NCBI GenBank assembly: GCA_035236585.1 | Contig: CP141132.1 | Location: forward strand, 25,565,445 to 25,629,444 | Direction of reading: 5' to 3' | Length of the DNA stretch: 64,000 nucleotides | From: Warburgia ugandensis | Lineage: Eukaryota; Streptophyta; Magnoliopsida; Canellales; Canellaceae | Shown here: piece after piece, positions 1 through 64,000 of the stretch | How the letters are laid out: each line of letters begins with the position of its first letter | Numbering within the stretch: position 1 is the stretch's first letter | Position numbers and translations under genes: made by a program | Notes under the pieces: generated by a model | Told to the model about the DNA's origin: nothing | What the model saw: the letters and a program-made list of their open reading frames with translations, nothing else | Database searches by the model: none

Positions 1-3000
1 ATCTATCTCAAAATCCTTAGATGCCTATACTTCTCTCATCATGTATAGGATAGTCTCCTTGGATGACCAGACTCTCCTACTCGTATACTTCATACTTCTT
101 TGAGATTATATGATCTTATTTCTCATAGTCCTTTTTGAATAGCATGGGATAATCCCTTTTTCCTCTTGTCTTCCATCTAGTGATCTCTTCATCATCCACA
201 TCTCCTTTTAATGGTTGGTTGTATGTCATTAGTAAGTGTCCAACAAAAAGGTTACATTCTTTCTATTGTGTCTAACTTTGCTTCTTATCTTTTATATTTG
301 TCCCCAAGATACTTCAATAACTGACATAGTATCATGTGCTCTATAGCCAAACCCTTGATTAACTTCAAATTTCAACTATCTGTCACTTTTCTACTATAAC
401 TTGTGTCCTCAACCCATATTATAAAATAAATTAATTCAAGTAGCATCCTCAATCAGTAATACTATCTCATATTACGATTAGGATATCCGAACTGTACATC
501 AAGTTTCATATATGTTTAAGCCATCCAATGCTTTTCTCCCTAAAGAGTTTATGCAAACTCATGTCAAATGTTTTATGGTTAATTCATCATCATGGGTCAA
601 ATGTTCTTGTCCAAAGTCCTATCTCACTATTCACATTAATTAAGTCTCTTATTCATCACCGAGTACCCTTACTAGGTCATGGTTGAATCCTTTGTCATCA
701 TCCTCTTTGTCCTTTCTTTGCTTGATGGTTTTCTTCGTAATCTTTTAGTCCAAAAGTTCTATACTCAACCCAGTAGGATTAGTCCTTACGAAATTCCTTC
801 AATTGATTTTTCATACTTGGTATATGCACATAACAACTATCTTTTTGTCTAAAGGCAACGTAACATCAAATCTTCACCTTATAGTGTGCTAGCCATCTCA
901 CCTTTTCTCCTTCCATCCCCTATGTCGATATATTGTTCAATCTTTTATCAAGGCTTTATCGTCAACCATGCAGTCTATATTGTCAGGAGGTATCCTCATA
1001 AGTAGTGATTTTCTCAATTCCTCAAATTTTATCCTTCAAATGCCTCCTCATACTTAGCTTATAATAGTAGTTCTCGTTCAATAGCTACTACATCAAGTTA
1101 TGCTGAAACTGTTAAATCATCAGATTTGAAAAACACTCAAGTAAGCATGGAACATTTTCGTAGACATATAGAAAGAATTTATTTGATTACCTATTGATCT
1201 CTTTCCAGATATATCTATGTCATAAGCTTAAGGGTCTCTAAAGTGATTGGTACTTATCTACCTTTCTTTTCAATCCAAGTCAGCAGCATCTTTCAGACCC
1301 ACAGTGATTTCTATGGTTTGTAATGGTATCTATTCCGGTTTGGAAAAATCTGTCTCATTGGTGTAGATCACTTCTTATTTTTGTTCCTATCTCAGTTGCA
1401 ACTGTCCTCATCAACTGACCTCATACCCTCAATTGACTTAGTCTAACAAGTACTTCTTTTAAGGAAAACTCAAGTCTAAATACTTATAACATCCCTCTGA
1501 GTATATAACTTCGACTACTAACATATTTGATTAAATATGGTGGGATACCTTTATTTAGTCAACAGTACTCTAAAGGTAATGACTAAATAATGGTCTTAAG
1601 ATATTTGCTCTTCCAAATCCACGATCGCAGACCTCAATTCAATCTTTGATGGTACCCTAATTTGCTGAAGAAAGACAAATGGACAAGTCACTGTCTCGGC
1701 TTAATTCCTTTTTCAATATACTTTATTTACTCATGTAGTGGCAAGGTAGGATATCACCAAATTTTCCTTTTTCTGGACTACAACCACTAGTGTTTCTTAT
1801 ATGTTAATGGAATAGTAAATATAGCCATCAAACTACTTGTAGAATTTAATTTCTAGTTGGTCACCATTCTACTTTGAAAATTTTCGGCAGCATAATGTCC
1901 TTAAATTTGATACTCTACTCAAAGTCTTAAATCTCATCTGCTTTATCTCTATTATACTCTTTTACAATAAAATCACCAACTCCACTAGTATTATTCCTTC
2001 AAATTTGATTGGTTTGACCTTCCCATAGGATTCAAGATGAAAAATTTGTATGTATCTCCATAAAGTCATGATCTTCTTCTTTTGAATATTCAATATTCAT
2101 TGAATACTGGTAGTTACATCTCTATCTCTTTCTTTCTTTTCTTCAAAATTCTCATTTTTGTCTACCTAGATAAATGTCTTCATGTGCTTTGTTGCATATA
2201 ATAGATACTACATCTACTCCTTTACTTAACAGATATGATACACTAAATGCTTCTACGAAATTCTAAACTGTCTTAAGATCATTGAAATCCTCAATTGCCT
2301 ATAGCCTCAATAAAATTCATACAATGTCTTAATAATGGCATTGACGTTTTGATCATGCTATACTTTTCTTACAAGTTCCTGTTAGGATCAATCTATTATT
2401 ATCCTTAGTATTATCATCAAAATCTTTTGATAACTCGGTTGAATTCATTTCCCTATCATATTCGTGTTATGTTTCTCTTAATCACATAATATGTCACTTG
2501 TATAGATCTTCTTATTTGCTCCATAATACTCAGGTAGTTATTATTCGATAGCACTTCACTCTTCATAAGACTCCAATTAAGGTATCCAAAATTAAGCTAA
2601 GTCCTTCAGGATCCATACCTTTGTGATCTAATACGAGTCACAGTTATCTCCTAGTATCATCTTGTATGCACATCCCTATTAGATTATCATCAAAATCTTC
2701 TCAAAGTCCGTATTTTACATCCCTTATCATATTCATATTCTGATATTCTTTATGATGGTAAGGTAGCTATCTAAGTTCTTCGATGTTCTCATCTTTGGTG
2801 AGATTGATCTATTACAGGTCAGAACTATCTACTAACAAGTCCACTAACATCTTCATTCATCATTCTCATCATAATCTAATTTATATATGAGTTTCCCTGT
2901 TTGCACCACTGCACAACAATCCTTACTGATAAGATTTAAGCCATCCAATATCTAAGTATTTGCTAGACCCATCCCCTTTTTCACCTATTTGTTTATGGTG

Positions 3001-3143
3001 AAATGCCTTGAACATTAATATTGTAATCTTCAAATAGAAGTAGTCATCTCTACTACTTCTATTTATACTACTTCTTCTTGATTTTTTTCTATTGTCTATG
3101 ACCCTTGGACATGCTGGACTGGCTGTGAAAGGATAAAACCTAG
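1..3143 (-). other. Non-coding interior of the LARD-like element
   Basis: A+T-rich sequence dense in stops. The first bases after the primer site on the minus strand keep the leader motif CACAGCC found in related elements, but no gag follows. Two loosely similar direct copies occur near 2411-2470 and 2683-2740; both begin ATTATCATCAAAATCTT and run into a CATATTC motif. The short frames here (for example 2923-3180, which straddles primer site and LTR) match no retroelement protein. The sequence could instead be a badly decayed coding region from another family. Confidence 0.5.
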
Positions 3144-3155
3144 GCTCTGATACCA
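3144..3155 (-). other. Primer-binding site (initiator Met tRNA)
   Basis: The minus strand reads TGGTATCAGAGC, complementary to the 3' end of plant initiator methionine tRNA. It begins two bases inside the LTR end (CA at 3159-3158). It fixes both the orientation of the element and the inner border of the LTR. Confidence 0.9.
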
Positions 3156-3157
3156 AC

Positions 3158-5385
3158 TGTGACGACCCGGGTTTTCCCATGCATTTTTAAATGCAATATC
3201 TAATTCCTAAGGCGCGATGCATCCCTATTTGAAACCCATTTTATGAAAACCATGCAATGCAGCGAAAAATCTTTAGTTTTAAACTCATTTTGAAAACCGC
3301 GAGTGTCATTTGCTTTCACAAAAACCAAAGTATTTTTTGAAAAACTTTAGAAATCATAAATGTTTTCCCAGGTTTATCCAGTCACAGCTCATAGCCCAAC
3401 TATAATTAAATACAAATACATGTCCAAAGGGTAGAGTGTTTACTTACATGTCTCTTCTTTTGATTTACTTGCTCATAGCACTAACATCTCCTGAGGCGTC
3501 TTCTACTCGTGAATGGAGCTATCCTGAAAAATGATATATTTGGGTGTCTTCTATCACGGGCGTATCCTGTCCTTAAGTGCTTACTTGTGTCTGAAAAATG
3601 TTAAGGATTGGGTGAGTATATACTATACTCAGTAGGAGTCCATCACTACTAGTTTTACAATGCATGCTGCGTTTAAAATCATATGCTCTTTAAAACATGT
3701 GCATGTTTGAATACTCATGTTCAATATCGATATTAAAAACCATTGTCGAATTGGAATACTAACGACTTAAAGAATCGCATAATCCAAGTCGAAAGTATCA
3801 TATATATATCATAAACATAATGATATGCATAAGATGCTCAACTGAATCCAACTCATGGATATATGGTATGGTCGACCAACCTCATGTCTTGCCATATACA
3901 ATGCAAGTAAATCCTCAAAACATAGGGCCCACTATGCCCACAACCTCACCGCCGTGTGGTCCCCGGGTACCTAGGGACACAGGGTCATAGCCTCCACGGG
4001 GCATATGACACTTTGACCCAATGCCGTGACACCAGTGGTAGCCCCCTGTACCACATGCAGTCGAAGCAGGGACATGCCTTTTTGGCGCGGTACCCTTTCC
4101 ACCTTATAGTGGTAGAGGCTGGGAGGCCACCCCAAACCTCTCGGCATAGCGCCCACGAGCTTACTAGCCCAAATCATATACGATCAATCAAGCAAAAACC
4201 TCTTTTTCAAAACCTGTCCTCTTTGGGTCCCTCACAACTGCCTACCCAGCATCTTTTGGGCACTCCAGCGTCTTTTGGTAACCCTCAAGGACATGCAATT
4301 TTTCAAAACTCAATAACCACAAATCATGCAATTATATGCAATTGTTTGCAAAACATATCTATGCATAATGTATTTGTCATAAGCATGCTAAATTCATTTG
4401 TAAAATTAAGTCATGCTAAATAAGTCATATAACTTATACTTAAAACATGCATTCAAAACAATCATGGGCTCTTTTTAAAAGTCTAGTAGCGATAGAGCAC
4501 CTACCTGGCTAGATCGCTCTAATCCCCTTGTCCTCGTATGCTCCTGAACATGGTTTAGGGGAACAAGGTTAGCTTTGCCTATTTTTATAAGTTTTAGAAT
4601 AGTTTACCACACTACTTAGGAATTAAGGGTTCATTGTCATGCCTAAGGGTTTCCTAAGGTCCCTAATTGAGCCTTGGTATAGTCTGTTTTACAAAGGTTT
4701 AGTAGCCCCGCACCACTATTATGGTTTAAGGGTCATACCTACCTTAGATAAGGCCTTGATCAGGTACTTTATAGTTTGAGTGTGTCCGCATCGTCGATAC
4801 GGACACAACGCCTTTCACGGCGCCTCAATCGGAGTCCTAGAACTCAAGTTATAGGCTTTTTAGTACCGAGTGTACATAGAAGACCTTTAAGAGGTGGAAG
4901 CCCGGGACGCGTCAGCGGCGTGCGCCCCAGCAAGCATGTCTATAGATGCACCGGGCTTACGCCCGTCGTTCTCATTTGTGGGCGCATCTAGACGCGCCCG
5001 TCGAGTTTTCTCAATGCACAAGATGCGTTTCGGTTTGACGGGGACCTGGGCGTCCTAGGGACGCCCTAGTTCGACCCTGTCGAACCAATGCACCCCAGGG
5101 ACCGTCCCTGGGTCCTTTGTGGCTCCCTAGAGCCCAGTGTTGCATGATTTTTCATGCAAAAACTTGGGGAAACTTATCCTAGGACTAAGGGGGAGACGGG
5201 TTTAGAGGGGTTTTGGGCATACTTGGTTCGTGGCTGGGTTTTTCCCATGTTTTCTCCTCTTGTTTGCTTCTCCATGATGGGTTTTTCCCAAGCTTTTGGG
5301 CTGCCATTAGAGGTGCCCAAGAGCTCTATCTATGAATGTCCAGTTCATTTTTGTTAAAAATAGTATAAATTGCTTGGGCATTACA
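3158..5385 (-). repeat. 5' LTR of the LARD-like element, short U3
   Basis: A 2228-bp LTR read from TGTAATGCCC at 5385 to TCGTCACA at 3158. From the TATA-equivalent position (5334-5327) to the end it is collinear with the LTRs at 54559-57162 and 58592-61212, sharing for example the tract around the tandem-stop region near 3620 and the G+C-rich block near 4900-5000. This shared part is 2177 bp, exactly the length in the 54559 LTR. Upstream only 51 bp of U3 remain, against 427 bp in the relative, and they do not align. The TATAAATA box of the relative reads CATAGATA here. A promoter of normal design is therefore missing. Confidence 0.85.
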
Positions 5386-6250
<865 letters not shown>

Positions 6251-8031
6251 AGTATCAATCAAGAAAGCAATAATAATTATGACTGGCTAACCTTTCTAGC
6301 ATTTGGTCAATAAATAGAAGAGAAAAATGATCATTCCTCGTGACCAAGTTTAGTTTTCGATAATCTATACAAACTCTCCACCTGATGGCCATGCGAGTGA
6401 GGACTAACTCATTATCCTCATTTTAGATTATTATGACTTCGGACTTCTTGGGTACAACCTAAACTGGGGCTGACCCAAGTGCTGTCAAATATATGCTAGA
6501 TGACGCAAACATCTAGGAGTTTTAGCACTTCATCTCTCACTACCTGTTTCATATTAGGATTTAGTCTCCTCTATATTTTCCTAGATGGTTTAGCATTTTC
6601 TTCTAAGTGAATTCTATGTATGCACACAATAGGGCTAATCCCTTTAATGTCTGCTATGGTCCACCCCAAAGATATCTTATGTTCTCTAAGAACATCAAGA
6701 AGCTTACCTTCCTATTCTTATCTAGATCTGAGGCTATGATTATATGAAAGGATTCATTTGGTCCTAAACTAGAATATTTTAGATTTTCTAGGAGTGTCTT
6801 AAGGATGAAGGAAGGTGGTTTTTCTACTAAAGGTATAGGGACGGAATTTGAAGGAGGAAGAGGTTCCACTAGAGGTCCCCATTTGGAGGTATCCATTATA
6901 TGCACAGCATCAAAAGATTATTTACCTCATCAATGGATTTGTCTATGCCCTAGATATGCCTTAAGTGGGTCTAAATTAGCCAATGGTGTATTAGCATCTC
7001 GAATTGGACCTCCAATTAGATTAACCACACATGAATCATCAAGGTCTAGATGTTGATAATTGACACTAAAAACATTAATCTTTACTTTCATATTGTTGAA
7101 AGATAACTTTATCACACCATTTCTACAATTGATGATGACAATGGACTTTACCAAAGATGGTCATCCAAGAATTACCACGATATAGATCGGAGTCTGACAC
7201 AAGCTAAGTATCTAGGACAATAAAATCTATTGAGAAGTAAAATTGGTCCACCTATATTAAATCATCCTCAACCATACCACGTGGAATCTTTACTCATCTA
7301 TTTGCTAACTACAAAGTGGTCTTGGTTGGATTAAGGTCACCGAGCCCAAGTTTCTCATAAATAGAATATGGCAATAGGTTTACACTAGTAATGCTTTATC
7401 AATGACATGATCTCCAATAACACAAGACATGGTAGGACAACCTGGATCTTTTAACTTAAGAGGGGTATGGTGCTAGATTAAAGAGCTCACCTGTTTGGTG
7501 AGGAAGGCTTTCTTTTGCACATTAAGCTTAAGCTTTTGTTTGCAGAGCACTTTGAGAAATTTGGCTCAAGCAAAAATGTCTTTAATAGCATCAAGTAATG
7601 GGATATTGTTTGAATATGCTTAAGCACATCCATTATCTCATGGAAATTAGTTCCTTTCTTAGCCTTATTTAGGAATTAAGAGAATGGGGCTCTAGCACAT
7701 AAGGTGCCTCCACTATAGGCTCAAATGAGGTAGGAGATTTTTGCCTTTTCTCTTTCTCCTATGTTTTAGCTAGTTCATTCTCCTCTAAAGTTTGCTCAAT
7801 TTGCCCTACATTGTTATGTATTAGACAGCTAATCCTAAGGGAAGTTATGGACTTTGCTTACTGATGGGACCTTTGTGAATTTGAATTGGACCCTATTATA
7901 AAATGTCCCCTAGGGTTTGGAACTGGCTGACTAGGAAATTGTCCCTTTCCTCTATCACTCAAAGCAATTGACAACTAGCTCATTTGCATTTCTAATTTGG
8001 AAATAGCTTAAGAATTGGAATCATTACTCTA
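6251..8031 (-). pseudogene. Athila-type gag C-terminus, protease and RT start (broken)
   Basis: Read leftward from 8031. The gag tail has the motif QFPSQPVPNPRGHF (about 7930-7890) and a conserved SPTSFEPIVEAPYV block (about 7740-7690). A retropepsin region follows (about 7460-7000), with CVIGDHVIDKALL, the LLPYSIYEKLGLG motif and INCRNGVIKLSF. The start of RT follows (about 6680-6251), with GWTIADIKGISP, RLNPNMKQVV and DHFSLLFIDQMLERL, ending at FLD. These are standard Athila landmarks. Several in-frame stops and frame changes make it non-functional. The protease catalytic loop (normally DLGAS between ALL and VNLLP) is missing near 7384-7388. Confidence 0.85.
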
Positions 8032-8036
8032 TCTAC

Positions 8037-10730
8037 TGATAAGTTTTTAAATTTTACATAAAAACAACCAATTAGTTACCCATGTGTTACAACTTATAGG
8101 GTTAAGTTGAGTTTTTAGACCAAAATTCATAACACATATTTCTTTTTACCTAATGAAGAAAAAGATTTTATTTTATAGGTATAGAAGCTAATCCAAGGTA
8201 AGTATGTGATTAATCATGATTTTATAGGATTTAATTAAGGTTTTTTACTTTTTGTAGGAAGTAAGATGGTAATCCAACAGCCCAGATCAATTAGGATGAA
8301 ATTGAAGATCAAGATCAAAAGATAGAGACAAAACCTCAAAATCATCACTTCAACATAATTCAAAGGCCAAGATCATCTCATGGACTAGTAATGGATGTGA
8401 TTAAAGGAACTAAAGATATCCAAAGTGGGCCTATGAAGTAAGCCATGCATTCCCACCACCTTTGGCATGGAAGCCACTTAAGCAACCTTAACCATATGAG
8501 CCATGAGAGAAGGTGGCAAGCTAAGAAATTCAAGACAAACTATTCAAGCCACTCAAGCCAAGGGATGGAGCCAAGAAGTCAAGCTGAGAAAGTTTCCAAA
8601 GCCAGCTATGAAGCCTAGCCAATGGTGCCTTCAAAGTTAGTCATCTAAACCAGCAAGCTAAGCTAAATGGAAGGCTAGGATTGAAGGAGATTCAAGAAAT
8701 TTATCCATGAGATATTTTGAAGATAATTAAGGGAAATATATAAGAATAAGATGGCATGTTGACCAATGGATAAGAGTATTCAACTTTTAGTGTTGTTCTC
8801 ACTTTTTCGTTAATTTCTACCGCACCCTTAAGATGTACTACAAATTTCCTTTGTAGAGTAGCATCTTTCCAAAACTCTATTTCATTCCACCTCTTAGGAA
8901 ATTTCCCAACCAACCAAAACTCTCCACCTAACACCCTCCATATCACTCCCACCCACTTTCCTAAAACAAAGGAGGTTCAACATATTTGGAAGGGGGGAGA
9001 CACCCCTTCATAAAAAGGTGGCGTCTCCCACCTACTCCTCCCCTTAAGACAGCCACCTCCTTCCACACACTTTCCTATTTGATATCCTAACTTTTCCCCG
9101 ATACTAGACATTCAAATTGACATAATTTAATCCCCACCATACCTTAGCATTAGGGAAACCTAGAAAAAATAGGAGAATAAGCTTAAAAACCTAGCAACAT
9201 CCAAGCAAGAGGACTTTCACTTAAGGGAAAAAGATGTCTCATCCTTCGGAGGAGATGCTCCCTTCCTACAGCCCACTTTCATATCTTTTTCTTTTTGTTT
9301 TGTGGACTATCTGGGTGCTGCCACATCCTTCCAAGGTGTATGCTTCTTCCTCAAGTGTTCAACCTAAAATTTTTAGGGTTTTTGATTCATCTTTGAAGGT
9401 TGGTTAACTTCCTTGTTCTCTTTGTTGGAATTTACTTCATTTCATGCTAGTTTGCATTTTTTCCTTTATCTTTTCTTGCTTTTGAACTAAGATTCAAGGC
9501 TGGTTTTCCCATGAAGTGACAGCCAAGGGAAGTCATCTTGAATCTAGTTTTTCCATTTACCTTTCATTACATCCTTGTTCTCTTTCAGCCCTCTTGATTT
9601 CCAAGTTTGTTTTTGTTGTTTCCTTAGTTTTCCATAGGATTTTCCCTTGATTTCAAGCATGTTAGTTCATGAGTGATTGTTGGACCATTTAAGAATAAAT
9701 TGGCTTGTAATTAAGGATTGATTAAGATTAAGTGAACATCATTGTAATAGAATTAAAATTTCAGATTTGGAGTACATTTATGGGGTATTATGTTGATGAC
9801 TTTTTGGATGTGATTCAATGAAGTTAGTTGGAATTTTCAATTCATGTTTGTGTCCAGCAGTTAATTATCTTTGTTATTGAATATTTTATTGTACTAGAAG
9901 TGATTAATTCCATGTTTTACATGTTCTAATCATTGAATGTTTCAATTACCATGCTGTTGGAATTTCTTTGCATGAATGGTTTGTGTTAATTTCCAGCACC
10001 ATATAATCATGTTCACTTGGTTTTTCAAGAGCCCAACTAGATTGTTAGATAGCTTAGTTAATTTTACAAATAGATTACATGCTTAGGTCTCCAAAGTACT
10101 TGATTAAATCTACTCCTATCCAATGAATCATGCGTACCATTTCATGGTTACATGCATGATGCTTGGGTAGTTTTCCTTCTATTGTTTGTTAGTGGTAATT
10201 TTTCCTTTATTTTTCTAGTTGTAGTTAGATTCCATTAGTTTGCAACTTAGTTAGTTTGGAAAGTAATTAACTTTATCACACTTGCTAAAGTAGTTGATTT
10301 GGTTGCTTAGTTTTCTTAGTTTTGCATGATTCAGAAAGTAGTTTGTTAAAGCATGTTTTCCTTAGATTAATTGTTAATTTCATGTTCAGGAAAGTTAGTT
10401 TAGAAAAGTGCTTAATTGTATTTTAGGAAAGATTTTAGTTAGGAAAGTCATAAAATTAGAATTTTTTAATTTATGAGAGTTTTAATTTTAGAAACTGCAT
10501 GTTTTATGAAAGTTTTCAATTTATCATGTTTCTTGTTTTTGCTTAGTTTTCAATTGCATGTGTTAATTTAGATTCTTAGTTTAGGTCAAAAATTACTTGA
10601 ATTTATCTAGGTTAGATAGTTTTAAAGTAGAGACCACTAGCATCACATTAGTTCAACTCCTAGTGGGATCGGCCTCACTAGCATACTATATTGCAAATGA
10701 TTCATGTGCTTGTGAGTTAAAACAATAGCA
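8037..10730 (+). repeat. Solo LTR, Athila type
   Basis: A 2694-bp sequence starting TGATAAGTTTTTAAATTTTAC and ending in ACAATAGCA. It is flanked by TCTAC (8032-8036) and TCTAT (10731-10735), a 5-bp target duplication with one mismatch. Removing it rejoins the Athila gag reading on the minus strand. The LTR matches 34507-36770 (plus) and, as reverse complement, 18634-21210 and 38134-40157. The interior and second LTR are gone, as expected after LTR-LTR recombination. It contains the typical near-terminal GGGATCGGCCTCACTAGC block at about 10666. Confidence 0.82.
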
Positions 10731-10735
10731 TCTAT

Positions 10736-12052
10736 TTTCATTGATGGTATATCTAGTTCATCATGGTGTTTAAAAAAAAAAAATTCCATAAATAACTATT
10801 TAGTTTTCTCAAAGTTGATTTCTTTGGTTATCGAGGAAATTGAAAACCAGGAGGTTACTAGGGAACTAAAGTTCTAGGAAAGTTTTGAGTAGGGGGTCAT
10901 AGATGGACTCCCTAGTAATTGTTCTTAGACTATGATAAATTAGGATGCCTAGCCCATCCTGGATTGTAGGTCTCAGAGTATGGGTTATTGCTAGGGTTAC
11001 AATATGTGTTTAGAGCATTCACTTGTTCTAAAAGATATTGAGTGTATACTCTATTAGATGGACAAGTTGTGGTTAAATGTACCGAGTTAGAACAAATAGC
11101 ACAAACCACTTGTGGAGGTTTCATGGATGCACTTCTAGCCATGAAGGCATCAAGTTTTGCGTCTAGTTTTCATAACATATTTTCTACCTTGTCCACTTGT
11201 CTTTCCAAGGAGTCAAATTTATAAAACACATCTATGGTCACTCTTATTTCATAAAGTCCTCCTTTCTTTTGAGGGTGGTATTTCTTTCTCTCTTATTAGA
11301 ATAATCCCATTGCTGGGAATTTTTAGCTAATATTTGGCAGAACTCCCAAGCCTTTGTCTCAATTTTCAACATGAGGGCCCCTCCACTAGCTGCATCAACC
11401 ATCTGTCTATTTTGAGGTGTTGCTACCTCAAAAAAGTACTAAACTTGCTACAATTTTTCAAATCCATGGTAAGGGCACTGTTGCAGGACTTTATTTCACC
11501 TTTCCCAACATTCATAATATTGCTCAACATCCCTTAACTGGAAATTGATCATCTCCTTATGAAAGACATTAGTCTTATGGATGGGGAAGAATTTGTTTAG
11601 AAACTTTTTAGACAATTCGTCCCATGTGGTATTGGAACTGACTAATAAAGAATTTAACCATAATTTGGCCTCATCTTTCAATGAGAAGAGGAACAAGCTA
11701 ATTTTAATAGAATCATTTAAAACATTTAAGAATTTGAATGTAGTACAAATATCAAGGAATTCCTTGATATGTAGCTATGGATCCTCTCCCTATTTCTCTC
11801 TTGACCATTAAATGTTGGGAGTCACTGTATAACTCCAGGTTTAAGTTCAAAGTGGTTTGCATTGGTTGGTGGTAAGGCGATGCAGGATGGAATATTTATT
11901 TGGAGTTGGGCATAGAAATCTCTTATGGCCTTATGCTCAATTATAGCTAGTAGGTCTACCATGGGATTAGGAATTTTATTTTTCACCACTTGTCTATGAG
12001 TACATTCAATCTCAAGGTCAAATGGTACTAAATGTTTTGAGATCGATGTCAT
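10736..12052 (-). pseudogene. Athila-type gag, N-terminal and central part (broken)
   Basis: Structural capsid gene of the Athila element. It starts with a Met at 12052 and runs left through FELKPGVIQ (about 11840) to the capsid core, with FSLKDEAKLWLNSL and TTWDELSKKFLNKFFP (11690-11580). A short Cys/His stretch CAICSNSVHLTTTCP (about 11090) and YNPGWARHPN (about 10950) follow. These blocks are diagnostic of Athila gag. The frame changes several times and contains stops. It is cut at 10735 by the solo LTR and continues at 8031. Confidence 0.85.
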
Positions 12053-13228
12053 TGCTTACACTAAAATAAAAACCAATCTAAATGACTAAATGCAACTTCT
12101 AACTCTATATGATTTACAAGCAAACTTAATGGTCTACTAGCGATTTTTTTTTTATAATGTGTAGGGTGGTAGATTTTTAGATCTAGATCTAGATAGCTCC
12201 TCCTTTTATCTAGGCTTGACTACTACTTACCAGTTAGGTCCTACTTAGAGTGGTTAATACAATTCTCATGTAAGGAGGCATTTATACTTCAATAAACGTC
12301 AATGAAAGGCATGTAAAAATCACTTGGATTTTGGATACCTACTACAACCACAATGATCAAGAACCACTGGAGTGATAATAGATCTCCTCCTTCTAAAAAG
12401 GTCCTACAAGCTCGAAACCTTAAGTCTATTGCTACTTGATTTTCAATTAAGCTTTAAGGGCTGGGATAACAAACATACAAGGAATTGATTTGATTACTTA
12501 GGTGGGCTATGGATCTAGTGATGAAATCCAATCATTATCTTATGAGGGTTCTTGTGTGGCCCTCACTATTAATGTGTTTCATCCACCATAAAGCAACAAA
12601 CGTACAATGTAATACAAGGAAAGGGAGCATGCCAAAATCACATGGATTTTGGATACCTATTACAACCACAATGATCAAGAACTAGTAGAGTGATAATAGA
12701 TCTCCTCCTAAAAGGGTCCTACAAGCTCGAAACCCTAAATCTCTTGCTACTTGATTTTCAATTAAGCTTTAAGGCCTGGGATAACAAACATACAAAGAAT
12801 TGATTTGATTACCTAAGTGGGCTATGGATCTAGTGATGAAATCCAATCATTATCTTATGAGGGTTCCTATGTGGCCCTCACTATTAATGTGTTTCATCAA
12901 CCATAAAGCAATAAACATACAATATAATGCAAGGAAAGGGAAACTAATGCCTACCTATATGCTATCTAACAAAGGATACACATCTTAATAGATGGGGCAC
13001 TATAACAAGATAGACTATGCCTTAGTTATAGCCAAGCTTAGGCTAAACTTTGTTAAATAGATGTAATCTAATGCAACAACCCTAAATAAGGTGCAATAAG
13101 TTTAATGAATGACCCTAAACTATATGAATTCTACTACCATCCAATAATGAAAATTACATTAAATGCAACTACACTAAGAAAATAAAAGAGAGTTAGAGAA
13201 CTTATACTGGGGTTTCTAATGAAGATTG
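12053..13228 (-). other. Leader region of the Athila element
   Basis: Untranslated stretch between gag and the 5-kb solo LTR. It has no coding content. Its main feature is a two-copy tandem duplication of 318 bp. It is interrupted at 13229 and continues at 18266-18610. Confidence 0.6.
12309..12944. repeat. 318-bp tandem duplication
   Basis: Two adjacent copies, 12309-12626 and 12627-about 12944, both starting GCATG and both containing GGATTTTGGATACCTA, CCACAATGATCAAGAAC and TGGGCTATGGATCTAGTGATG. They differ by scattered substitutions and a few small indels, so the duplication is not recent. It lies in the Athila leader. Confidence 0.92.
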
Positions 13229-16200
13229 TGTAACACCCCTAATTTTTGGTAAGGAAATTAAATAAATATTAAAATTAAGAATTTCAATGAAAATCAGGTT
13301 GGAATATTAGGGTTACTAAAAATGCACCACTCATAAAAGCGGAATCAAGGTATAATACATGTATAATTGAAAACATATGCGATGAACTCTTCAAAATAAC
13401 TGTAAGCACGACAAATTCTGAATTCGGATGAAAAATCCTTAATTTTCTTCATTTTATGGAAGAAAGGGTAAAATAATAATTTTACCCAAAAATTGAGATC
13501 TGAGACATCAAAATTTAGAATGTGCTGAGAAATACGAATCCAACGCCACTAAGTATGCTAAATTCGGAGATGATGAGAATAAACCCTAATTTTTTATACA
13601 TAAAGGGAAAAATGGTCTTTTTACACTATGTGGGGCCCACAAGGGACCTAAAAAGGAATCCTATGGCCAGCCCATGTGAAATTATGGGTCAAACCCCTAC
13701 CAGCTGGTCTTGGAGAAAAAAGTGGTAGTGGGAATCCAATGACAATTAAATAATCAAAAGAAATCAAAGTAATGATTTCAAGTAATCATGGAAAATTCAA
13801 AACACCTCTACAAATAGCTTATAAAAATCCTAAAAATTTTCCTAATGTTCCTCACGAGGTCCCCTAGCATGTCCTAAAATCCCAAATCTAGAAACATTCC
13901 CCATCTTCCCAAATTTTATTTTCTTTCTCTCCTTCACACTTAAGCCCAGCGAGCTTGTCCACAGACGCACCAGCCGCTCCAGACGTAGTGGAGCCGTCTG
14001 ATGCGTCCACGGACGCGTCGTCCCTGATGGGATTCGGTTTTCGTCTAGAAACCCTATTTCAATTAGTCATCAAAACACAGCCGTTGAAACACAATCTTCA
14101 CTGTTGGATCTATTCGTAAAAGGGTTATCTACAAAATCCATATAGTTCCATGATGATCCACCTCCTGGATCTCTGGAAAACTCAAAACGAAAGTCAAGCC
14201 CTGGTGAATTACTATCTCTGGCAGTTTCTTCACAAAATTCTGGCCAATCTGGCCGGTGAATGAAGATCTTACACCATTTGAGGTTTTCATTATCGATTGT
14301 GCTTCAAAACCCCCATGGTCCCCCACATTATCCAGTAGGTTCGACGGAGAATTCCATGACTGTATATGATAGCCGGCACCTAGGGTTTTCTTTTTCTTCT
14401 CCGGTGGGTTTTCTATTTCCCTAGTGATTTCTCCCCTTCAGACTGGCACAGGTAGGTGCATTTCTCCCTCTACTTTCATTTTCGGTAGCTAGGCCATGGT
14501 TTTCGGCCATCTAGAGATCTCCCTGCCATTGATCCATCGGAGACGATGGATCCAACTTGAATGGTTGAGATCTCCTCATTCTCTTGCTCAGATCCAGATT
14601 CTAAGCCGTTGGATAATTTCATGGGGCCCAAAAACCCCATGAGATGAAATATGGTCCCTTGAAAGTCATGGACGGAAGAGATCTAGCCATGGGCAATCCA
14701 ATGGTCCAGATCTGGATGTCTCACCCATAGCCAGTCACCTCCACCCTACGACTTGCTGCAGACGGTAAAGGGCGCTGGCCACTGGACCTCTCGCACCCAT
14801 AACCATATTTAATATGGACCATCCAATTTTGAACTAAAAACTTGTTTTTGCAATTTAGAGCTTGATATAGCTATGATTTTAGATCTGAAACCTGATATGA
14901 ATTCTTCGTATCTTTTACAATCCACTAAACTTGTTATATCTTGGTTTTAAATTGTATTTGCATGTTCCCTTTAGTAAAATCCGTGCCATTGATCTTGGAT
15001 CATGGCCCAAATGACCCCAAATGGAAAATCAGAACCGTTGGATGTGTTCAGAAGATCCCAAAACCTTAAAAACATCAATACAATAGAAATTTGGTGTGTG
15101 TATATATATTAATCAAATAAAAAACAACAGTAAGAGTGAAATTCAACCCTTAAAATGGGCTGAAAGCTTTAAACCTCAATTCTGATCTCAATTGAAATCA
15201 AAATTGAGATCAAAAAGTTTTGATGGATTCCTTGTGATAATTATAATGTACTGAACCAATAAAATTGCAATTTTAATTAAGTAAGTTTTCTATAATTAAG
15301 TGGATAAGTATACTAACATCCTTGATCTACAAGATATAGGATGATCAGATTAATAAAAAATGGTTGGATGATGATATAATAATGTACTAAAATCCCTAAA
15401 AGTGAATAGTATCTCCTAGATCAAGATGATCTAGGATTATTGGACTATATTGATATATTTTGATGATGATATTGAGATGATATCATATGAATTTATGGAA
15501 TGGATGATGAGGATTTGCTCTAGATCAAGATCTATACTCTTAAATGGGATAAAGTAACTTAAGATCTGCTTGATCGGGTAGATCAAGGAAGATCAAATCA
15601 ATGTATGAGATAAATCAATGATTTAGTAATGAAATTAAATCAATAGAAAATGTTGGATCTAAAAGAAAATGGAGGATCAAGATCTAAACCCTAAAAAGAG
15701 GAAAAATGAATATGGATCAATTAAGACCATTGGATCATGATAGATGTGTACATATATATCATGTTAGACTTCCATTGAATTATTAAACATGTTGATAATT
15801 GTCTTTCCTTGCTTTGTAGAGCTAATTATAGAGTTATTTATTTATTTATGCTTTTTATGCTTTATGTTTATGCGTTAATGCTTAAGTAATGGAAATTTCA
15901 TTGAAATTATAATTAAATGAAATTAGAATGGAAGGACATTTACATGGAATGTATGATAGGGACTTAATGATAGTAAGGACCATAGTTAGTAGGATAATAT
16001 AAGGAATAAATTCCTTGGTCCAAATTAGGAGCATAATAAAACTCCATGACTGACATTTTAGTTCATGGATTTAATTAAAATCAATTAGAAAGAGTACTTA
16101 GGATTAAATGCTCATAGGAACCTTATAAAAGTTTGAGGTAGGGTCATTCTAGTGGATGATGGACATAATGGTTAAAGGGCTTCTCTAATAGAGCCTCGCT

Positions 16201-18265
16201 CTTCCCCCACCTTCCGTTGACGTTTGTGAGGTCTAAATGCCTCCTTACATGAGGATTGAAGTAACCATTTTGTGTTCCACCATTCAACTAGTAAGCCTTA
16301 GCTAATTTGACATAAGAGGAGCTTCTAGACTTAGGATGAAATAAGCTACCCTCAACCAATAAAACATTAATTGGTTGACTAATAATAATAAGAGCATAAA
16401 ATGTAGTAAATCATCTAATCCTAATAAAAATTCTAATCAAGATAAGAATGATCAAGAACAATAAGAATAAGAATATTTAGTATGCATGTTTGCTAGTATG
16501 CATGTTATAGATCAAATCTAGTTCATTAGATTAGATAATCCAAACCCTTGATCAAAGATGATTCAAGGAAGAAAACCAAGATCATCCTCCTTAGGGATGA
16601 TCCAATAACTGAACTTTGATCAAAGAAGAACTAGATGATAGAAGATCTAGGACCTTGATCTTTATCAACAAGTGTAGATTGTCAATCAAAGGATCTATGA
16701 AAGATCAAGATCAAGGAGATGGACACACAAATACTTAGAGAGAAAATACTTAGATATGAGTGATTTAAAGATCATTCTAAACATCAGATCTAGTGATCAA
16801 TAGGATTATTCATAATTTATATATATATATATTGACGGTATGTATGGATGTACAGATTACATACATTAGTTAGGATCATGCAAGATCTGGGAAAAAGGGA
16901 TCACTACTTGAAGGTAGGAGGATTTGATGAATGCATTTACATGGTATGTACATGATTGAACCCATGACCTTATGTTGACAGGAGTAATGTTAATACTTGT
17001 ATTAAATCCCCTGAAATGCTCATGATCCAACCAAACACATATAAAATGGTTAAGGACTAGACTCTAAGTGAATAGGGAACTATAAGATATTTCAGCCCTA
17101 AGTAAACAAACAAATTGTCTGATATGTATGAAATCTATTTTACATACAAGCTTGGAGGCTCTAATTTTGTTTTAATAGGCATAAGCCTAGGGGATGCTAT
17201 GCTAGAGGAGTTATGAGGGTTTGGCCACCCGCTCCTTGAAATTTGATGATTTGATGATACCTTGCCCTATGAGAGGCTAAAAGTCGAGTGGGGCAATTAT
17301 GGGAAGGCCACCGCTGTGAAAGTCCTGTATCCCCATACGGGTAGTGACATAATATTTTCTACCATGGTATTAGTGGTGAATAAGGCAGTTATCTGAGCGC
17401 ACTAGTACAGATCAGACTGTAGCATGGTAGCCCTTTTGATTATTTTGCACTATGATGCATATGAGAATAGGCATAATGAAATGCCTTATGTTTTAGCATA
17501 ATAAAATATTAGGTAATTGTATATTACCAATATTTCCCAAGAAGGGAAATTCCCAATGTAGGATTAACTGAAATACTGAATTCTCATGATGAAGAGAATT
17601 GATCAGCTTAGTTGGGAATGATATTTGACTACTTTCATAAATTTAACTGATTTACCCATGTATAGCATGTATGTATATGGATGTACATATATTACAAAGT
17701 AAAGAATAGAGACATGAATATGTTTAGGGATAATGGGATTATGAAGTATTAGAATTACATTGTCAATTATTATGCTTCTTGAATCCCCTACCAAGCATTC
17801 CTTACTGAGATATTGTAAATATTGCAATATCTCAGACACAGGGAAGGAGAGTTAGGAGCTCAAGATGATAGAAGACTTGAAGAGAATAATCTTCAAGGTA
17901 TACCCTTGAAGGCATGTATTTTGCTTTGTTTGAGAGTATTGTATTGTAGTGAGAGTTTCATTGTATGGTGAGCTTTGAGTTTTGGATTATGTAATTTGGA
18001 TAGATATTGTACTGATACCGAGCTGTACTGTGAACCACTAGATGGATTCTGGAAGTTTAATAAAATTATATTCCTTCAATGGAATCTTATTTTGTACATA
18101 AATTGTACTTATGTTATGTATGAAGTGGTGACTTGGGTTTTCAAAACAAGTTTTAAAAGAAAATTATTTTTGCTGTTTTGTTTTGCGAAAATTTTTTACT
18201 AAGAGGACACCCTTGCCTTTGAAAAATGTACTACAAAATGTGTTTCAAAAACTCAGGTCGTCACA
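13229..18265 (+). repeat. Very long (5.04 kb) solo LTR, probably Del/Tekay type
   Basis: Starts TGTAACACCCC and ends AGGTCGTCACA, with a perfect 5-bp target duplication GATTG (13224-13228 and 18266-18270). The terminal pattern matches the Del-like LTRs in the window. I see no second copy of either terminus inside, no primer site, and no gag or pol motif, so this is a single LTR. It carries a TATA-like box at 13820 and a G+C-rich block with 'GACGCG' motifs at about 13950-14030, the same layout as in the LTRs at 54559 and 58592. The short frames at 13522, 17603 and 17975 are chance. Confidence 0.78.
13820..13827 (+). promoter_or_regulatory. Possible LTR TATA box
   Basis: TATAAAAA about 590 bp into the 5-kb solo LTR and 130-200 bp before its CpG-rich block. 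The relative position resembles the clear TATA box of the LTR at 54559. No other evidence of a start site. Confidence 0.4.
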
Positions 18266-18610
18266 GATTGAGTGTGGGCCAACATACCCCACACATGTCT
18301 TATTACAGCCCATTTAAAATATAATAAATAATTGCAATATTATGGTGCCTCACTACAAATTCTCTCCAAAAAATAGAAAACCCTAATCTAAAAAGTTAAG
18401 GAAATCCTATCTAATATGATGACGCTTTGGTCCACATGATCATCGCCACTTCTTTTGCCAAATTTCCCTTGCACAAAACAAAGAAAGATGGGTCAACTTG
18501 TGAGGAATTAACAAAATATGCAAGAATGATCCAAAATTCCTAATCTAATGTAACCTAAGACTATGGCTAAAGATAACAAATCTAAAGAAAAGATCCAACC
18601 ATAAATCTGT
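18266..18610 (-). other. Leader of the Athila element next to its 5' LTR
   Basis: Non-coding sequence between the 5-kb solo LTR and the primer site. The first five bases (GATTG) are the second copy of that solo LTR's target duplication. Nothing else recognisable. Confidence 0.55.
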
Positions 18611-18633
18611 TGCGATTCCTAGGCAACGATCTT
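18611..18633 (-). other. Degenerate tRNA-Asp primer-binding site
   Basis: The minus strand reads AGATCGTTGCCTAGGAATCG, followed by CAAC. Athila/Tat elements use TGGCGCCGTTGCCGGGGATCG, complementary to tRNA-Asp. CGTTGCC and GGAATCG are preserved while the first six bases are eroded. It sits right after the LTR block GATCGACCTCA. The LTR could alternatively end at the CAACA just beyond (18608). Confidence 0.5.
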
Positions 18634-21210
18634 ATAGTAGATGTGCAAGACTGAGGTCGATCCCACAAGAAATCTCATAGATGTGTATGTTGATTGGATC
18701 TTATTTAAATTTCTAAAAAAGAGATTACATTTGATTTATTCTAGGAATTTAAATGACATAGAAAAGGAAACATGCATGAAATTAGAAACATGAACTTAAT
18801 GAAAACTTTCTAAAAATAAAGAACTTGAATAAAATTAGAAACTTTCCTATCCAACATGCATTTAATGATAGAAACTAATGCAAAACTAGAATGAATTAAT
18901 ATAGTAAACTTAAACTAAAGAAACATTCAAAAAATTTCTATAACTAAAATTGAAAACTATTAAATTAACCTAATATGAAAACAGTTAAACAAAGAATGCT
19001 AAACTATCATGAAACAAGGAAATAACCAAACAATCAATGACATACACTTCAATCACCATATGCATGGTCCATGGAGTTGTGCGCATGGTTCATGTAGTGT
19101 AAAGATAGCTATTTTGCATGGACCAAAGCTTGCATTGATGAAATCTAACCAAAGCACTACTAAACAACCTAATAATCTAAATGGGTTCCTAAGGAATCAA
19201 CAAAATAAGATGCATGAACCTATGAAAGATATGCATGAAATTTGAAGTAAAAATTATATTAACATGGTGCACGTGATGCTAGGTGAACTTGAAGCATGGA
19301 AAGAGACATGTTACAAACTATTCATGAATAATAACAATCATGATTGAAGGTACATTAATATTAGAATCAACCAAAAACATTGCTCCTCAAATACTTGGAT
19401 TCATTAAAGTGAACAACACATCAAAAAGTGGCAGATATACATAAGATTAAGAACAAAAATTATGCTCACTCTTCAAGTATAAATTCAACCCAAAATCTAT
19501 TCTTAAACACTTTTCAATATATTCCAATGGTTATCAATTTATTCCACAATATCATGCATGAAACCAAAGAGAGAAAATCAGGAGAACAAGAGCATGAAGA
19601 AGGGAACAAACAAGAGCAAAGATGGATCTCAACAAAGTAAGGAACAAGGAAACAATGGAAAGGAACAAGGAAATAATGAAAAGGAACAAGATTGATTCAA
19701 GGATGCTTTTCTCTTGGCTATAACTACAAAAGAGAAGAGGCCTTAGATCAAGGAGATCTAAGCAAGAAAACTAAGTAACTTGAATGCAAAACTCAGGAAA
19801 AACAAGGAAAGAAAGATGCACCTAGAGCAAAGAGGCAAACAAAGCTACAAGAGAAGAAAAAGAGCATGAAAACACTGAACAACAAAAGAAGGAGTGCTGA
19901 ACTTGAAGGATGCATGGAGCAGCCAAGGTAGGATGTATTGAAGCTTGAAGAGGAGCACCTAACAAAGGAGAGAAGGAAAGAGACGTCACCTTCTTTTGGA
20001 AGGAGGCATCCCCTTCTTCTATGCCCTAGGCATGGATCCCTGGGTCTTTATGTAGAGTTTCAGCTTCTATTTTTACAAGATCTGATTCGAAGAAGTGGGA
20101 AAAGAAAATAATTTGAACTAGGACTCTAAGATAAGAAGGTGAGTGGAAGGTGGAAAGAGATGGATTTAGAAGGTGAGATGAGGTGGGATTTCTAAGGATA
20201 ACCAAAAGAAGGGGGAGGTGCTACCTTTTAAGGGATTTAGCATGGAATCCCCTTCCTTAAGGTGTTTCACATGGAGGAATGGAAAGATGAAGGAAAAGAG
20301 AATGAAAGATGGGGAGATGAATTAGGAAAGTGAAGGAAAGAGGTGGAAACCTTAAGAACTACAAGGTGGGAGGAGTCACTTTTCAAGGAGGTGCCCCCAT
20401 TCTATGTCCATAGGTGGGATTACTTCGGGGGTGGTTAAAAAGATATGCTAAAAAGGGGAAAAGGAAAAGGAAATGAAGAAATAAGGGCTCTTCTCCTATT
20501 GGTCCACCTTTGTGTGCTATCTTACCATGTTTGATCTTCACCTAATTCCTTTCTAATTATCCACTTGAAAATCCACAATTTTTTGCATAAGATAATTGCT
20601 TGAATTCTCCATCCAATTGTGTGAATCCATGTGGTGTTTACTTATTTGGCTTCAATACTCACTTTGATGGCTCCTATGGCTTGACTTCATAGCTCACTTC
20701 TTCGAATTCAACGGCCTGGCTTGCTTGACTTCTCCTAGCTTTTCCTTGATGGCTTAAGTGGATTTACTCATACAAAGGTGATGGAATTGTATGGATTTTG
20801 CATGGGCCCATTCTAATTACCTTTGATTCTTTCAACTACTTCCTTGAACTCATTTGCTTGCCTTGGAATGATGTTGAATCTTTGGTTTGAGTTTTAGAAT
20901 GATTAAATTTAAGACCCAACTCTCTCTTTTGATCTTGATCTTCAATTCTCATCTTAGTTGATCTAGGCCATTTGATCATCTTCTCGATGCCTACAAAAGA
21001 TTAAAAACCCTCCTTAAATCCTAAAATATTAAGATTATTTACATACTTACCCTAGATCAGCTCCTGAGCCTACCAGATATCAAATTTTTGAATCATTAAC
21101 TCAGAAATATATGCATTGTGAATTTTCAAAAATACCCTAGATAATACCCTATATTTTACATAACATGGACTACTAATTGGGTACTTTTATAGAAAATTGA
21201 ACACTTATCG
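18634..21210 (-). repeat. 5' LTR of the Athila element
   Basis: About 2.58 kb, read from CGATAAGTGTTCAATTTTC at 21210 (expected TGATAAG, first base mutated) to the TACTATA before the primer site. Blocks near 20700-20900 and 18640-18700 align with the other Athila-type LTRs at 8037-10730 (inverted), 34507-36770 (inverted) and 38134-40157. The outer flank at 21211-21215 is GTAAC, inside the RT gene of element A. The inner border depends on which primer-site alignment is right (18608 to 18634). Confidence 0.72.
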
Positions 21211-21984
21211 GTAACTAAGATCCATAGTTTTCATGGTTTGGCTGGTTATTATCGAAGATCTATTGAAGGATTCTCCCGCATCATTCTACCATCAACCAAG
21301 TTAATCGAGAAAGAGTAAAAGTTCATTTGGATGGAGGAAAGAAAGCAGAGCTTTTAGGAATTGAAGAAGAAACTCACCATCACTCCTATATTGACCCTAC
21401 GTATTGGTAGTAGTAAACTTATTGTCTATAATGATGCTTCAAGCAATGGACTTAGGTGTGTACAATACAACATGGTAAGGTCATTTCATATGCACCAAGA
21501 TAATTGAAGACTCCTAAGTTGAATTGCTTAGCACATGACTTAGAGCTTGTTACAGTTGTTCTTGCACTTAAGATCTAGAGAGATTATTTGTATGGGGAAA
21601 AGTTTGAAGTGTTCATAGATCACAAAAGCCTCAAGTACATCTTCACATAGAGTGATCTAAACATGAGGCAATCACGTTGGATGGAATATTTAAAAGACTA
21701 CGACTTCACCATCCAATACCATCAAAGGAAAGGAATGTTGTTGTGGATGCACTAAGTAGAAAGACTAAGGATCTAATTGCTAATGATTCATTGCGATCAG
21801 CTTTTGTCGATTGAGTCTTATAGGCTTAAAGTGATTGTGAGGAGACACCGACTTCGATTGGAAAGAAGGGTTTCTTAAAAAGTGACGATGGAGGTGTATG
21901 CTTCCATGGGAAGATAATTGTACCACTAAATGTTAAACTATGATAAGAGTTGTATCAAGAAGCACATAACTCCAAGTACACCAT
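21211..21984 (+). pseudogene. Element A pol: RT end and RNase H (broken)
   Basis: Plus-strand Del/Tekay-type polyprotein. It opens in mid-gene with the RT thumb/connection motif HGLAGYYRRSIEGFSR (after HSF, about 21226). PILTL (about 21388), the RNase H start YNDASSNGL (about 21428), DHKSLKYIF (about 21619) and MEYLKDYDF (about 21680) follow. Several frameshifts and stops are present. The left border is the Athila LTR. The right border is the ACCAT target site of element B, after which the same protein continues at 32984. The 5' half of element A is outside the window. Confidence 0.85.
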
Positions 21985-22541
21985 TATAACAATCCTACAT
22001 TTTGTCACAATTTTTATTGAATTTGGAATACAAATCAAAGTTCACTAAAATTAAAATCCATAAAAGTAAATTCATCAAAAACTCCAAATTAGACTTTGAA
22101 ACCTCAAAGTTTAGAATATAAGCAACGCGAGATTTCCAACGATACTAATTTTGCATGAAACAGAGATAGAAGACAGAAAAATCTAAAATTTTACTAAATA
22201 TCAAAGGGGGCCAAATTGATAACGGCACCCCCTCATAGTGATGGCCCCATGGGACAGTCAACACGGAGAAGCTCAACACATAGAACTCTACTTTTCACTA
22301 TCTATCACACCGGGAAGAGGCCAGCGAGCACCACCCCTCCCTCTCCCCAATTTCTACTCTCCCCTCTCTATCTCTCCCTCGTCACATCCCTCTTTCTCTC
22401 TACCACTACATCTCTCCCTCTCTCTGGATACCATTTTCATCAGATAGTTGGCGTTAGCATCACCACCAATAATGGTCACTGGAACATGTAGGAATCCTAC
22501 CTACACATGGCTTTCTCCCTCTCCTTTCCCACTTTTCCCTT

Positions 22542-22641
<100 letters not shown>

Positions 22642-23753
22642 CATCACCGACAACAACGAAAAAATCAACCAAGGTTTTTGTCAATTTTTCCCCTTCTCTA
22701 GAAACAAATAGCAATAGATTTGATCCAGATTTTAAGGGAGTGAAGGTAAAATAGGTATCTAACGGACCCATGTTTTATTTTCTTGAAAAAATTGCATTTC
22801 TAATACTGTGTAACAATCATCGGCGACAACTGTTTTATGATCGTCTTCTCTGGTAACTATGACTGGATTTTGGCACCAGCGACCGAATTCCAGTAAGGAC
22901 AAAATTGGAAAAATTATATGGATGGAATCCTTACTGAATGAATTATGCATCTAAGTTAATGAAAGTTCAATCAAAGATCATCTAATTACAAAAATTTTAT
23001 CTAAACTCAATGCATAAATGGTGCTAAATCTACAAATCTGACTGTTGAAAACATGATCAGATAATAGATCTATGAATCTAATGATGTGAATTGCTTGTTA
23101 AAGAAACTTTAGGTTAAAAATAGTAAGTGAAAAGCTAGTTATATGTATAAAATATTAATTGGACAATTAATTTGTAGATCTAATCACTCAGTGCTTAGAT
23201 CTATATAATTTAGGCCTAGAACATCAGATATGATTAATTGATGTATGACATTGACTTCCCCAAGAAGCAAAGGTATCATATCTAAGGTTGAATAGAAAAT
23301 CAAGTTTGATCTGACCAATCAAATTAAGATCTTAGTATACAAATGTATGATCAAGAAGTGATGCTTATTCCATATTTCTCAAATTGGCACTTAATTGATA
23401 ATTAAGTTTCTAATAAGTGATTCTTAATCATCAATCAACCTCCAATTGATTTGGATTGATCTTAGTAAATTGAAACCATCTGATCGAGTTGGATAAATTC
23501 TAAGATTGCTAAGTTTTCATATTTATTGCACTTATGCATTGTTTCATTCAATACATGTAATTACTAAACTTAAATTGTAGTTGATGACCATTCTAAAGTT
23601 GTAAAATATAGCAACCTTATAATTTAAATTATATGATGATTCTTAGGTTAATTGTGAATGAGATTGTTAGGAGACAAAGTCTGCATTTTAATTTAAATAT
23701 GAAATGAGGACTATCAGGTGAATCACATCACCTACGTTAAATGTGCATTGTCT

Positions 23754-23761
23754 TATAAATA
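23754..23761 (+). promoter_or_regulatory. LTR TATA box of element B (5' copy)
   Basis: TATAAATA followed by GGGG, a typical plant retrotransposon promoter context. The 3' LTR has TATAAACA at 31482-31489, one base changed. Confidence 0.6.
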
Positions 23762-25236
23762 GGGGAAACTTTGTCAGATTTTTCAAAAAAAAAAAGGGAT
23801 TTTATGATTATACTTGAAATGGTAAAATTCATAGCATGAGTTGATCTCTAACTAGATTTTAAGCATTATTTATATTTGACATCTTATTTGCATTTAAATG
23901 AAATTTTATATTTTTAAACCATGATCATGATATGATTATGCGATCAGTGGGTGACGAATATATCACTTAGCGTACAATTGTACCTAGATTTTTCATGCAT
24001 TGATTTATCGAGGATTTATTTTGGGCAGGCTCTTTCTCTTACTGAACACTATGATAGGAGGGTTATAGGGATGGTTGCCCACCTTCCAAAATTTGGTATT
24101 TCAATAGAAAGCTCAAGTTGCTAGATTTTGAGTGTGGCATCATGGGAAGGTTACACTGTCCAATCCATTCTCCTCTCGTGTGAGACAGTGATAAGTCTCA
24201 TGCAGTTGGTGTGAACGTTTAAGCATGCAGTGTCCCACTATTGAGTAGTTGCCGCAACATAGCGATCCATGCATTCTTTTTACTACAGTGTACGATGAAT
24301 GGGCAGTTGCTATAGTGTTGTATTGTCCCACTATAGGGTAGTCATCGCATGTTGATTTTTAGGTACCACGCACGTGATAGGGTTATAGATACCCTAGCCA
24401 CTAGGCATGGTGATGCCTTAGATGATTTGAGAGTTGATGTATTTATATTTACATGTTGAGAACTAATATGATTGACATAAATTGATAAGGACTTTCCTAT
24501 ATGTGTTTTAAATTGAGGTTTTAGTGCTTAACTATTTTATCATCAATTTTGTGCACATGTTTAAAGAGGACTCTTTTGATGTTGATATATCACATTATTC
24601 TTACACTTGTGTTGTACTCGGCTAAACTGAAATCTTTGATGGAATGTTTGGAAGATATGCAAATGATGCATTATGAATTTATATTGATAAACCTTAGGAG
24701 CCTTACCTAAGGATGTTTAATTGTATGCATGAGTGCATTGATGCTAATTTACATTGATTTATATTTGTGATCTTGGTTTTAACCTACTGAGTATATTGCC
24801 CTATACTCACCCCACTAACTCCATAGATAAATGCGAAGAAGAGAAAGGTAAGAGCATTGAGACTAGATGCTCCAAATAGTTAGAGAGAGTATCAATGATG
24901 TATGTATGATCTGTACATTTTATAAATAATCTGAGATGACTAAGTAGCTATGTAACTGCGATAATCAGTTTAGACATATTAGAGTATGGGCTATAACTAC
25001 ACAGAATCCTCGGAAATAATAAGTTTTGATTCGTTATATTTTGAATGTAAAAATGTGTGATTTTAAAACTCATGAAGGTGTTTTGATTGGTCAATTAGCA
25101 CTCCAAGTTATCTAAAAAGTCTTTTCAAAGAAAAATGTTTCCACTATATGTTTTCTAAAAGGAATTTTAAAATAAGGATTCTGCCTTTCCAAAATACTTC
25201 TTAAAAAGGCATTTGAAAAACCCAGGTTGTCACAAT

Positions 25237-25248
25237 TAGTATCAGAGC
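25237..25248 (+). other. Primer-binding site of element B (initiator Met tRNA)
   Basis: TAGTATCAGAGC, one mismatch from the canonical TGGTATCAGAGC, two bases after the LTR end. Confidence 0.85.
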
Positions 25249-25374
25249 TAGGTTGTTCCTTTTACAACCAGTCCTACATGTCAAAAATTTTAAACTATTA
25301 GGAAAAAAGAAGCAGTTGTTAAGTATGATTTAAGGGAGTGACTCATATAGAAAATATTGTGAAATGAAAAATAG

Positions 25375-26400
25375 ATGCCTCCTAGAAAAGGGACTATGGG
25401 GCTGCTGGTTTTTCCACTAATACCCCAAAACAGGAGGCTAATATAGCAAAGTTCATGGCATAGATGATGCAGAGCTTTAAATAGTATATGCAGCAACAAC
25501 AAGCCCAAGTTTAGACACCGTCTGTATTAAACATTCCTACATCAAGCGCTAATGAGGGTAGTTTGGGAGGTAATGCTAGTAAGACAAATAAATTGCTAGA
25601 ATGATTTTAGAGGATGGTTCCAACATTTTCTAGGAAAGGAGAACCATAACCAGTAGAGGAATGGATATACAAGGCTGAGAAAGCCTTTGAAGCTATGGAA
25701 ATTCCGAAAAAGGTGAAGATTGCTACTTTTATCATCACAAGAGAAGCTGCATTCTGGTGGAGGACAGCACAGAGGACTTATTTTCCTCAACCAAATGGCA
25801 TTTCATGGGACATTTTTTGAAACATATCCTATGATAAATACTTTCCTCCCCAATGGAGAGAGAATTTCTGAATTTGTAATAAAGAGATCTTACAGTCTTA
25901 CAATACGAGAATAAGTTTGTACAGTTGAGGAGGCTTGCGTTAGATATTTGCACTTTAGATAAAAAAGATGCAGAAAGATTTGTTTGAGGTTTAGACCCAA
26001 GGTTGAGAACTAAGGTTATGGGGACATAGGCTACTACCATAGCAAAAGCAATGGTAATGGCCTCCATTTTTTAAGAAGAATTCTTTCATAATTAAGTAGA
26101 GCGATCAGATAAAGAGAAATATAGTACTTCTACGAGACACTCAAGTAGAGGTAAGCACGCCTCTTCTTCTTCTTGGGGGCACATAGGGTATCAGGGACAA
26201 CAGGCTACCAAACAAAGTAGCAGGCTGAAAAGGAGATAGTGTCCGAGATGTAAAGTTATCATCCTGATTCACCTTGCTTTAGATTAGGACAGTAGAGACC
26301 ACCGATACGATGTTATAGATGTGGTGAACAAGGACACTTTGTGAATGAGTGCCCAAGAGACAAACAGGTAGTGAACCCAGGATAGAAAATGTACTCATAG
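25375..26400 (+). pseudogene. Element B gag (broken)
   Basis: Capsid/nucleocapsid gene of the Del/Tekay type. It starts at an ATG in the MPPRKG context 140 bp after the LTR and runs through the capsid region, where frames shift repeatedly (about 25580-26080). It ends with an intact CCHC zinc knuckle, C-YR-C-GEQG-H-FVNE-C, at 26311-26352. Stops and frameshifts in every third of the gene make it inactive. Confidence 0.85.
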
Positions 26401-29400
26401 TCAGGGACGTATATTTGATTTCACATTTGAACAAGCAAGAGCCTCAAATGCAATAATTGAAGGTACCATTTTAATTTCAAACAGACATGCTAAAGTTTTA
26501 TTTGATCCAAAATCCATACATTCATTTATCTCTAGAATTTTTGCATCTTGTGTATGTTTACCTGTACATAATTTGGGATTTGGCTTGGACATAACTACAC
26601 CAATAGGTGAATCAGTTAGTAGTCATGAGTTTCTCCAAGATGTACATATTGAGATAGTGGGGAAGCAGTTGAAGGATGATCTCATTCTACTCCATATAAT
26701 GGATTTTGATGTTAAATTGAGAATGGATTAGCTAGCAACAAATTGGAAGATAGCAGACTATCGTAGGAAGAAGGTCATGTTCTGTGTATCAGGACGGACA
26801 ATAATTTCATTCCAAGGGAGATTAGATACAAATGGTATTTGTGTTATTTCAGCCATGAAGGTAGTAAGACATATCTTAAAAGGATGTCATGCCTTTTTGG
26901 AGAGTGTAGTAGCAATGGATGCTGAGTAACCTAAACTTGAGTTGGAAGTTGTTAGAGAATTTCTGGATGTTTTTCCTAAAAAACTTCCAGGATTACCACC
27001 TCAAAGAGAAATTGATTTTTCCATCAAACTTATATTAGGTACAACTCCTATTTCTAAGGTGTCATATCAGATGGATCCAATAGAACTAAAAAAATTAAAA
27101 ACATGGTTGGAAGAGTTAGTTGATAAGGGTTTTATCGAACCTAGTGTTTCACCGCGGGGAGCACCAGTTCTCTTTGTTAAGAAGAAAGATAGATTCATGT
27201 GACTATGTATTGATTACCGAATGTTGAATAGTGTTACAATAAAGAACAAGTACCCTTGCCTAGGATTGATGACCTCTTCAATCAGCTATAGTCTACAACT
27301 ATTTTCTCTAAGATTGATTTGAGGTTAAGATATCACCAATTGAGGATTCGAGAAGAAGATATTTCTAAAACAGCATTTACAACTCAGTATGGTCACTACG
27401 AATTCTTAGTTATGCTATTTGGACTAATAAAAGCACCATGTTTATGAAACTTATGAATCAGGTCTTCATATCATATTTGGATAAATTTGTCATAGCTTTT
27501 GTAGATGATATTTTGATTTACTCCCGAAGCAGAGTAGAACATAGAGAACATTTGCACATTGTATTAAGTACTCTTCAAACTCATCGATTATTTGCTAAAT
27601 TTAGCAAGTGTGAGTTCTATTTAGAAGAGGTTAACTTCTTGGGCCACGTTATTTCTAAAGATGGTGTTGTTGTCAATCCAACAAAAGTAGAGGCAATGAT
27701 GAATTAGGAAAGACCTAAATCAGTAACAGAAATCCATAGTTTTTTGGGTTTAGCAGGATATTATCATAGATTCTTTGAAGGATTTTCACGTATAGCCTTA
27801 CCATTAACTGCACTAACTAAAAAGGGGACACAGTTTATTTGGAGTAATGAATGCAAAGTGTGTTTCCCAGAATTAAAAAGGAGACTCACGTCTACACCAA
27901 TTTTGACACTTCCTTCAGGTAGTGGATATTTGTAGTCTTTTGTGAGGCATCAAACAAAGGGCTAAGATGTGTATTAATGCAACATGATAAAGTGATTGCT
28001 TATGCTTCTCGATGTGAAGAACTACCCCACTCACGATTTGTAGTTGGTGGCAGTAGTTTTCGCATTAAAGATCTGGAGACATTACCTTTATAGTGAGAGA
28101 TTTGAAGTTTTCACAGATCATAAAAGCCTTAAATATATTTTCTCCAAACAAGATCTAAATGTGAGGAAAATGAGATGGATGGAGTATTTAAAAGATTATG
28201 ACTTCTCCATCCAGTATCACCAGGAAAAACCAATGTAGTGGCCCATGCATTGAGTTGGACGACTCAAGGATTGATGGTAGGTGCATTCTCCAAAACATGG
28301 AAATTACTCCTCGATGTGATTGATCGTAGGCCAAAAATTTAGTACAAAAGTAAAGGATCAATTGGTGCCAATTTAGCAGTGAAATTTGCTCTAGTTGAGA
28401 AGGTTCTCTAGGCTCAACAAGAAAACATAAAAACACAAACCTTGGTTAGTAAACCAGGATTTACTCAAGGTTCAGATGGAGGTGTACAATTTGGTAGAAG
28501 ATTAGTAGTTCCATCAAATAGGGAATTAAGATAAGAAATTCATCAGGAGGTACACCACTCATGGTATACCATTCATCTAAGAGGCACTAAAATGTATCAT
28601 GACTTAAAATGAAATTTATGGTGGAATGGAATGAAAAAGGATGTGGGAGAATGTGTGGCGAGGTATTTAACCTACCAACAGGTAAAGGATGAACATCAGA
28701 GGCCAACGGGAATGTTACAGTCTCTTGACCTCCCTCAGTGGAAATGGGACCACATCACCATGGGCTTCATAAGTGGCCTAACTAGGTCATCAAATAGGCA
28801 TGACATGATTTGGGTAATTGTGGATTGACTAACAAAGTTGGCCCACTTTCTCCCAATTCAACAGACACAGTCTTTAGATAGCTTGGAAAATATGTATATC
28901 AAAGAGATCGTAAGTTTGAATGGCACACCTATGACCATTATTTCAAACAAAGATGACATATTTACCTCCAAGTTTTAGAGGAGTGTACAGGAATGATTAG
29001 GATCTTCCTTGAGTTTCAATACAATATTTCATCCCCAGACAAATGAACAATAAGAAAGAACAAGCCAAACATTAGAAGATGTGTTGAAAGCTTGTGTAAT
29101 TGACTGAAAAAGAAATTGGGATGAGAATCTTCCCCTTGTTGAATTTGTGTACAATAACATTTTCCATGCTAGCATCGGCATGGCACCATATGAAGCACTA
29201 TATGGAAGGATGTGTAGTTCACTAACTTATTGGAATGAGGTTTGAGAAAGACAATTAATGAAATTTGAATTAGTGGAGCAATGTGCATAGAAACTAAAAG
29301 TCATTCAAAAATGACTTTTAACTTTTCAAAGTTGACAAAAGAGTTATGTACACCAAAGGAGGAGACGGTTAGAATTTGAGATTGGAGATCACATATTTCT

Positions 29401-29800
29401 AAAGGTCTCCCCTATGAAAGGAATTATCATGTTTGGTACTAAAGGGAATTTGATTCCTCGATGCATTGGTCCTTTTAAAATTTTGGAGAGAATTGGATTA
29501 GTAACACATAAACTAGCAATGCCACCACAACTTATAGATGTTCATGATGTATTTCACATTTTGATGTTGTGCAAGTATGTGCCTGACCCTTCTCTTATAC
29601 TTACACATGTACCAATAGAGCTGCAACCTGATTTGGATTTTGAAGAAAAGGCTGTCCATATTTTGGATAGAAAGGAACACACATTAAGGACAAAGACTAT
29701 TCCATTGGCCAAAGTCCTTTAGCAACATCATTCTGTGGAGGAGGCTACCTGGGAAACTGAGGATGAAATGAAGAGAATGCACTCAGAGTTATTTGAGTAG
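26401..29800 (+). pseudogene. Element B pol: protease, RT, RNase H, integrase (broken)
   Basis: The protease start AIIEGT (about 26450) is followed by LFDPKSIHSF, where the family has D-S/P-G-S, so the catalytic-loop glycine is replaced. RT has LPGLPP (about 26990), [14 protein letters not shown] (27145-27190) and the catalytic FVDDILIYS (about 27500). RNase H has DHKSLKYIF (about 28117). Integrase runs from HHSWYTIHLRGTKMY (about 28553) through KWDHITMGF to EALYGR. The C-terminal part reads ILDRKEHTLRTKTIPLAKVL and EEATWETEDEM, the usual Del/Tekay ending, with TAG at 29798. Intact stretches reach only about 100 codons. The order PR-RT-RH-INT places it in the gypsy family. Confidence 0.92.
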
Positions 29801-29832
29801 CAATGCAAAAGATAATTTCGAGGACGAAATTT

Positions 29833-29847
29833 TTCTAAGGGGGAGAA
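29833..29847 (+). other. Polypurine tract of element B
   Basis: TTCTAAGGGGGAGAA directly before the 3' LTR, in the usual context after the CGAGGACGAAAT motif. It primes plus-strand DNA synthesis in this class of element. Confidence 0.85.
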
Positions 29848-32800
29848 TGTAACAACCCGACATTTTGTCATTATTTTGATTGAATTTGGAATACATAATC
29901 AAAGTTTGCTGAAATTGAAATCCATAAAAGTAAATTTACCAAAAACTCCAAATTAGACTTTGAAACATCAAATTTTAGAATATATGTGACAAGAGCTTTC
30001 CAATGACACTAATTATGCATGAAATAGAGATCAAAGATGGAAAATTCCAAATTTTTACTAAATAATCAGAGAGGGTTAAATTGATAACAGCACCCTTAAA
30101 ATGACGGACCCAGGAGGAGCTCAATGCATGGAGCTCTACTCCCCGCTATCTGTCATGTAGGGAAGAGGCCAACAAGCAACACCGCTTCCCTCTCCCCTCT
30201 CTCTCTCTCCCTTGTGGCATCCCTCTTTGTCTGTACCACTACATCTCTCCCTCTCTCTATATACCCTTCTCCTTAGATAGTTGGCATCGACATTCATAAC
30301 TAGAGACTATCACTAGCACATGTAGGAATCCCACCTGCGCACAATTTTCTCCCTCTCCTTTCCCACTTTTCCCTTTTCCTCTCTCTCTCTCTCTCTCTCC
30401 CATTATCGGCAACAACAAAAAAAATCACTCAAGGTTTTAGCCAACTTTTCCCCTTTTAGGTGATAGAATTACTACAATTTTTAAGGGATTGAAGGTAAAT
30501 TTTGGATCTACAAGAACCATGTTTCATTCTCTTGAAAAATTTGTGTTTTCAATATTGTGTAATAGTCGCTGACAACGACCGTTTTTCAATTGTCTTCTCC
30601 AGTGACTGTGACCAGATTCTAGCAAGGATAAAATTGGGAAACTTAATGAGTGACATTCTTACTGAATGAATTATGCATTTATGTCAACAAAAGTTCAATT
30701 AGAGATCATCTCACCACTGAATTTTTTGTCTAAACTCAATGCACAAATGGTGCTAGATCAACAAATCTGACTATTGAAAACATGATTAAACAGTAGATTT
30801 ATGAATCTAATGATAGAAATTGCATGTTAAGGACAATTTATGTTAAAAATAGTGAGTGAAAAGCTTATTATATGTATAAAATACTGATTGAACCATTAAT
30901 TTGTAGATCTAATCACTTCAGCTCTTAGATATGTATAATTTAGGCCTGGAACATCAGATCTATTAATTGATGTATGAGATTGACTACCCAAAAGCCAAAT
31001 GTATCTGATTTGAGGTTGAACAGCAAATCAAGGATAGTCTAATTGTTCAAATTAGGATCTTAATATACAAATGTGCGATGAAGAAATGACACTTATTCTA
31101 TATTTCTCAAATTTGCACTTAATTGATAATTAAGTCTACGATAGATGATTCTTAATCATCGATCAACCTCCAACTGGTTCGTGATTGATCTTAGTAAATC
31201 TAAACTATCAAATTGAGGTGATTAAATTCTAAGATTGCTAAGTTTTCATGTTCATTACACATGCATTGTTTCATTAAATAAATGTAATTACTAAACTTAA
31301 ATTGTAGTTGATGACTCATTCTAAAATTGTAAAATATGGCAACCTCATAATTTAAATTATGTGATGAATCTTATGTTAATTGTGAATGACATTATTAGGA
31401 GATAGAGTCTCCATTTTTATTTAAATATGAAATGATGACTATTAGGTGAATCACATCACATGCATTAAATATGCATTGTCCTATAAACAGGGAAAACTCT
31501 ATCAAATTTTTCATAAAAATAAAGGAATTTTATGATTATACTTGAAATGGTAAAATGCATATCATGAGTTGATTTCTAACAAAATTTTGTGCATTATTTA
31601 TATTTGACGTATTATTTGCATTTAAATGAAAATTTTGTATTTTTAAATCATGATAAGGATCTGATTATGTAATCAGTGGGCAACTAATATGTCGCTAAGG
31701 GTACAATTGTACTTAAATTTTTCACACATTGATTTGGTGAGGATTTATTTTAGACAGGATCTTTAGCTTGGTGGACACTATGATAGGAGGGTTATAGGGA
31801 TGGCCACCTACCTTCTAAAAGTTGGTATTTCGACAGCAAGCCCAAGTGGCTAGATTTCGAGTATGGCATCATGAGAAGGCTACACTATGCAATCTATTCT
31901 CCCCCCATGTGAGACAATGATAAGTCTCACGCTGTTAGTGTCAACATTTGAGCATGCAATGTCCCATTATTGGGCAATACCTGCAACATAGGGATCATGT
32001 ATTGTTTTAACTATAGTGTCCCATGATTGGACAGTTGTTGTAGTATTATGGAGTCCCATTATAGGGTAGTTGCCGCAGGTTGAGTTTTAGGCACCACACA
32101 CATGATAGTGTCATAGATACCATGGCCACTAGGCATGAAAATGCCTTAGATGATTTGAGAGTTGATGTATTTATATTTGCATGTTGAGAACTAATATATT
32201 TAACATAAATTTATAAGGACTTTCCTATATGTGTTTTAAATTGAGGTTTTAGTGCTTAACTATTTTATGGTCCATTTTGTACACATGTTTATCAAGGACT
32301 CTTTTGATGTGGACATATCACATTATTCTTACCCTTATGTTATACTTGACTAAACTGAAATCTTTGATGGAATGTTTAAAAGGTATGCAAATGATGCATT
32401 ATGAATTTATATTGATAAACCTTATGAACCATACTTAACGATGTTTCATTGTGTGCATGAGTGCATGAATGTAAATTTACATTGATTTATATTTGTGTTT
32501 TTTACCTACTAAGTATATTCCCCTATACTCACCCCACCAACTCCATAGATGAACGCGAAGAAGAGAAAGGCAAGAGCATTGAGACCAAATGCTCCAAATA
32601 GTTAGAGAGAGTATCGACTATGTATGTATGATCTGTTCATTTTATAAATAATGTGAGATGATTGAGTAGCTATGTAACTGTGATAATCAATTTTAGACAT
32701 TTATGAATATGTTTAATGCATATTAGATTGTGGGCTGTAATTGGATACAATTCTAGGAAATGATAAGTTTTGAGTAGTTATATTTTGAATGTAAAAATGC

Positions 32801-32978
32801 GTGATTTCTAAACTCATGAAGGTCTTTTGATCTTTTAGTTGACACTTGGGCTTCTCTAAAAAGTCTTTTCAAAGAAAATTATTTTTGATGTTTGTTTTCT
32901 AAAAGAAATTTTAAAATAAGGATCCCACCTTTCCAAAATATTTCTTAAAAAGGCATTTGAAAAACCTGGGTCATCACA
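29848..32978 (+). repeat. 3' LTR of element B
   Basis: 3131 bp, TGTAACAACCC to GGTCATCACA, collinear with the 5' copy. Followed by ACCAT, the second target-site copy. Confidence 0.92.
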
Positions 32979-32983
32979 ACCAT

Positions 32984-34228
32984 TCATCTAGGAGGCACTA
33001 AGATGTACTAAGAAATGAAGAGAATGTGGCTTGGCATGTAGGAGGACACTAGAGATTGTGTTGCACACTGTTTAACTTACGAGAAGGTTAAAGCTGAACA
33101 CCAGAGGCCAGCAAGATTATTATAGATCCTAGAACTTCTAAAATGGAAGTGGGACCACATTATTATGGATTTTATTGTTGGTTGCCTAAAACTTCGAGAG
33201 GGCATGATATGATTTCAATAATTGTGGACTGATTGACTAAGTCTGCACACTTTCTTCCAATTCGTCAAAAGTAGTCAATTGATAGTTTGACCAAATTGTA
33301 TATCAAGAAAATTGGGAGTCTACGAGGAGCCCCACTAACTATCTTACTTGATTAGGATAGCACGTTCACCTCACACTTCTAGCATAGTGTATAGGAAGGA
33401 TTAGGAACTTCTCTAAAGTTAAGTACTACTTGTCACCCTTAGACCAGCAGACAATCGAAGAGAACAATCTAAACTCTAACGGATATGCTAAGAGTCTATG
33501 CACTAGAGTGGAAAAGGAAGTGGGATGAGCACTTACCACTTATTGAGTTTGCCTACGGCAATAGCTATCACTCTATCATAGGGATATCACTTTATGAAGC
33601 TCTTTACAACCGAACTTTTCACACACCTACTTGTTGGAGTGATGTAGGGTAATGACAATTTGTAATGTCCAAATTAATTGAGCTGTGTGCTAAGAAAGCG
33701 AGATTCATTCAATTATGGCTCCTCATGGCACATAGCTAACAAAAGAGCTATGTAGATAAGAGGTGTAGAGATTTGAAATCTAAAGTTGGAGATCACATCT
33801 TTTTTAAGGTCTCACCAACAAAAGGAGTGATGTGACTTGGTTTGAATGAAAAATTGAGTCCAAGATTTGTTAGACCTTTAAAATCCTAGAACGGGTTGGA
33901 CTGATAGCATATCAACTTGTGTTACCACCACAGCCATATGAATCTCACAACACTCTTCATGTACCCATGTCAATTACATATTAGATCCCACATGTACTTG
34001 AATAGGTGTTAACAGATTTGCAATCTGACTTCACATTTGAAGAAGGAATAGTTCAAACTTTGGATCAAAAGGAAAAAAATTATGTGGAACATGACAATCC
34101 TATTGGTCAAGGTCATTTGGTAGTACTAATATACTAAGGAAGCCACTTGGGATGTGGAAGATGAGGTGAAATAGAAGTTTCCATAACTATTTTCTTCAAT
34201 TGTTATAGAAATTTCGAGGACAAAATTT
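32984..34228 (+). pseudogene. Element A pol: integrase and C-terminus (broken)
   Basis: Continuation of the reading left at 21984. It has GGTKMY (about 32993), AHCLTYEKVKAEHQRP (about 33064-33111), KWKWDHIIMDF (about 33142), EFAYGNSYHS (about 33546) and EALY (about 33597). The C-terminal EEATWDVEDEV (about 34135) follows, then the family signature TTTCGAGGACAAAATTTT (34213). Many stops and frameshifts. It ends at the polypurine tract before an LTR. Confidence 0.85.
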
Positions 34229-34244
34229 TTTAAGAAGAGAAGGA
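34229..34244 (+). other. Polypurine tract of element A
   Basis: TTTAAGAAGAGAAGGA immediately before TGTGATGACTC. It is weaker in G than that of element B but in the right place. Confidence 0.65.
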
Positions 34245-34506
34245 TGTGATGACTCTGATTTTTCTTGATTCAAATATATTATTTGCAAGATGTTGTCAAC
34301 TAAAGTGACTTGTCTTGGGGGCATTATGGTCAAACTACTTGCATTAGGTCAATGGTTCAAACCTCCATTCAGGCATAAATTGTTATTTTGAGAATTTTGT
34401 GAAATTGTATTTGGATGTCCCAGATTAATTTAGATCATAAGATGACCATGATGTAGCATTGAAATGTGTAATTCATGGATGGATTTATCTAATCAGAAAT
34501 GCATTA
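34245..34506 (+). repeat. Start of the 3' LTR of element A
   Basis: Begins TGTGATGACTCTGATTTT, similar to the TGTAATGACTCCAATTTT start of the LTR at 54559. It is interrupted after 262 bp by an Athila-type LTR. Confidence 0.7.
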
Positions 34507-36770
34507 TGATAAGTGTTTAATTTTGCATAAAAATCACCCAATTTGTTACCCACGAGTTATAACTTATAGGGGTAAAATAGGATTTTTGATCAAAATCATA
34601 ACACCTGCATTTCTACCCTAAAAGACAAAAAAATTGATATTTTGTATTTGTAAAGACTAATCCAAGCTAAGAATATAATTAATAATATTTTTCTAAGATT
34701 TAACTAGAGTTTTTTACTTTTTATAGGAAGTGAGATGAGCATTCGATAGTCAAGATCAATCGAGATGAAAATTGATAATTAAGATCAAAAGATCAAGTCA
34801 AAGCCTCAAAGCCATCACTTCAACATGAGATCAAGGGTCCAAATCACCTTAAGATTACTTTATGATGGAATGGAAGGAGACAAAGGTAACCAAAGTGGGC
34901 CCATGCACAAGCCATGCAAAGTTCACCACCTTTGCATGGGTTTCACTTAACCCACTTAACCATATTCAAGCAATGAATAAGATGACAAGCTAAAGAGACT
35001 TGCCAGGCACAAAAGACCAGGATTTGAGCCATCAAGCTAACCAAGAAAGCATCAAAGCTAGCCATGAAACCAAGTCAATCGAGCTCTCAAAGTTGGCCAT
35101 CAAGACATATGAGCCAAGCTACATGGAAGCCAATGACTAGAGGAGAATCCACAGATGTATCCTTGGGAATTGTAGGGATATTTTGAAGATGTGTGAGGGA
35201 AAATCCACTAGGATAAGGTAGCATGTGGACCAACAGGGCACTTTTATTATTTCTCCATGTTTTTCCCACTTCTTTCTCACTTTTCACCTCACCACTAAAG
35301 GGCACTACGAATTTCACTTTTCATTCAAGAATTCTATCTTTCTAAGACTCTCCCACCTTTCTTTTGACTTTGCCTCCATTCCTTATCTTTTTACTATCCA
35401 TCCCTTTCATCCCCACTTTCCATTCCCATAGAATTATATGTGAAACAAATTCAAGGGAGGAGGTCCATGTGAAACTCCTACAAAATAGGAGTTTCCCTCC
35501 CCTCCTTGCCTCATCCACTCCACCAATCACCTAAATTCTCTCTAATCTAACCAATCACCACAATTACTACACTCCACCTCACCCTCTCTCTCTCTCCTAC
35601 CTCATCCATAGCTTCCCACCTTTCTAATTTCATAGCATCCCATGATTTTTGCAAAGGGGAGATGCTGCCTCCTAAAAAAGTGATGTATCCCACCATAACT
35701 CCCTCCAAATTATCCTCACTTGCTCTCCTCTTTGATAAAAAGCCTAGGTAGCCTCCATATCTAATCCTAGTCATCAAATCCTCTTCCTATTTCATTTCCC
35801 CCTACTTTACTTGGAATTGCCCTAGAAAACTTAGGACAAAGTGCAAAATAGCCCTACGAAGAAAAGATAGAACACAACCTTTTGCAGAAAAAAAACAAGG
35901 CGTCCTTTTTTTTCTTCCCTCTTCCATTACCTTCTAGCATTCAATATGTTCTCCTAAGGTGGATACTCTCTTCTCCTAGTATTCCAAGCATGATTCCAAG
36001 CTCTTTCCATTCTTTAACATCTTATTTCTTAGATCCAAGGTTATTTTCCCCTTGAAGTGACAGCCAAGGGAAAGCACCTTGAACCTATTCTTGTCTTTGC
36101 TTTTCATTGACATTAGGTCACCCTTTGATTCCATTGGTTTCCTTCTTGATTTCCTTTGTGTTCCTCAAGCTTTAAGTTTACTTTCTAGTGGATTTTCCAT
36201 TGATTTCAATGCATGCTTATTTATGATTGATGTTAGATGATTGAAGAAGGTTTAGCATGCATTTTTGGGTTGTTTAAGAACAAGTAGCATTCATTGTAAT
36301 AGAATACAAATTTCAGATTTGGATTACATGTATATGCTTACTATGTTGATAGATTTTGCTTTGATTCAATGAAGTGTTTTGGAATTTCTGGTTAATACTT
36401 GTTTCCAGCAGTTAGTGATCTGAATTCTTTAATGTTTAATTGCATGAGAAGTGCTTAATTAAATGTTTTTCATGTCTCAATGATTGAATGATCAAAATAG
36501 CATGTTGCTGGAATTTTTTGGATTGGATTGTTTATGTTTAATTTCTAGCACTCTATATTTCATGTTTGCTTCATTTTTCAAGGGCCCAATTAGAGTATTA
36601 GATTACTTAGTCAATGTTGAGTTAGATTTCATGTTCTAGGTTTTTAAATTAGTCAAGTAGACCCATTCCTACGCCATGAATCATGGGTACTATTCCACAG
36701 TCATAGCATGATACTTGGGTAGTTCTCCTTTGATTGCTTGATTGGTGATTATTTTCCTTTACTTTTCTTT
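34507..36770 (+). repeat. Athila-type LTR, 3' truncated
   Basis: Starts TGATAAGTGTTTAATTTTGC and is collinear with the solo LTR at 8037 (shared blocks: CAAAGTGGGCC, GAAGTGACAGCCAAGGGAA, TGGAATTT, TTGGGTAGTT). The similarity stops at about 36770, roughly 500 bp before the end expected from the 8037 copy. I find no target duplication of the preceding CATTA on the right. The plus and minus frames at 35087-35777 are fortuitous. Confidence 0.72.
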
Positions 36771-38133
36771 TTTTGTAAATATTGGGTTTTTAAATATGTT
36801 TAAATAGTTAAAAGTTATGATTCAAACCCTAGTTTCTCTAAATGTTTGGAAAAGATGCATTCTATTGAAAATTCAGGTTAAATTCTCCAAAAATTGGTAT
36901 GATTTTTGGTGTTTGATTTTGTGTAAAATTATTAGGTTTTGTTAAATTGATTTGAGGACCAAAGAAGTAAACTTTAGTTTAGGCTTTGAAATATGTTCAT
37001 TTGGTCAGATTTATACCTTACTTTTGGGTATGGAAAATCATGTTCTTTACTTAGTATTTTATGTTTGGGAATGTTCTTAGAATTATCTGGTTTTGATGGT
37101 TTGATTCAATTTTTGAAACAATGTAAGTTTGGTCTAAGCACCACACACCAAGCAATGCTTGGTACAAGAGCATTGGACAATGCCAGCCACACCATGCACT
37201 AAGCAATACTCAGGTGCATTGCACATGGGATAGTGCCCAAGTACACTATGTACCAAGTTATGCTCAGGAACACCATGTACCAAGCAATGTCAAGTTCTTG
37301 ACACCAAGTAGTTCTTAGGCACCATGCACTAACCGTACATATGGTGCTTAGTGCACTGTACAATGCCATGGCTCACATGACTATGCACATGGTACCAAAT
37401 TGATGAGAAATGTTTTGTTCTTTGGATGGATGATTCACATGGAACTGTTTGATGCTCATGTTTTATAGGCTATAGTAGTGTGTTGGCATATGGATTTGGT
37501 ATTTAGTGTTGTCAGGGATGGAATTTGGTTTTGACACTTTGTGACATGATGCAGAAATTATATGAAAATGAACATGATGTTTTTGATTGATCATGAAATC
37601 ATTTTATTTTTTGACCTTATGAATGGTTTAAAAGTGTGTCATTTCGAGAGTACTTAGTACAAATCTTCTCTTGGAATTGATTATTGTTCTCATTCTAATT
37701 AATGCATAGCAATGCTTTTTTTTAGTATTATTTGGTTACCAAGAGAATTGTGCACACTTATACTTTGATTTGGCATGGAAATTCTTTTGGCATCATCCAT
37801 TTGTTTATCAAAATTTTGTTAATTGACCTATGGGGTATGTATATGTTTTAGAACTAGCAAGGGCAATAAATCCATGCTACTTGTTGGTATGCGTTCTGTG
37901 TTGATTTTGCACTTTGATGTAAAGGGATTTTATGAGAAATCAAGAGAATTTGGAGAGTTGATCCTGGCTGGGGGAATGTATGCAAAACCCCACAAGTGCT
38001 ATGCTTGGGAGTTATTTGGCCATTGGCTTTTGAATAAGAACCTACCTAAGACAAGTATGATTGATGAGGGCATGTTTCATGTGAGGGCTACTCTTGTATT
38101 GGTATGATCTGACTATCCCATGCAGTCAATTGG
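36771..38133 (+). other. Probable middle part of the element A LTR
   Basis: Non-coding stretch between two Athila-type LTRs. The middle (about 37130-37400) is rich in variants of CACCATGCACTAAGCAATG. Adding 34245-34506, this stretch and 40158-40952 gives about 2.42 kb, the usual size of Del LTRs here. Assignment rests on position and size only; no copy for alignment exists in the window. The frames at 36993 and 37823 have no recognisable homology. Confidence 0.4.
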
Positions 38134-40157
38134 TGTAGCTTTAATATTATTAGCAAGAGCATGAATCAATGTATTAAATGTATGTGAGTGAGGTCTATCC
38201 TACAAGGAATCTCATGGATTTGTATGTAATTTGATCTTGTTTGAATTACCTATTCCATCCAAAGAAAGATTGTATTTGATTCATTCTAAAAATTAAAAGA
38301 ACATGGAAATAGAAACATGCATGGAATTAGAAACTAAACTAACAAACTTCCTAAAAGCTAAACCAACAAGCAACTAAACTTAGCAATGAACAATGGTACT
38401 TAAACATGAACTAAATAATTAACAAAGCATGCAAACAGGAAAAGGGAAAGTGCACATTGGGCCTAGAAGTGTGTGCATGGAACATTAAGAGAACTTTGTG
38501 CATGAATGAAACATGAAAGATGCGCATGGAAGCTAAAGTGAAGATTGCGCATGGAAATAAGCATGATGGACATGATAGGTAAGATCCAAGAAATTTAAAG
38601 CAATTGAAACATCCATGAAAAGTGCATATAATTCAAGAACATTAAGCTCAGAACAAACTTGATTTTATTGGATGTAAACTTTACAAGTATGGTATGAGTG
38701 AATCATAAACACATAAACAAGACATTTTGATCTTCAATCTTAAGTTGAATACTATCTAGCAAGTTCCATGCATGTGAACCAAGGGAGAGAATTGCATTAA
38801 TGAATGAAAGATAAGATAAGAACCAAAATAAAGGAGGAAAACAAGAAAGCAAAAGCAAGCAAAAGCAAACAAGTAAGGAATTCAATATGATTACCATCTT
38901 TTGGCTGTCACTAGAAGATATTAATGGCCTTAAGATACAAGAATCTAAAGCTCAAACTATAGAAAAGCAATAAAGAGAAGCCTAAGGAAAAGTGCACATA
39001 AACCTAGGAACAAAAAAGCTAAGGAAGAAGCAAAGAAACATGGAACTTTAAAGGAAAACTTGCCTTGAAGATGCTTTGAAACCCAAGAGGAAGAAGGCTT
39101 GAAGGAGACTTTGATGGAGGGGGCCTGGAGGACCAGCCATAGTGCATTGAATTCTTAGAGAAGGGATGGATACTACATGGAGGACCAGCACCAAGGAAGG
39201 AGGAGTGGAAATCCTTAGGTTCATGCCTGGAATGTCCTAAATCTTTTATATGTTTTGCACCATCCAAAAGAACCCTAAGGGAAAAGAAAAGGTAGGATAA
39301 AGATAAGAGGTGAGGCAGGAAACTTATGAAGTGAATTTGGAGAGTGGGAAACCTAAGAAGAGAACAAGAGCATCTTAAGGAGGGAGGCACCAATTTTTAA
39401 GGAAGTAGGCATGGAACTTCCCTCTTACTATAGAGGAAAAATTGGAAAGAGAGAGATGGGGAAAGAGAGAGAGATGGAAATAAGAAAATAAAAGAAACAA
39501 AGTTAAGATTTAAGGACTCTTCTCCTATTGGTCCACCTTGCACGCCACCTACCCGTGTTGACAAGTCAACTTGCCTTCTAATAATCTTCTTGGAAATCAT
39601 GGTTTTAGTATGTGGACAACTGTTTGAAAACTCCACCAATCATGTAGTTCCATGTGGCTTGGCTTAGATGCCTTCAATGGCTTGGCTTCTCCTAACTCTT
39701 AGATGATAACCCAAGTGGCTCAAGTGGCTTTCACGGCTCCAAATCACATGCAAAGGTAGTGGAATTTCATGGCTCATTTCTAATCACCTTTGCTTTTTCC
39801 AATTACTTTCTTGAACTCATTTTCCTACCTTGGAATGATCTTAACCCTTGCTTAGTCTTTAAAATGATGAAAAATGGGACCTTGCTCGTTAGGTTGATCT
39901 GGATCATCACTTCCCATCTAAAGCATTCTTGGCCATTGGATTACTCATTCAATGCCCACAAAAGATCAAAAACCCTAACTAATTCCTAGCAAATTATGAC
40001 AATTCACATACTTACTCTGGATTATCTCTTAAACCTACAAAATATCAAACTTTTGGATCATTAGCTTGGAAATGCATATGTCATGAATTTTAAAACATTT
40101 ATATAATAATATCCTACTACTAGTTGGGTATTTTTATGCAAAATTGGATACTTATCA
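38134..40157 (-). repeat. Athila-type LTR, inverted
   Basis: Read from TGATAAGTATCCAATTTTGC at 40157 down to about 38134. Blocks at 39700-39860 and 38160-38260 match the minus-strand Athila LTR at 18634-21210, including the GACCTCACTCACATAC region near the end. About 2.02 kb. The end at 38134 is approximate. No convincing target duplication (ATTGG on one side, TGAGT on the other). Frames at 38703-39639 are chance readings of the LTR. Confidence 0.65.
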
Positions 40158-40952
40158 TGAGTGTAGTCAGTGTGGTACCCACTAACGAGTGCAAATTTGG
40201 GCTTTAGTTCTACTATGTGCTTAGTTGACCTTCTAATTGTTTGGACATGGGCTAACATGTTAGGCATTCTTGAGAATATGGACCGGTGCCTATGATAAGA
40301 TGGTAAGTGCCACTAAGCTATAGATTGACCATTGAATGGATTCACTAGCCAATTGATTAGTCCTTGAATATGACTCAAATTTTGATATGTTTTGTGTTTT
40401 AATCACATCGTTTGATATTGATTTCAATATGACAGTTTTAAATGATGCCACTCTTTGATAAGAATATAACTTGTCTACTTTAGAATTGCATAATATAGAT
40501 TTCTACAGTTTTGGCTAGTTTCTAAATATCTTACTGGGTAATTCAAATTACTTACCAAACCACCCTACAAGTGTAAATCAAGAGGAATGGCTTTGGATTT
40601 GGCATGCAAGAAACCAAGAAGATCAAGTTTCAAAAGCATGATGACCTTCGAACTAGTTTATTTCAGTTCAAAGTCTATTAACATACTTGTGATTAAGTTA
40701 TTATTTTAATGATTATGAATTGTGATCAAACTTAGTATGTTTGAGTTTTCACTAGTAGTCCTTATTGTATTAATAACTTGAATGTTATTTTGATATATTT
40801 TAGAGTTTTGCTTGATGTTGAAGAAGCAGTTTGAAATCTATTATTATATGTAATGTTTCTTAAATGAATTTTTTTTTTTAATTACAGGAATCAATCTTGA
40901 TCATTTTCAAAGAATTTAAGAAAAACTACTTCCAAAAGCTTGGGTCATCATA
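40158..40952 (+). repeat. End of a Del-type LTR (element A family)
   Basis: Ends TTGGGTCATCATA (final CA mutated to TA), directly followed by a Met-tRNA primer site, so this is the end of a 5' LTR in plus orientation. It contains TTACTGGGTAATTCAAATTACTTACC (in two parts near 40530), the analogue of the ACTGAGTATAGTATATACTCACC block of other Del LTRs. The last 260 bp recur at 42736-43013. Confidence 0.7.
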
Positions 40953-40954
40953 GT

Positions 40955-40966
40955 TGGTATCATAGC
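40955..40966 (+). other. Primer-binding site (initiator Met tRNA)
   Basis: TGGTATCATAGC, one mismatch, two bases after the LTR end and followed by the leader motif ACTCACAGCC. Confidence 0.8.
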
Positions 40967-41007
40967 ACAAGTTCAGACTACTCACAGCCAAACAACTAAG
41001 GAAAATA

Positions 41008-42735
41008 ATGAGTTCAACAATAGAAAACATTGTTTAGGTTCACATAGCAACTAAGGTAGAAAACTCATCCAAACTCTTGATTGATCATTTGAATGCTACC
41101 AAAGAGACACAAGACAAGCAATCAATATGCAACTATTGAAGTCCAAGAGAATGTTGGGGTTCAGAATGGCTTGACAGATGATGGGGTCGAACTTCTTTTC
41201 CAGAGGTTAAATCTACGACTTTAGACTTTTAGCCAATCTAGAGAACACTCTGGAGGAACTAAGATTGGAACTTCTGAAGGAAAGATAGACATCTCTTAGA
41301 AAAATTCAAGAATATTGCCCCTAACTTTGATGGATAGAAGAGGCCAGAATCTGTAGAGACATGGCTCTATGACATGAAAAAGACAGTCAAAGCCATGTAG
41401 ATTCCAGAGGACAAGTAGGTTGATGTTAAGATATTTGTTCTGCTAGGTGAAGCTTCTTTTTGGTGGACTACAGTAGAAAGAACCTCCTTTACTAATGTTG
41501 AGGACGTCCAGTGGTTAGATTTTAAGATTATTTTTGAGGATAAATATTTTTCTCGACATGATCAATAAAAGAAGTAGGAATTTTTAAAACTAGAGCAACA
41601 CTCTATGAATGTAGAGTAACGTGAGAACAAATTTTGAAGTGGAGAATATTTGCACCAGGAGTATATCCCACTGAGTTACGAGTCTATGAATGTAGAGTAA
41701 TACAAGAACAGATTCTGAAGTTGAGAATGTTTACACCAAGAGTATGTCCCACTCAGCTATGAGCAGCTTCGAAATTTGTGTTTGGGCTGAACTTTAACTT
41801 GAAAAGCAATATTTTTACTGCCTAGCCCAGCCTACTACTCCTGCGAAAGCAGTGTAATTGGCCTCTATCTTGGACAGAGAGAGTTCAAGGACTCATCGAA
41901 GGATCATGATAAGGCCTAATTAGAAAGGAAAGAAACATGTTTCATTATTGAAGTTTTATAATTCTCGAAGTTCATCATTCTTTGAGTCCAAAAATAAGGA
42001 GGAGAGTCATTCATTGTGTGCTTATTATAAGAAGTCACACCTAGGCAAGATTTGAAACATTCAACAAAATAGTTGTTTTTAGTGTGGGGAGAAGGGGCAT
42101 ATCCATGACTGCTCAAAGAAGAAAAGTGATGATCATCTCAATAGGAATCTGCCCAAAGGCACCATGGGAGACATTTTACAATGACTACTGAGGAGGCTCA
42201 TAGCTCCAATGCATTTGTGGAAGGTACTCTTTTAATCGCTGGCAGACTTTCTAGAATTCTAATTGACCCTGGTTCCATACATTCATTTATGTCTTATGAT
42301 TCTGCGTCATGCAGGGTTTACCCCACACACACCAATTGAGTTTTTGTTTGGAGATTAACACTTCACTTGTGGAACTCATTATTGTTCAAGAGTGTGTTCA
42401 AGATATACCCATTAGTTTGGTAGATCAATAATTACCGTTGATTTGATCCTTCTAAGCATGGCAGGTTTTGATGTCATCTTGGGAATGAATTGATTAGTAG
42501 AGTATGGGGCAATTATCGATTGTAGGAAGAAAAAAGTCTTATTTAATGCACTAGGAAAGAACTCTTCATTTTTTAGGGTATACTTAACACTTCAAGAGCA
42601 ATCATCAAAGAGTATACTAACTCATAACGAAGGGTTGCAGGGCTTTCCTGGCCAATGTTGTGATTCAAGAAACTGCTAGGCCCAAGATTGATGGGATTGA
42701 CACTGTTCAAGAGTTTCAGGAGGTATGTTTAGGTT
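41008..42735 (+). pseudogene. Del-type gag and protease remnant
   Basis: Gag begins near an ATG at 41008. The capsid core appears at 41390-41560 (ETWLYDMKKTVKAM, GEASFWWTTVERTSF, FEDKYFSRH). The zinc knuckle is at 42074-42112, with the third codon of CX2C now TAG. Protease has an intact LIDPGSIHSFMS (about 42259) and AGFDVILGMN (about 42465). About 50 bp near 41590-41640 and 41685-41740 are partly repeated (TCTATGAATGTAGAGTAA). RT, RNase H and integrase are absent; the sequence passes into an LTR tail. Confidence 0.8.
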
Positions 42736-43013
42736 GACTTGTAATTTAGTTATTAAACTTTTAATTATTAGTAATTATGAGTGAACTGAGTACATTTGGG
42801 CTATGACTAGTAGGTCCTAATTATATTAATAACTTGAATGTTATTTTGATATATAGTGGAGTGTTGCTTGACGTATTTGTCTTGAAGTAGTTTGAACTAT
42901 ATTATTATATATAATGTTTTTGAAATTTATTTTTTTTTTTTAAATTCAAGGATTGATTCGAATCATTTGCAAAGAATTTAAGAAAAACTATTTCCAAAAA
43001 CTAGGTCATCACA
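42736..43013 (+). repeat. Truncated LTR tail, second copy
   Basis: Matches 40690-40952 (AATAACTTGAATGTTATTTTGATATAT, in two parts; TTATTATATGTAATGTTT; AAAGAATTTAAGAAAAACTA) and ends AGGTCATCACA. It directly follows the protease remnant, so a deletion removed pol and most of the 3' LTR together. Confidence 0.78.
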
Positions 43014-43880
43014 ACCGAGGGCAAGTTGTAAGATCCCTTTTGATGCTATGCTAGGAGTGTAGTTGGCCACTAACACTCTTAAAAAGAAATTTGATACTTG
43101 CCCTTGTGGCCCCAGCAAGACACTGCTATATGATACAGTTGCCATTATGTAACATGTTTCAGACACTAAGAATAACTTCTAGTGTTGTGTATCTATTATG
43201 AATATGGATTTATAACAGTCTATGTGATTAATAGTTTATTTTGAGTTTTGTACATCTTCTAGCTCTGAGTATTCATTTGGATAATTTTGAGGTTTGAACA
43301 TTACCATGGTTTGGTACTGACCATGTTAAACTAAATGCATCTTATTATACTTGTGCATCTATGAGTTTTTTAGCATGTTTTTATTCTAGCTAGAATTTTC
43401 TATTGAATGGTTATATTCACATCTACCAACAATTTTAGGTCAATCTTTTGTTTAGAAGTGAGAATTAAGGCATTGCAGGAGGCTTAGGAACAGTGAGATA
43501 GAAAGTATGAGAATAAAAGTGTTCCTTTAGTTTGTTTTGGACTACTATATTGAACATTGATAATAGTAATGTAATAAGATAATAGATTTTGTTATGATTA
43601 GTAAAATTCATCATATAGTTATAGTTTCATTATGATTGTTTGGGTTGTGACTAGCGGGTGCTGATGGGGCTTGTTCTTATGTGCTTATTTTGGCTATATG
43701 TGGAGTTTTGATAACACACTAGGCTTGGAAGTGCAGTTTTAGAAAATAATATGTATATAATATGGTATGATACGATACGATATGCTTTCAAAATGTCTTA
43801 GAAAAAAATAAATTACTCAGGATACAAATCATTTCCAAACAAATTTTCAAGAATTGTTTCTGAAAAATCAGGATATCACA
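43014..43880 (+). repeat. Further Del-type LTR end, decayed
   Basis: Ends GAAAAATCAGGATATCACA, with upstream similarity to the tails at 40952 and 43013 (for example GTGGAGTTTTGATAACAC beside GTGGAGTGTTGCTTGACG). No primer site follows. Probably a third, more diverged LTR end. The reading frame at 42978-43166 is chance. Confidence 0.5.
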
Positions 43881-44641
43881 ATTACAATCCATAGAATCCA
43901 AATCATAACACTAGTCCAAGTTAACCAAAAACATGCAAAACAAATTGATACCAAAAGAGTGAAACTTTAGAATGCTAACTACATGCATAGGAATGAAATC
44001 TCAATTTCCACAATAAAATTAACCAAAAAAAGAATTAAATAAAATAAAAATCTAAACCTTAAACATATCTAAGATCACAATTCATCATAGATATTTAGTA
44101 ATCAATTATGAGATGGAAGAAATGAAAAAATTACAAAAAAGATTCAAATTTTCTGTCTCTACCATTTCTACTTAATTCAGATCATGTTGCTACATTTCAA
44201 AAATGAGAATTACATCTCAATATTTGTTATAGGAGTCTATAATCATTTTCCAATTGCCATAAAAAATTCTTATTTTTCTAGATGCTTTTGGGGCTAGAGT
44301 GAAGCAGAAAGCCAAAAAAGGTGCTATTACTAACTTTCTAGGCCATCGAGTTGAGTGATTGCATCCACAAACTACTCATGAATTTGAATTGTTGAGGGGA
44401 TGGTATTTCATTTTAGGGTTGAGGAGTTTATGATGTACCTTTTCATGATAAATGTAATTAAGAAAGAGATCCTATATAGATGCATGTAGGGTTTGGGAGC
44501 AGTGATGAGGCCATTGGTGGCTTTGGAAGTGCTGCATGTGGTGGTTCTGGGGGCAAGGATCAAATTAAAGGTGGGTAGGATGAGGATTTGACAATGAATT
44601 TGATTTAGAAGTGGGAGTGGTGGATCTAGGTTGGTCTAGAT
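43881..44641. other. Unassigned A+T-rich sequence
   Basis: No recognisable gene or repeat end. A glycine-coding stretch near 44500-44570 is short and interrupted by stops. Confidence 0.5.
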
Positions 44642-45235
44642 TAGGGGTGGCAAAATCGTGTTCGCGAGTCATGTTCGTGTCATGTCAAGTCTGACCCAGT
44701 ATAATGTATGGGTCGACACGAACACGAACACAACCCGATTAATAATCCTATCAAGCACCTGTAACATGACTCATGTAACATGCTTATGTTAATGGGGCAT
44801 GTTTGGGTGACACGACAAGATATGATTTGTGTGACACGATTATGGAAATGATTCATGTTCCAGTCACACAAAACAACACAATTTGTTAACAAACATATTT
44901 ATTGAACAAGTCAACATGACATGACTCATGTAACATGATAATGATTGACACGTCACGACACAAAATGACCCGTCTGACATGACACAATTTAATATTAGTT
45001 TACCCTACCAATAAAATAACTATAATGTTTTATTCAGCAACTATATTACTAACACATAAATAAAAACTTTGTAAAAGTAAAATAATTCAAAAATAGAATT
45101 CAAAAAGGGATACAAATCAAACATAATAGATTAATACAAACTATCTAGAAAAGAAAAGAAATGAGAAATAGAGACCAAAACAATACAACCAAAAATATAA
45201 ATATACTAAACATCATACATGTCCCATTACTAAGT

Positions 45236-47015
45236 AAGTCATGAAAATTACAGAAGTACAAATTAATGTAAATGAACTATTCTAGAGTCTTCAGTTGGTT
45301 AAGTTGCTCGCGCAATGTTACTTATGCTTGTGATGTCTTCACTCTTCAGCAAGCTCATCCATACCATACGTGCCTCCTCTACTAAAGAGCTAGTTGAGGT
45401 GTTCTTGTAAGTTCCGCCATTTGCAAGTAGCTTCCCCAAGCATTCGCGCCTCCTCTAATCTCCTTTTTCCTCCATCTTCAAGTGCGTGGAACCTACATAG
45501 AATTTCATAAATAAATGCTTTTCATTTTGAGGAACAAATAATAGAAGATGCAATTCATAAGCAAAACCATTAAATTAAACTCAAGGTGATTCAACAAACA
45601 CTAGTCAGCACCCTTTCAAGTTCAACCATTGACTACTTAGCTCTTCTCCCATGACAACCCCAGTCAATATAATTTCAATTGACTGGGTTAACTGAATAAT
45701 TTTGATTAATCCAAGAGGTTGTCCTGCATGGTCATCCATAGATTAGATTTGTGCTAATTAGAACAATGATAATGACCACAGTATCTAAGCTATCATCGTT
45801 GTTGATAGAAAATAGATAACACATAATATAGTTCAATTCACATGATTACAGTTGCAAGAGTCACTACAAGCTTGGACCCCTTAACTAGTCTCCTTTCTTC
45901 CACCATCTTACAGTGCTAGAGTTTTATTACCTATTACAAAACAGGGTTTTTGGCTAAATATTCGATCAAAAAAATCTTTCATATACAAAGACACATAAGA
46001 TATTTCACCTTCTTGTTTGCATTGGGTCCTCTTTGCAAGTGGTACTATACATATCCTTAATCAGTTTTAAGTTCTAACTTTAGCCTATTTGCAAATAGAC
46101 CTCAACAATGGGAACAAACCAAACATATGAAATTAATACAAGCTAACAAATATGAAGACTAAATGGTCCTTTAGTGAAATGCAAATTAAAGTAACCTGTC
46201 CAGTTATGGCATAGAGAAGTTTAAGGTTTCAGGACATTGGGAGATCAAAACAGAGACACAAGTATTATGTAAAAACTAGGAGTGTATGGTGCATAACTTT
46301 TTAGCAAATGCTAGCGATCTGAGTGGTCTTGTTAAAACAATATACTTTCTTATATTACTTAAAAATATATGAATATTACTAACTTCACAAGACAACTCAA
46401 AAAGTCAAAATGCAGTTGCCTTTTAATGTCATAACTAGAAGAGCAATACCTTCATGACACATGACAGCATTGGATCAACTGCCAACTTTATTACATGTAT
46501 TCATCTTAGATGGTCTTAGAAATGTGATCAAGAAAAAAGTATGATTACATATGCAGTTTTGAAAGATATATCTTACTAAAATATGAATAAGAAGTAGCAC
46601 TAGATGATACTTACTCTTGTTCCAAAACATGGCAGACGTTTGATACTTTCTCTTCCATAATCTCCTTCTAAACTAAAGCTCGAGTTTAAGATACAAAGAC
46701 TATTTATAAGAAATGAAGGTTCTAAATAAATATGATCATGAGTATCTCAAAAACAGAAGCAATATAGTTTACACCACCTAAAAGAGCATAATAGTATTCA
46801 AATAAATGACTATAATAGTAACTAACTGGCAACTAACCAGCACATGAGAGAAATCCACTTCCATCAATATCAAACACAAAAAATTAATATAAGTTATGAA
46901 AAGTATAAAAGCACAAATTAATCAAAATGAACTATTATGGAGTCTTCAGTTGGTTGAGGTGGTCCTGCAGTGTTACTTATGCTTACAATGTCTTTAGCAA
47001 GCTCATAACAATTGT
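45236..47015. repeat. Direct repeat pair inside the hAT 3' region
   Basis: 45236-45365 and 46887-47015 are similar: both contain GAGTCTTCAGTTGGTT, GTGTTACTTATGCTT or its variant, and AGCAAGCTCAT. They are about 1.65 kb apart in the same orientation, with unassigned A+T-rich sequence between. Confidence 0.75.
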
Positions 47016-47318
47016 AATGGTAGAGTCTACAATGATATAGAATAAACATGCATTAGTCATTACTTAGCTCTTAAAAATATAATATATATATATATAAGTA
47101 TCAAATAAAATATAATTTAAATATAGAATCATAAATTATTACCTTTCAATCCATATAGCCAATCTCTTACACAAATCAATGCTTGCACTATATCTGGCTT
47201 TAAAGCAATCCTATATTGGTCAAGAACCTGACCACCAACACTAAAAGCATATTCTAATGCAACTATAGATATAGGAATGGCCAAGACATCACAAGCCAAG
47301 GCAGTAAGTTTAGGATAC

Positions 47319-47406
47319 CTAAAATCAACATTTTCATCAAATATAAATGTAAATAAGATTATAAAAATATTATTTCTATGAAATAAGAAATTATTAATCA
47401 ACCAAC
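47319..47406 (-). other. 88-bp intron in the hAT transposase
   Basis: The minus strand shows CAATACAG|GTTGGTTG ... GATTTTAG|GTATCCTAA. Splicing joins FWKGNQY to R-YPKL in frame, as in related transposases. The longer unspliced frame through it (47129-47548) is misleading. Confidence 0.75.
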
Positions 47407-48030
47407 CTGTATTGATTGCCTTTCCAGAATGTAAGAATGTCCAGCTTTGACTCTTGCAACCTTGGTTCATCCAAATAAAGCTCCAATTGTGGTTTTGCAT
47501 AGCCAAAGAACATTCTTCACTTTCAAATGAATCAAATTCATAATGCAAATGTAATTATATTATTCAACTTAAAGTAAGACAATTCATAATATATTATAAT
47601 ATTCTAAGCAACATATGAAAATATATATATATAATTACTTATATAACATCTAAAACCTCTTGACTATATGACAAGTTCTATCCATCATCAACATCAAGAG
47701 CACTACCTCTAGCTGTAAAGGAAGATGAATAAGGATGAGGGGAGCTCTTAACCATATATTCATTGAAAAGAGATAATAACTTTTCCTAAACTCGAGCAAA
47801 CTCCAAGAAACCATTACCAAACAATTTCTTGTATGAGAATTCCACAAATGAGAGCTTATATCAAGGATCCAACACACATGTAGTTGCCAAAATGGTGCTA
47901 AATTCTGACTAATACTTTGAAAACTTGGCAAACATTTGAGTGGTCATACTCTTCATATAGTCATCATCACTTCTCATGTATTGTGTTAAACTCAAATAAA
48001 TTACAAATGCTGCACAAAAGTAGAGATTTG

Positions 48031-48175
48031 TTGTAGGATACTTGGATCCAAAAAACATGCTGGTGGCATCATAAAAAAATAGCCAAAAACTTTGAAATTT
48101 TTGTTGTAGGATACTTGGATCCAAAAAACATGCTGGTAGCATCATAAAAAATAGCCAAAAACTTGGAAATTTTTT
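48031..48175. repeat. 73-bp tandem duplication in the transposase
   Basis: Units 48031-48103 and 48104-about 48175 both contain TTGTAGGATACTTGGATCC and AAAAACATGCTGGT. The protein block FLDPS/FGSKYP and 'FWLFFYDAT' therefore appears twice. The units differ at only a few bases, so this happened after the copy was already dying. Confidence 0.9.
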
Positions 48176-49320
48176 TAGTCTTTTCTCATTCGTCGATAGA
48201 AGGACAATGCTTATAATTTGAGTCACTTAGTTCTAAGTGACAAAATGTACGTTGGTAGCAAAGAGCACTTTCAAACATCACATAGGTTGAATTCCACTTT
48301 GTAGGATGATCTTGCCTTAAGCCCTTTTTTGTCTAATTGACATGTGATTCACATACTCTAAAAAAAAATTGTTTTCTACCTTGTGATTCTTTGACATACT
48401 TGATACTCTCTCAAATTTTTTGAATAGCATCATCTGTTTCTTTCAAACCATCTTACACAATCAAATTCAATACATGACAACAACAACAACAACAAAAATG
48501 AAAGAACTCTTCGCCACAAACAAGTGTATTTCTAATGTTCAATTGATGCCTTAACAGCTCAACAGAAGAATTATTAGTAGACGCATTATCTAAAGTGATT
48601 GAAAAAAATCCTTTTCTCAATAATGAGTATAGTTTTTTTGCTAATGATATTCCATTATATGGAGTTAGCAGAAAACAAAATTTTAATATCCTCTGGTATA
48701 AGACCCACTCACTATCTAGAAAATGTGCTATGAGACTTATATAACCATCAGTAATACAATAAGTCCACAAATCAGATGTCAAACTTATTCTACCAGGTGC
48801 AAACTCTAACATCTCTTTTATCTTTCCTTTTTCTCTTCTATACATTATTAGCACATCTGCTTTTACTATATTTCTACTAATCAAATACAAATCTGCACAC
48901 AAATATTTTATTACAGCTCTAATTCCATCATACTCAACAAATTAAAAAGGCAAATCATGCATTACAATTGCAACTGCTAGTAACTCATAAAAAACTTTAG
49001 GATCAAACTTTTCAAAACATAGTGGCATACTCCCCTAACTTTGAGATAAAAGCAGCCACCCTATATCACGAGAATAGATATGCTAACAAGTCTTTAAATG
49101 ACATTTTAAATTACATGAACCAAATTAGCTGTCGCAAATATATACCACAGAGCACTTCCTTTATTTACACCTTTGCTTTCCATCTTTTGATACTGGAAGA
49201 CATCAACTTCCTATGTTTTTTACCTCTGTTGGATTTTGAAACTTAACTCCACATTCTCCAAATCAACAAGATCATCATCATCCTTGTTGTCATGCACTAT
49301 ATTCAAATTATCAAATACAT

Positions 49321-50229
49321 TATTGCTCCTAACTTGTGCCAATATTTTAATTGACAAGCAAAATTTAGTTTACAGTAAACAACAATTGCTTCATTAAAGG
49401 TCATACTAATAAAAACATGGAATAAGCATAGAAATATAGAATCAAACTATATAAAGAATCACATAAATAAGAATCATAGGAGCTAATAAGTAAAGAAAAA
49501 CATATTGCTTGAGTGAGGAATAAAGAGAATGCTAAAGAAAGAACAAATAAGAAACACATACCTGTGGTGTCGTACATGTGCTCATTGTGTAAGAATTAAT
49601 GAAGATATCTGGGGAAAAAGGGCAGAAATTCATGAGCAACCATCAACAGTTTGCAAAATGAGAATAAACAGTTTTTCTTTTCACAACACTTTCTAATTTA
49701 AAGATCTTTTCAGTAAATAGTATCCATCATTCTAGTAGTTAATCTCCTCTTTATCCTTAATAATACTTCCACTTTAAATTGTTAGCTGTAAGGGGTTGAG
49801 TAAGAGCACGATAGCTGACAGTGATAGTTTACTCAGCTAAGTTAAGCTATCATGTGAAAACAAAACAAAACCCATATCTAATATGATAAGCAAGCAACAA
49901 AAATTAGGAGAACAGTTAATGGTGTTATGCATTGGGGTGGAGTGATTAAAACTTGAAAGGGAAGAAAAACCTGATGGGGCTTCCAAGCAAAATCTCTAAA
50001 TCTATCCCTCTCACCTTGAGGTTATCCTCTATTTCAGTATTTTTTTCAAGGCTTCCAATTTCCAAAGTTCCAACTTCCAAGCACTGTAAGGAGTCCCAAT
50101 TCCTTTTTTCCTTTCTCCTTCAGTACTTCCTTCTTCTTCTTCTCCACTTTTGCACTTTGGACTTTTGTATGCAACCAATAAATTTGGATGTCCACAAGAT
50201 ATTAACAAATAAAACATACAATAATGCAA
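49321..50229. other. Unassigned sequence upstream of the hAT transposase
   Basis: A+T-rich, no protein match. It may contain the 5' untranslated part or first intron of the transposase. A pyrimidine-rich stretch lies at about 50090-50160. Confidence 0.4.
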
Positions 50230-50935
50230 GATGGTTCAACAATAACCATCCTATATTATCGCTAAATATAGGATGGTTAATGATAACCATCCTAAATTAT
50301 TACAAAATATAGGATGGTTAACAAACCATCCTACTTTAATAATAAATATAGGATGCTTATATAATAATCATCCTATATTTAGTGATAAGTATAGGACAGT
50401 TCTCAATGAACCGTCCCTGTTTTTATTTACAAAAAAAATTGTTCTGACTCCAAATTGTCATTTGTTAAAGTCACGTGAGGTCTAGACTTCAAGCCACCTC
50501 ACTAACAAAAGGACACCAAATATAGGACAGTTCCCTCAAAACTGATCTATATATTGTGACAAATATAAGACTGTTGCGAGATAATCATTCTATTTTTGTT
50601 TCCCTTACTTAAAATGTTGTCGTTTAGGTGGGTAGAATTCCAAACCTCATGTTAACAAGTTGTTGTTTGGACCGCTTAGCTACACTTAGCTTAGGTAGTC
50701 AAGTTGTGCCAAATTAAGTTTATATTAATTGTAACTACATTCAATTAGAAGTTCAGAACTCAGAAGGATTGTCCCAACAACTACAACTTGCCATTTATTA
50801 ATGTCACATGAGGTTGGGACTTCACTAAAGCCACCTCATTGTCACTAACGATTTTTAAGGAGAGGACACACAATATAGGATGCTTATTTCAGAACTGTCC
50901 TATATTTGGTTAGATATATAGGACATGTAATACAT
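50230..50935. repeat. Array of short inverted repeats, CACTA-like subterminal region
   Basis: At 50237-50400 there are four adjacent hairpin units of the form AACCATCCTATATT-(6 to 8)-AAATATAGGATGGTT. Degenerate half-units continue to 50935 (ATATAGGACAGTT, GAACCGTCC, AATATAGGATGC, TATATAGGACA). Tandem inverted motifs of this kind occur near the ends of plant CACTA transposons. I see no CACTA terminus and no transposase, so the family is inferred. Element C is inserted inside the array at 50936. Confidence 0.6.
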
Positions 50936-53042
50936 GCAATTACACCAATATGATAAATAAATTCATACTTTAAAAAAAAATTGATAAATTTTTATTTATT
51001 TTATTTTGTTGATTTAGGGTATGTTTTAAAAATCAAAAATGAAGGATAGAATGAGCATGATGAGGAATTTGGCTAGATTGAAGTGTTGGGATTGATTGTT
51101 AAGTTAATACAACTATTAGAAAACAAGATTCTAAGAAATAAATAGGAGATTTGATGATTACTTTAAATTAACCTTAATCAATTTAATAAAAAAATATATA
51201 AATATAAAATGATGCTAAATTAAAGAATTAGTTAGACCACTGATAAGTAGAGACATTAACCTAAACTCCATAAAAATGCTAGAGTGAGATTCCAACTAAT
51301 TAACTTGGAATTTCAAAAATGGAAGAATTGTTGTTTAGGGTACAATTGAGAAATGTACCCCAATAGGATATAATTGAAAATGTGGAAGTTAAATTCAGGG
51401 TTTTAATGAGTAGTGATGTCAATGGATCAAGATCTGGATCATTCACATGGGAGTTCTAGCCCATGGCAACTAGCTCCCCACGTGTCATACTACTCTTATG
51501 TGCATATAATATAGTACTAAGTATAAAATGAAAACAAAACTTTAGTCTTAAATAATTCAGTCATTAATAAACTAATGAACATGAAGCAAAGACCGTGGAA
51601 GAAGAAGGAGAGACTAGGAGAGAAGAAGGAAACTAGCTAGAAAGATTAATCAAGTTGTGCTCAGTTTGGGTATTGGAGGAGAAAATGAAGAGCGCAATTT
51701 GAAGAGATGGAGTTTCCATGAGATGAGCTCCACACAGTGAAGAAATGAGCTAGCTGGAGAGAAGATAGTGGAAGGAAGAGAAGAAGGACTAGGCACAAGA
51801 GGTAAAATATGTGCTAGGATCTAGATTTAAAGTAAAGTATTAAGCAAAGAGTTAGAAAGTGAAGGAAGGTGACAACTAGTTAGGGAGATGCATGCATGAG
51901 GGTAGCTCCACGCAAAGAACAGGGAGCATGCAACTCAGAGGAGATCAGCCAGAGATCTAGCCAATCAAACCTCAAAAATAGGTAGGGGTTTAGGTTTTAA
52001 TGAACTGTTAATGTGAGCTTGAATTAGCCAAGTCAAAATTTTCATTTCAAAATCACTCAAAAACTGATGTTTTGCTGGTTTCTGTAAGTGGAACCAGTTA
52101 GTACATTCAAGGGTGAAATGTTCACTTTGGTTCACTCTTTCATGGGATAATTCATGTTAAATCTTCATGCTTTATATTGATTTATGATCACGGTGTGTGT
52201 ATGCCTCAAATGATGTTTGATTTCTGTCAAATTTGTATCGGATATGAAGAAATCTATGCATGCTCTATTCTTTTTCCATAGCTGGTTCATGATAAACAAT
52301 ACATCTTCATCAAGATAATCGCTCTCTTAAACCTCCATATCTTTAAAAAAAAAATCATTTAGGTTATCTTCCTTACTAAGTAAACTTGCTATGGATGTAT
52401 TTCAATTGAAATTTTAAAAGTATTTACATGGACATTTTTGGTTGGATGAATGGAAACATGGGGATGGATGCACCCAAATTTTTGTTAATTAGCAAACCTG
52501 GAGGCCCATTTCCCACTTAAAAATATAACAAACAAAAGCAAGATAATAGAAAGTGAAATATGGGGTTTATTAGAGGCATTGTATTCAATAGATTTCAAGA
52601 GAATTTACTCTTAAAGATTTGTATAATGTGATAGAAAAGTGTGTGCCAACTGGCTGAATAACATATTGTTTTACTGCTTGTATGCATACACAAAACATAC
52701 CAGTTCCTTATATTAGTTGGCTCTAATTAATTGAATTTTTAAAAAGAAATTAGAAGAGGGAGAATTTGATAGTAAATAATGAAAATTTAGAGAGACAAGT
52801 TTTGGATTAGCACCAGAATCCACCTTATTGTATGCACAGTAATTGCTGGAAAAACACATACAAGAGAAGAAGATGACTGGAATACTCTAAGTAATTCAAG
52901 AAATCTAGTCTTAGGAATTTATGGTGCAAAAATGTGGCTTACTTGGAATTTCCAAGAACTATGGAATTCCAGTATAAAGAAAATTTAGTAAAATCTACAT
53001 TTGTTAAGCTAGAAATGAAACCAAAACTTTAAGTATATTTTA
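50936..53042 (+). repeat. 5' LTR of element C
   Basis: Starts TGTAATACATGCAATTACACC. It matches 62746-63978 up to about 52140. The inner end is uncertain: TTGGTAATAAGAGC at 53043 resembles a damaged Met-tRNA primer site, which would give an LTR of about 2.1 kb, but the bases before it are TTTTA rather than CA. No coding content. Confidence 0.7.
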
Positions 53043-53043
53043 T

Positions 53044-53056
53044 TGGTAATAAGAGC
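53044..53056 (+). other. Possible degenerate primer-binding site of element C
   Basis: TGGTAATAAGAGC compared with TGGTATCAGAGC: one extra base and one substitution. It is the only such match between the LTR and the pol gene. Confidence 0.35.
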
Positions 53057-53312
53057 AATGCAACTCATCCTTGAAAAATAAAACATAATAAGGGTATAAA
53101 GGTACTTTGCCTAAAACAATGAAATCACAACACTTCCCGTAGTATAGGACTAGGTTAAATCCTAAGTATGGGACTAAGTTAAATCCCTTAATAAAACTTC
53201 ACCTACCATTTCACTAAAAGGTTGGTTAATACAAGAGAAATTGCAAACTTGATAAGATAAAAGTAAAAAGGTAATTTAGGCTAAAGCATGGGAAATTACC
53301 AAATAGGCCGAG

Positions 53313-54558
53313 CCTACTTGACCTATGTAGATGCGCAAGAGGAATAGACACCTGATATTGAGGAGATTGATGTAATACATGATTTTAGGGATGTGGTCCT
53401 TGATGAATACCAGGGTTACCACCTAGGAGAGAGATAGTGTTCAAGATCGAGTTACTACATGGAGCGACTCCTATCTCCAAGGCTCCTTATCATATGGCCC
53501 CTACTGAGTTGAAGGAACTGAAGGGAAAATACAAGAGTTGCTACATCAAGATCTCATACGCCTTAGTGTTTCACCTTGGGGAGCACCAGTTTTGTTTGTT
53601 AAGAAAAAGGATAGCTCCTTGAGACTGTGTGTAGACTACAGAGCACTCAATGGGGTAACGGTGAAGAACAAGTATCCCTCGCCTCACATTGACGATCTAT
53701 TTGATTAGTTGCAATCAGCCAAGGTTTTCTCCAAGGTTGACCTGAGGATACAGGATGAGGACATCCCTAAAGCTACATTTAGGACTCGATATGGCCACTA
53801 TGAGTTCTTGGTGATCAATTCGGGTAGGCAAATGCACTGGTAGCTTTCATGGACTTAATGGATAGAGTGTTCAAAAATTTTCTAGACAAGTTCATGATCA
53901 TGTTCATTGATGATATTTTGATATACTCTAGCAGTGTAGAGGAGCATAGAGAGCACTTAATGACTATCTTAGGCACTCTTCGAGCACATTGGTTGTACAC
54001 CAAGTTCTCTAAGTGCAAGTTTTGGTTGGATCAGGTACATTTCCTTGGGCATGTTATATCCAAGGATGGCATGGCAATGGGCCCACAAAAGGTGGAGGCT
54101 ACAGCCGACTAGGAGAGGCCCATGACTATGATATAGTTGCATAGTTTTTTGAGTTTAGCATGCTACTATCAGTGATTCATAGAGGGATTCTCTTGTATTG
54201 CATAGCCTTAACAACCCTTACTAAGAAGGACCAGAAGTTTGATAGGTCTAACAACCATGAGGGGAGTTTCCTCGAACTAAAGAAGACACTTACCTCGGTG
54301 CCTATGTTGTTGCTTCTTTAGGGCAGTGATGGATTTGTAGTATATAATGATAACTCATGGCGAGGACTAGGGTTTGTTCTCATGCAACACGGTAGACTCA
54401 TTGAATATGCTTTGAGACAATTAAAGAAGCACAAGCAAAATTACCCCACACATGACTTGGAGTTAGCGGCAGTCATATTTGCCCTTAAGATATGGCACCA
54501 TTATCTTTATGGGGAGAAGTTCAATGTTTTCACTGATCACAAGATCCTCAAGTACTTG
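53313..54558 (+). pseudogene. Element C pol: RT and start of RNase H (broken)
   Basis: Begins with the protease-RT linker TYVDAQEE, then [22 protein letters not shown] (in part, 53458-53522). A frameshift follows before [10 protein letters not shown] (other frame [16 protein letters not shown], about 53568-53615), then [19 protein letters not shown] (about 53628), FIDDILIYS (catalytic, about 53905) and FLGHVISKDGM (about 54040). RNase H has [15 protein letters not shown] and [11 protein letters not shown] (about 54527). The reading is cut at KYL by the insertion of element D and resumes with FTQSDLN at 61218. Several stops. Confidence 0.88.
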
Positions 54559-57162
54559 TGTAATGACTCCAATTTTGTAATATTGAAATTCCAAGTTAAG
54601 CAATGAAAAGATCAGTTTTTGAAGATAAGGGCATTTTAGTCATTTCACTATTCACCTGGACTAAACCCAGAAATTTGGTCCTAAAAATGGTTCCATTAGG
54701 AGCACCTTAGAAAAAGGAATCCAATAAGACCAAAATCACCCAAAACGGAGTTAAAATGAGCAAGTTATGGCCCTTTGAAGTTCAAGGGTAAAACTGTAAT
54801 TTTTACAAAAATGGTTTTAGTCTGCAAAAACACAGGGGCCCGTTTTGATACGGCACCCCTTCATCTTCAACCTCTAGAGGGTTCTAGAACGGTAGTGATT
54901 GGAGGAGAAATCACCACCATTGTGGAGGTTTCTCCACCGCCATTCAAAGGCAGTGAGAGCCCCCTCCAGAACCCTCTCTTAGCTCTATAAATAGAGCTCT
55001 TCGGCACCTCTAATGACAGCCCAAAATGTTGAAGAACAACCCGTCGTGGAGCAGTGACCTAGAGGAGAAAACAAGGAGAAAAACCCAGCAACGAGCCAGG
55101 TACGCCCAAGATCCCTCAAAACCCATCTCCACCATAGTTCCAAGGTCAATTTCCCTAGGTTTTTGCATGAAAAACCATGCAAAATGGAGCCCTGGAGACT
55201 CACCAAGGAGCCAGGGAGTCCCTTGGGTTGCACTGGTTTGATAGGGTCGATCCAAGGTGTCCTGAGGATGCCCCGGTTCCCCAACGAGCAGGACATTCCA
55301 GTCGGAACGTCCCACGTCGTTCCCGTTTGAAAAAAACAAACGGGCGCATCCAGGGACGCGCCTGCAAAAGAGAGAAATGGCGGAAAAACTCAGCGCATCT
55401 CCTGCTGAGGCGCATGCCGCAGACACGCAGCGCTAGTAGTGTGTCATTTTTTCATTCCTTATGGAAGCCAGGGCACACGTCGCAGACGCGCAGCGCCCTA
55501 GCATTCCAACTTTTTATTTTTAAGACTCCTATGTACATACGACACTAAAACGCTTATAACTTGAGATCTAGAGCTCCGATTGAGGCACCGCAAAACGCGT
55601 TGTGTCCTTATCGACAATGCGGACAATCCAAACTATAAAATCCCTGATCAAGGCCCAATCAAAGGTGGGAATGACCCTTAAAATAGGATGGTGGCGCGTG
55701 GCCACTAGAACTTTGGAAAACTGAGGATACCAAGGCCCAATTAGGACCTTAGGAAACCCATAGGTATAGGGATGGACCCCTAATGCCTAAGTCATAAGAC
55801 CAGCTACTCTAAAACCCATAAAAGATAGGCCAAACTAACCTTGATTCCCCAAACCATGATCAGGAGCGTCCGAGGACAAAAGGGTTAGCGCGACCTAGCC
55901 AGGTAGGTGCTCTATCACTATTAGATTCTTTTAAAAGATCTATTGTTGTTTTGAGAACATATGTTATAAGTATATGACTTGTTTAGCATGACTTGATTCA
56001 GCATGCATGTGATAAATGTTTTGTACATAACCATGTTTTGAAATGATTGCATATACATTATGCACATATATGTTTTTCAAACAATTGTATACATTGCATG
56101 ATTTAGTTCTTGCAAAAATTGCATGTCCTTGAGGGTTACCAAAAGACGTTGGAATGCCGAGGGCCAGGCAGTTGTGAGGGACCCAAAGAGGACAGGTTTT
56201 GAACAAAGGTTTTTGGCTTATTTGATCAAACATGATTTGGGCTAGTAAGCTCGTGGGTGCTATGCCGAGGGGTGTGGGTTGGCCACCCAACCTCTACCAC
56301 TATTAGGTGGATGGGTACCACGCCTAGAAAGGGCATGTCCCTACTTCGACTGCATGTGTTACAGGGGGCTACCACTAGTGTCACGGCACTGGGTCGAAAT
56401 GTCATATGCCCCGTGGAGGTATATGATCCTGTGTCCCTAGGTACCCGGGGACCATACGGCGGTGAGGTCGTGGGCATAGTGGGACCCTATGGTTTCATGG
56501 ATTTATGTGCATTGCATATGGCATGATATGAGGTTGGTCGAGCATACCATACTAGAGATCCATGAGTTGGATTCCATGAAGCATCTTATGCATATCATGA
56601 TATTATGATATATATGTATATGATACTTTCGATTTTGGATTATATGATCCTTTAAGTCCTTAGTATTTCAGTTTAACAATGGATTTTAATATCAATGTTG
56701 CACTTGAGTATTCAAACATACACATGTTTTGAATGAGCATATGATTATAAAACATCTCATGTATTATAAAACTAGTAGTGATAGGCTCCTACTGAGTATA
56801 GTATATACTCACCCAATCCTCAACATTTTTCAGACACTAAGTAAATACTTAAGGACAGGGAACGTTCGTGCTAGGAAGACACCTAGACAAAGTGTAAGTA
56901 AGTAAACCCCTACCTTATCTTTCAATGTTACTTGGTTGTAGTTACTCTCTAATAGTCAAATTTGTGATTAACACTTTCTTGGGAATAATATTGATTTAAA
57001 CTTTGCCATGGCTAAATAATTTGAGAATGTTTTTTGACACTTAGGGTTTTTATGAAAGATTGTTTTCCAAAAGAAAAAGATTTTCATGCATCTCATACTT
57101 ATAAAACAAGAGATCTCGCCTTTTTATCAAAATTTCATCATATAAAAACCCGAGTCGTGACA
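54559..57162 (+). repeat. 5' LTR of element D
   Basis: 2604 bp. U3 is 427 bp up to the TATA box at 54986. Then come a CpG-rich block (55300-55510), an A+T-rich R/U5 and the ACTGAGTATAGTATATACTCACC block near 56790. The minus and plus frames inside (54985-56526) are not retroelement genes. Confidence 0.94.
54986..54993 (+). promoter_or_regulatory. LTR TATA box of element D, 5' copy
   Basis: TATAAATA inside AGCTCTATAAATAGAGCT, at the transition to the CpG-rich block. It is conserved in the 3' copy at 59020-59027. Confidence 0.75.
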
Positions 57163-57164
57163 GT

Positions 57165-57176
57165 TGGTATCAAAGC
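57165..57176 (+). other. Primer-binding site of element D (initiator Met tRNA)
   Basis: TGGTATCAAAGC, one mismatch from canonical, two bases after the LTR. Confidence 0.88.
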
Positions 57177-57302
57177 ACGGTTTAACGTTACTCACAGCCC
57201 AGTTATGAGGAGAATAACTTATAATCAAGTTTCATCCATGAAAGAGTAAGGGGTAATAGGATAACACAAACTGAGATTTGGTGAATTACCTTGTGATTAC
57301 AG

Positions 57303-58403
57303 ATGCCTAAGAAGAAAGAAAGCAATGCTCCAAGACCTGAAGCCCCACCAGTGGACTCCACTAGGTCGGGCAATGGGATGGCTGAGTTATTCCAACAATT
57401 CCTACAAAATATGGGACAATACATGAATAGCCATAGCCAAACTCCTACCACCCGAGATCCTTCCCCTGATAAAGCAATAGATAGGACTGAGGTTTAGTTA
57501 GAAAGATTTCAGAAACTAGCTCCCTCATTCACAGGAGAAGATGAAGCATCTACAGCTGAAAAATGGTTAATTAATATTGAAAAGATATTTAAGGCCATGA
57601 ACATAGCTGAAGAAAGAAAAGTACCCATGGCCACATTTGTGTTTAGAGGAGAGGCTACCTTTTGGTGGGAAACAGCAGAAAGAACCTATTTTGATCAGCA
57701 AGAAACAATAGGAAGGGAAGAGTTTAAAAAGGTCTTTAATGACAAATATTATCCTAAACACATAAGAAAACAAAAGGAAAAAGAATTTATGGACTTAGAA
57801 CGAGGAAATATGACTGTCCAACAGTATGAAAATAGATTCATCAGCCTCCGAAGATTTGCACCACGTGCTTGTGCTGATGAGGAAGATGCAGCCGAAAGAT
57901 TTGTAGATGGACTCAACCCAGGACTCAGGAGCAGAGTTCTAGGTTTCCAACCTTCCACAGTAGCCAAAGCCGTAGAGATGGCCTCCCTATATGAAAAAGA
58001 TTATCAAAGGAACCAGGCAATAAAGGAAACCAAGAACATCAACACCATAAGAAATAAAGAAAAGAGACCATTTCAGTCCTTCGAACCCAGGCCACCTTTC
58101 AAGAAGCCGTTTGAAAACAAAGAAAGAAGACTAGACTGGAAGACATGCCCTAAGTGTAACAAGTATCATTCAGGCAAACCATGTCCCATTTCCAACATCA
58201 CTTGCTATCTTTGTGGAGAACCAGGACATTTTTCTAGGGATTGTTCTAAAAAGGAAGTTGAAGAGCATAAAGGGGATCAACTTCCAAAAAGCCAAGGACG
58301 TGTTTTTGCCCTCACTTCAAGTCTAGCCCAAGCATCAAATGCTATAGTTGAAGGTACCCATAGAGTTGATAGAGGATCTCAAGCTAGAGACGAGACCAGT
58401 TGA
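57303..58403 (+). pseudogene. Element D gag, nearly intact, one internal stop
   Basis: Structural protein of the particle, 367 codons from ATG 57303 to TGA 58403, with one in-frame TAG at 57495-57497 (context TEV*LERF, where a Gln codon is likely to have mutated). It starts with a basic PKKKES tail and a Pro-rich linker. The capsid core has TAEKWLINIEKIF (about 57550), GEATFWWETAERTYF (57648-57692), FNDKYYPKHIRKQKEKEF and AERFVDGLNPGLR. The nucleocapsid has a CPKC motif and an intact CCHC knuckle, C-YL-C-GEPG-H-FSRD-C (58204-58245). The 268-codon stretch after the stop (57597-58403) is fully open. It runs over the pol deletion junction at 58354, so the last 15 or so residues are not original gag. 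Confidence 0.9.
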
Positions 58404-58542
58404 GATCCAGAATCATAAGAGTAAGAAGCTGTGGAACAAGGACATACACTTAGTCAAAGTTTTGTGAAGAAATGTGCACATGGAAGAAGAGACTTGGGAA
58501 CTAGAGTCAAAAATGCGAGAAAAGTACCCCGAGATCTTTTGA
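58357..58542 (+). pseudogene. Element D pol C-terminal remnant
   Basis: Frame +1 relative to gag. PIEL is followed by a Lys/Glu-rich stretch with RPVEIQNHKSKKLWNK, then LVKVL, a TGA where the family has Trp, and EEETWELESKMREKYPEIF before the stop at 58542. This is the standard end of Del/Tekay pol. Protease, RT, RNase H and most of integrase are missing upstream. Confidence 0.85.
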
Positions 58543-58576
58543 ATGTATATAGTAGAATTTTGGGGGAGAAATTCCC

Positions 58577-58591
58577 CTAAGGGGGTAAGAA
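58577..58591 (+). other. Polypurine tract of element D
   Basis: CTAAGGGGGTAAGAA directly before the 3' LTR. Confidence 0.85.
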
Positions 58592-61212
58592 TGTAATGAC
58601 TCCAATTTTGTAATATTGAAATTCCAAGTTAAGCAATAAAAAGATCAGTTTTTGAAGATAAGGGCATTTTAGTCATTTCACTATTCACCTAGACTAAACC
58701 CAGAAATTTGGTCCTAAAAATGGTTCCATTAGGAGCGTCTCAGAAAAAGGAATCCAACGAGACCAAAATCACCCAAAACGGAATTAAAATGAGCAAGTTA
58801 TGGCCCTTTGAAGTTCAGGGGCAAAACTGTAATTTTTACAAAAACGGTTTTAGTCTGCAAAAACACAGGGGCCCGTTTTGATACGGGCACCCCTTCATCT
58901 TCAACCTCTAGAGGGTTCTAGAACGACGGTAATTGGAGGAGAAATGACCACCATTCTCGAGGTTTCTCAACCGCCACTCAAAGGCGGTGAGAGCCCCCTC
59001 CAGAACCCTCTCTTAGCTCTATAAATAGAGCTCTTGGGCCCCTCTAATGGCAGCCCAAAACGTTGAAGAACAACCCATGGTGGAGCAGTGACCTAGAGGG
59101 GAAAATAAGAAGAAAAACCCAACAACGAGCCAAGTATGCCCAAGATCCCTCAAAACCCATCTCCACCATAGTTCCAAGGTCAATTTCCCTAGGTTTTTGC
59201 ATGAAAAACCATGCAAAATGGAGCCATGGAGACTCACCAAGGACCCAGGGACGTCCCCTAGGTCGCACTAGTTTGACAGGGTTGAACCAGGGTGTCCTGA
59301 GGACACCCCGGTTCCCTAACGAGCTAGACATTCCAGTTGGAACGTCCCAGGTCGTTCCCGTTTGAAAAAAACAAATGGGCACGTCCAGGGACGCGCCCGC
59401 AAAAGAGAGAAATGGCGAAAAAACTCAGTGCGTCTGCAGACGCACCCGCTAAGGTGCATGCCACAGACACGCAGCGTGCTAGCAGTGCGTCATTTTTTCG
59501 TTCCTTAAGAAAGCCAGGGCGCACGTCGCAAACGCGCAGCGCCCTAGCATTCCGTCTTTTTATTTTTAAGACTCCTATGTACATACGACACTAAAACGCT
59601 TATAACTTGAGATCTAGAGCTCCGATTGAGGTGCCGCAAAAGGCGTTGTGTCTGTATCGACGACGCAGACACATCCAAACTATAAAATCCCTAATCAAGG
59701 TCCAATAAAAGGTGGACATGACCCTTAGAATAGGATGGTGGCGCGTGGCCACTAGAACTTTGGAAAACTAAGGATACCAAGGCCTAATTAGGACCTTAGG
59801 ACACCTATAGGTATAGGGATGGACCCCTAATTCCTAAGTAATAAGACCAGTTACTCTAGAACCCATAAAAGATAGGCCAAACTAACCTTGATTCCCCAAA
59901 CCATGATCAGGAGCGTCCGAGGACAAAAGGGTTAGCGCGACCTAGCCAGGTAGGTGCTCTATCACTATTAGATTCTTTTAAAAGAACTATTATTATTTTT
60001 GAGAACATATGTTTTAAGTATATGACTTGTTTAGCATGACTTAATTCAGCATGCATGTGATAAATGCTTTGTACATAGACATGTTTTGTAAATGATTGCA
60101 TATACATTATGCACATATATGTTTTACAAACAAGTGCATACATTGCATGATTTAAGTACTTGCAAAGATTGCATGTCCTTGAGGGTTGCCAAAAGACGCT
60201 GGAGTGCCGAGGGCCAGGTAGTTGTGAAGGACCCAAAGAGGACAGGTTTTGAACAAAGGTTTTTGGCTTATTTGATCGAACATGATTTAGGCTAGTAAGC
60301 TCGTGGGTGCTATGCCGAGGGGTGTGGGTTGGCCACCCAACCTCTACCACTATTAGGTGGATGGGTACCACGCCCAAAAAGAGCATGTCCCTACTTCGAC
60401 TGCATGTGGTACAGGGGGCTACCACTGGTGTCACGGCACTAGGTCGAAGTGTCATATGCCCCGTTGAGGTATACGATCCTGTGTCCCTAGGTACCCGGGG
60501 ACCACACGGCGGTGAGGTCATGGGCATAGTGGGACCCTATGGTTTCATAGATTTATGTGCATTGCATATGACATGATATGAGGTTGGTCGACCATACCAT
60601 ACTAGATATCCATGAGTTGGACTCCATGAAGCATCTTATGCATATTATGATGTTATGATATATATGTATATGATACTTTCGATTTTGGATTATATGATCC
60701 TTTAAGTCGTTAGTATTTCAGTTTAACAATGGATTTTAATATCGATGTTGCACTTGAGTATTCAAACATACACATGTTTTGAATGAGCATATGATTTTAA
60801 AACATCTCATGCATTATAAAACTAGTAGTGATAGGCTCCTACTGAGTATAGTATATACTCACCCAATCCTCAACATTTTTCAGACACCAAGTAAATACTT
60901 AAGGACAAGGAACGTTCGTGCTAGGAAGACACCCAGACAAAGTGTAAGTAAGTAAACCCCTACCTTATCTTTCAATGTTACTTGGTAGTAGTTACTCTCT
61001 AATTGCTGGGGCTGTGACTAACACTTTCTTGGGAATAATATTGATTTAAACTTTGCCATGGCTAAATAATTTGAGAATGTGTTTTGACACTCGGGGTTTT
61101 TATGAAAGATTGTTTTCCAAAAGAAAAAGATTTTCATGCATCTCATACTTATAAAACAAGAGATCTCGCCTTTTTATCAAAATTGCATCATATAAAAGCC
61201 CAGGTCGTGACA
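58592..61212 (+). repeat. 3' LTR of element D
   Basis: 2621 bp, collinear with the 5' copy. TATA box at 59020-59027. It contains a perfect 18-bp palindrome, GTGCGTCTGCAGACGCAC, at 59428-59445, which is damaged in the 5' LTR. A 206-codon frame runs antisense at 60527-59907. Confidence 0.94.
59020..59027 (+). promoter_or_regulatory. LTR TATA box of element D, 3' copy
   Basis: TATAAATA in the same AGCTC-flanked context as at 54986. Confidence 0.7.
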
Positions 61213-61217
61213 ACTTG

Positions 61218-62724
61218 TTTACTCAGAGTGACCTCAATATGAGGTAGAAACGTTGGCTAGAGTACTTGAAGGACTTCGACTTCACAATTTAGTACCATAT
61301 GAGCAAGGCTAACGTAGTGGATGATGCCCTTAGAAAGAAGTTAGGTGGCGTGATCGCCAATCTCACCATCTAATCAGCATTTATGGATTAGATTTTATAG
61401 GCACAGCAATCATGTAGTGAGACTTGGACACTATGTGACAGAGATGGTTTTGAGAGAGGAGCAGATGGTGGGATCAGATATCAGGGTAGATTAGTTATGC
61501 CAGTAGTAACAAATTTGGGATAAGAGCTATTGAGGGTGGCTCATCACTCTTAGTGGGCCATTCATCCAAGGGGTAAAAAGATGTATCATGACCTAAGAAG
61601 ACTGTTTTGGTGCCAGAGCACAAAGAGAGATATAGGAGAGAGAGTGTGTAACTAGATGCATTACTTGTCAACAAGTCAAGGCTGAACATCAAAGACTTGC
61701 AGGGTTACTACAAAGTATAGAGCTTCTAGTGTAAAAATGGAACCACATCACTATGGATTTTGTGGTTGGACTACCGAGGACTCACAGTAGACATGGCGCG
61801 ATTTGGGTCATAGTGGACCAACTTACCAAGTTGGCACATTTCCTTCCCAACAAATAGGGACAGACCTTAGAGAGCCTTACTAAGATTTACATCAGGGAGA
61901 TAATCAACTTGCATGGAGTTCCTCTAGTCATCATTTCAAACAGACACAACAAGTTCACCTCTCGATTTTAGCAGTGTATAGGACGACCTAGGTTCATCTA
62001 TGCATTTTAGGACAACATTTCATCCCAAGACTAATGGTCAGTCTGAGAGGACGATTCAAATACTAAAGGACATGTTGAGAGCATGCGCACTAGATTGGAA
62101 AGGTTGTTAGGATGAACATCTACCACTAATAGAGTTTGCCTACAGCGATAACTATCACATGACCATTGGGATGGTTCCATATGAGGCATTGTATGGTAGA
62201 CCTTGCCAGACACCTACATGCTGGAGTGACGTTGGCAAGAGACTGTTTTTCAAATCCAAGTTGGTAGAGCAGTCTACAGATGAAGTGAGATTGATTAGGA
62301 GACGTTTGATGGCAGCCCATAGCAGGCAGAAGAGCTATGCCAACATGAGGAGGAGATATTTGGAGTTTTAGGTTGGAGACCATTCTTTCTGAGAGTTTCT
62401 CCAACCAAGGGTGTGATGAGATTCGGTGTGAAAGGGAAGCTAAGCCCCAAGTTTGATGTGCATGACATATTCCATATTTCTATGCACTCATATCCTAGAT
62501 CAGTTACCAGCTGATCTGTAACCAAATTTGACATTTCAAGAGTGGCCAGTATAAATCATTGATGGGAAGGAGAAGGTATTACAAACCAAGATGACCCCCT
62601 AGCCAATGTTCTATGGCGGCATCATTCTTATGAGGAGGCCACATGGGAGGTCGAGGAAGATATGATGCAACATTTCCCAGAGTTGTTTTTATTTTCACAT
62701 TTGAGTACAAAATTTCGAGGATGA
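61218..62724 (+). pseudogene. Element C pol: RNase H end, integrase and C-terminus (broken)
   Basis: Resumes with FTQSDLN at 61218, immediately after the ACTTG target copy. Then YLKDFDF, SKANVVDDAL (an altered DALSRK site), integrase AIHPRGKKMYHDLRR (about 61559), [10 protein letters not shown] (frame-changed, about 61753), EALYGRPCQTPTCWSDVG (62185-62238) and RVSPTKGVM (about 62393). The end is EEATWEVEEDMMQHFPELF and a TGA at 62722. Many stops and frameshifts. Confidence 0.85.
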
Positions 62725-62730
62725 AATTTT

Positions 62731-62745
62731 GTAAGGGGGGAAGAG
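62731..62745 (+). other. Polypurine tract of element C
   Basis: GTAAGGGGGGAAGAG immediately before TGTAATACATG, after the signature AAAATTTCGAGGATGAAATTTT (62709-62730). Confidence 0.82.
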
Positions 62746-63978
62746 TGTAATACATGTAATTACACTAATATGATAAATAAATTCATATTTTTGCAACAAC
62801 AAAAAAAAGAGAGAGAAATTTTTATTTATTTTATTTTGTTGATTTAGTATATGTTTTTAAAAGTAAAAATGAAGTATAGAATGAGCCCATTGAGGAATTT
62901 GGCTAGATTAGAGTGTTGGGATTGATTGTTAAGTTAATACAAGTATTAGAAACGAAGATTCCAAGAAATAAATAGGAGATTTGATGATTACTTTAAATTA
63001 ACCTTAAGCAATTTAATAAAAAAAAATATAGAAATATAAATATAAATTGATGTCACATTAAGGAATTAGTTAGACCACTGATAAGTAGATTCATTAACCT
63101 AAACTCCATCAAAATCCTAGAGTAAGATTCCAACTAATTAACTAGAAATTTTAAAAATGAAAGAATTGTTGTTTAGGGTACCATTGAGAAATGTACCCCA
63201 ACAGGATATAATTGTAAAAGTGGAAGTTAAATTTAGGGTTTTAATGAATAGTAATGTTAGTGGATCCATATCTGGATCAGTTGATCTGGATTATTCACAT
63301 GGGAGCTCCAACCCATGGTAGCTAGCTCGCCACATGTCATACTACTCTCACATGCATATAATATAGTACTAAATATAAAATGAAAGTAAAACTTGTCTAA
63401 AATAATTCAGCCATTAACAAACTAGTAAACTTGAAGGGGAGACTATGGAAAAAGAAGGAGCAACTAGGAGAGAAGAAGGGAACTAGCTGGGAAGATTAAT
63501 TAAGTCATGCTCAGTTTGGGTATTGGAGGAGAAAATGAAGAGCTCAATTTAAAGAGATGGAGTTTCCCTGAGATAAGCTCCACACAGTGAGGAATTGAAC
63601 CAGCTGGAGAGAAGATAGTGGATGGAAGAGAAGAAGGATTAGGCATAAGAGGGAAAATACGTGCTAGGATCTAGATGTAAATGATTAAGTAAAGAGTTAA
63701 AAAGTGAAGTAGGGTGATGACTGGTTAAGGAGATGCATGCATGAGTGAAGCTCCATGCAAAGAACAGGGAGCATGCAACTCAAAGGAGATCAACCACAGA
63801 TCTAGCTGATCAAATCTCAAAAATAGGTAGGGGTTTAATTTTGGATGAACTATGAATACGAGCTTGAATTAGCCAAGCCAAAATTTTCTTTTTAGAATCA
63901 TTCAAAAACCAATGTTTTGCTGGTTTCTATAAGTGGAACCAGTCAGTACTTTCAAGGTTGAAATGTTCACTTTGATTT
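62746..63978 (+). repeat. 3' LTR of element C, interrupted
   Basis: Collinear with 50936-52145 to the AAATGTTCACTTTG motif, after which the two copies part. Non-coding. Confidence 0.85.
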
Positions 63979-64000
63979 TGTGACACCTCAAGTTTTCTAA
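63979..64000 (+). repeat. Possible start of another LTR
   Basis: TGTGACACCTCAAGTTTTCT begins exactly where element C's 3' LTR stops matching its 5' copy. TGTGACACC is a common start of Del-type LTRs. Only 22 bp are visible. Confidence 0.5.

Follow-up and report, generated by a model that had tools for sequence, protein, structure and literature searches.

How does a plant LTR retrotransposon come to keep gag and both LTRs when nearly all of pol is gone? The question is raised by element D, located at 54559-61212 (6,654 bp) in the window, a 64,000-bp stretch of the Warburgia ugandensis genome (contig CP141132.1) whose coordinates are used throughout. An earlier sequence-only reading had explained D by a deletion at a GTACC microhomology. 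We found that D belongs, as one insertion, to a gag-only, non-autonomous LTR family of the TR-GAG type that has transposed, and that the cut which removed nearly all of pol falls exactly at a position open to RNA splicing, so that an origin from spliced RNA is possible. Judging from the sequences, the family was probably (at roughly 0.6) founded by the reverse transcription and integration of a spliced RNA.

Structure of element D

D is bordered by the 5-bp target-site duplication ACTTG, read from the sequence at 54554-54558 and 61213-61217 (no strand assigned). Its features all lie on the plus strand. Directly 3' of the 5' LTR (54559-57162, 2,604 bp, TG...CA) is the primer-binding site TGGTATCAAAGC (57165-57176), which we take to be of the plant initiator-Met type. 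The gag reading frame covers 57303-58403, with the ATG at 57303 and the stop at 58401-58403, and is open from 57597; one in-frame stop, missed by the earlier reading, is located in its N-terminal third. A Pfam search covering the open part of the frame revealed Retrotrans_gag, Ty3_capsid and zf-CCHC, the CCHC zinc knuckle being at 58197-58250. The next 238 bp (58354-58591) are a remnant of the pol 3' end, out of frame with gag and corresponding to the integrase C-terminus and chromodomain of the autonomous relative described below. This tail ends in the polypurine tract AAGGGGGTAAGAA (58579-58591), directly 5' of the 3' LTR (58592-61212, 2,621 bp). The two LTRs are 93.5% identical to each other. 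Every part which the sequence-only reading had listed as kept (primer site, gag, pol tail, polypurine tract and both LTRs) was located, and its assignment of D to the gag-only TR-GAG pattern holds.

The internal part of D (1,429 bp; about 4.03 kb together with one LTR) is composed of leader and gag followed by the pol tail. Both pieces are colinear with the autonomous relative and therefore leave no room for protease, RT, RNase H and the integrase core, the loss of which had been correctly claimed. The junction between them, GAAGGTACCCATAGAG, is present at 58350-58365 instead of the 58351-58364 given before. It contains AGGTA (58352-58356), the word common to both corresponding ends in the autonomous relative, and the splice-type joint is between 58353 and 58354.

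D itself is nested in an older Ty3-type element (50926-63977, plus strand) with terminal direct repeats at 50926-52132 and 62746-63977, and pol pieces of this host element flank D on both sides.

The D family and its autonomous relative

Through a genome pattern search, the kind of test that the sequence-only reading had proposed, we found the exact 23-base junction of D at 97 places, distributed on all 14 contigs, and at 141 places when up to two mismatches were allowed; the reversed control pattern gave no match. Besides D, all 39 scored places were compared, 20 of them at length and 19 over gag and tail, some being partial copies. All 20 long copies carried the junction; in 18 its 16 bases were unchanged, and the other two had a single change each. 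Sixty further junction places were compared as 146-bp pieces, two being too short to enter the distance table. Target-site duplications were checked in 21 copies, 14 of which (D and 13 others) had both ends located; 5-bp duplications were found in ten of these 14, D included, and all ten were different. The exact junctions together with the ten different duplications indicate that the family has transposed and that D is not one decayed copy.

The D family derives from an abundant chromodomain Ty3/gypsy family of the same plant genome, with which it shares the same kind of LTRs, primer site and polypurine tract. The gag of D is 88-93% identical with that of three autonomous copies. Between the LTRs the main pieces are 79-89% identical, with two short pieces at 71-72%. 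The primer site of the three copies, TGGTATCAGAGC or TGGTATCAGAAC, is nearly that of D and in the same place, and the polypurine tract region is the same. The intact gag-pro site of the autonomous family was found at 740 places and its intact 3' site at 380. Compared with this relative, D is without a segment of about 3.16 kb, exactly GT...AG, and the distance between the two sites varies among decayed autonomous copies.

The sequence-only reading had instead compared D with a "complete relative" in the window, element B (22586-32979, plus strand). B resembles D in its Ty3/gypsy gag and pol tail, and GTACC does occur at both homologous places quoted for it (26463-26467 and 29609-29613). However, B and D gave no blastn match at E 1e-5, and their gag pieces share no more than 31% and 47% identity at the protein level, which rules out B as the parent of D. 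The patterns CGTTGAAGGTACCNATAGAG and ATGCTRTAGTTGAAGGTACCNT gave no match in the pattern search. The proposal of GTACC as the shared microhomology rested on this distant element and does not survive. Eight close autonomous copies were sampled. One of them gave nothing beyond a short, spurious match; the seven that aligned on the gag side all read GAAGGTATTC there, with GGTATTC, and not GAAGGTACC, so GTACC is not the common word. The autonomous ends are GTTGAAG/GTATTC on the gag side and CCAG/GTACC on the 3' side, and the word they share is AGGTA.

Gag variants were also compared. Among the D-private variants shared by at least three copies, 22 were synonymous and 13 were not; among D-private singletons the counts were 47 and 157 (shared versus singleton, p 7.8e-6), and the out-of-frame controls gave p 0.11 and 1. 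These counts suggest past purifying selection on the gag of the family, whose frame would formerly have been maintained, though only one of 42 gag rows is now free of stops and gaps (in projection on D, insertions not counted). Ten nonsense variants, all C>T or G>A, were shared by at least three copies, and none was left after removing variants also seen in autonomous copies. Recurrent deamination can explain them, yet they weaken the selection reading.

Origin of the founding junction

Read as an intron, the segment absent from D would have the donor AAG/GTATTC and the acceptor ACCAG/GTACCC in the autonomous copies. Scored with an approximate plant matrix, the donor GT ranks 1-2 among 28-34 GTs in seven autonomous copies, and the acceptor ranks 1-3 among 36-39 AGs in the five of seven that have CAG. 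The acceptor AG was lost in two of the seven sampled copies with both ends, and the donor does not have the favoured bases at positions +4 to +6. A branch-point-like word, CTGAC, is located about 20 nt upstream of the acceptor. The Gag of D ends 15 residues past the joint at the TGA 58401-58403, which was present in 41 of 42 rows (a gap in the other one); a still earlier stop was found in two of the 42.

We propose that the RNA of an autonomous Ty3/gypsy element was spliced, with removal of the GT...AG segment of about 3.16 kb from protease to near the integrase end, and that the founding event would be the reverse transcription and integration of this RNA. Such an RNA, keeping both RNA ends, the primer site and the polypurine tract, could be copied and could give rise to a heritable family. 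The LTRs, the packaging region and Gag would be the family's own, and the autonomous relative would provide protease, RT, RNase H and integrase in trans. The wider claim stands at about even odds: that a plant Ty3/gypsy chromovirus makes a spliced gag-only RNA, which after reverse transcription has multiplied into a heritable family selected for its Gag, giving a splicing origin for TR-GAGs, perhaps repeated from the same sites.

The same five bases AGGTA would also allow a plain microhomology deletion. The sequence-only reading was thus sound in holding a template switch or end joining at a 5-base microhomology possible, only at AGGTA; it had not considered the GT-AG splice junction between well-scoring sites, with which the joint coincides exactly. 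The main competitor, possible though clearly the less probable, is a template switch (or slippage) of reverse transcriptase between the AGGTA words about 3.16 kb apart, the deleted cDNA being multiplied in trans and the GT-AG reading coincidental. In its favour, the two ends share five bases, and only 2,289 of 1,545,174 end pairs share 5-8 bases in a null that covered 801+401 bp around the ends and was built after the joint was seen. Recombination between family members is also evident, and such recombination is known for Arabidopsis Onsen (PMC5668417). The splice signals speak against the template switch. With the observed pair counted, a GT-AG reading was possible in only 30 of 1,630 pairs sharing exactly five bases, and the observed splice score was reached by nine of 1,456 pairs sharing at least five, so chance microhomology pairs have GT-AG ends in 1-2% here. 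The joint also falls at the end of gag, with the Gag stop soon after, as in known gag splicing.

It is somewhat less likely, though compatible with an origin from spliced RNA, that the same junction arose repeatedly by splicing and copying of different autonomous subfamilies. Two copies, L056 and L092, carry the exact junction and have a gag that groups with a different autonomous subfamily, and a single clade for all junction rows was rejected by the AU test (p 0.008 for whole gag, 0.013 for its last 349 bp). In a search with L056 across the joint, 24 of 40 scored places matched as far as the joint and no further, with an identity of 97-98%, and at least seven of the 39 other places matching the L056 tail are autonomous by coordinates. 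However, at least nine of these 39 are junction copies, and among the tail rows compared the nearest are those of D and L053, both of them junction copies. Even the remaining junction rows do not form one clade in the first 700 bp of gag (p 0.0025), indicating that recombination has shuffled these elements, and a crossover in roughly 78 bp before the joint (judged by eye) would suffice. Recombination can therefore explain the gag background of L056 and L092 instead of a second splicing event. For the group of L108, which has a 9-bp gag deletion, we searched for an autonomous subfamily sharing the deletion; 39 of the 40 places scored extend across the junction, and one stops short of it.

Microhomology deletions are common in plant LTR elements, and chromosomal end joining at the same AGGTA in one autonomous copy, later transcribed and mobilised, might have produced the junction. 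We regard this as improbable; it meets the same splice-signal coincidence and requires continued transcription of the single deleted copy. That D is a lone copy decayed in place with a local junction, to which the in-frame stop in its gag and the 6.5% LTR difference could be ascribed, is ruled out for practical purposes by the junction count over all contigs and the differing target duplications in the copies examined.

Comparison with known systems

TR-GAG families are reported from many plants, and in the literature examined their origin was rarely traced to a base-exact event. Here one genome holds both the parent family and its derivative, whose joint coincides with a splice junction. If the origin from spliced RNA is true, certain TR-GAGs could represent gag-only RNAs copied into the genome, and the D family would be a genomic fossil showing how excess Gag is made by a plant Ty3/gypsy element. 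Such production would then be testable by a search of TR-GAG junctions in many genomes for GT-AG ends. Judging from the variant counts, such elements may have been more than passive, Gag seemingly being maintained during the spread. Our literature search found no report of a TR-GAG founding junction coinciding with a GT-AG splice junction, and no paper linking TR-GAG with microhomology.

The TR-GAGs of the 2015 study were reportedly under 4 kb long, and D, at 6.65 kb, exceeds this because of its 2.6-kb LTRs. It further differs in carrying a pol tail and in the coincidence of its founding junction with a GT-AG splice junction. A LARD has no coding domain, so the gag domains of D rule out that class. 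As TR-GAGs are described in PMC10552921, PMC6022998 and PMC5818461, D resembles them in its two LTRs, primer site, polypurine tract, GAG as the sole domain, many copies and an autonomous Ty3/gypsy relative. The Inpactor criterion is GAG only, or GAG and AP (PMC6022998), and the centromeric retrotransposons of Coffea are reported to include TR-GAGs as well (PMC5818461). In D, GAG is the sole recognisable domain, the rest being leader and the out-of-frame 238-bp tail; the LTRs have a target duplication, and primer-binding site and polypurine tract are kept.

AT5TE33540, an ATCOPIA63-derived TR-GAG, transposes in Arabidopsis ddm1 and so shows that such elements move (PMC8704663). Like D it is gag-only with a fuller autonomous relative; unlike D it is Ty1/copia with a single open Gag frame and observed movement, whereas the movement of D is deduced from target duplications.

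Among Ty3/gypsy elements, the founding RNA would correspond to the spliced gag-only RNAs that BARE1 (PMC3735527) and EVADE (PMC12786077, PMC8892269) make; these likewise have the joint at the gag end, no longer express pol and stop soon after the joint. D presents the same marks of a spliced gag-only RNA (shGAG), with GT-AG ends of the removed segment and a stop shortly after the joint. BARE1 has GT and AG at the borders with the donor CAG/GTAT, and no shorter product was amplified from its genomic DNA; the spliced RNA is placed in the pool that is translated, not copied (PMC3735527), and for this reason a retro-copied spliced RNA would be unusual. The RNAs of BARE1 and EVADE are those of Ty1/copia elements, whereas the D family is Ty3/gypsy with nearly all of pol removed, and is genomic with about 100 copies.

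Element D and the copies sharing its junction

Element D (54559-61212) consisted of a 1429-bp internal part between two LTRs of 2604 bp (5') and 2621 bp (3'), which were 93.5% identical, and the target duplication ACTTG flanked it on either side. The primer site was located directly 3' of the 5' LTR and the polypurine tract directly 5' of the 3' LTR. The full gag frame started at 57303 and ended at 58401-58403, with one in-frame stop within this copy; its open part matched Retrotrans_gag (E 6.6e-16), Ty3_capsid and zf-CCHC, and the pol tail was out of frame with gag. The sequence-only reading had described D as keeping gag, primer site, polypurine tract and both LTRs, with which the coordinates and the gag-domain matches agree.

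The host of D was an older Ty3-type element (50926-63977) with the insertion in its pol region; the host's terminal repeats were more diverged (K2P 0.123) than those of D (0.062), and the host's pol was about 64-66% similar to that of element B (22586-32979). Also found in the window were a related LTR fragment (3541-5333, minus strand; 79-81% identical to D's LTR), a further decayed Ty3-type gag (41395-42228; pieces 32-50% identical to D's Gag), two open frames resembling, by eye, pieces of hAT-type transposase (47129-48902, minus strand), and an open frame of mostly simple repeat with a long SLSL run, unlikely to be a gene (5307-5873, minus strand).

Most of pol is deleted in D at a joint placed, by splice-type reading, at 58353/58354. 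A 61-bp query around it gave 827 candidates, the best 40 at 93-100% identity. The exact 23-base junction was found at 97 places spread over all 14 contigs of the source genome, and at 141 with up to two mismatches; the reversed pattern gave 0 places in the same genome-wide search. Twenty junction copies were retrieved with flanks. All carried the joint, and the 16 bases GAAGGTACCCATAGAG were unchanged in 18, with one change each in the other two. For 14 of 21 copies (D counted) it was possible to place the two outer ends, and ten of these had perfect 5-bp target duplications, all different. Many junction copies with ten different target duplications indicate that the junction spread by integration, as the sequence-only reading had expected of a transposing family, and D is almost certainly a member of a transposed family of TR-GAG type (LTR elements with gag only). 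A single deletion in place is excluded for D by the 97 places and the differing duplications. Within-copy LTR divergence in D and 13 others was K2P 0.021-0.104, a rough range because several LTRs were truncated and one copy lay in an array.

Fifteen of the 97 exact places fell in six clusters, three with three units (contig positions C2:28.49 Mb, C3:40.59 Mb and C7:40.77 Mb) and three with two (C6:47.12 Mb, C2:21.72 Mb, and C2:71.58 Mb with units 2.6 kb apart). The spacing in five of the six was 3.9-4.2 kb, equal to one LTR plus the internal part, so they appear to be head-to-tail arrays with common LTRs; a shared-LTR array was directly observed in one copy, L011. Six junction copies (L108, L119, L146, L138, L098 and L109) formed a subgroup with a common 9-bp gag deletion near 58265-58273. 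Outside the junction family, array-like series were seen at C13:31.311-31.333 Mb (four tail matches spaced 7.11 kb) and C1:50.050-50.068 Mb (four gag-pro places spaced 6.04 kb); the latter units, shorter than the 7-kb unit expected for a full element, are perhaps another deletion form.

Autonomous relatives and the structure of the joint

Element B, earlier taken as the complete relative of D, has to be given up in that role: blastn of D's LTR and internal part against B gave no match at E 1e-5, and the Gag pieces were 31% and 47% identical as protein. An ungapped pattern instead found L029, a copy with integrase ahead of D's pol tail. With its integrase 3' end as query, the other 39 of the best 40 among 2821 candidates were at 93-94%. 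This end matched SH3_Tf2-1 and Chromo, so the parent family may, on the strength of L029, be labelled chromodomain Ty3/gypsy. Autonomous copies (full-pol relatives) were 88-93% identical to D in gag (three copies), 79-89% in the main LTR pieces and 71-72% in two short ones; the primer site of those sampled was one or two bases off D's, and the polypurine tract region was similar across 11 tails. Intact copies of the gag-protease site numbered 740 across the genome, those of the 3' site 380.

The gag side read GTTGAAGGTATTC in all seven alignable copies of eight autonomous copies sampled, and the 3' side CAGGTACC in six and CAAGTACC in two of the eight, while D reads GTTGAAGGTACCCATAGAG. From these readings the word common to both ends is AGGTA (58352-58356). 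It is five bases long, as was the word of the sequence-only reading, but it is not GTACC. The distance between the two ends in 18 pairs on C1, with gag sites hand-chosen among the matches listed, was 3164 bp in five and 3160-3164 bp in eleven (whole range 2887-3268 bp). The sequence beyond the gag side in autonomous copies resembles, by eye, a protease start. D's Gag terminates 15 residues beyond the joint codon at a TGA, which was kept in 41 of 42 aligned copies (one gapped there); an earlier stop was present in two of the 42.

Splicing or microhomology as possible founding event, and the number of origins

Excision of a GT...AG segment from a parent RNA, AAG/GTATTC ... ACCAG/GTACCC, would yield D's joint exactly, and we favour splicing as the founding event, with a probability of about 0.6 judged from the joint itself. 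AGGTA-mediated template switching or end joining, both taken together, is a less probable but serious alternative: the five bases are identical at both ends and suffice for microhomology, the putative donor departs from the preferred bases at +4 to +6, the null windows are small, and the splice test was devised after the joint was known. In that null (windows of 801 and 401 bp, seven autonomous copies, all pairs), 5-8 bases were common to 2289 of 1545174 end pairs. Against microhomology, a GT-AG reading of any kind occurred in just 30 of 1630 pairs with exactly five shared bases, and the observed splice sum was reached by 9 of 1456 pairs with at least five, counted over the five copies with CAG and including the observed pair. 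By an approximate plant splice matrix of rounded values, the donor came first or second of 28-34 GTs in each of seven copies, and in the five CAG copies the acceptor ranked 1-3 among 36-39 AGs; in the other two, which read CAA in place of CAG, the acceptor was absent. Distinct high-scoring pairs among the matches listed all used this acceptor, with one of two donors. CTGAC, about 20 nt upstream of it, is a branch-point-like word.

A single branch (99/90) of the gag tree of 54 aligned copies united 32 of 34 junction copies; the remaining two, L056 and L092, stood beside a different autonomous subfamily. All junction copies as one clade was rejected (AU p 0.008), also for the last 349 bp (p 0.013). 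With an L056 query across the joint, 24 of 40 scored places stopped at the joint at 97-98% identity, and 16, L056 among them, matched through it. But over the first 700 bp of gag not even the other junction copies formed one clade (p 0.0025), so recombination has occurred, as is also known for Arabidopsis Onsen (PMC5668417), and a crossover shortly upstream of the joint would suffice to account for L056 and L092. The tail is compatible with recombination and with a second origin of the junction: the nearest to L056's tail among the copies compared were D and L053, and it matched 39 other genome places, by coordinates at least seven autonomous and at least nine junction copies, the two best lying outside both counts.

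Possible selection on gag, and known systems

Gag variants were counted in 36 copies, after removal of five array or near-neighbour duplicates from 41. Among singletons 69 were synonymous and 220 were not; among variants in at least three copies the figures were 65 and 66 (p 2.9e-7); two wrong frames gave no comparable shift (p 0.25 and 0.72). With C>T and G>A excluded, the true frame gave 43:132 in singletons and 33:20 in shared variants (p 8e-7), and one wrong frame shifted oppositely (p 0.0045 for at least two copies, 0.08 for at least three), as expected because third positions turn into second positions. A stricter count (35 copies without L056 and L092; only variants absent from 22 autonomous copies) gave 47:157 in singletons versus 22:13 in at least three copies (p 7.8e-6), ten nonsense singletons versus none in at least three copies, and p 0.11 and 1 in the wrong frames. 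These counts suggest past purifying selection on gag in the junction family. Against it, ten nonsense variants were common to at least three copies in the 36-copy count, every one C>T or G>A, and recombination with unsampled autonomous copies could swell the shared class.

TR-GAGs are defined as carrying GAG only, or GAG and AP (PMC6022998), are listed with non-autonomous types (PMC10552921), are reported among centromeric retrotransposons of Coffea (PMC5818461) and include one that transposes in Arabidopsis (PMC8704663); a limited literature search turned up none described as having its junction at splice sites. Short gag isoforms are described in triticale and sunflower (PMC7765848, PMC7730604) and for EVADE (PMC8892269). 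Splicing of EVADE takes out the protease domain, with a frameshift and a stop soon past the joint, and that of BARE1 is described as similar (PMC12786077). In the BARE1 study, genomic DNA gave no shorter product, translation and copying use separate RNA pools, the donor is CAG/GTAT, and the stop lies three residues beyond Gag (PMC3735527).
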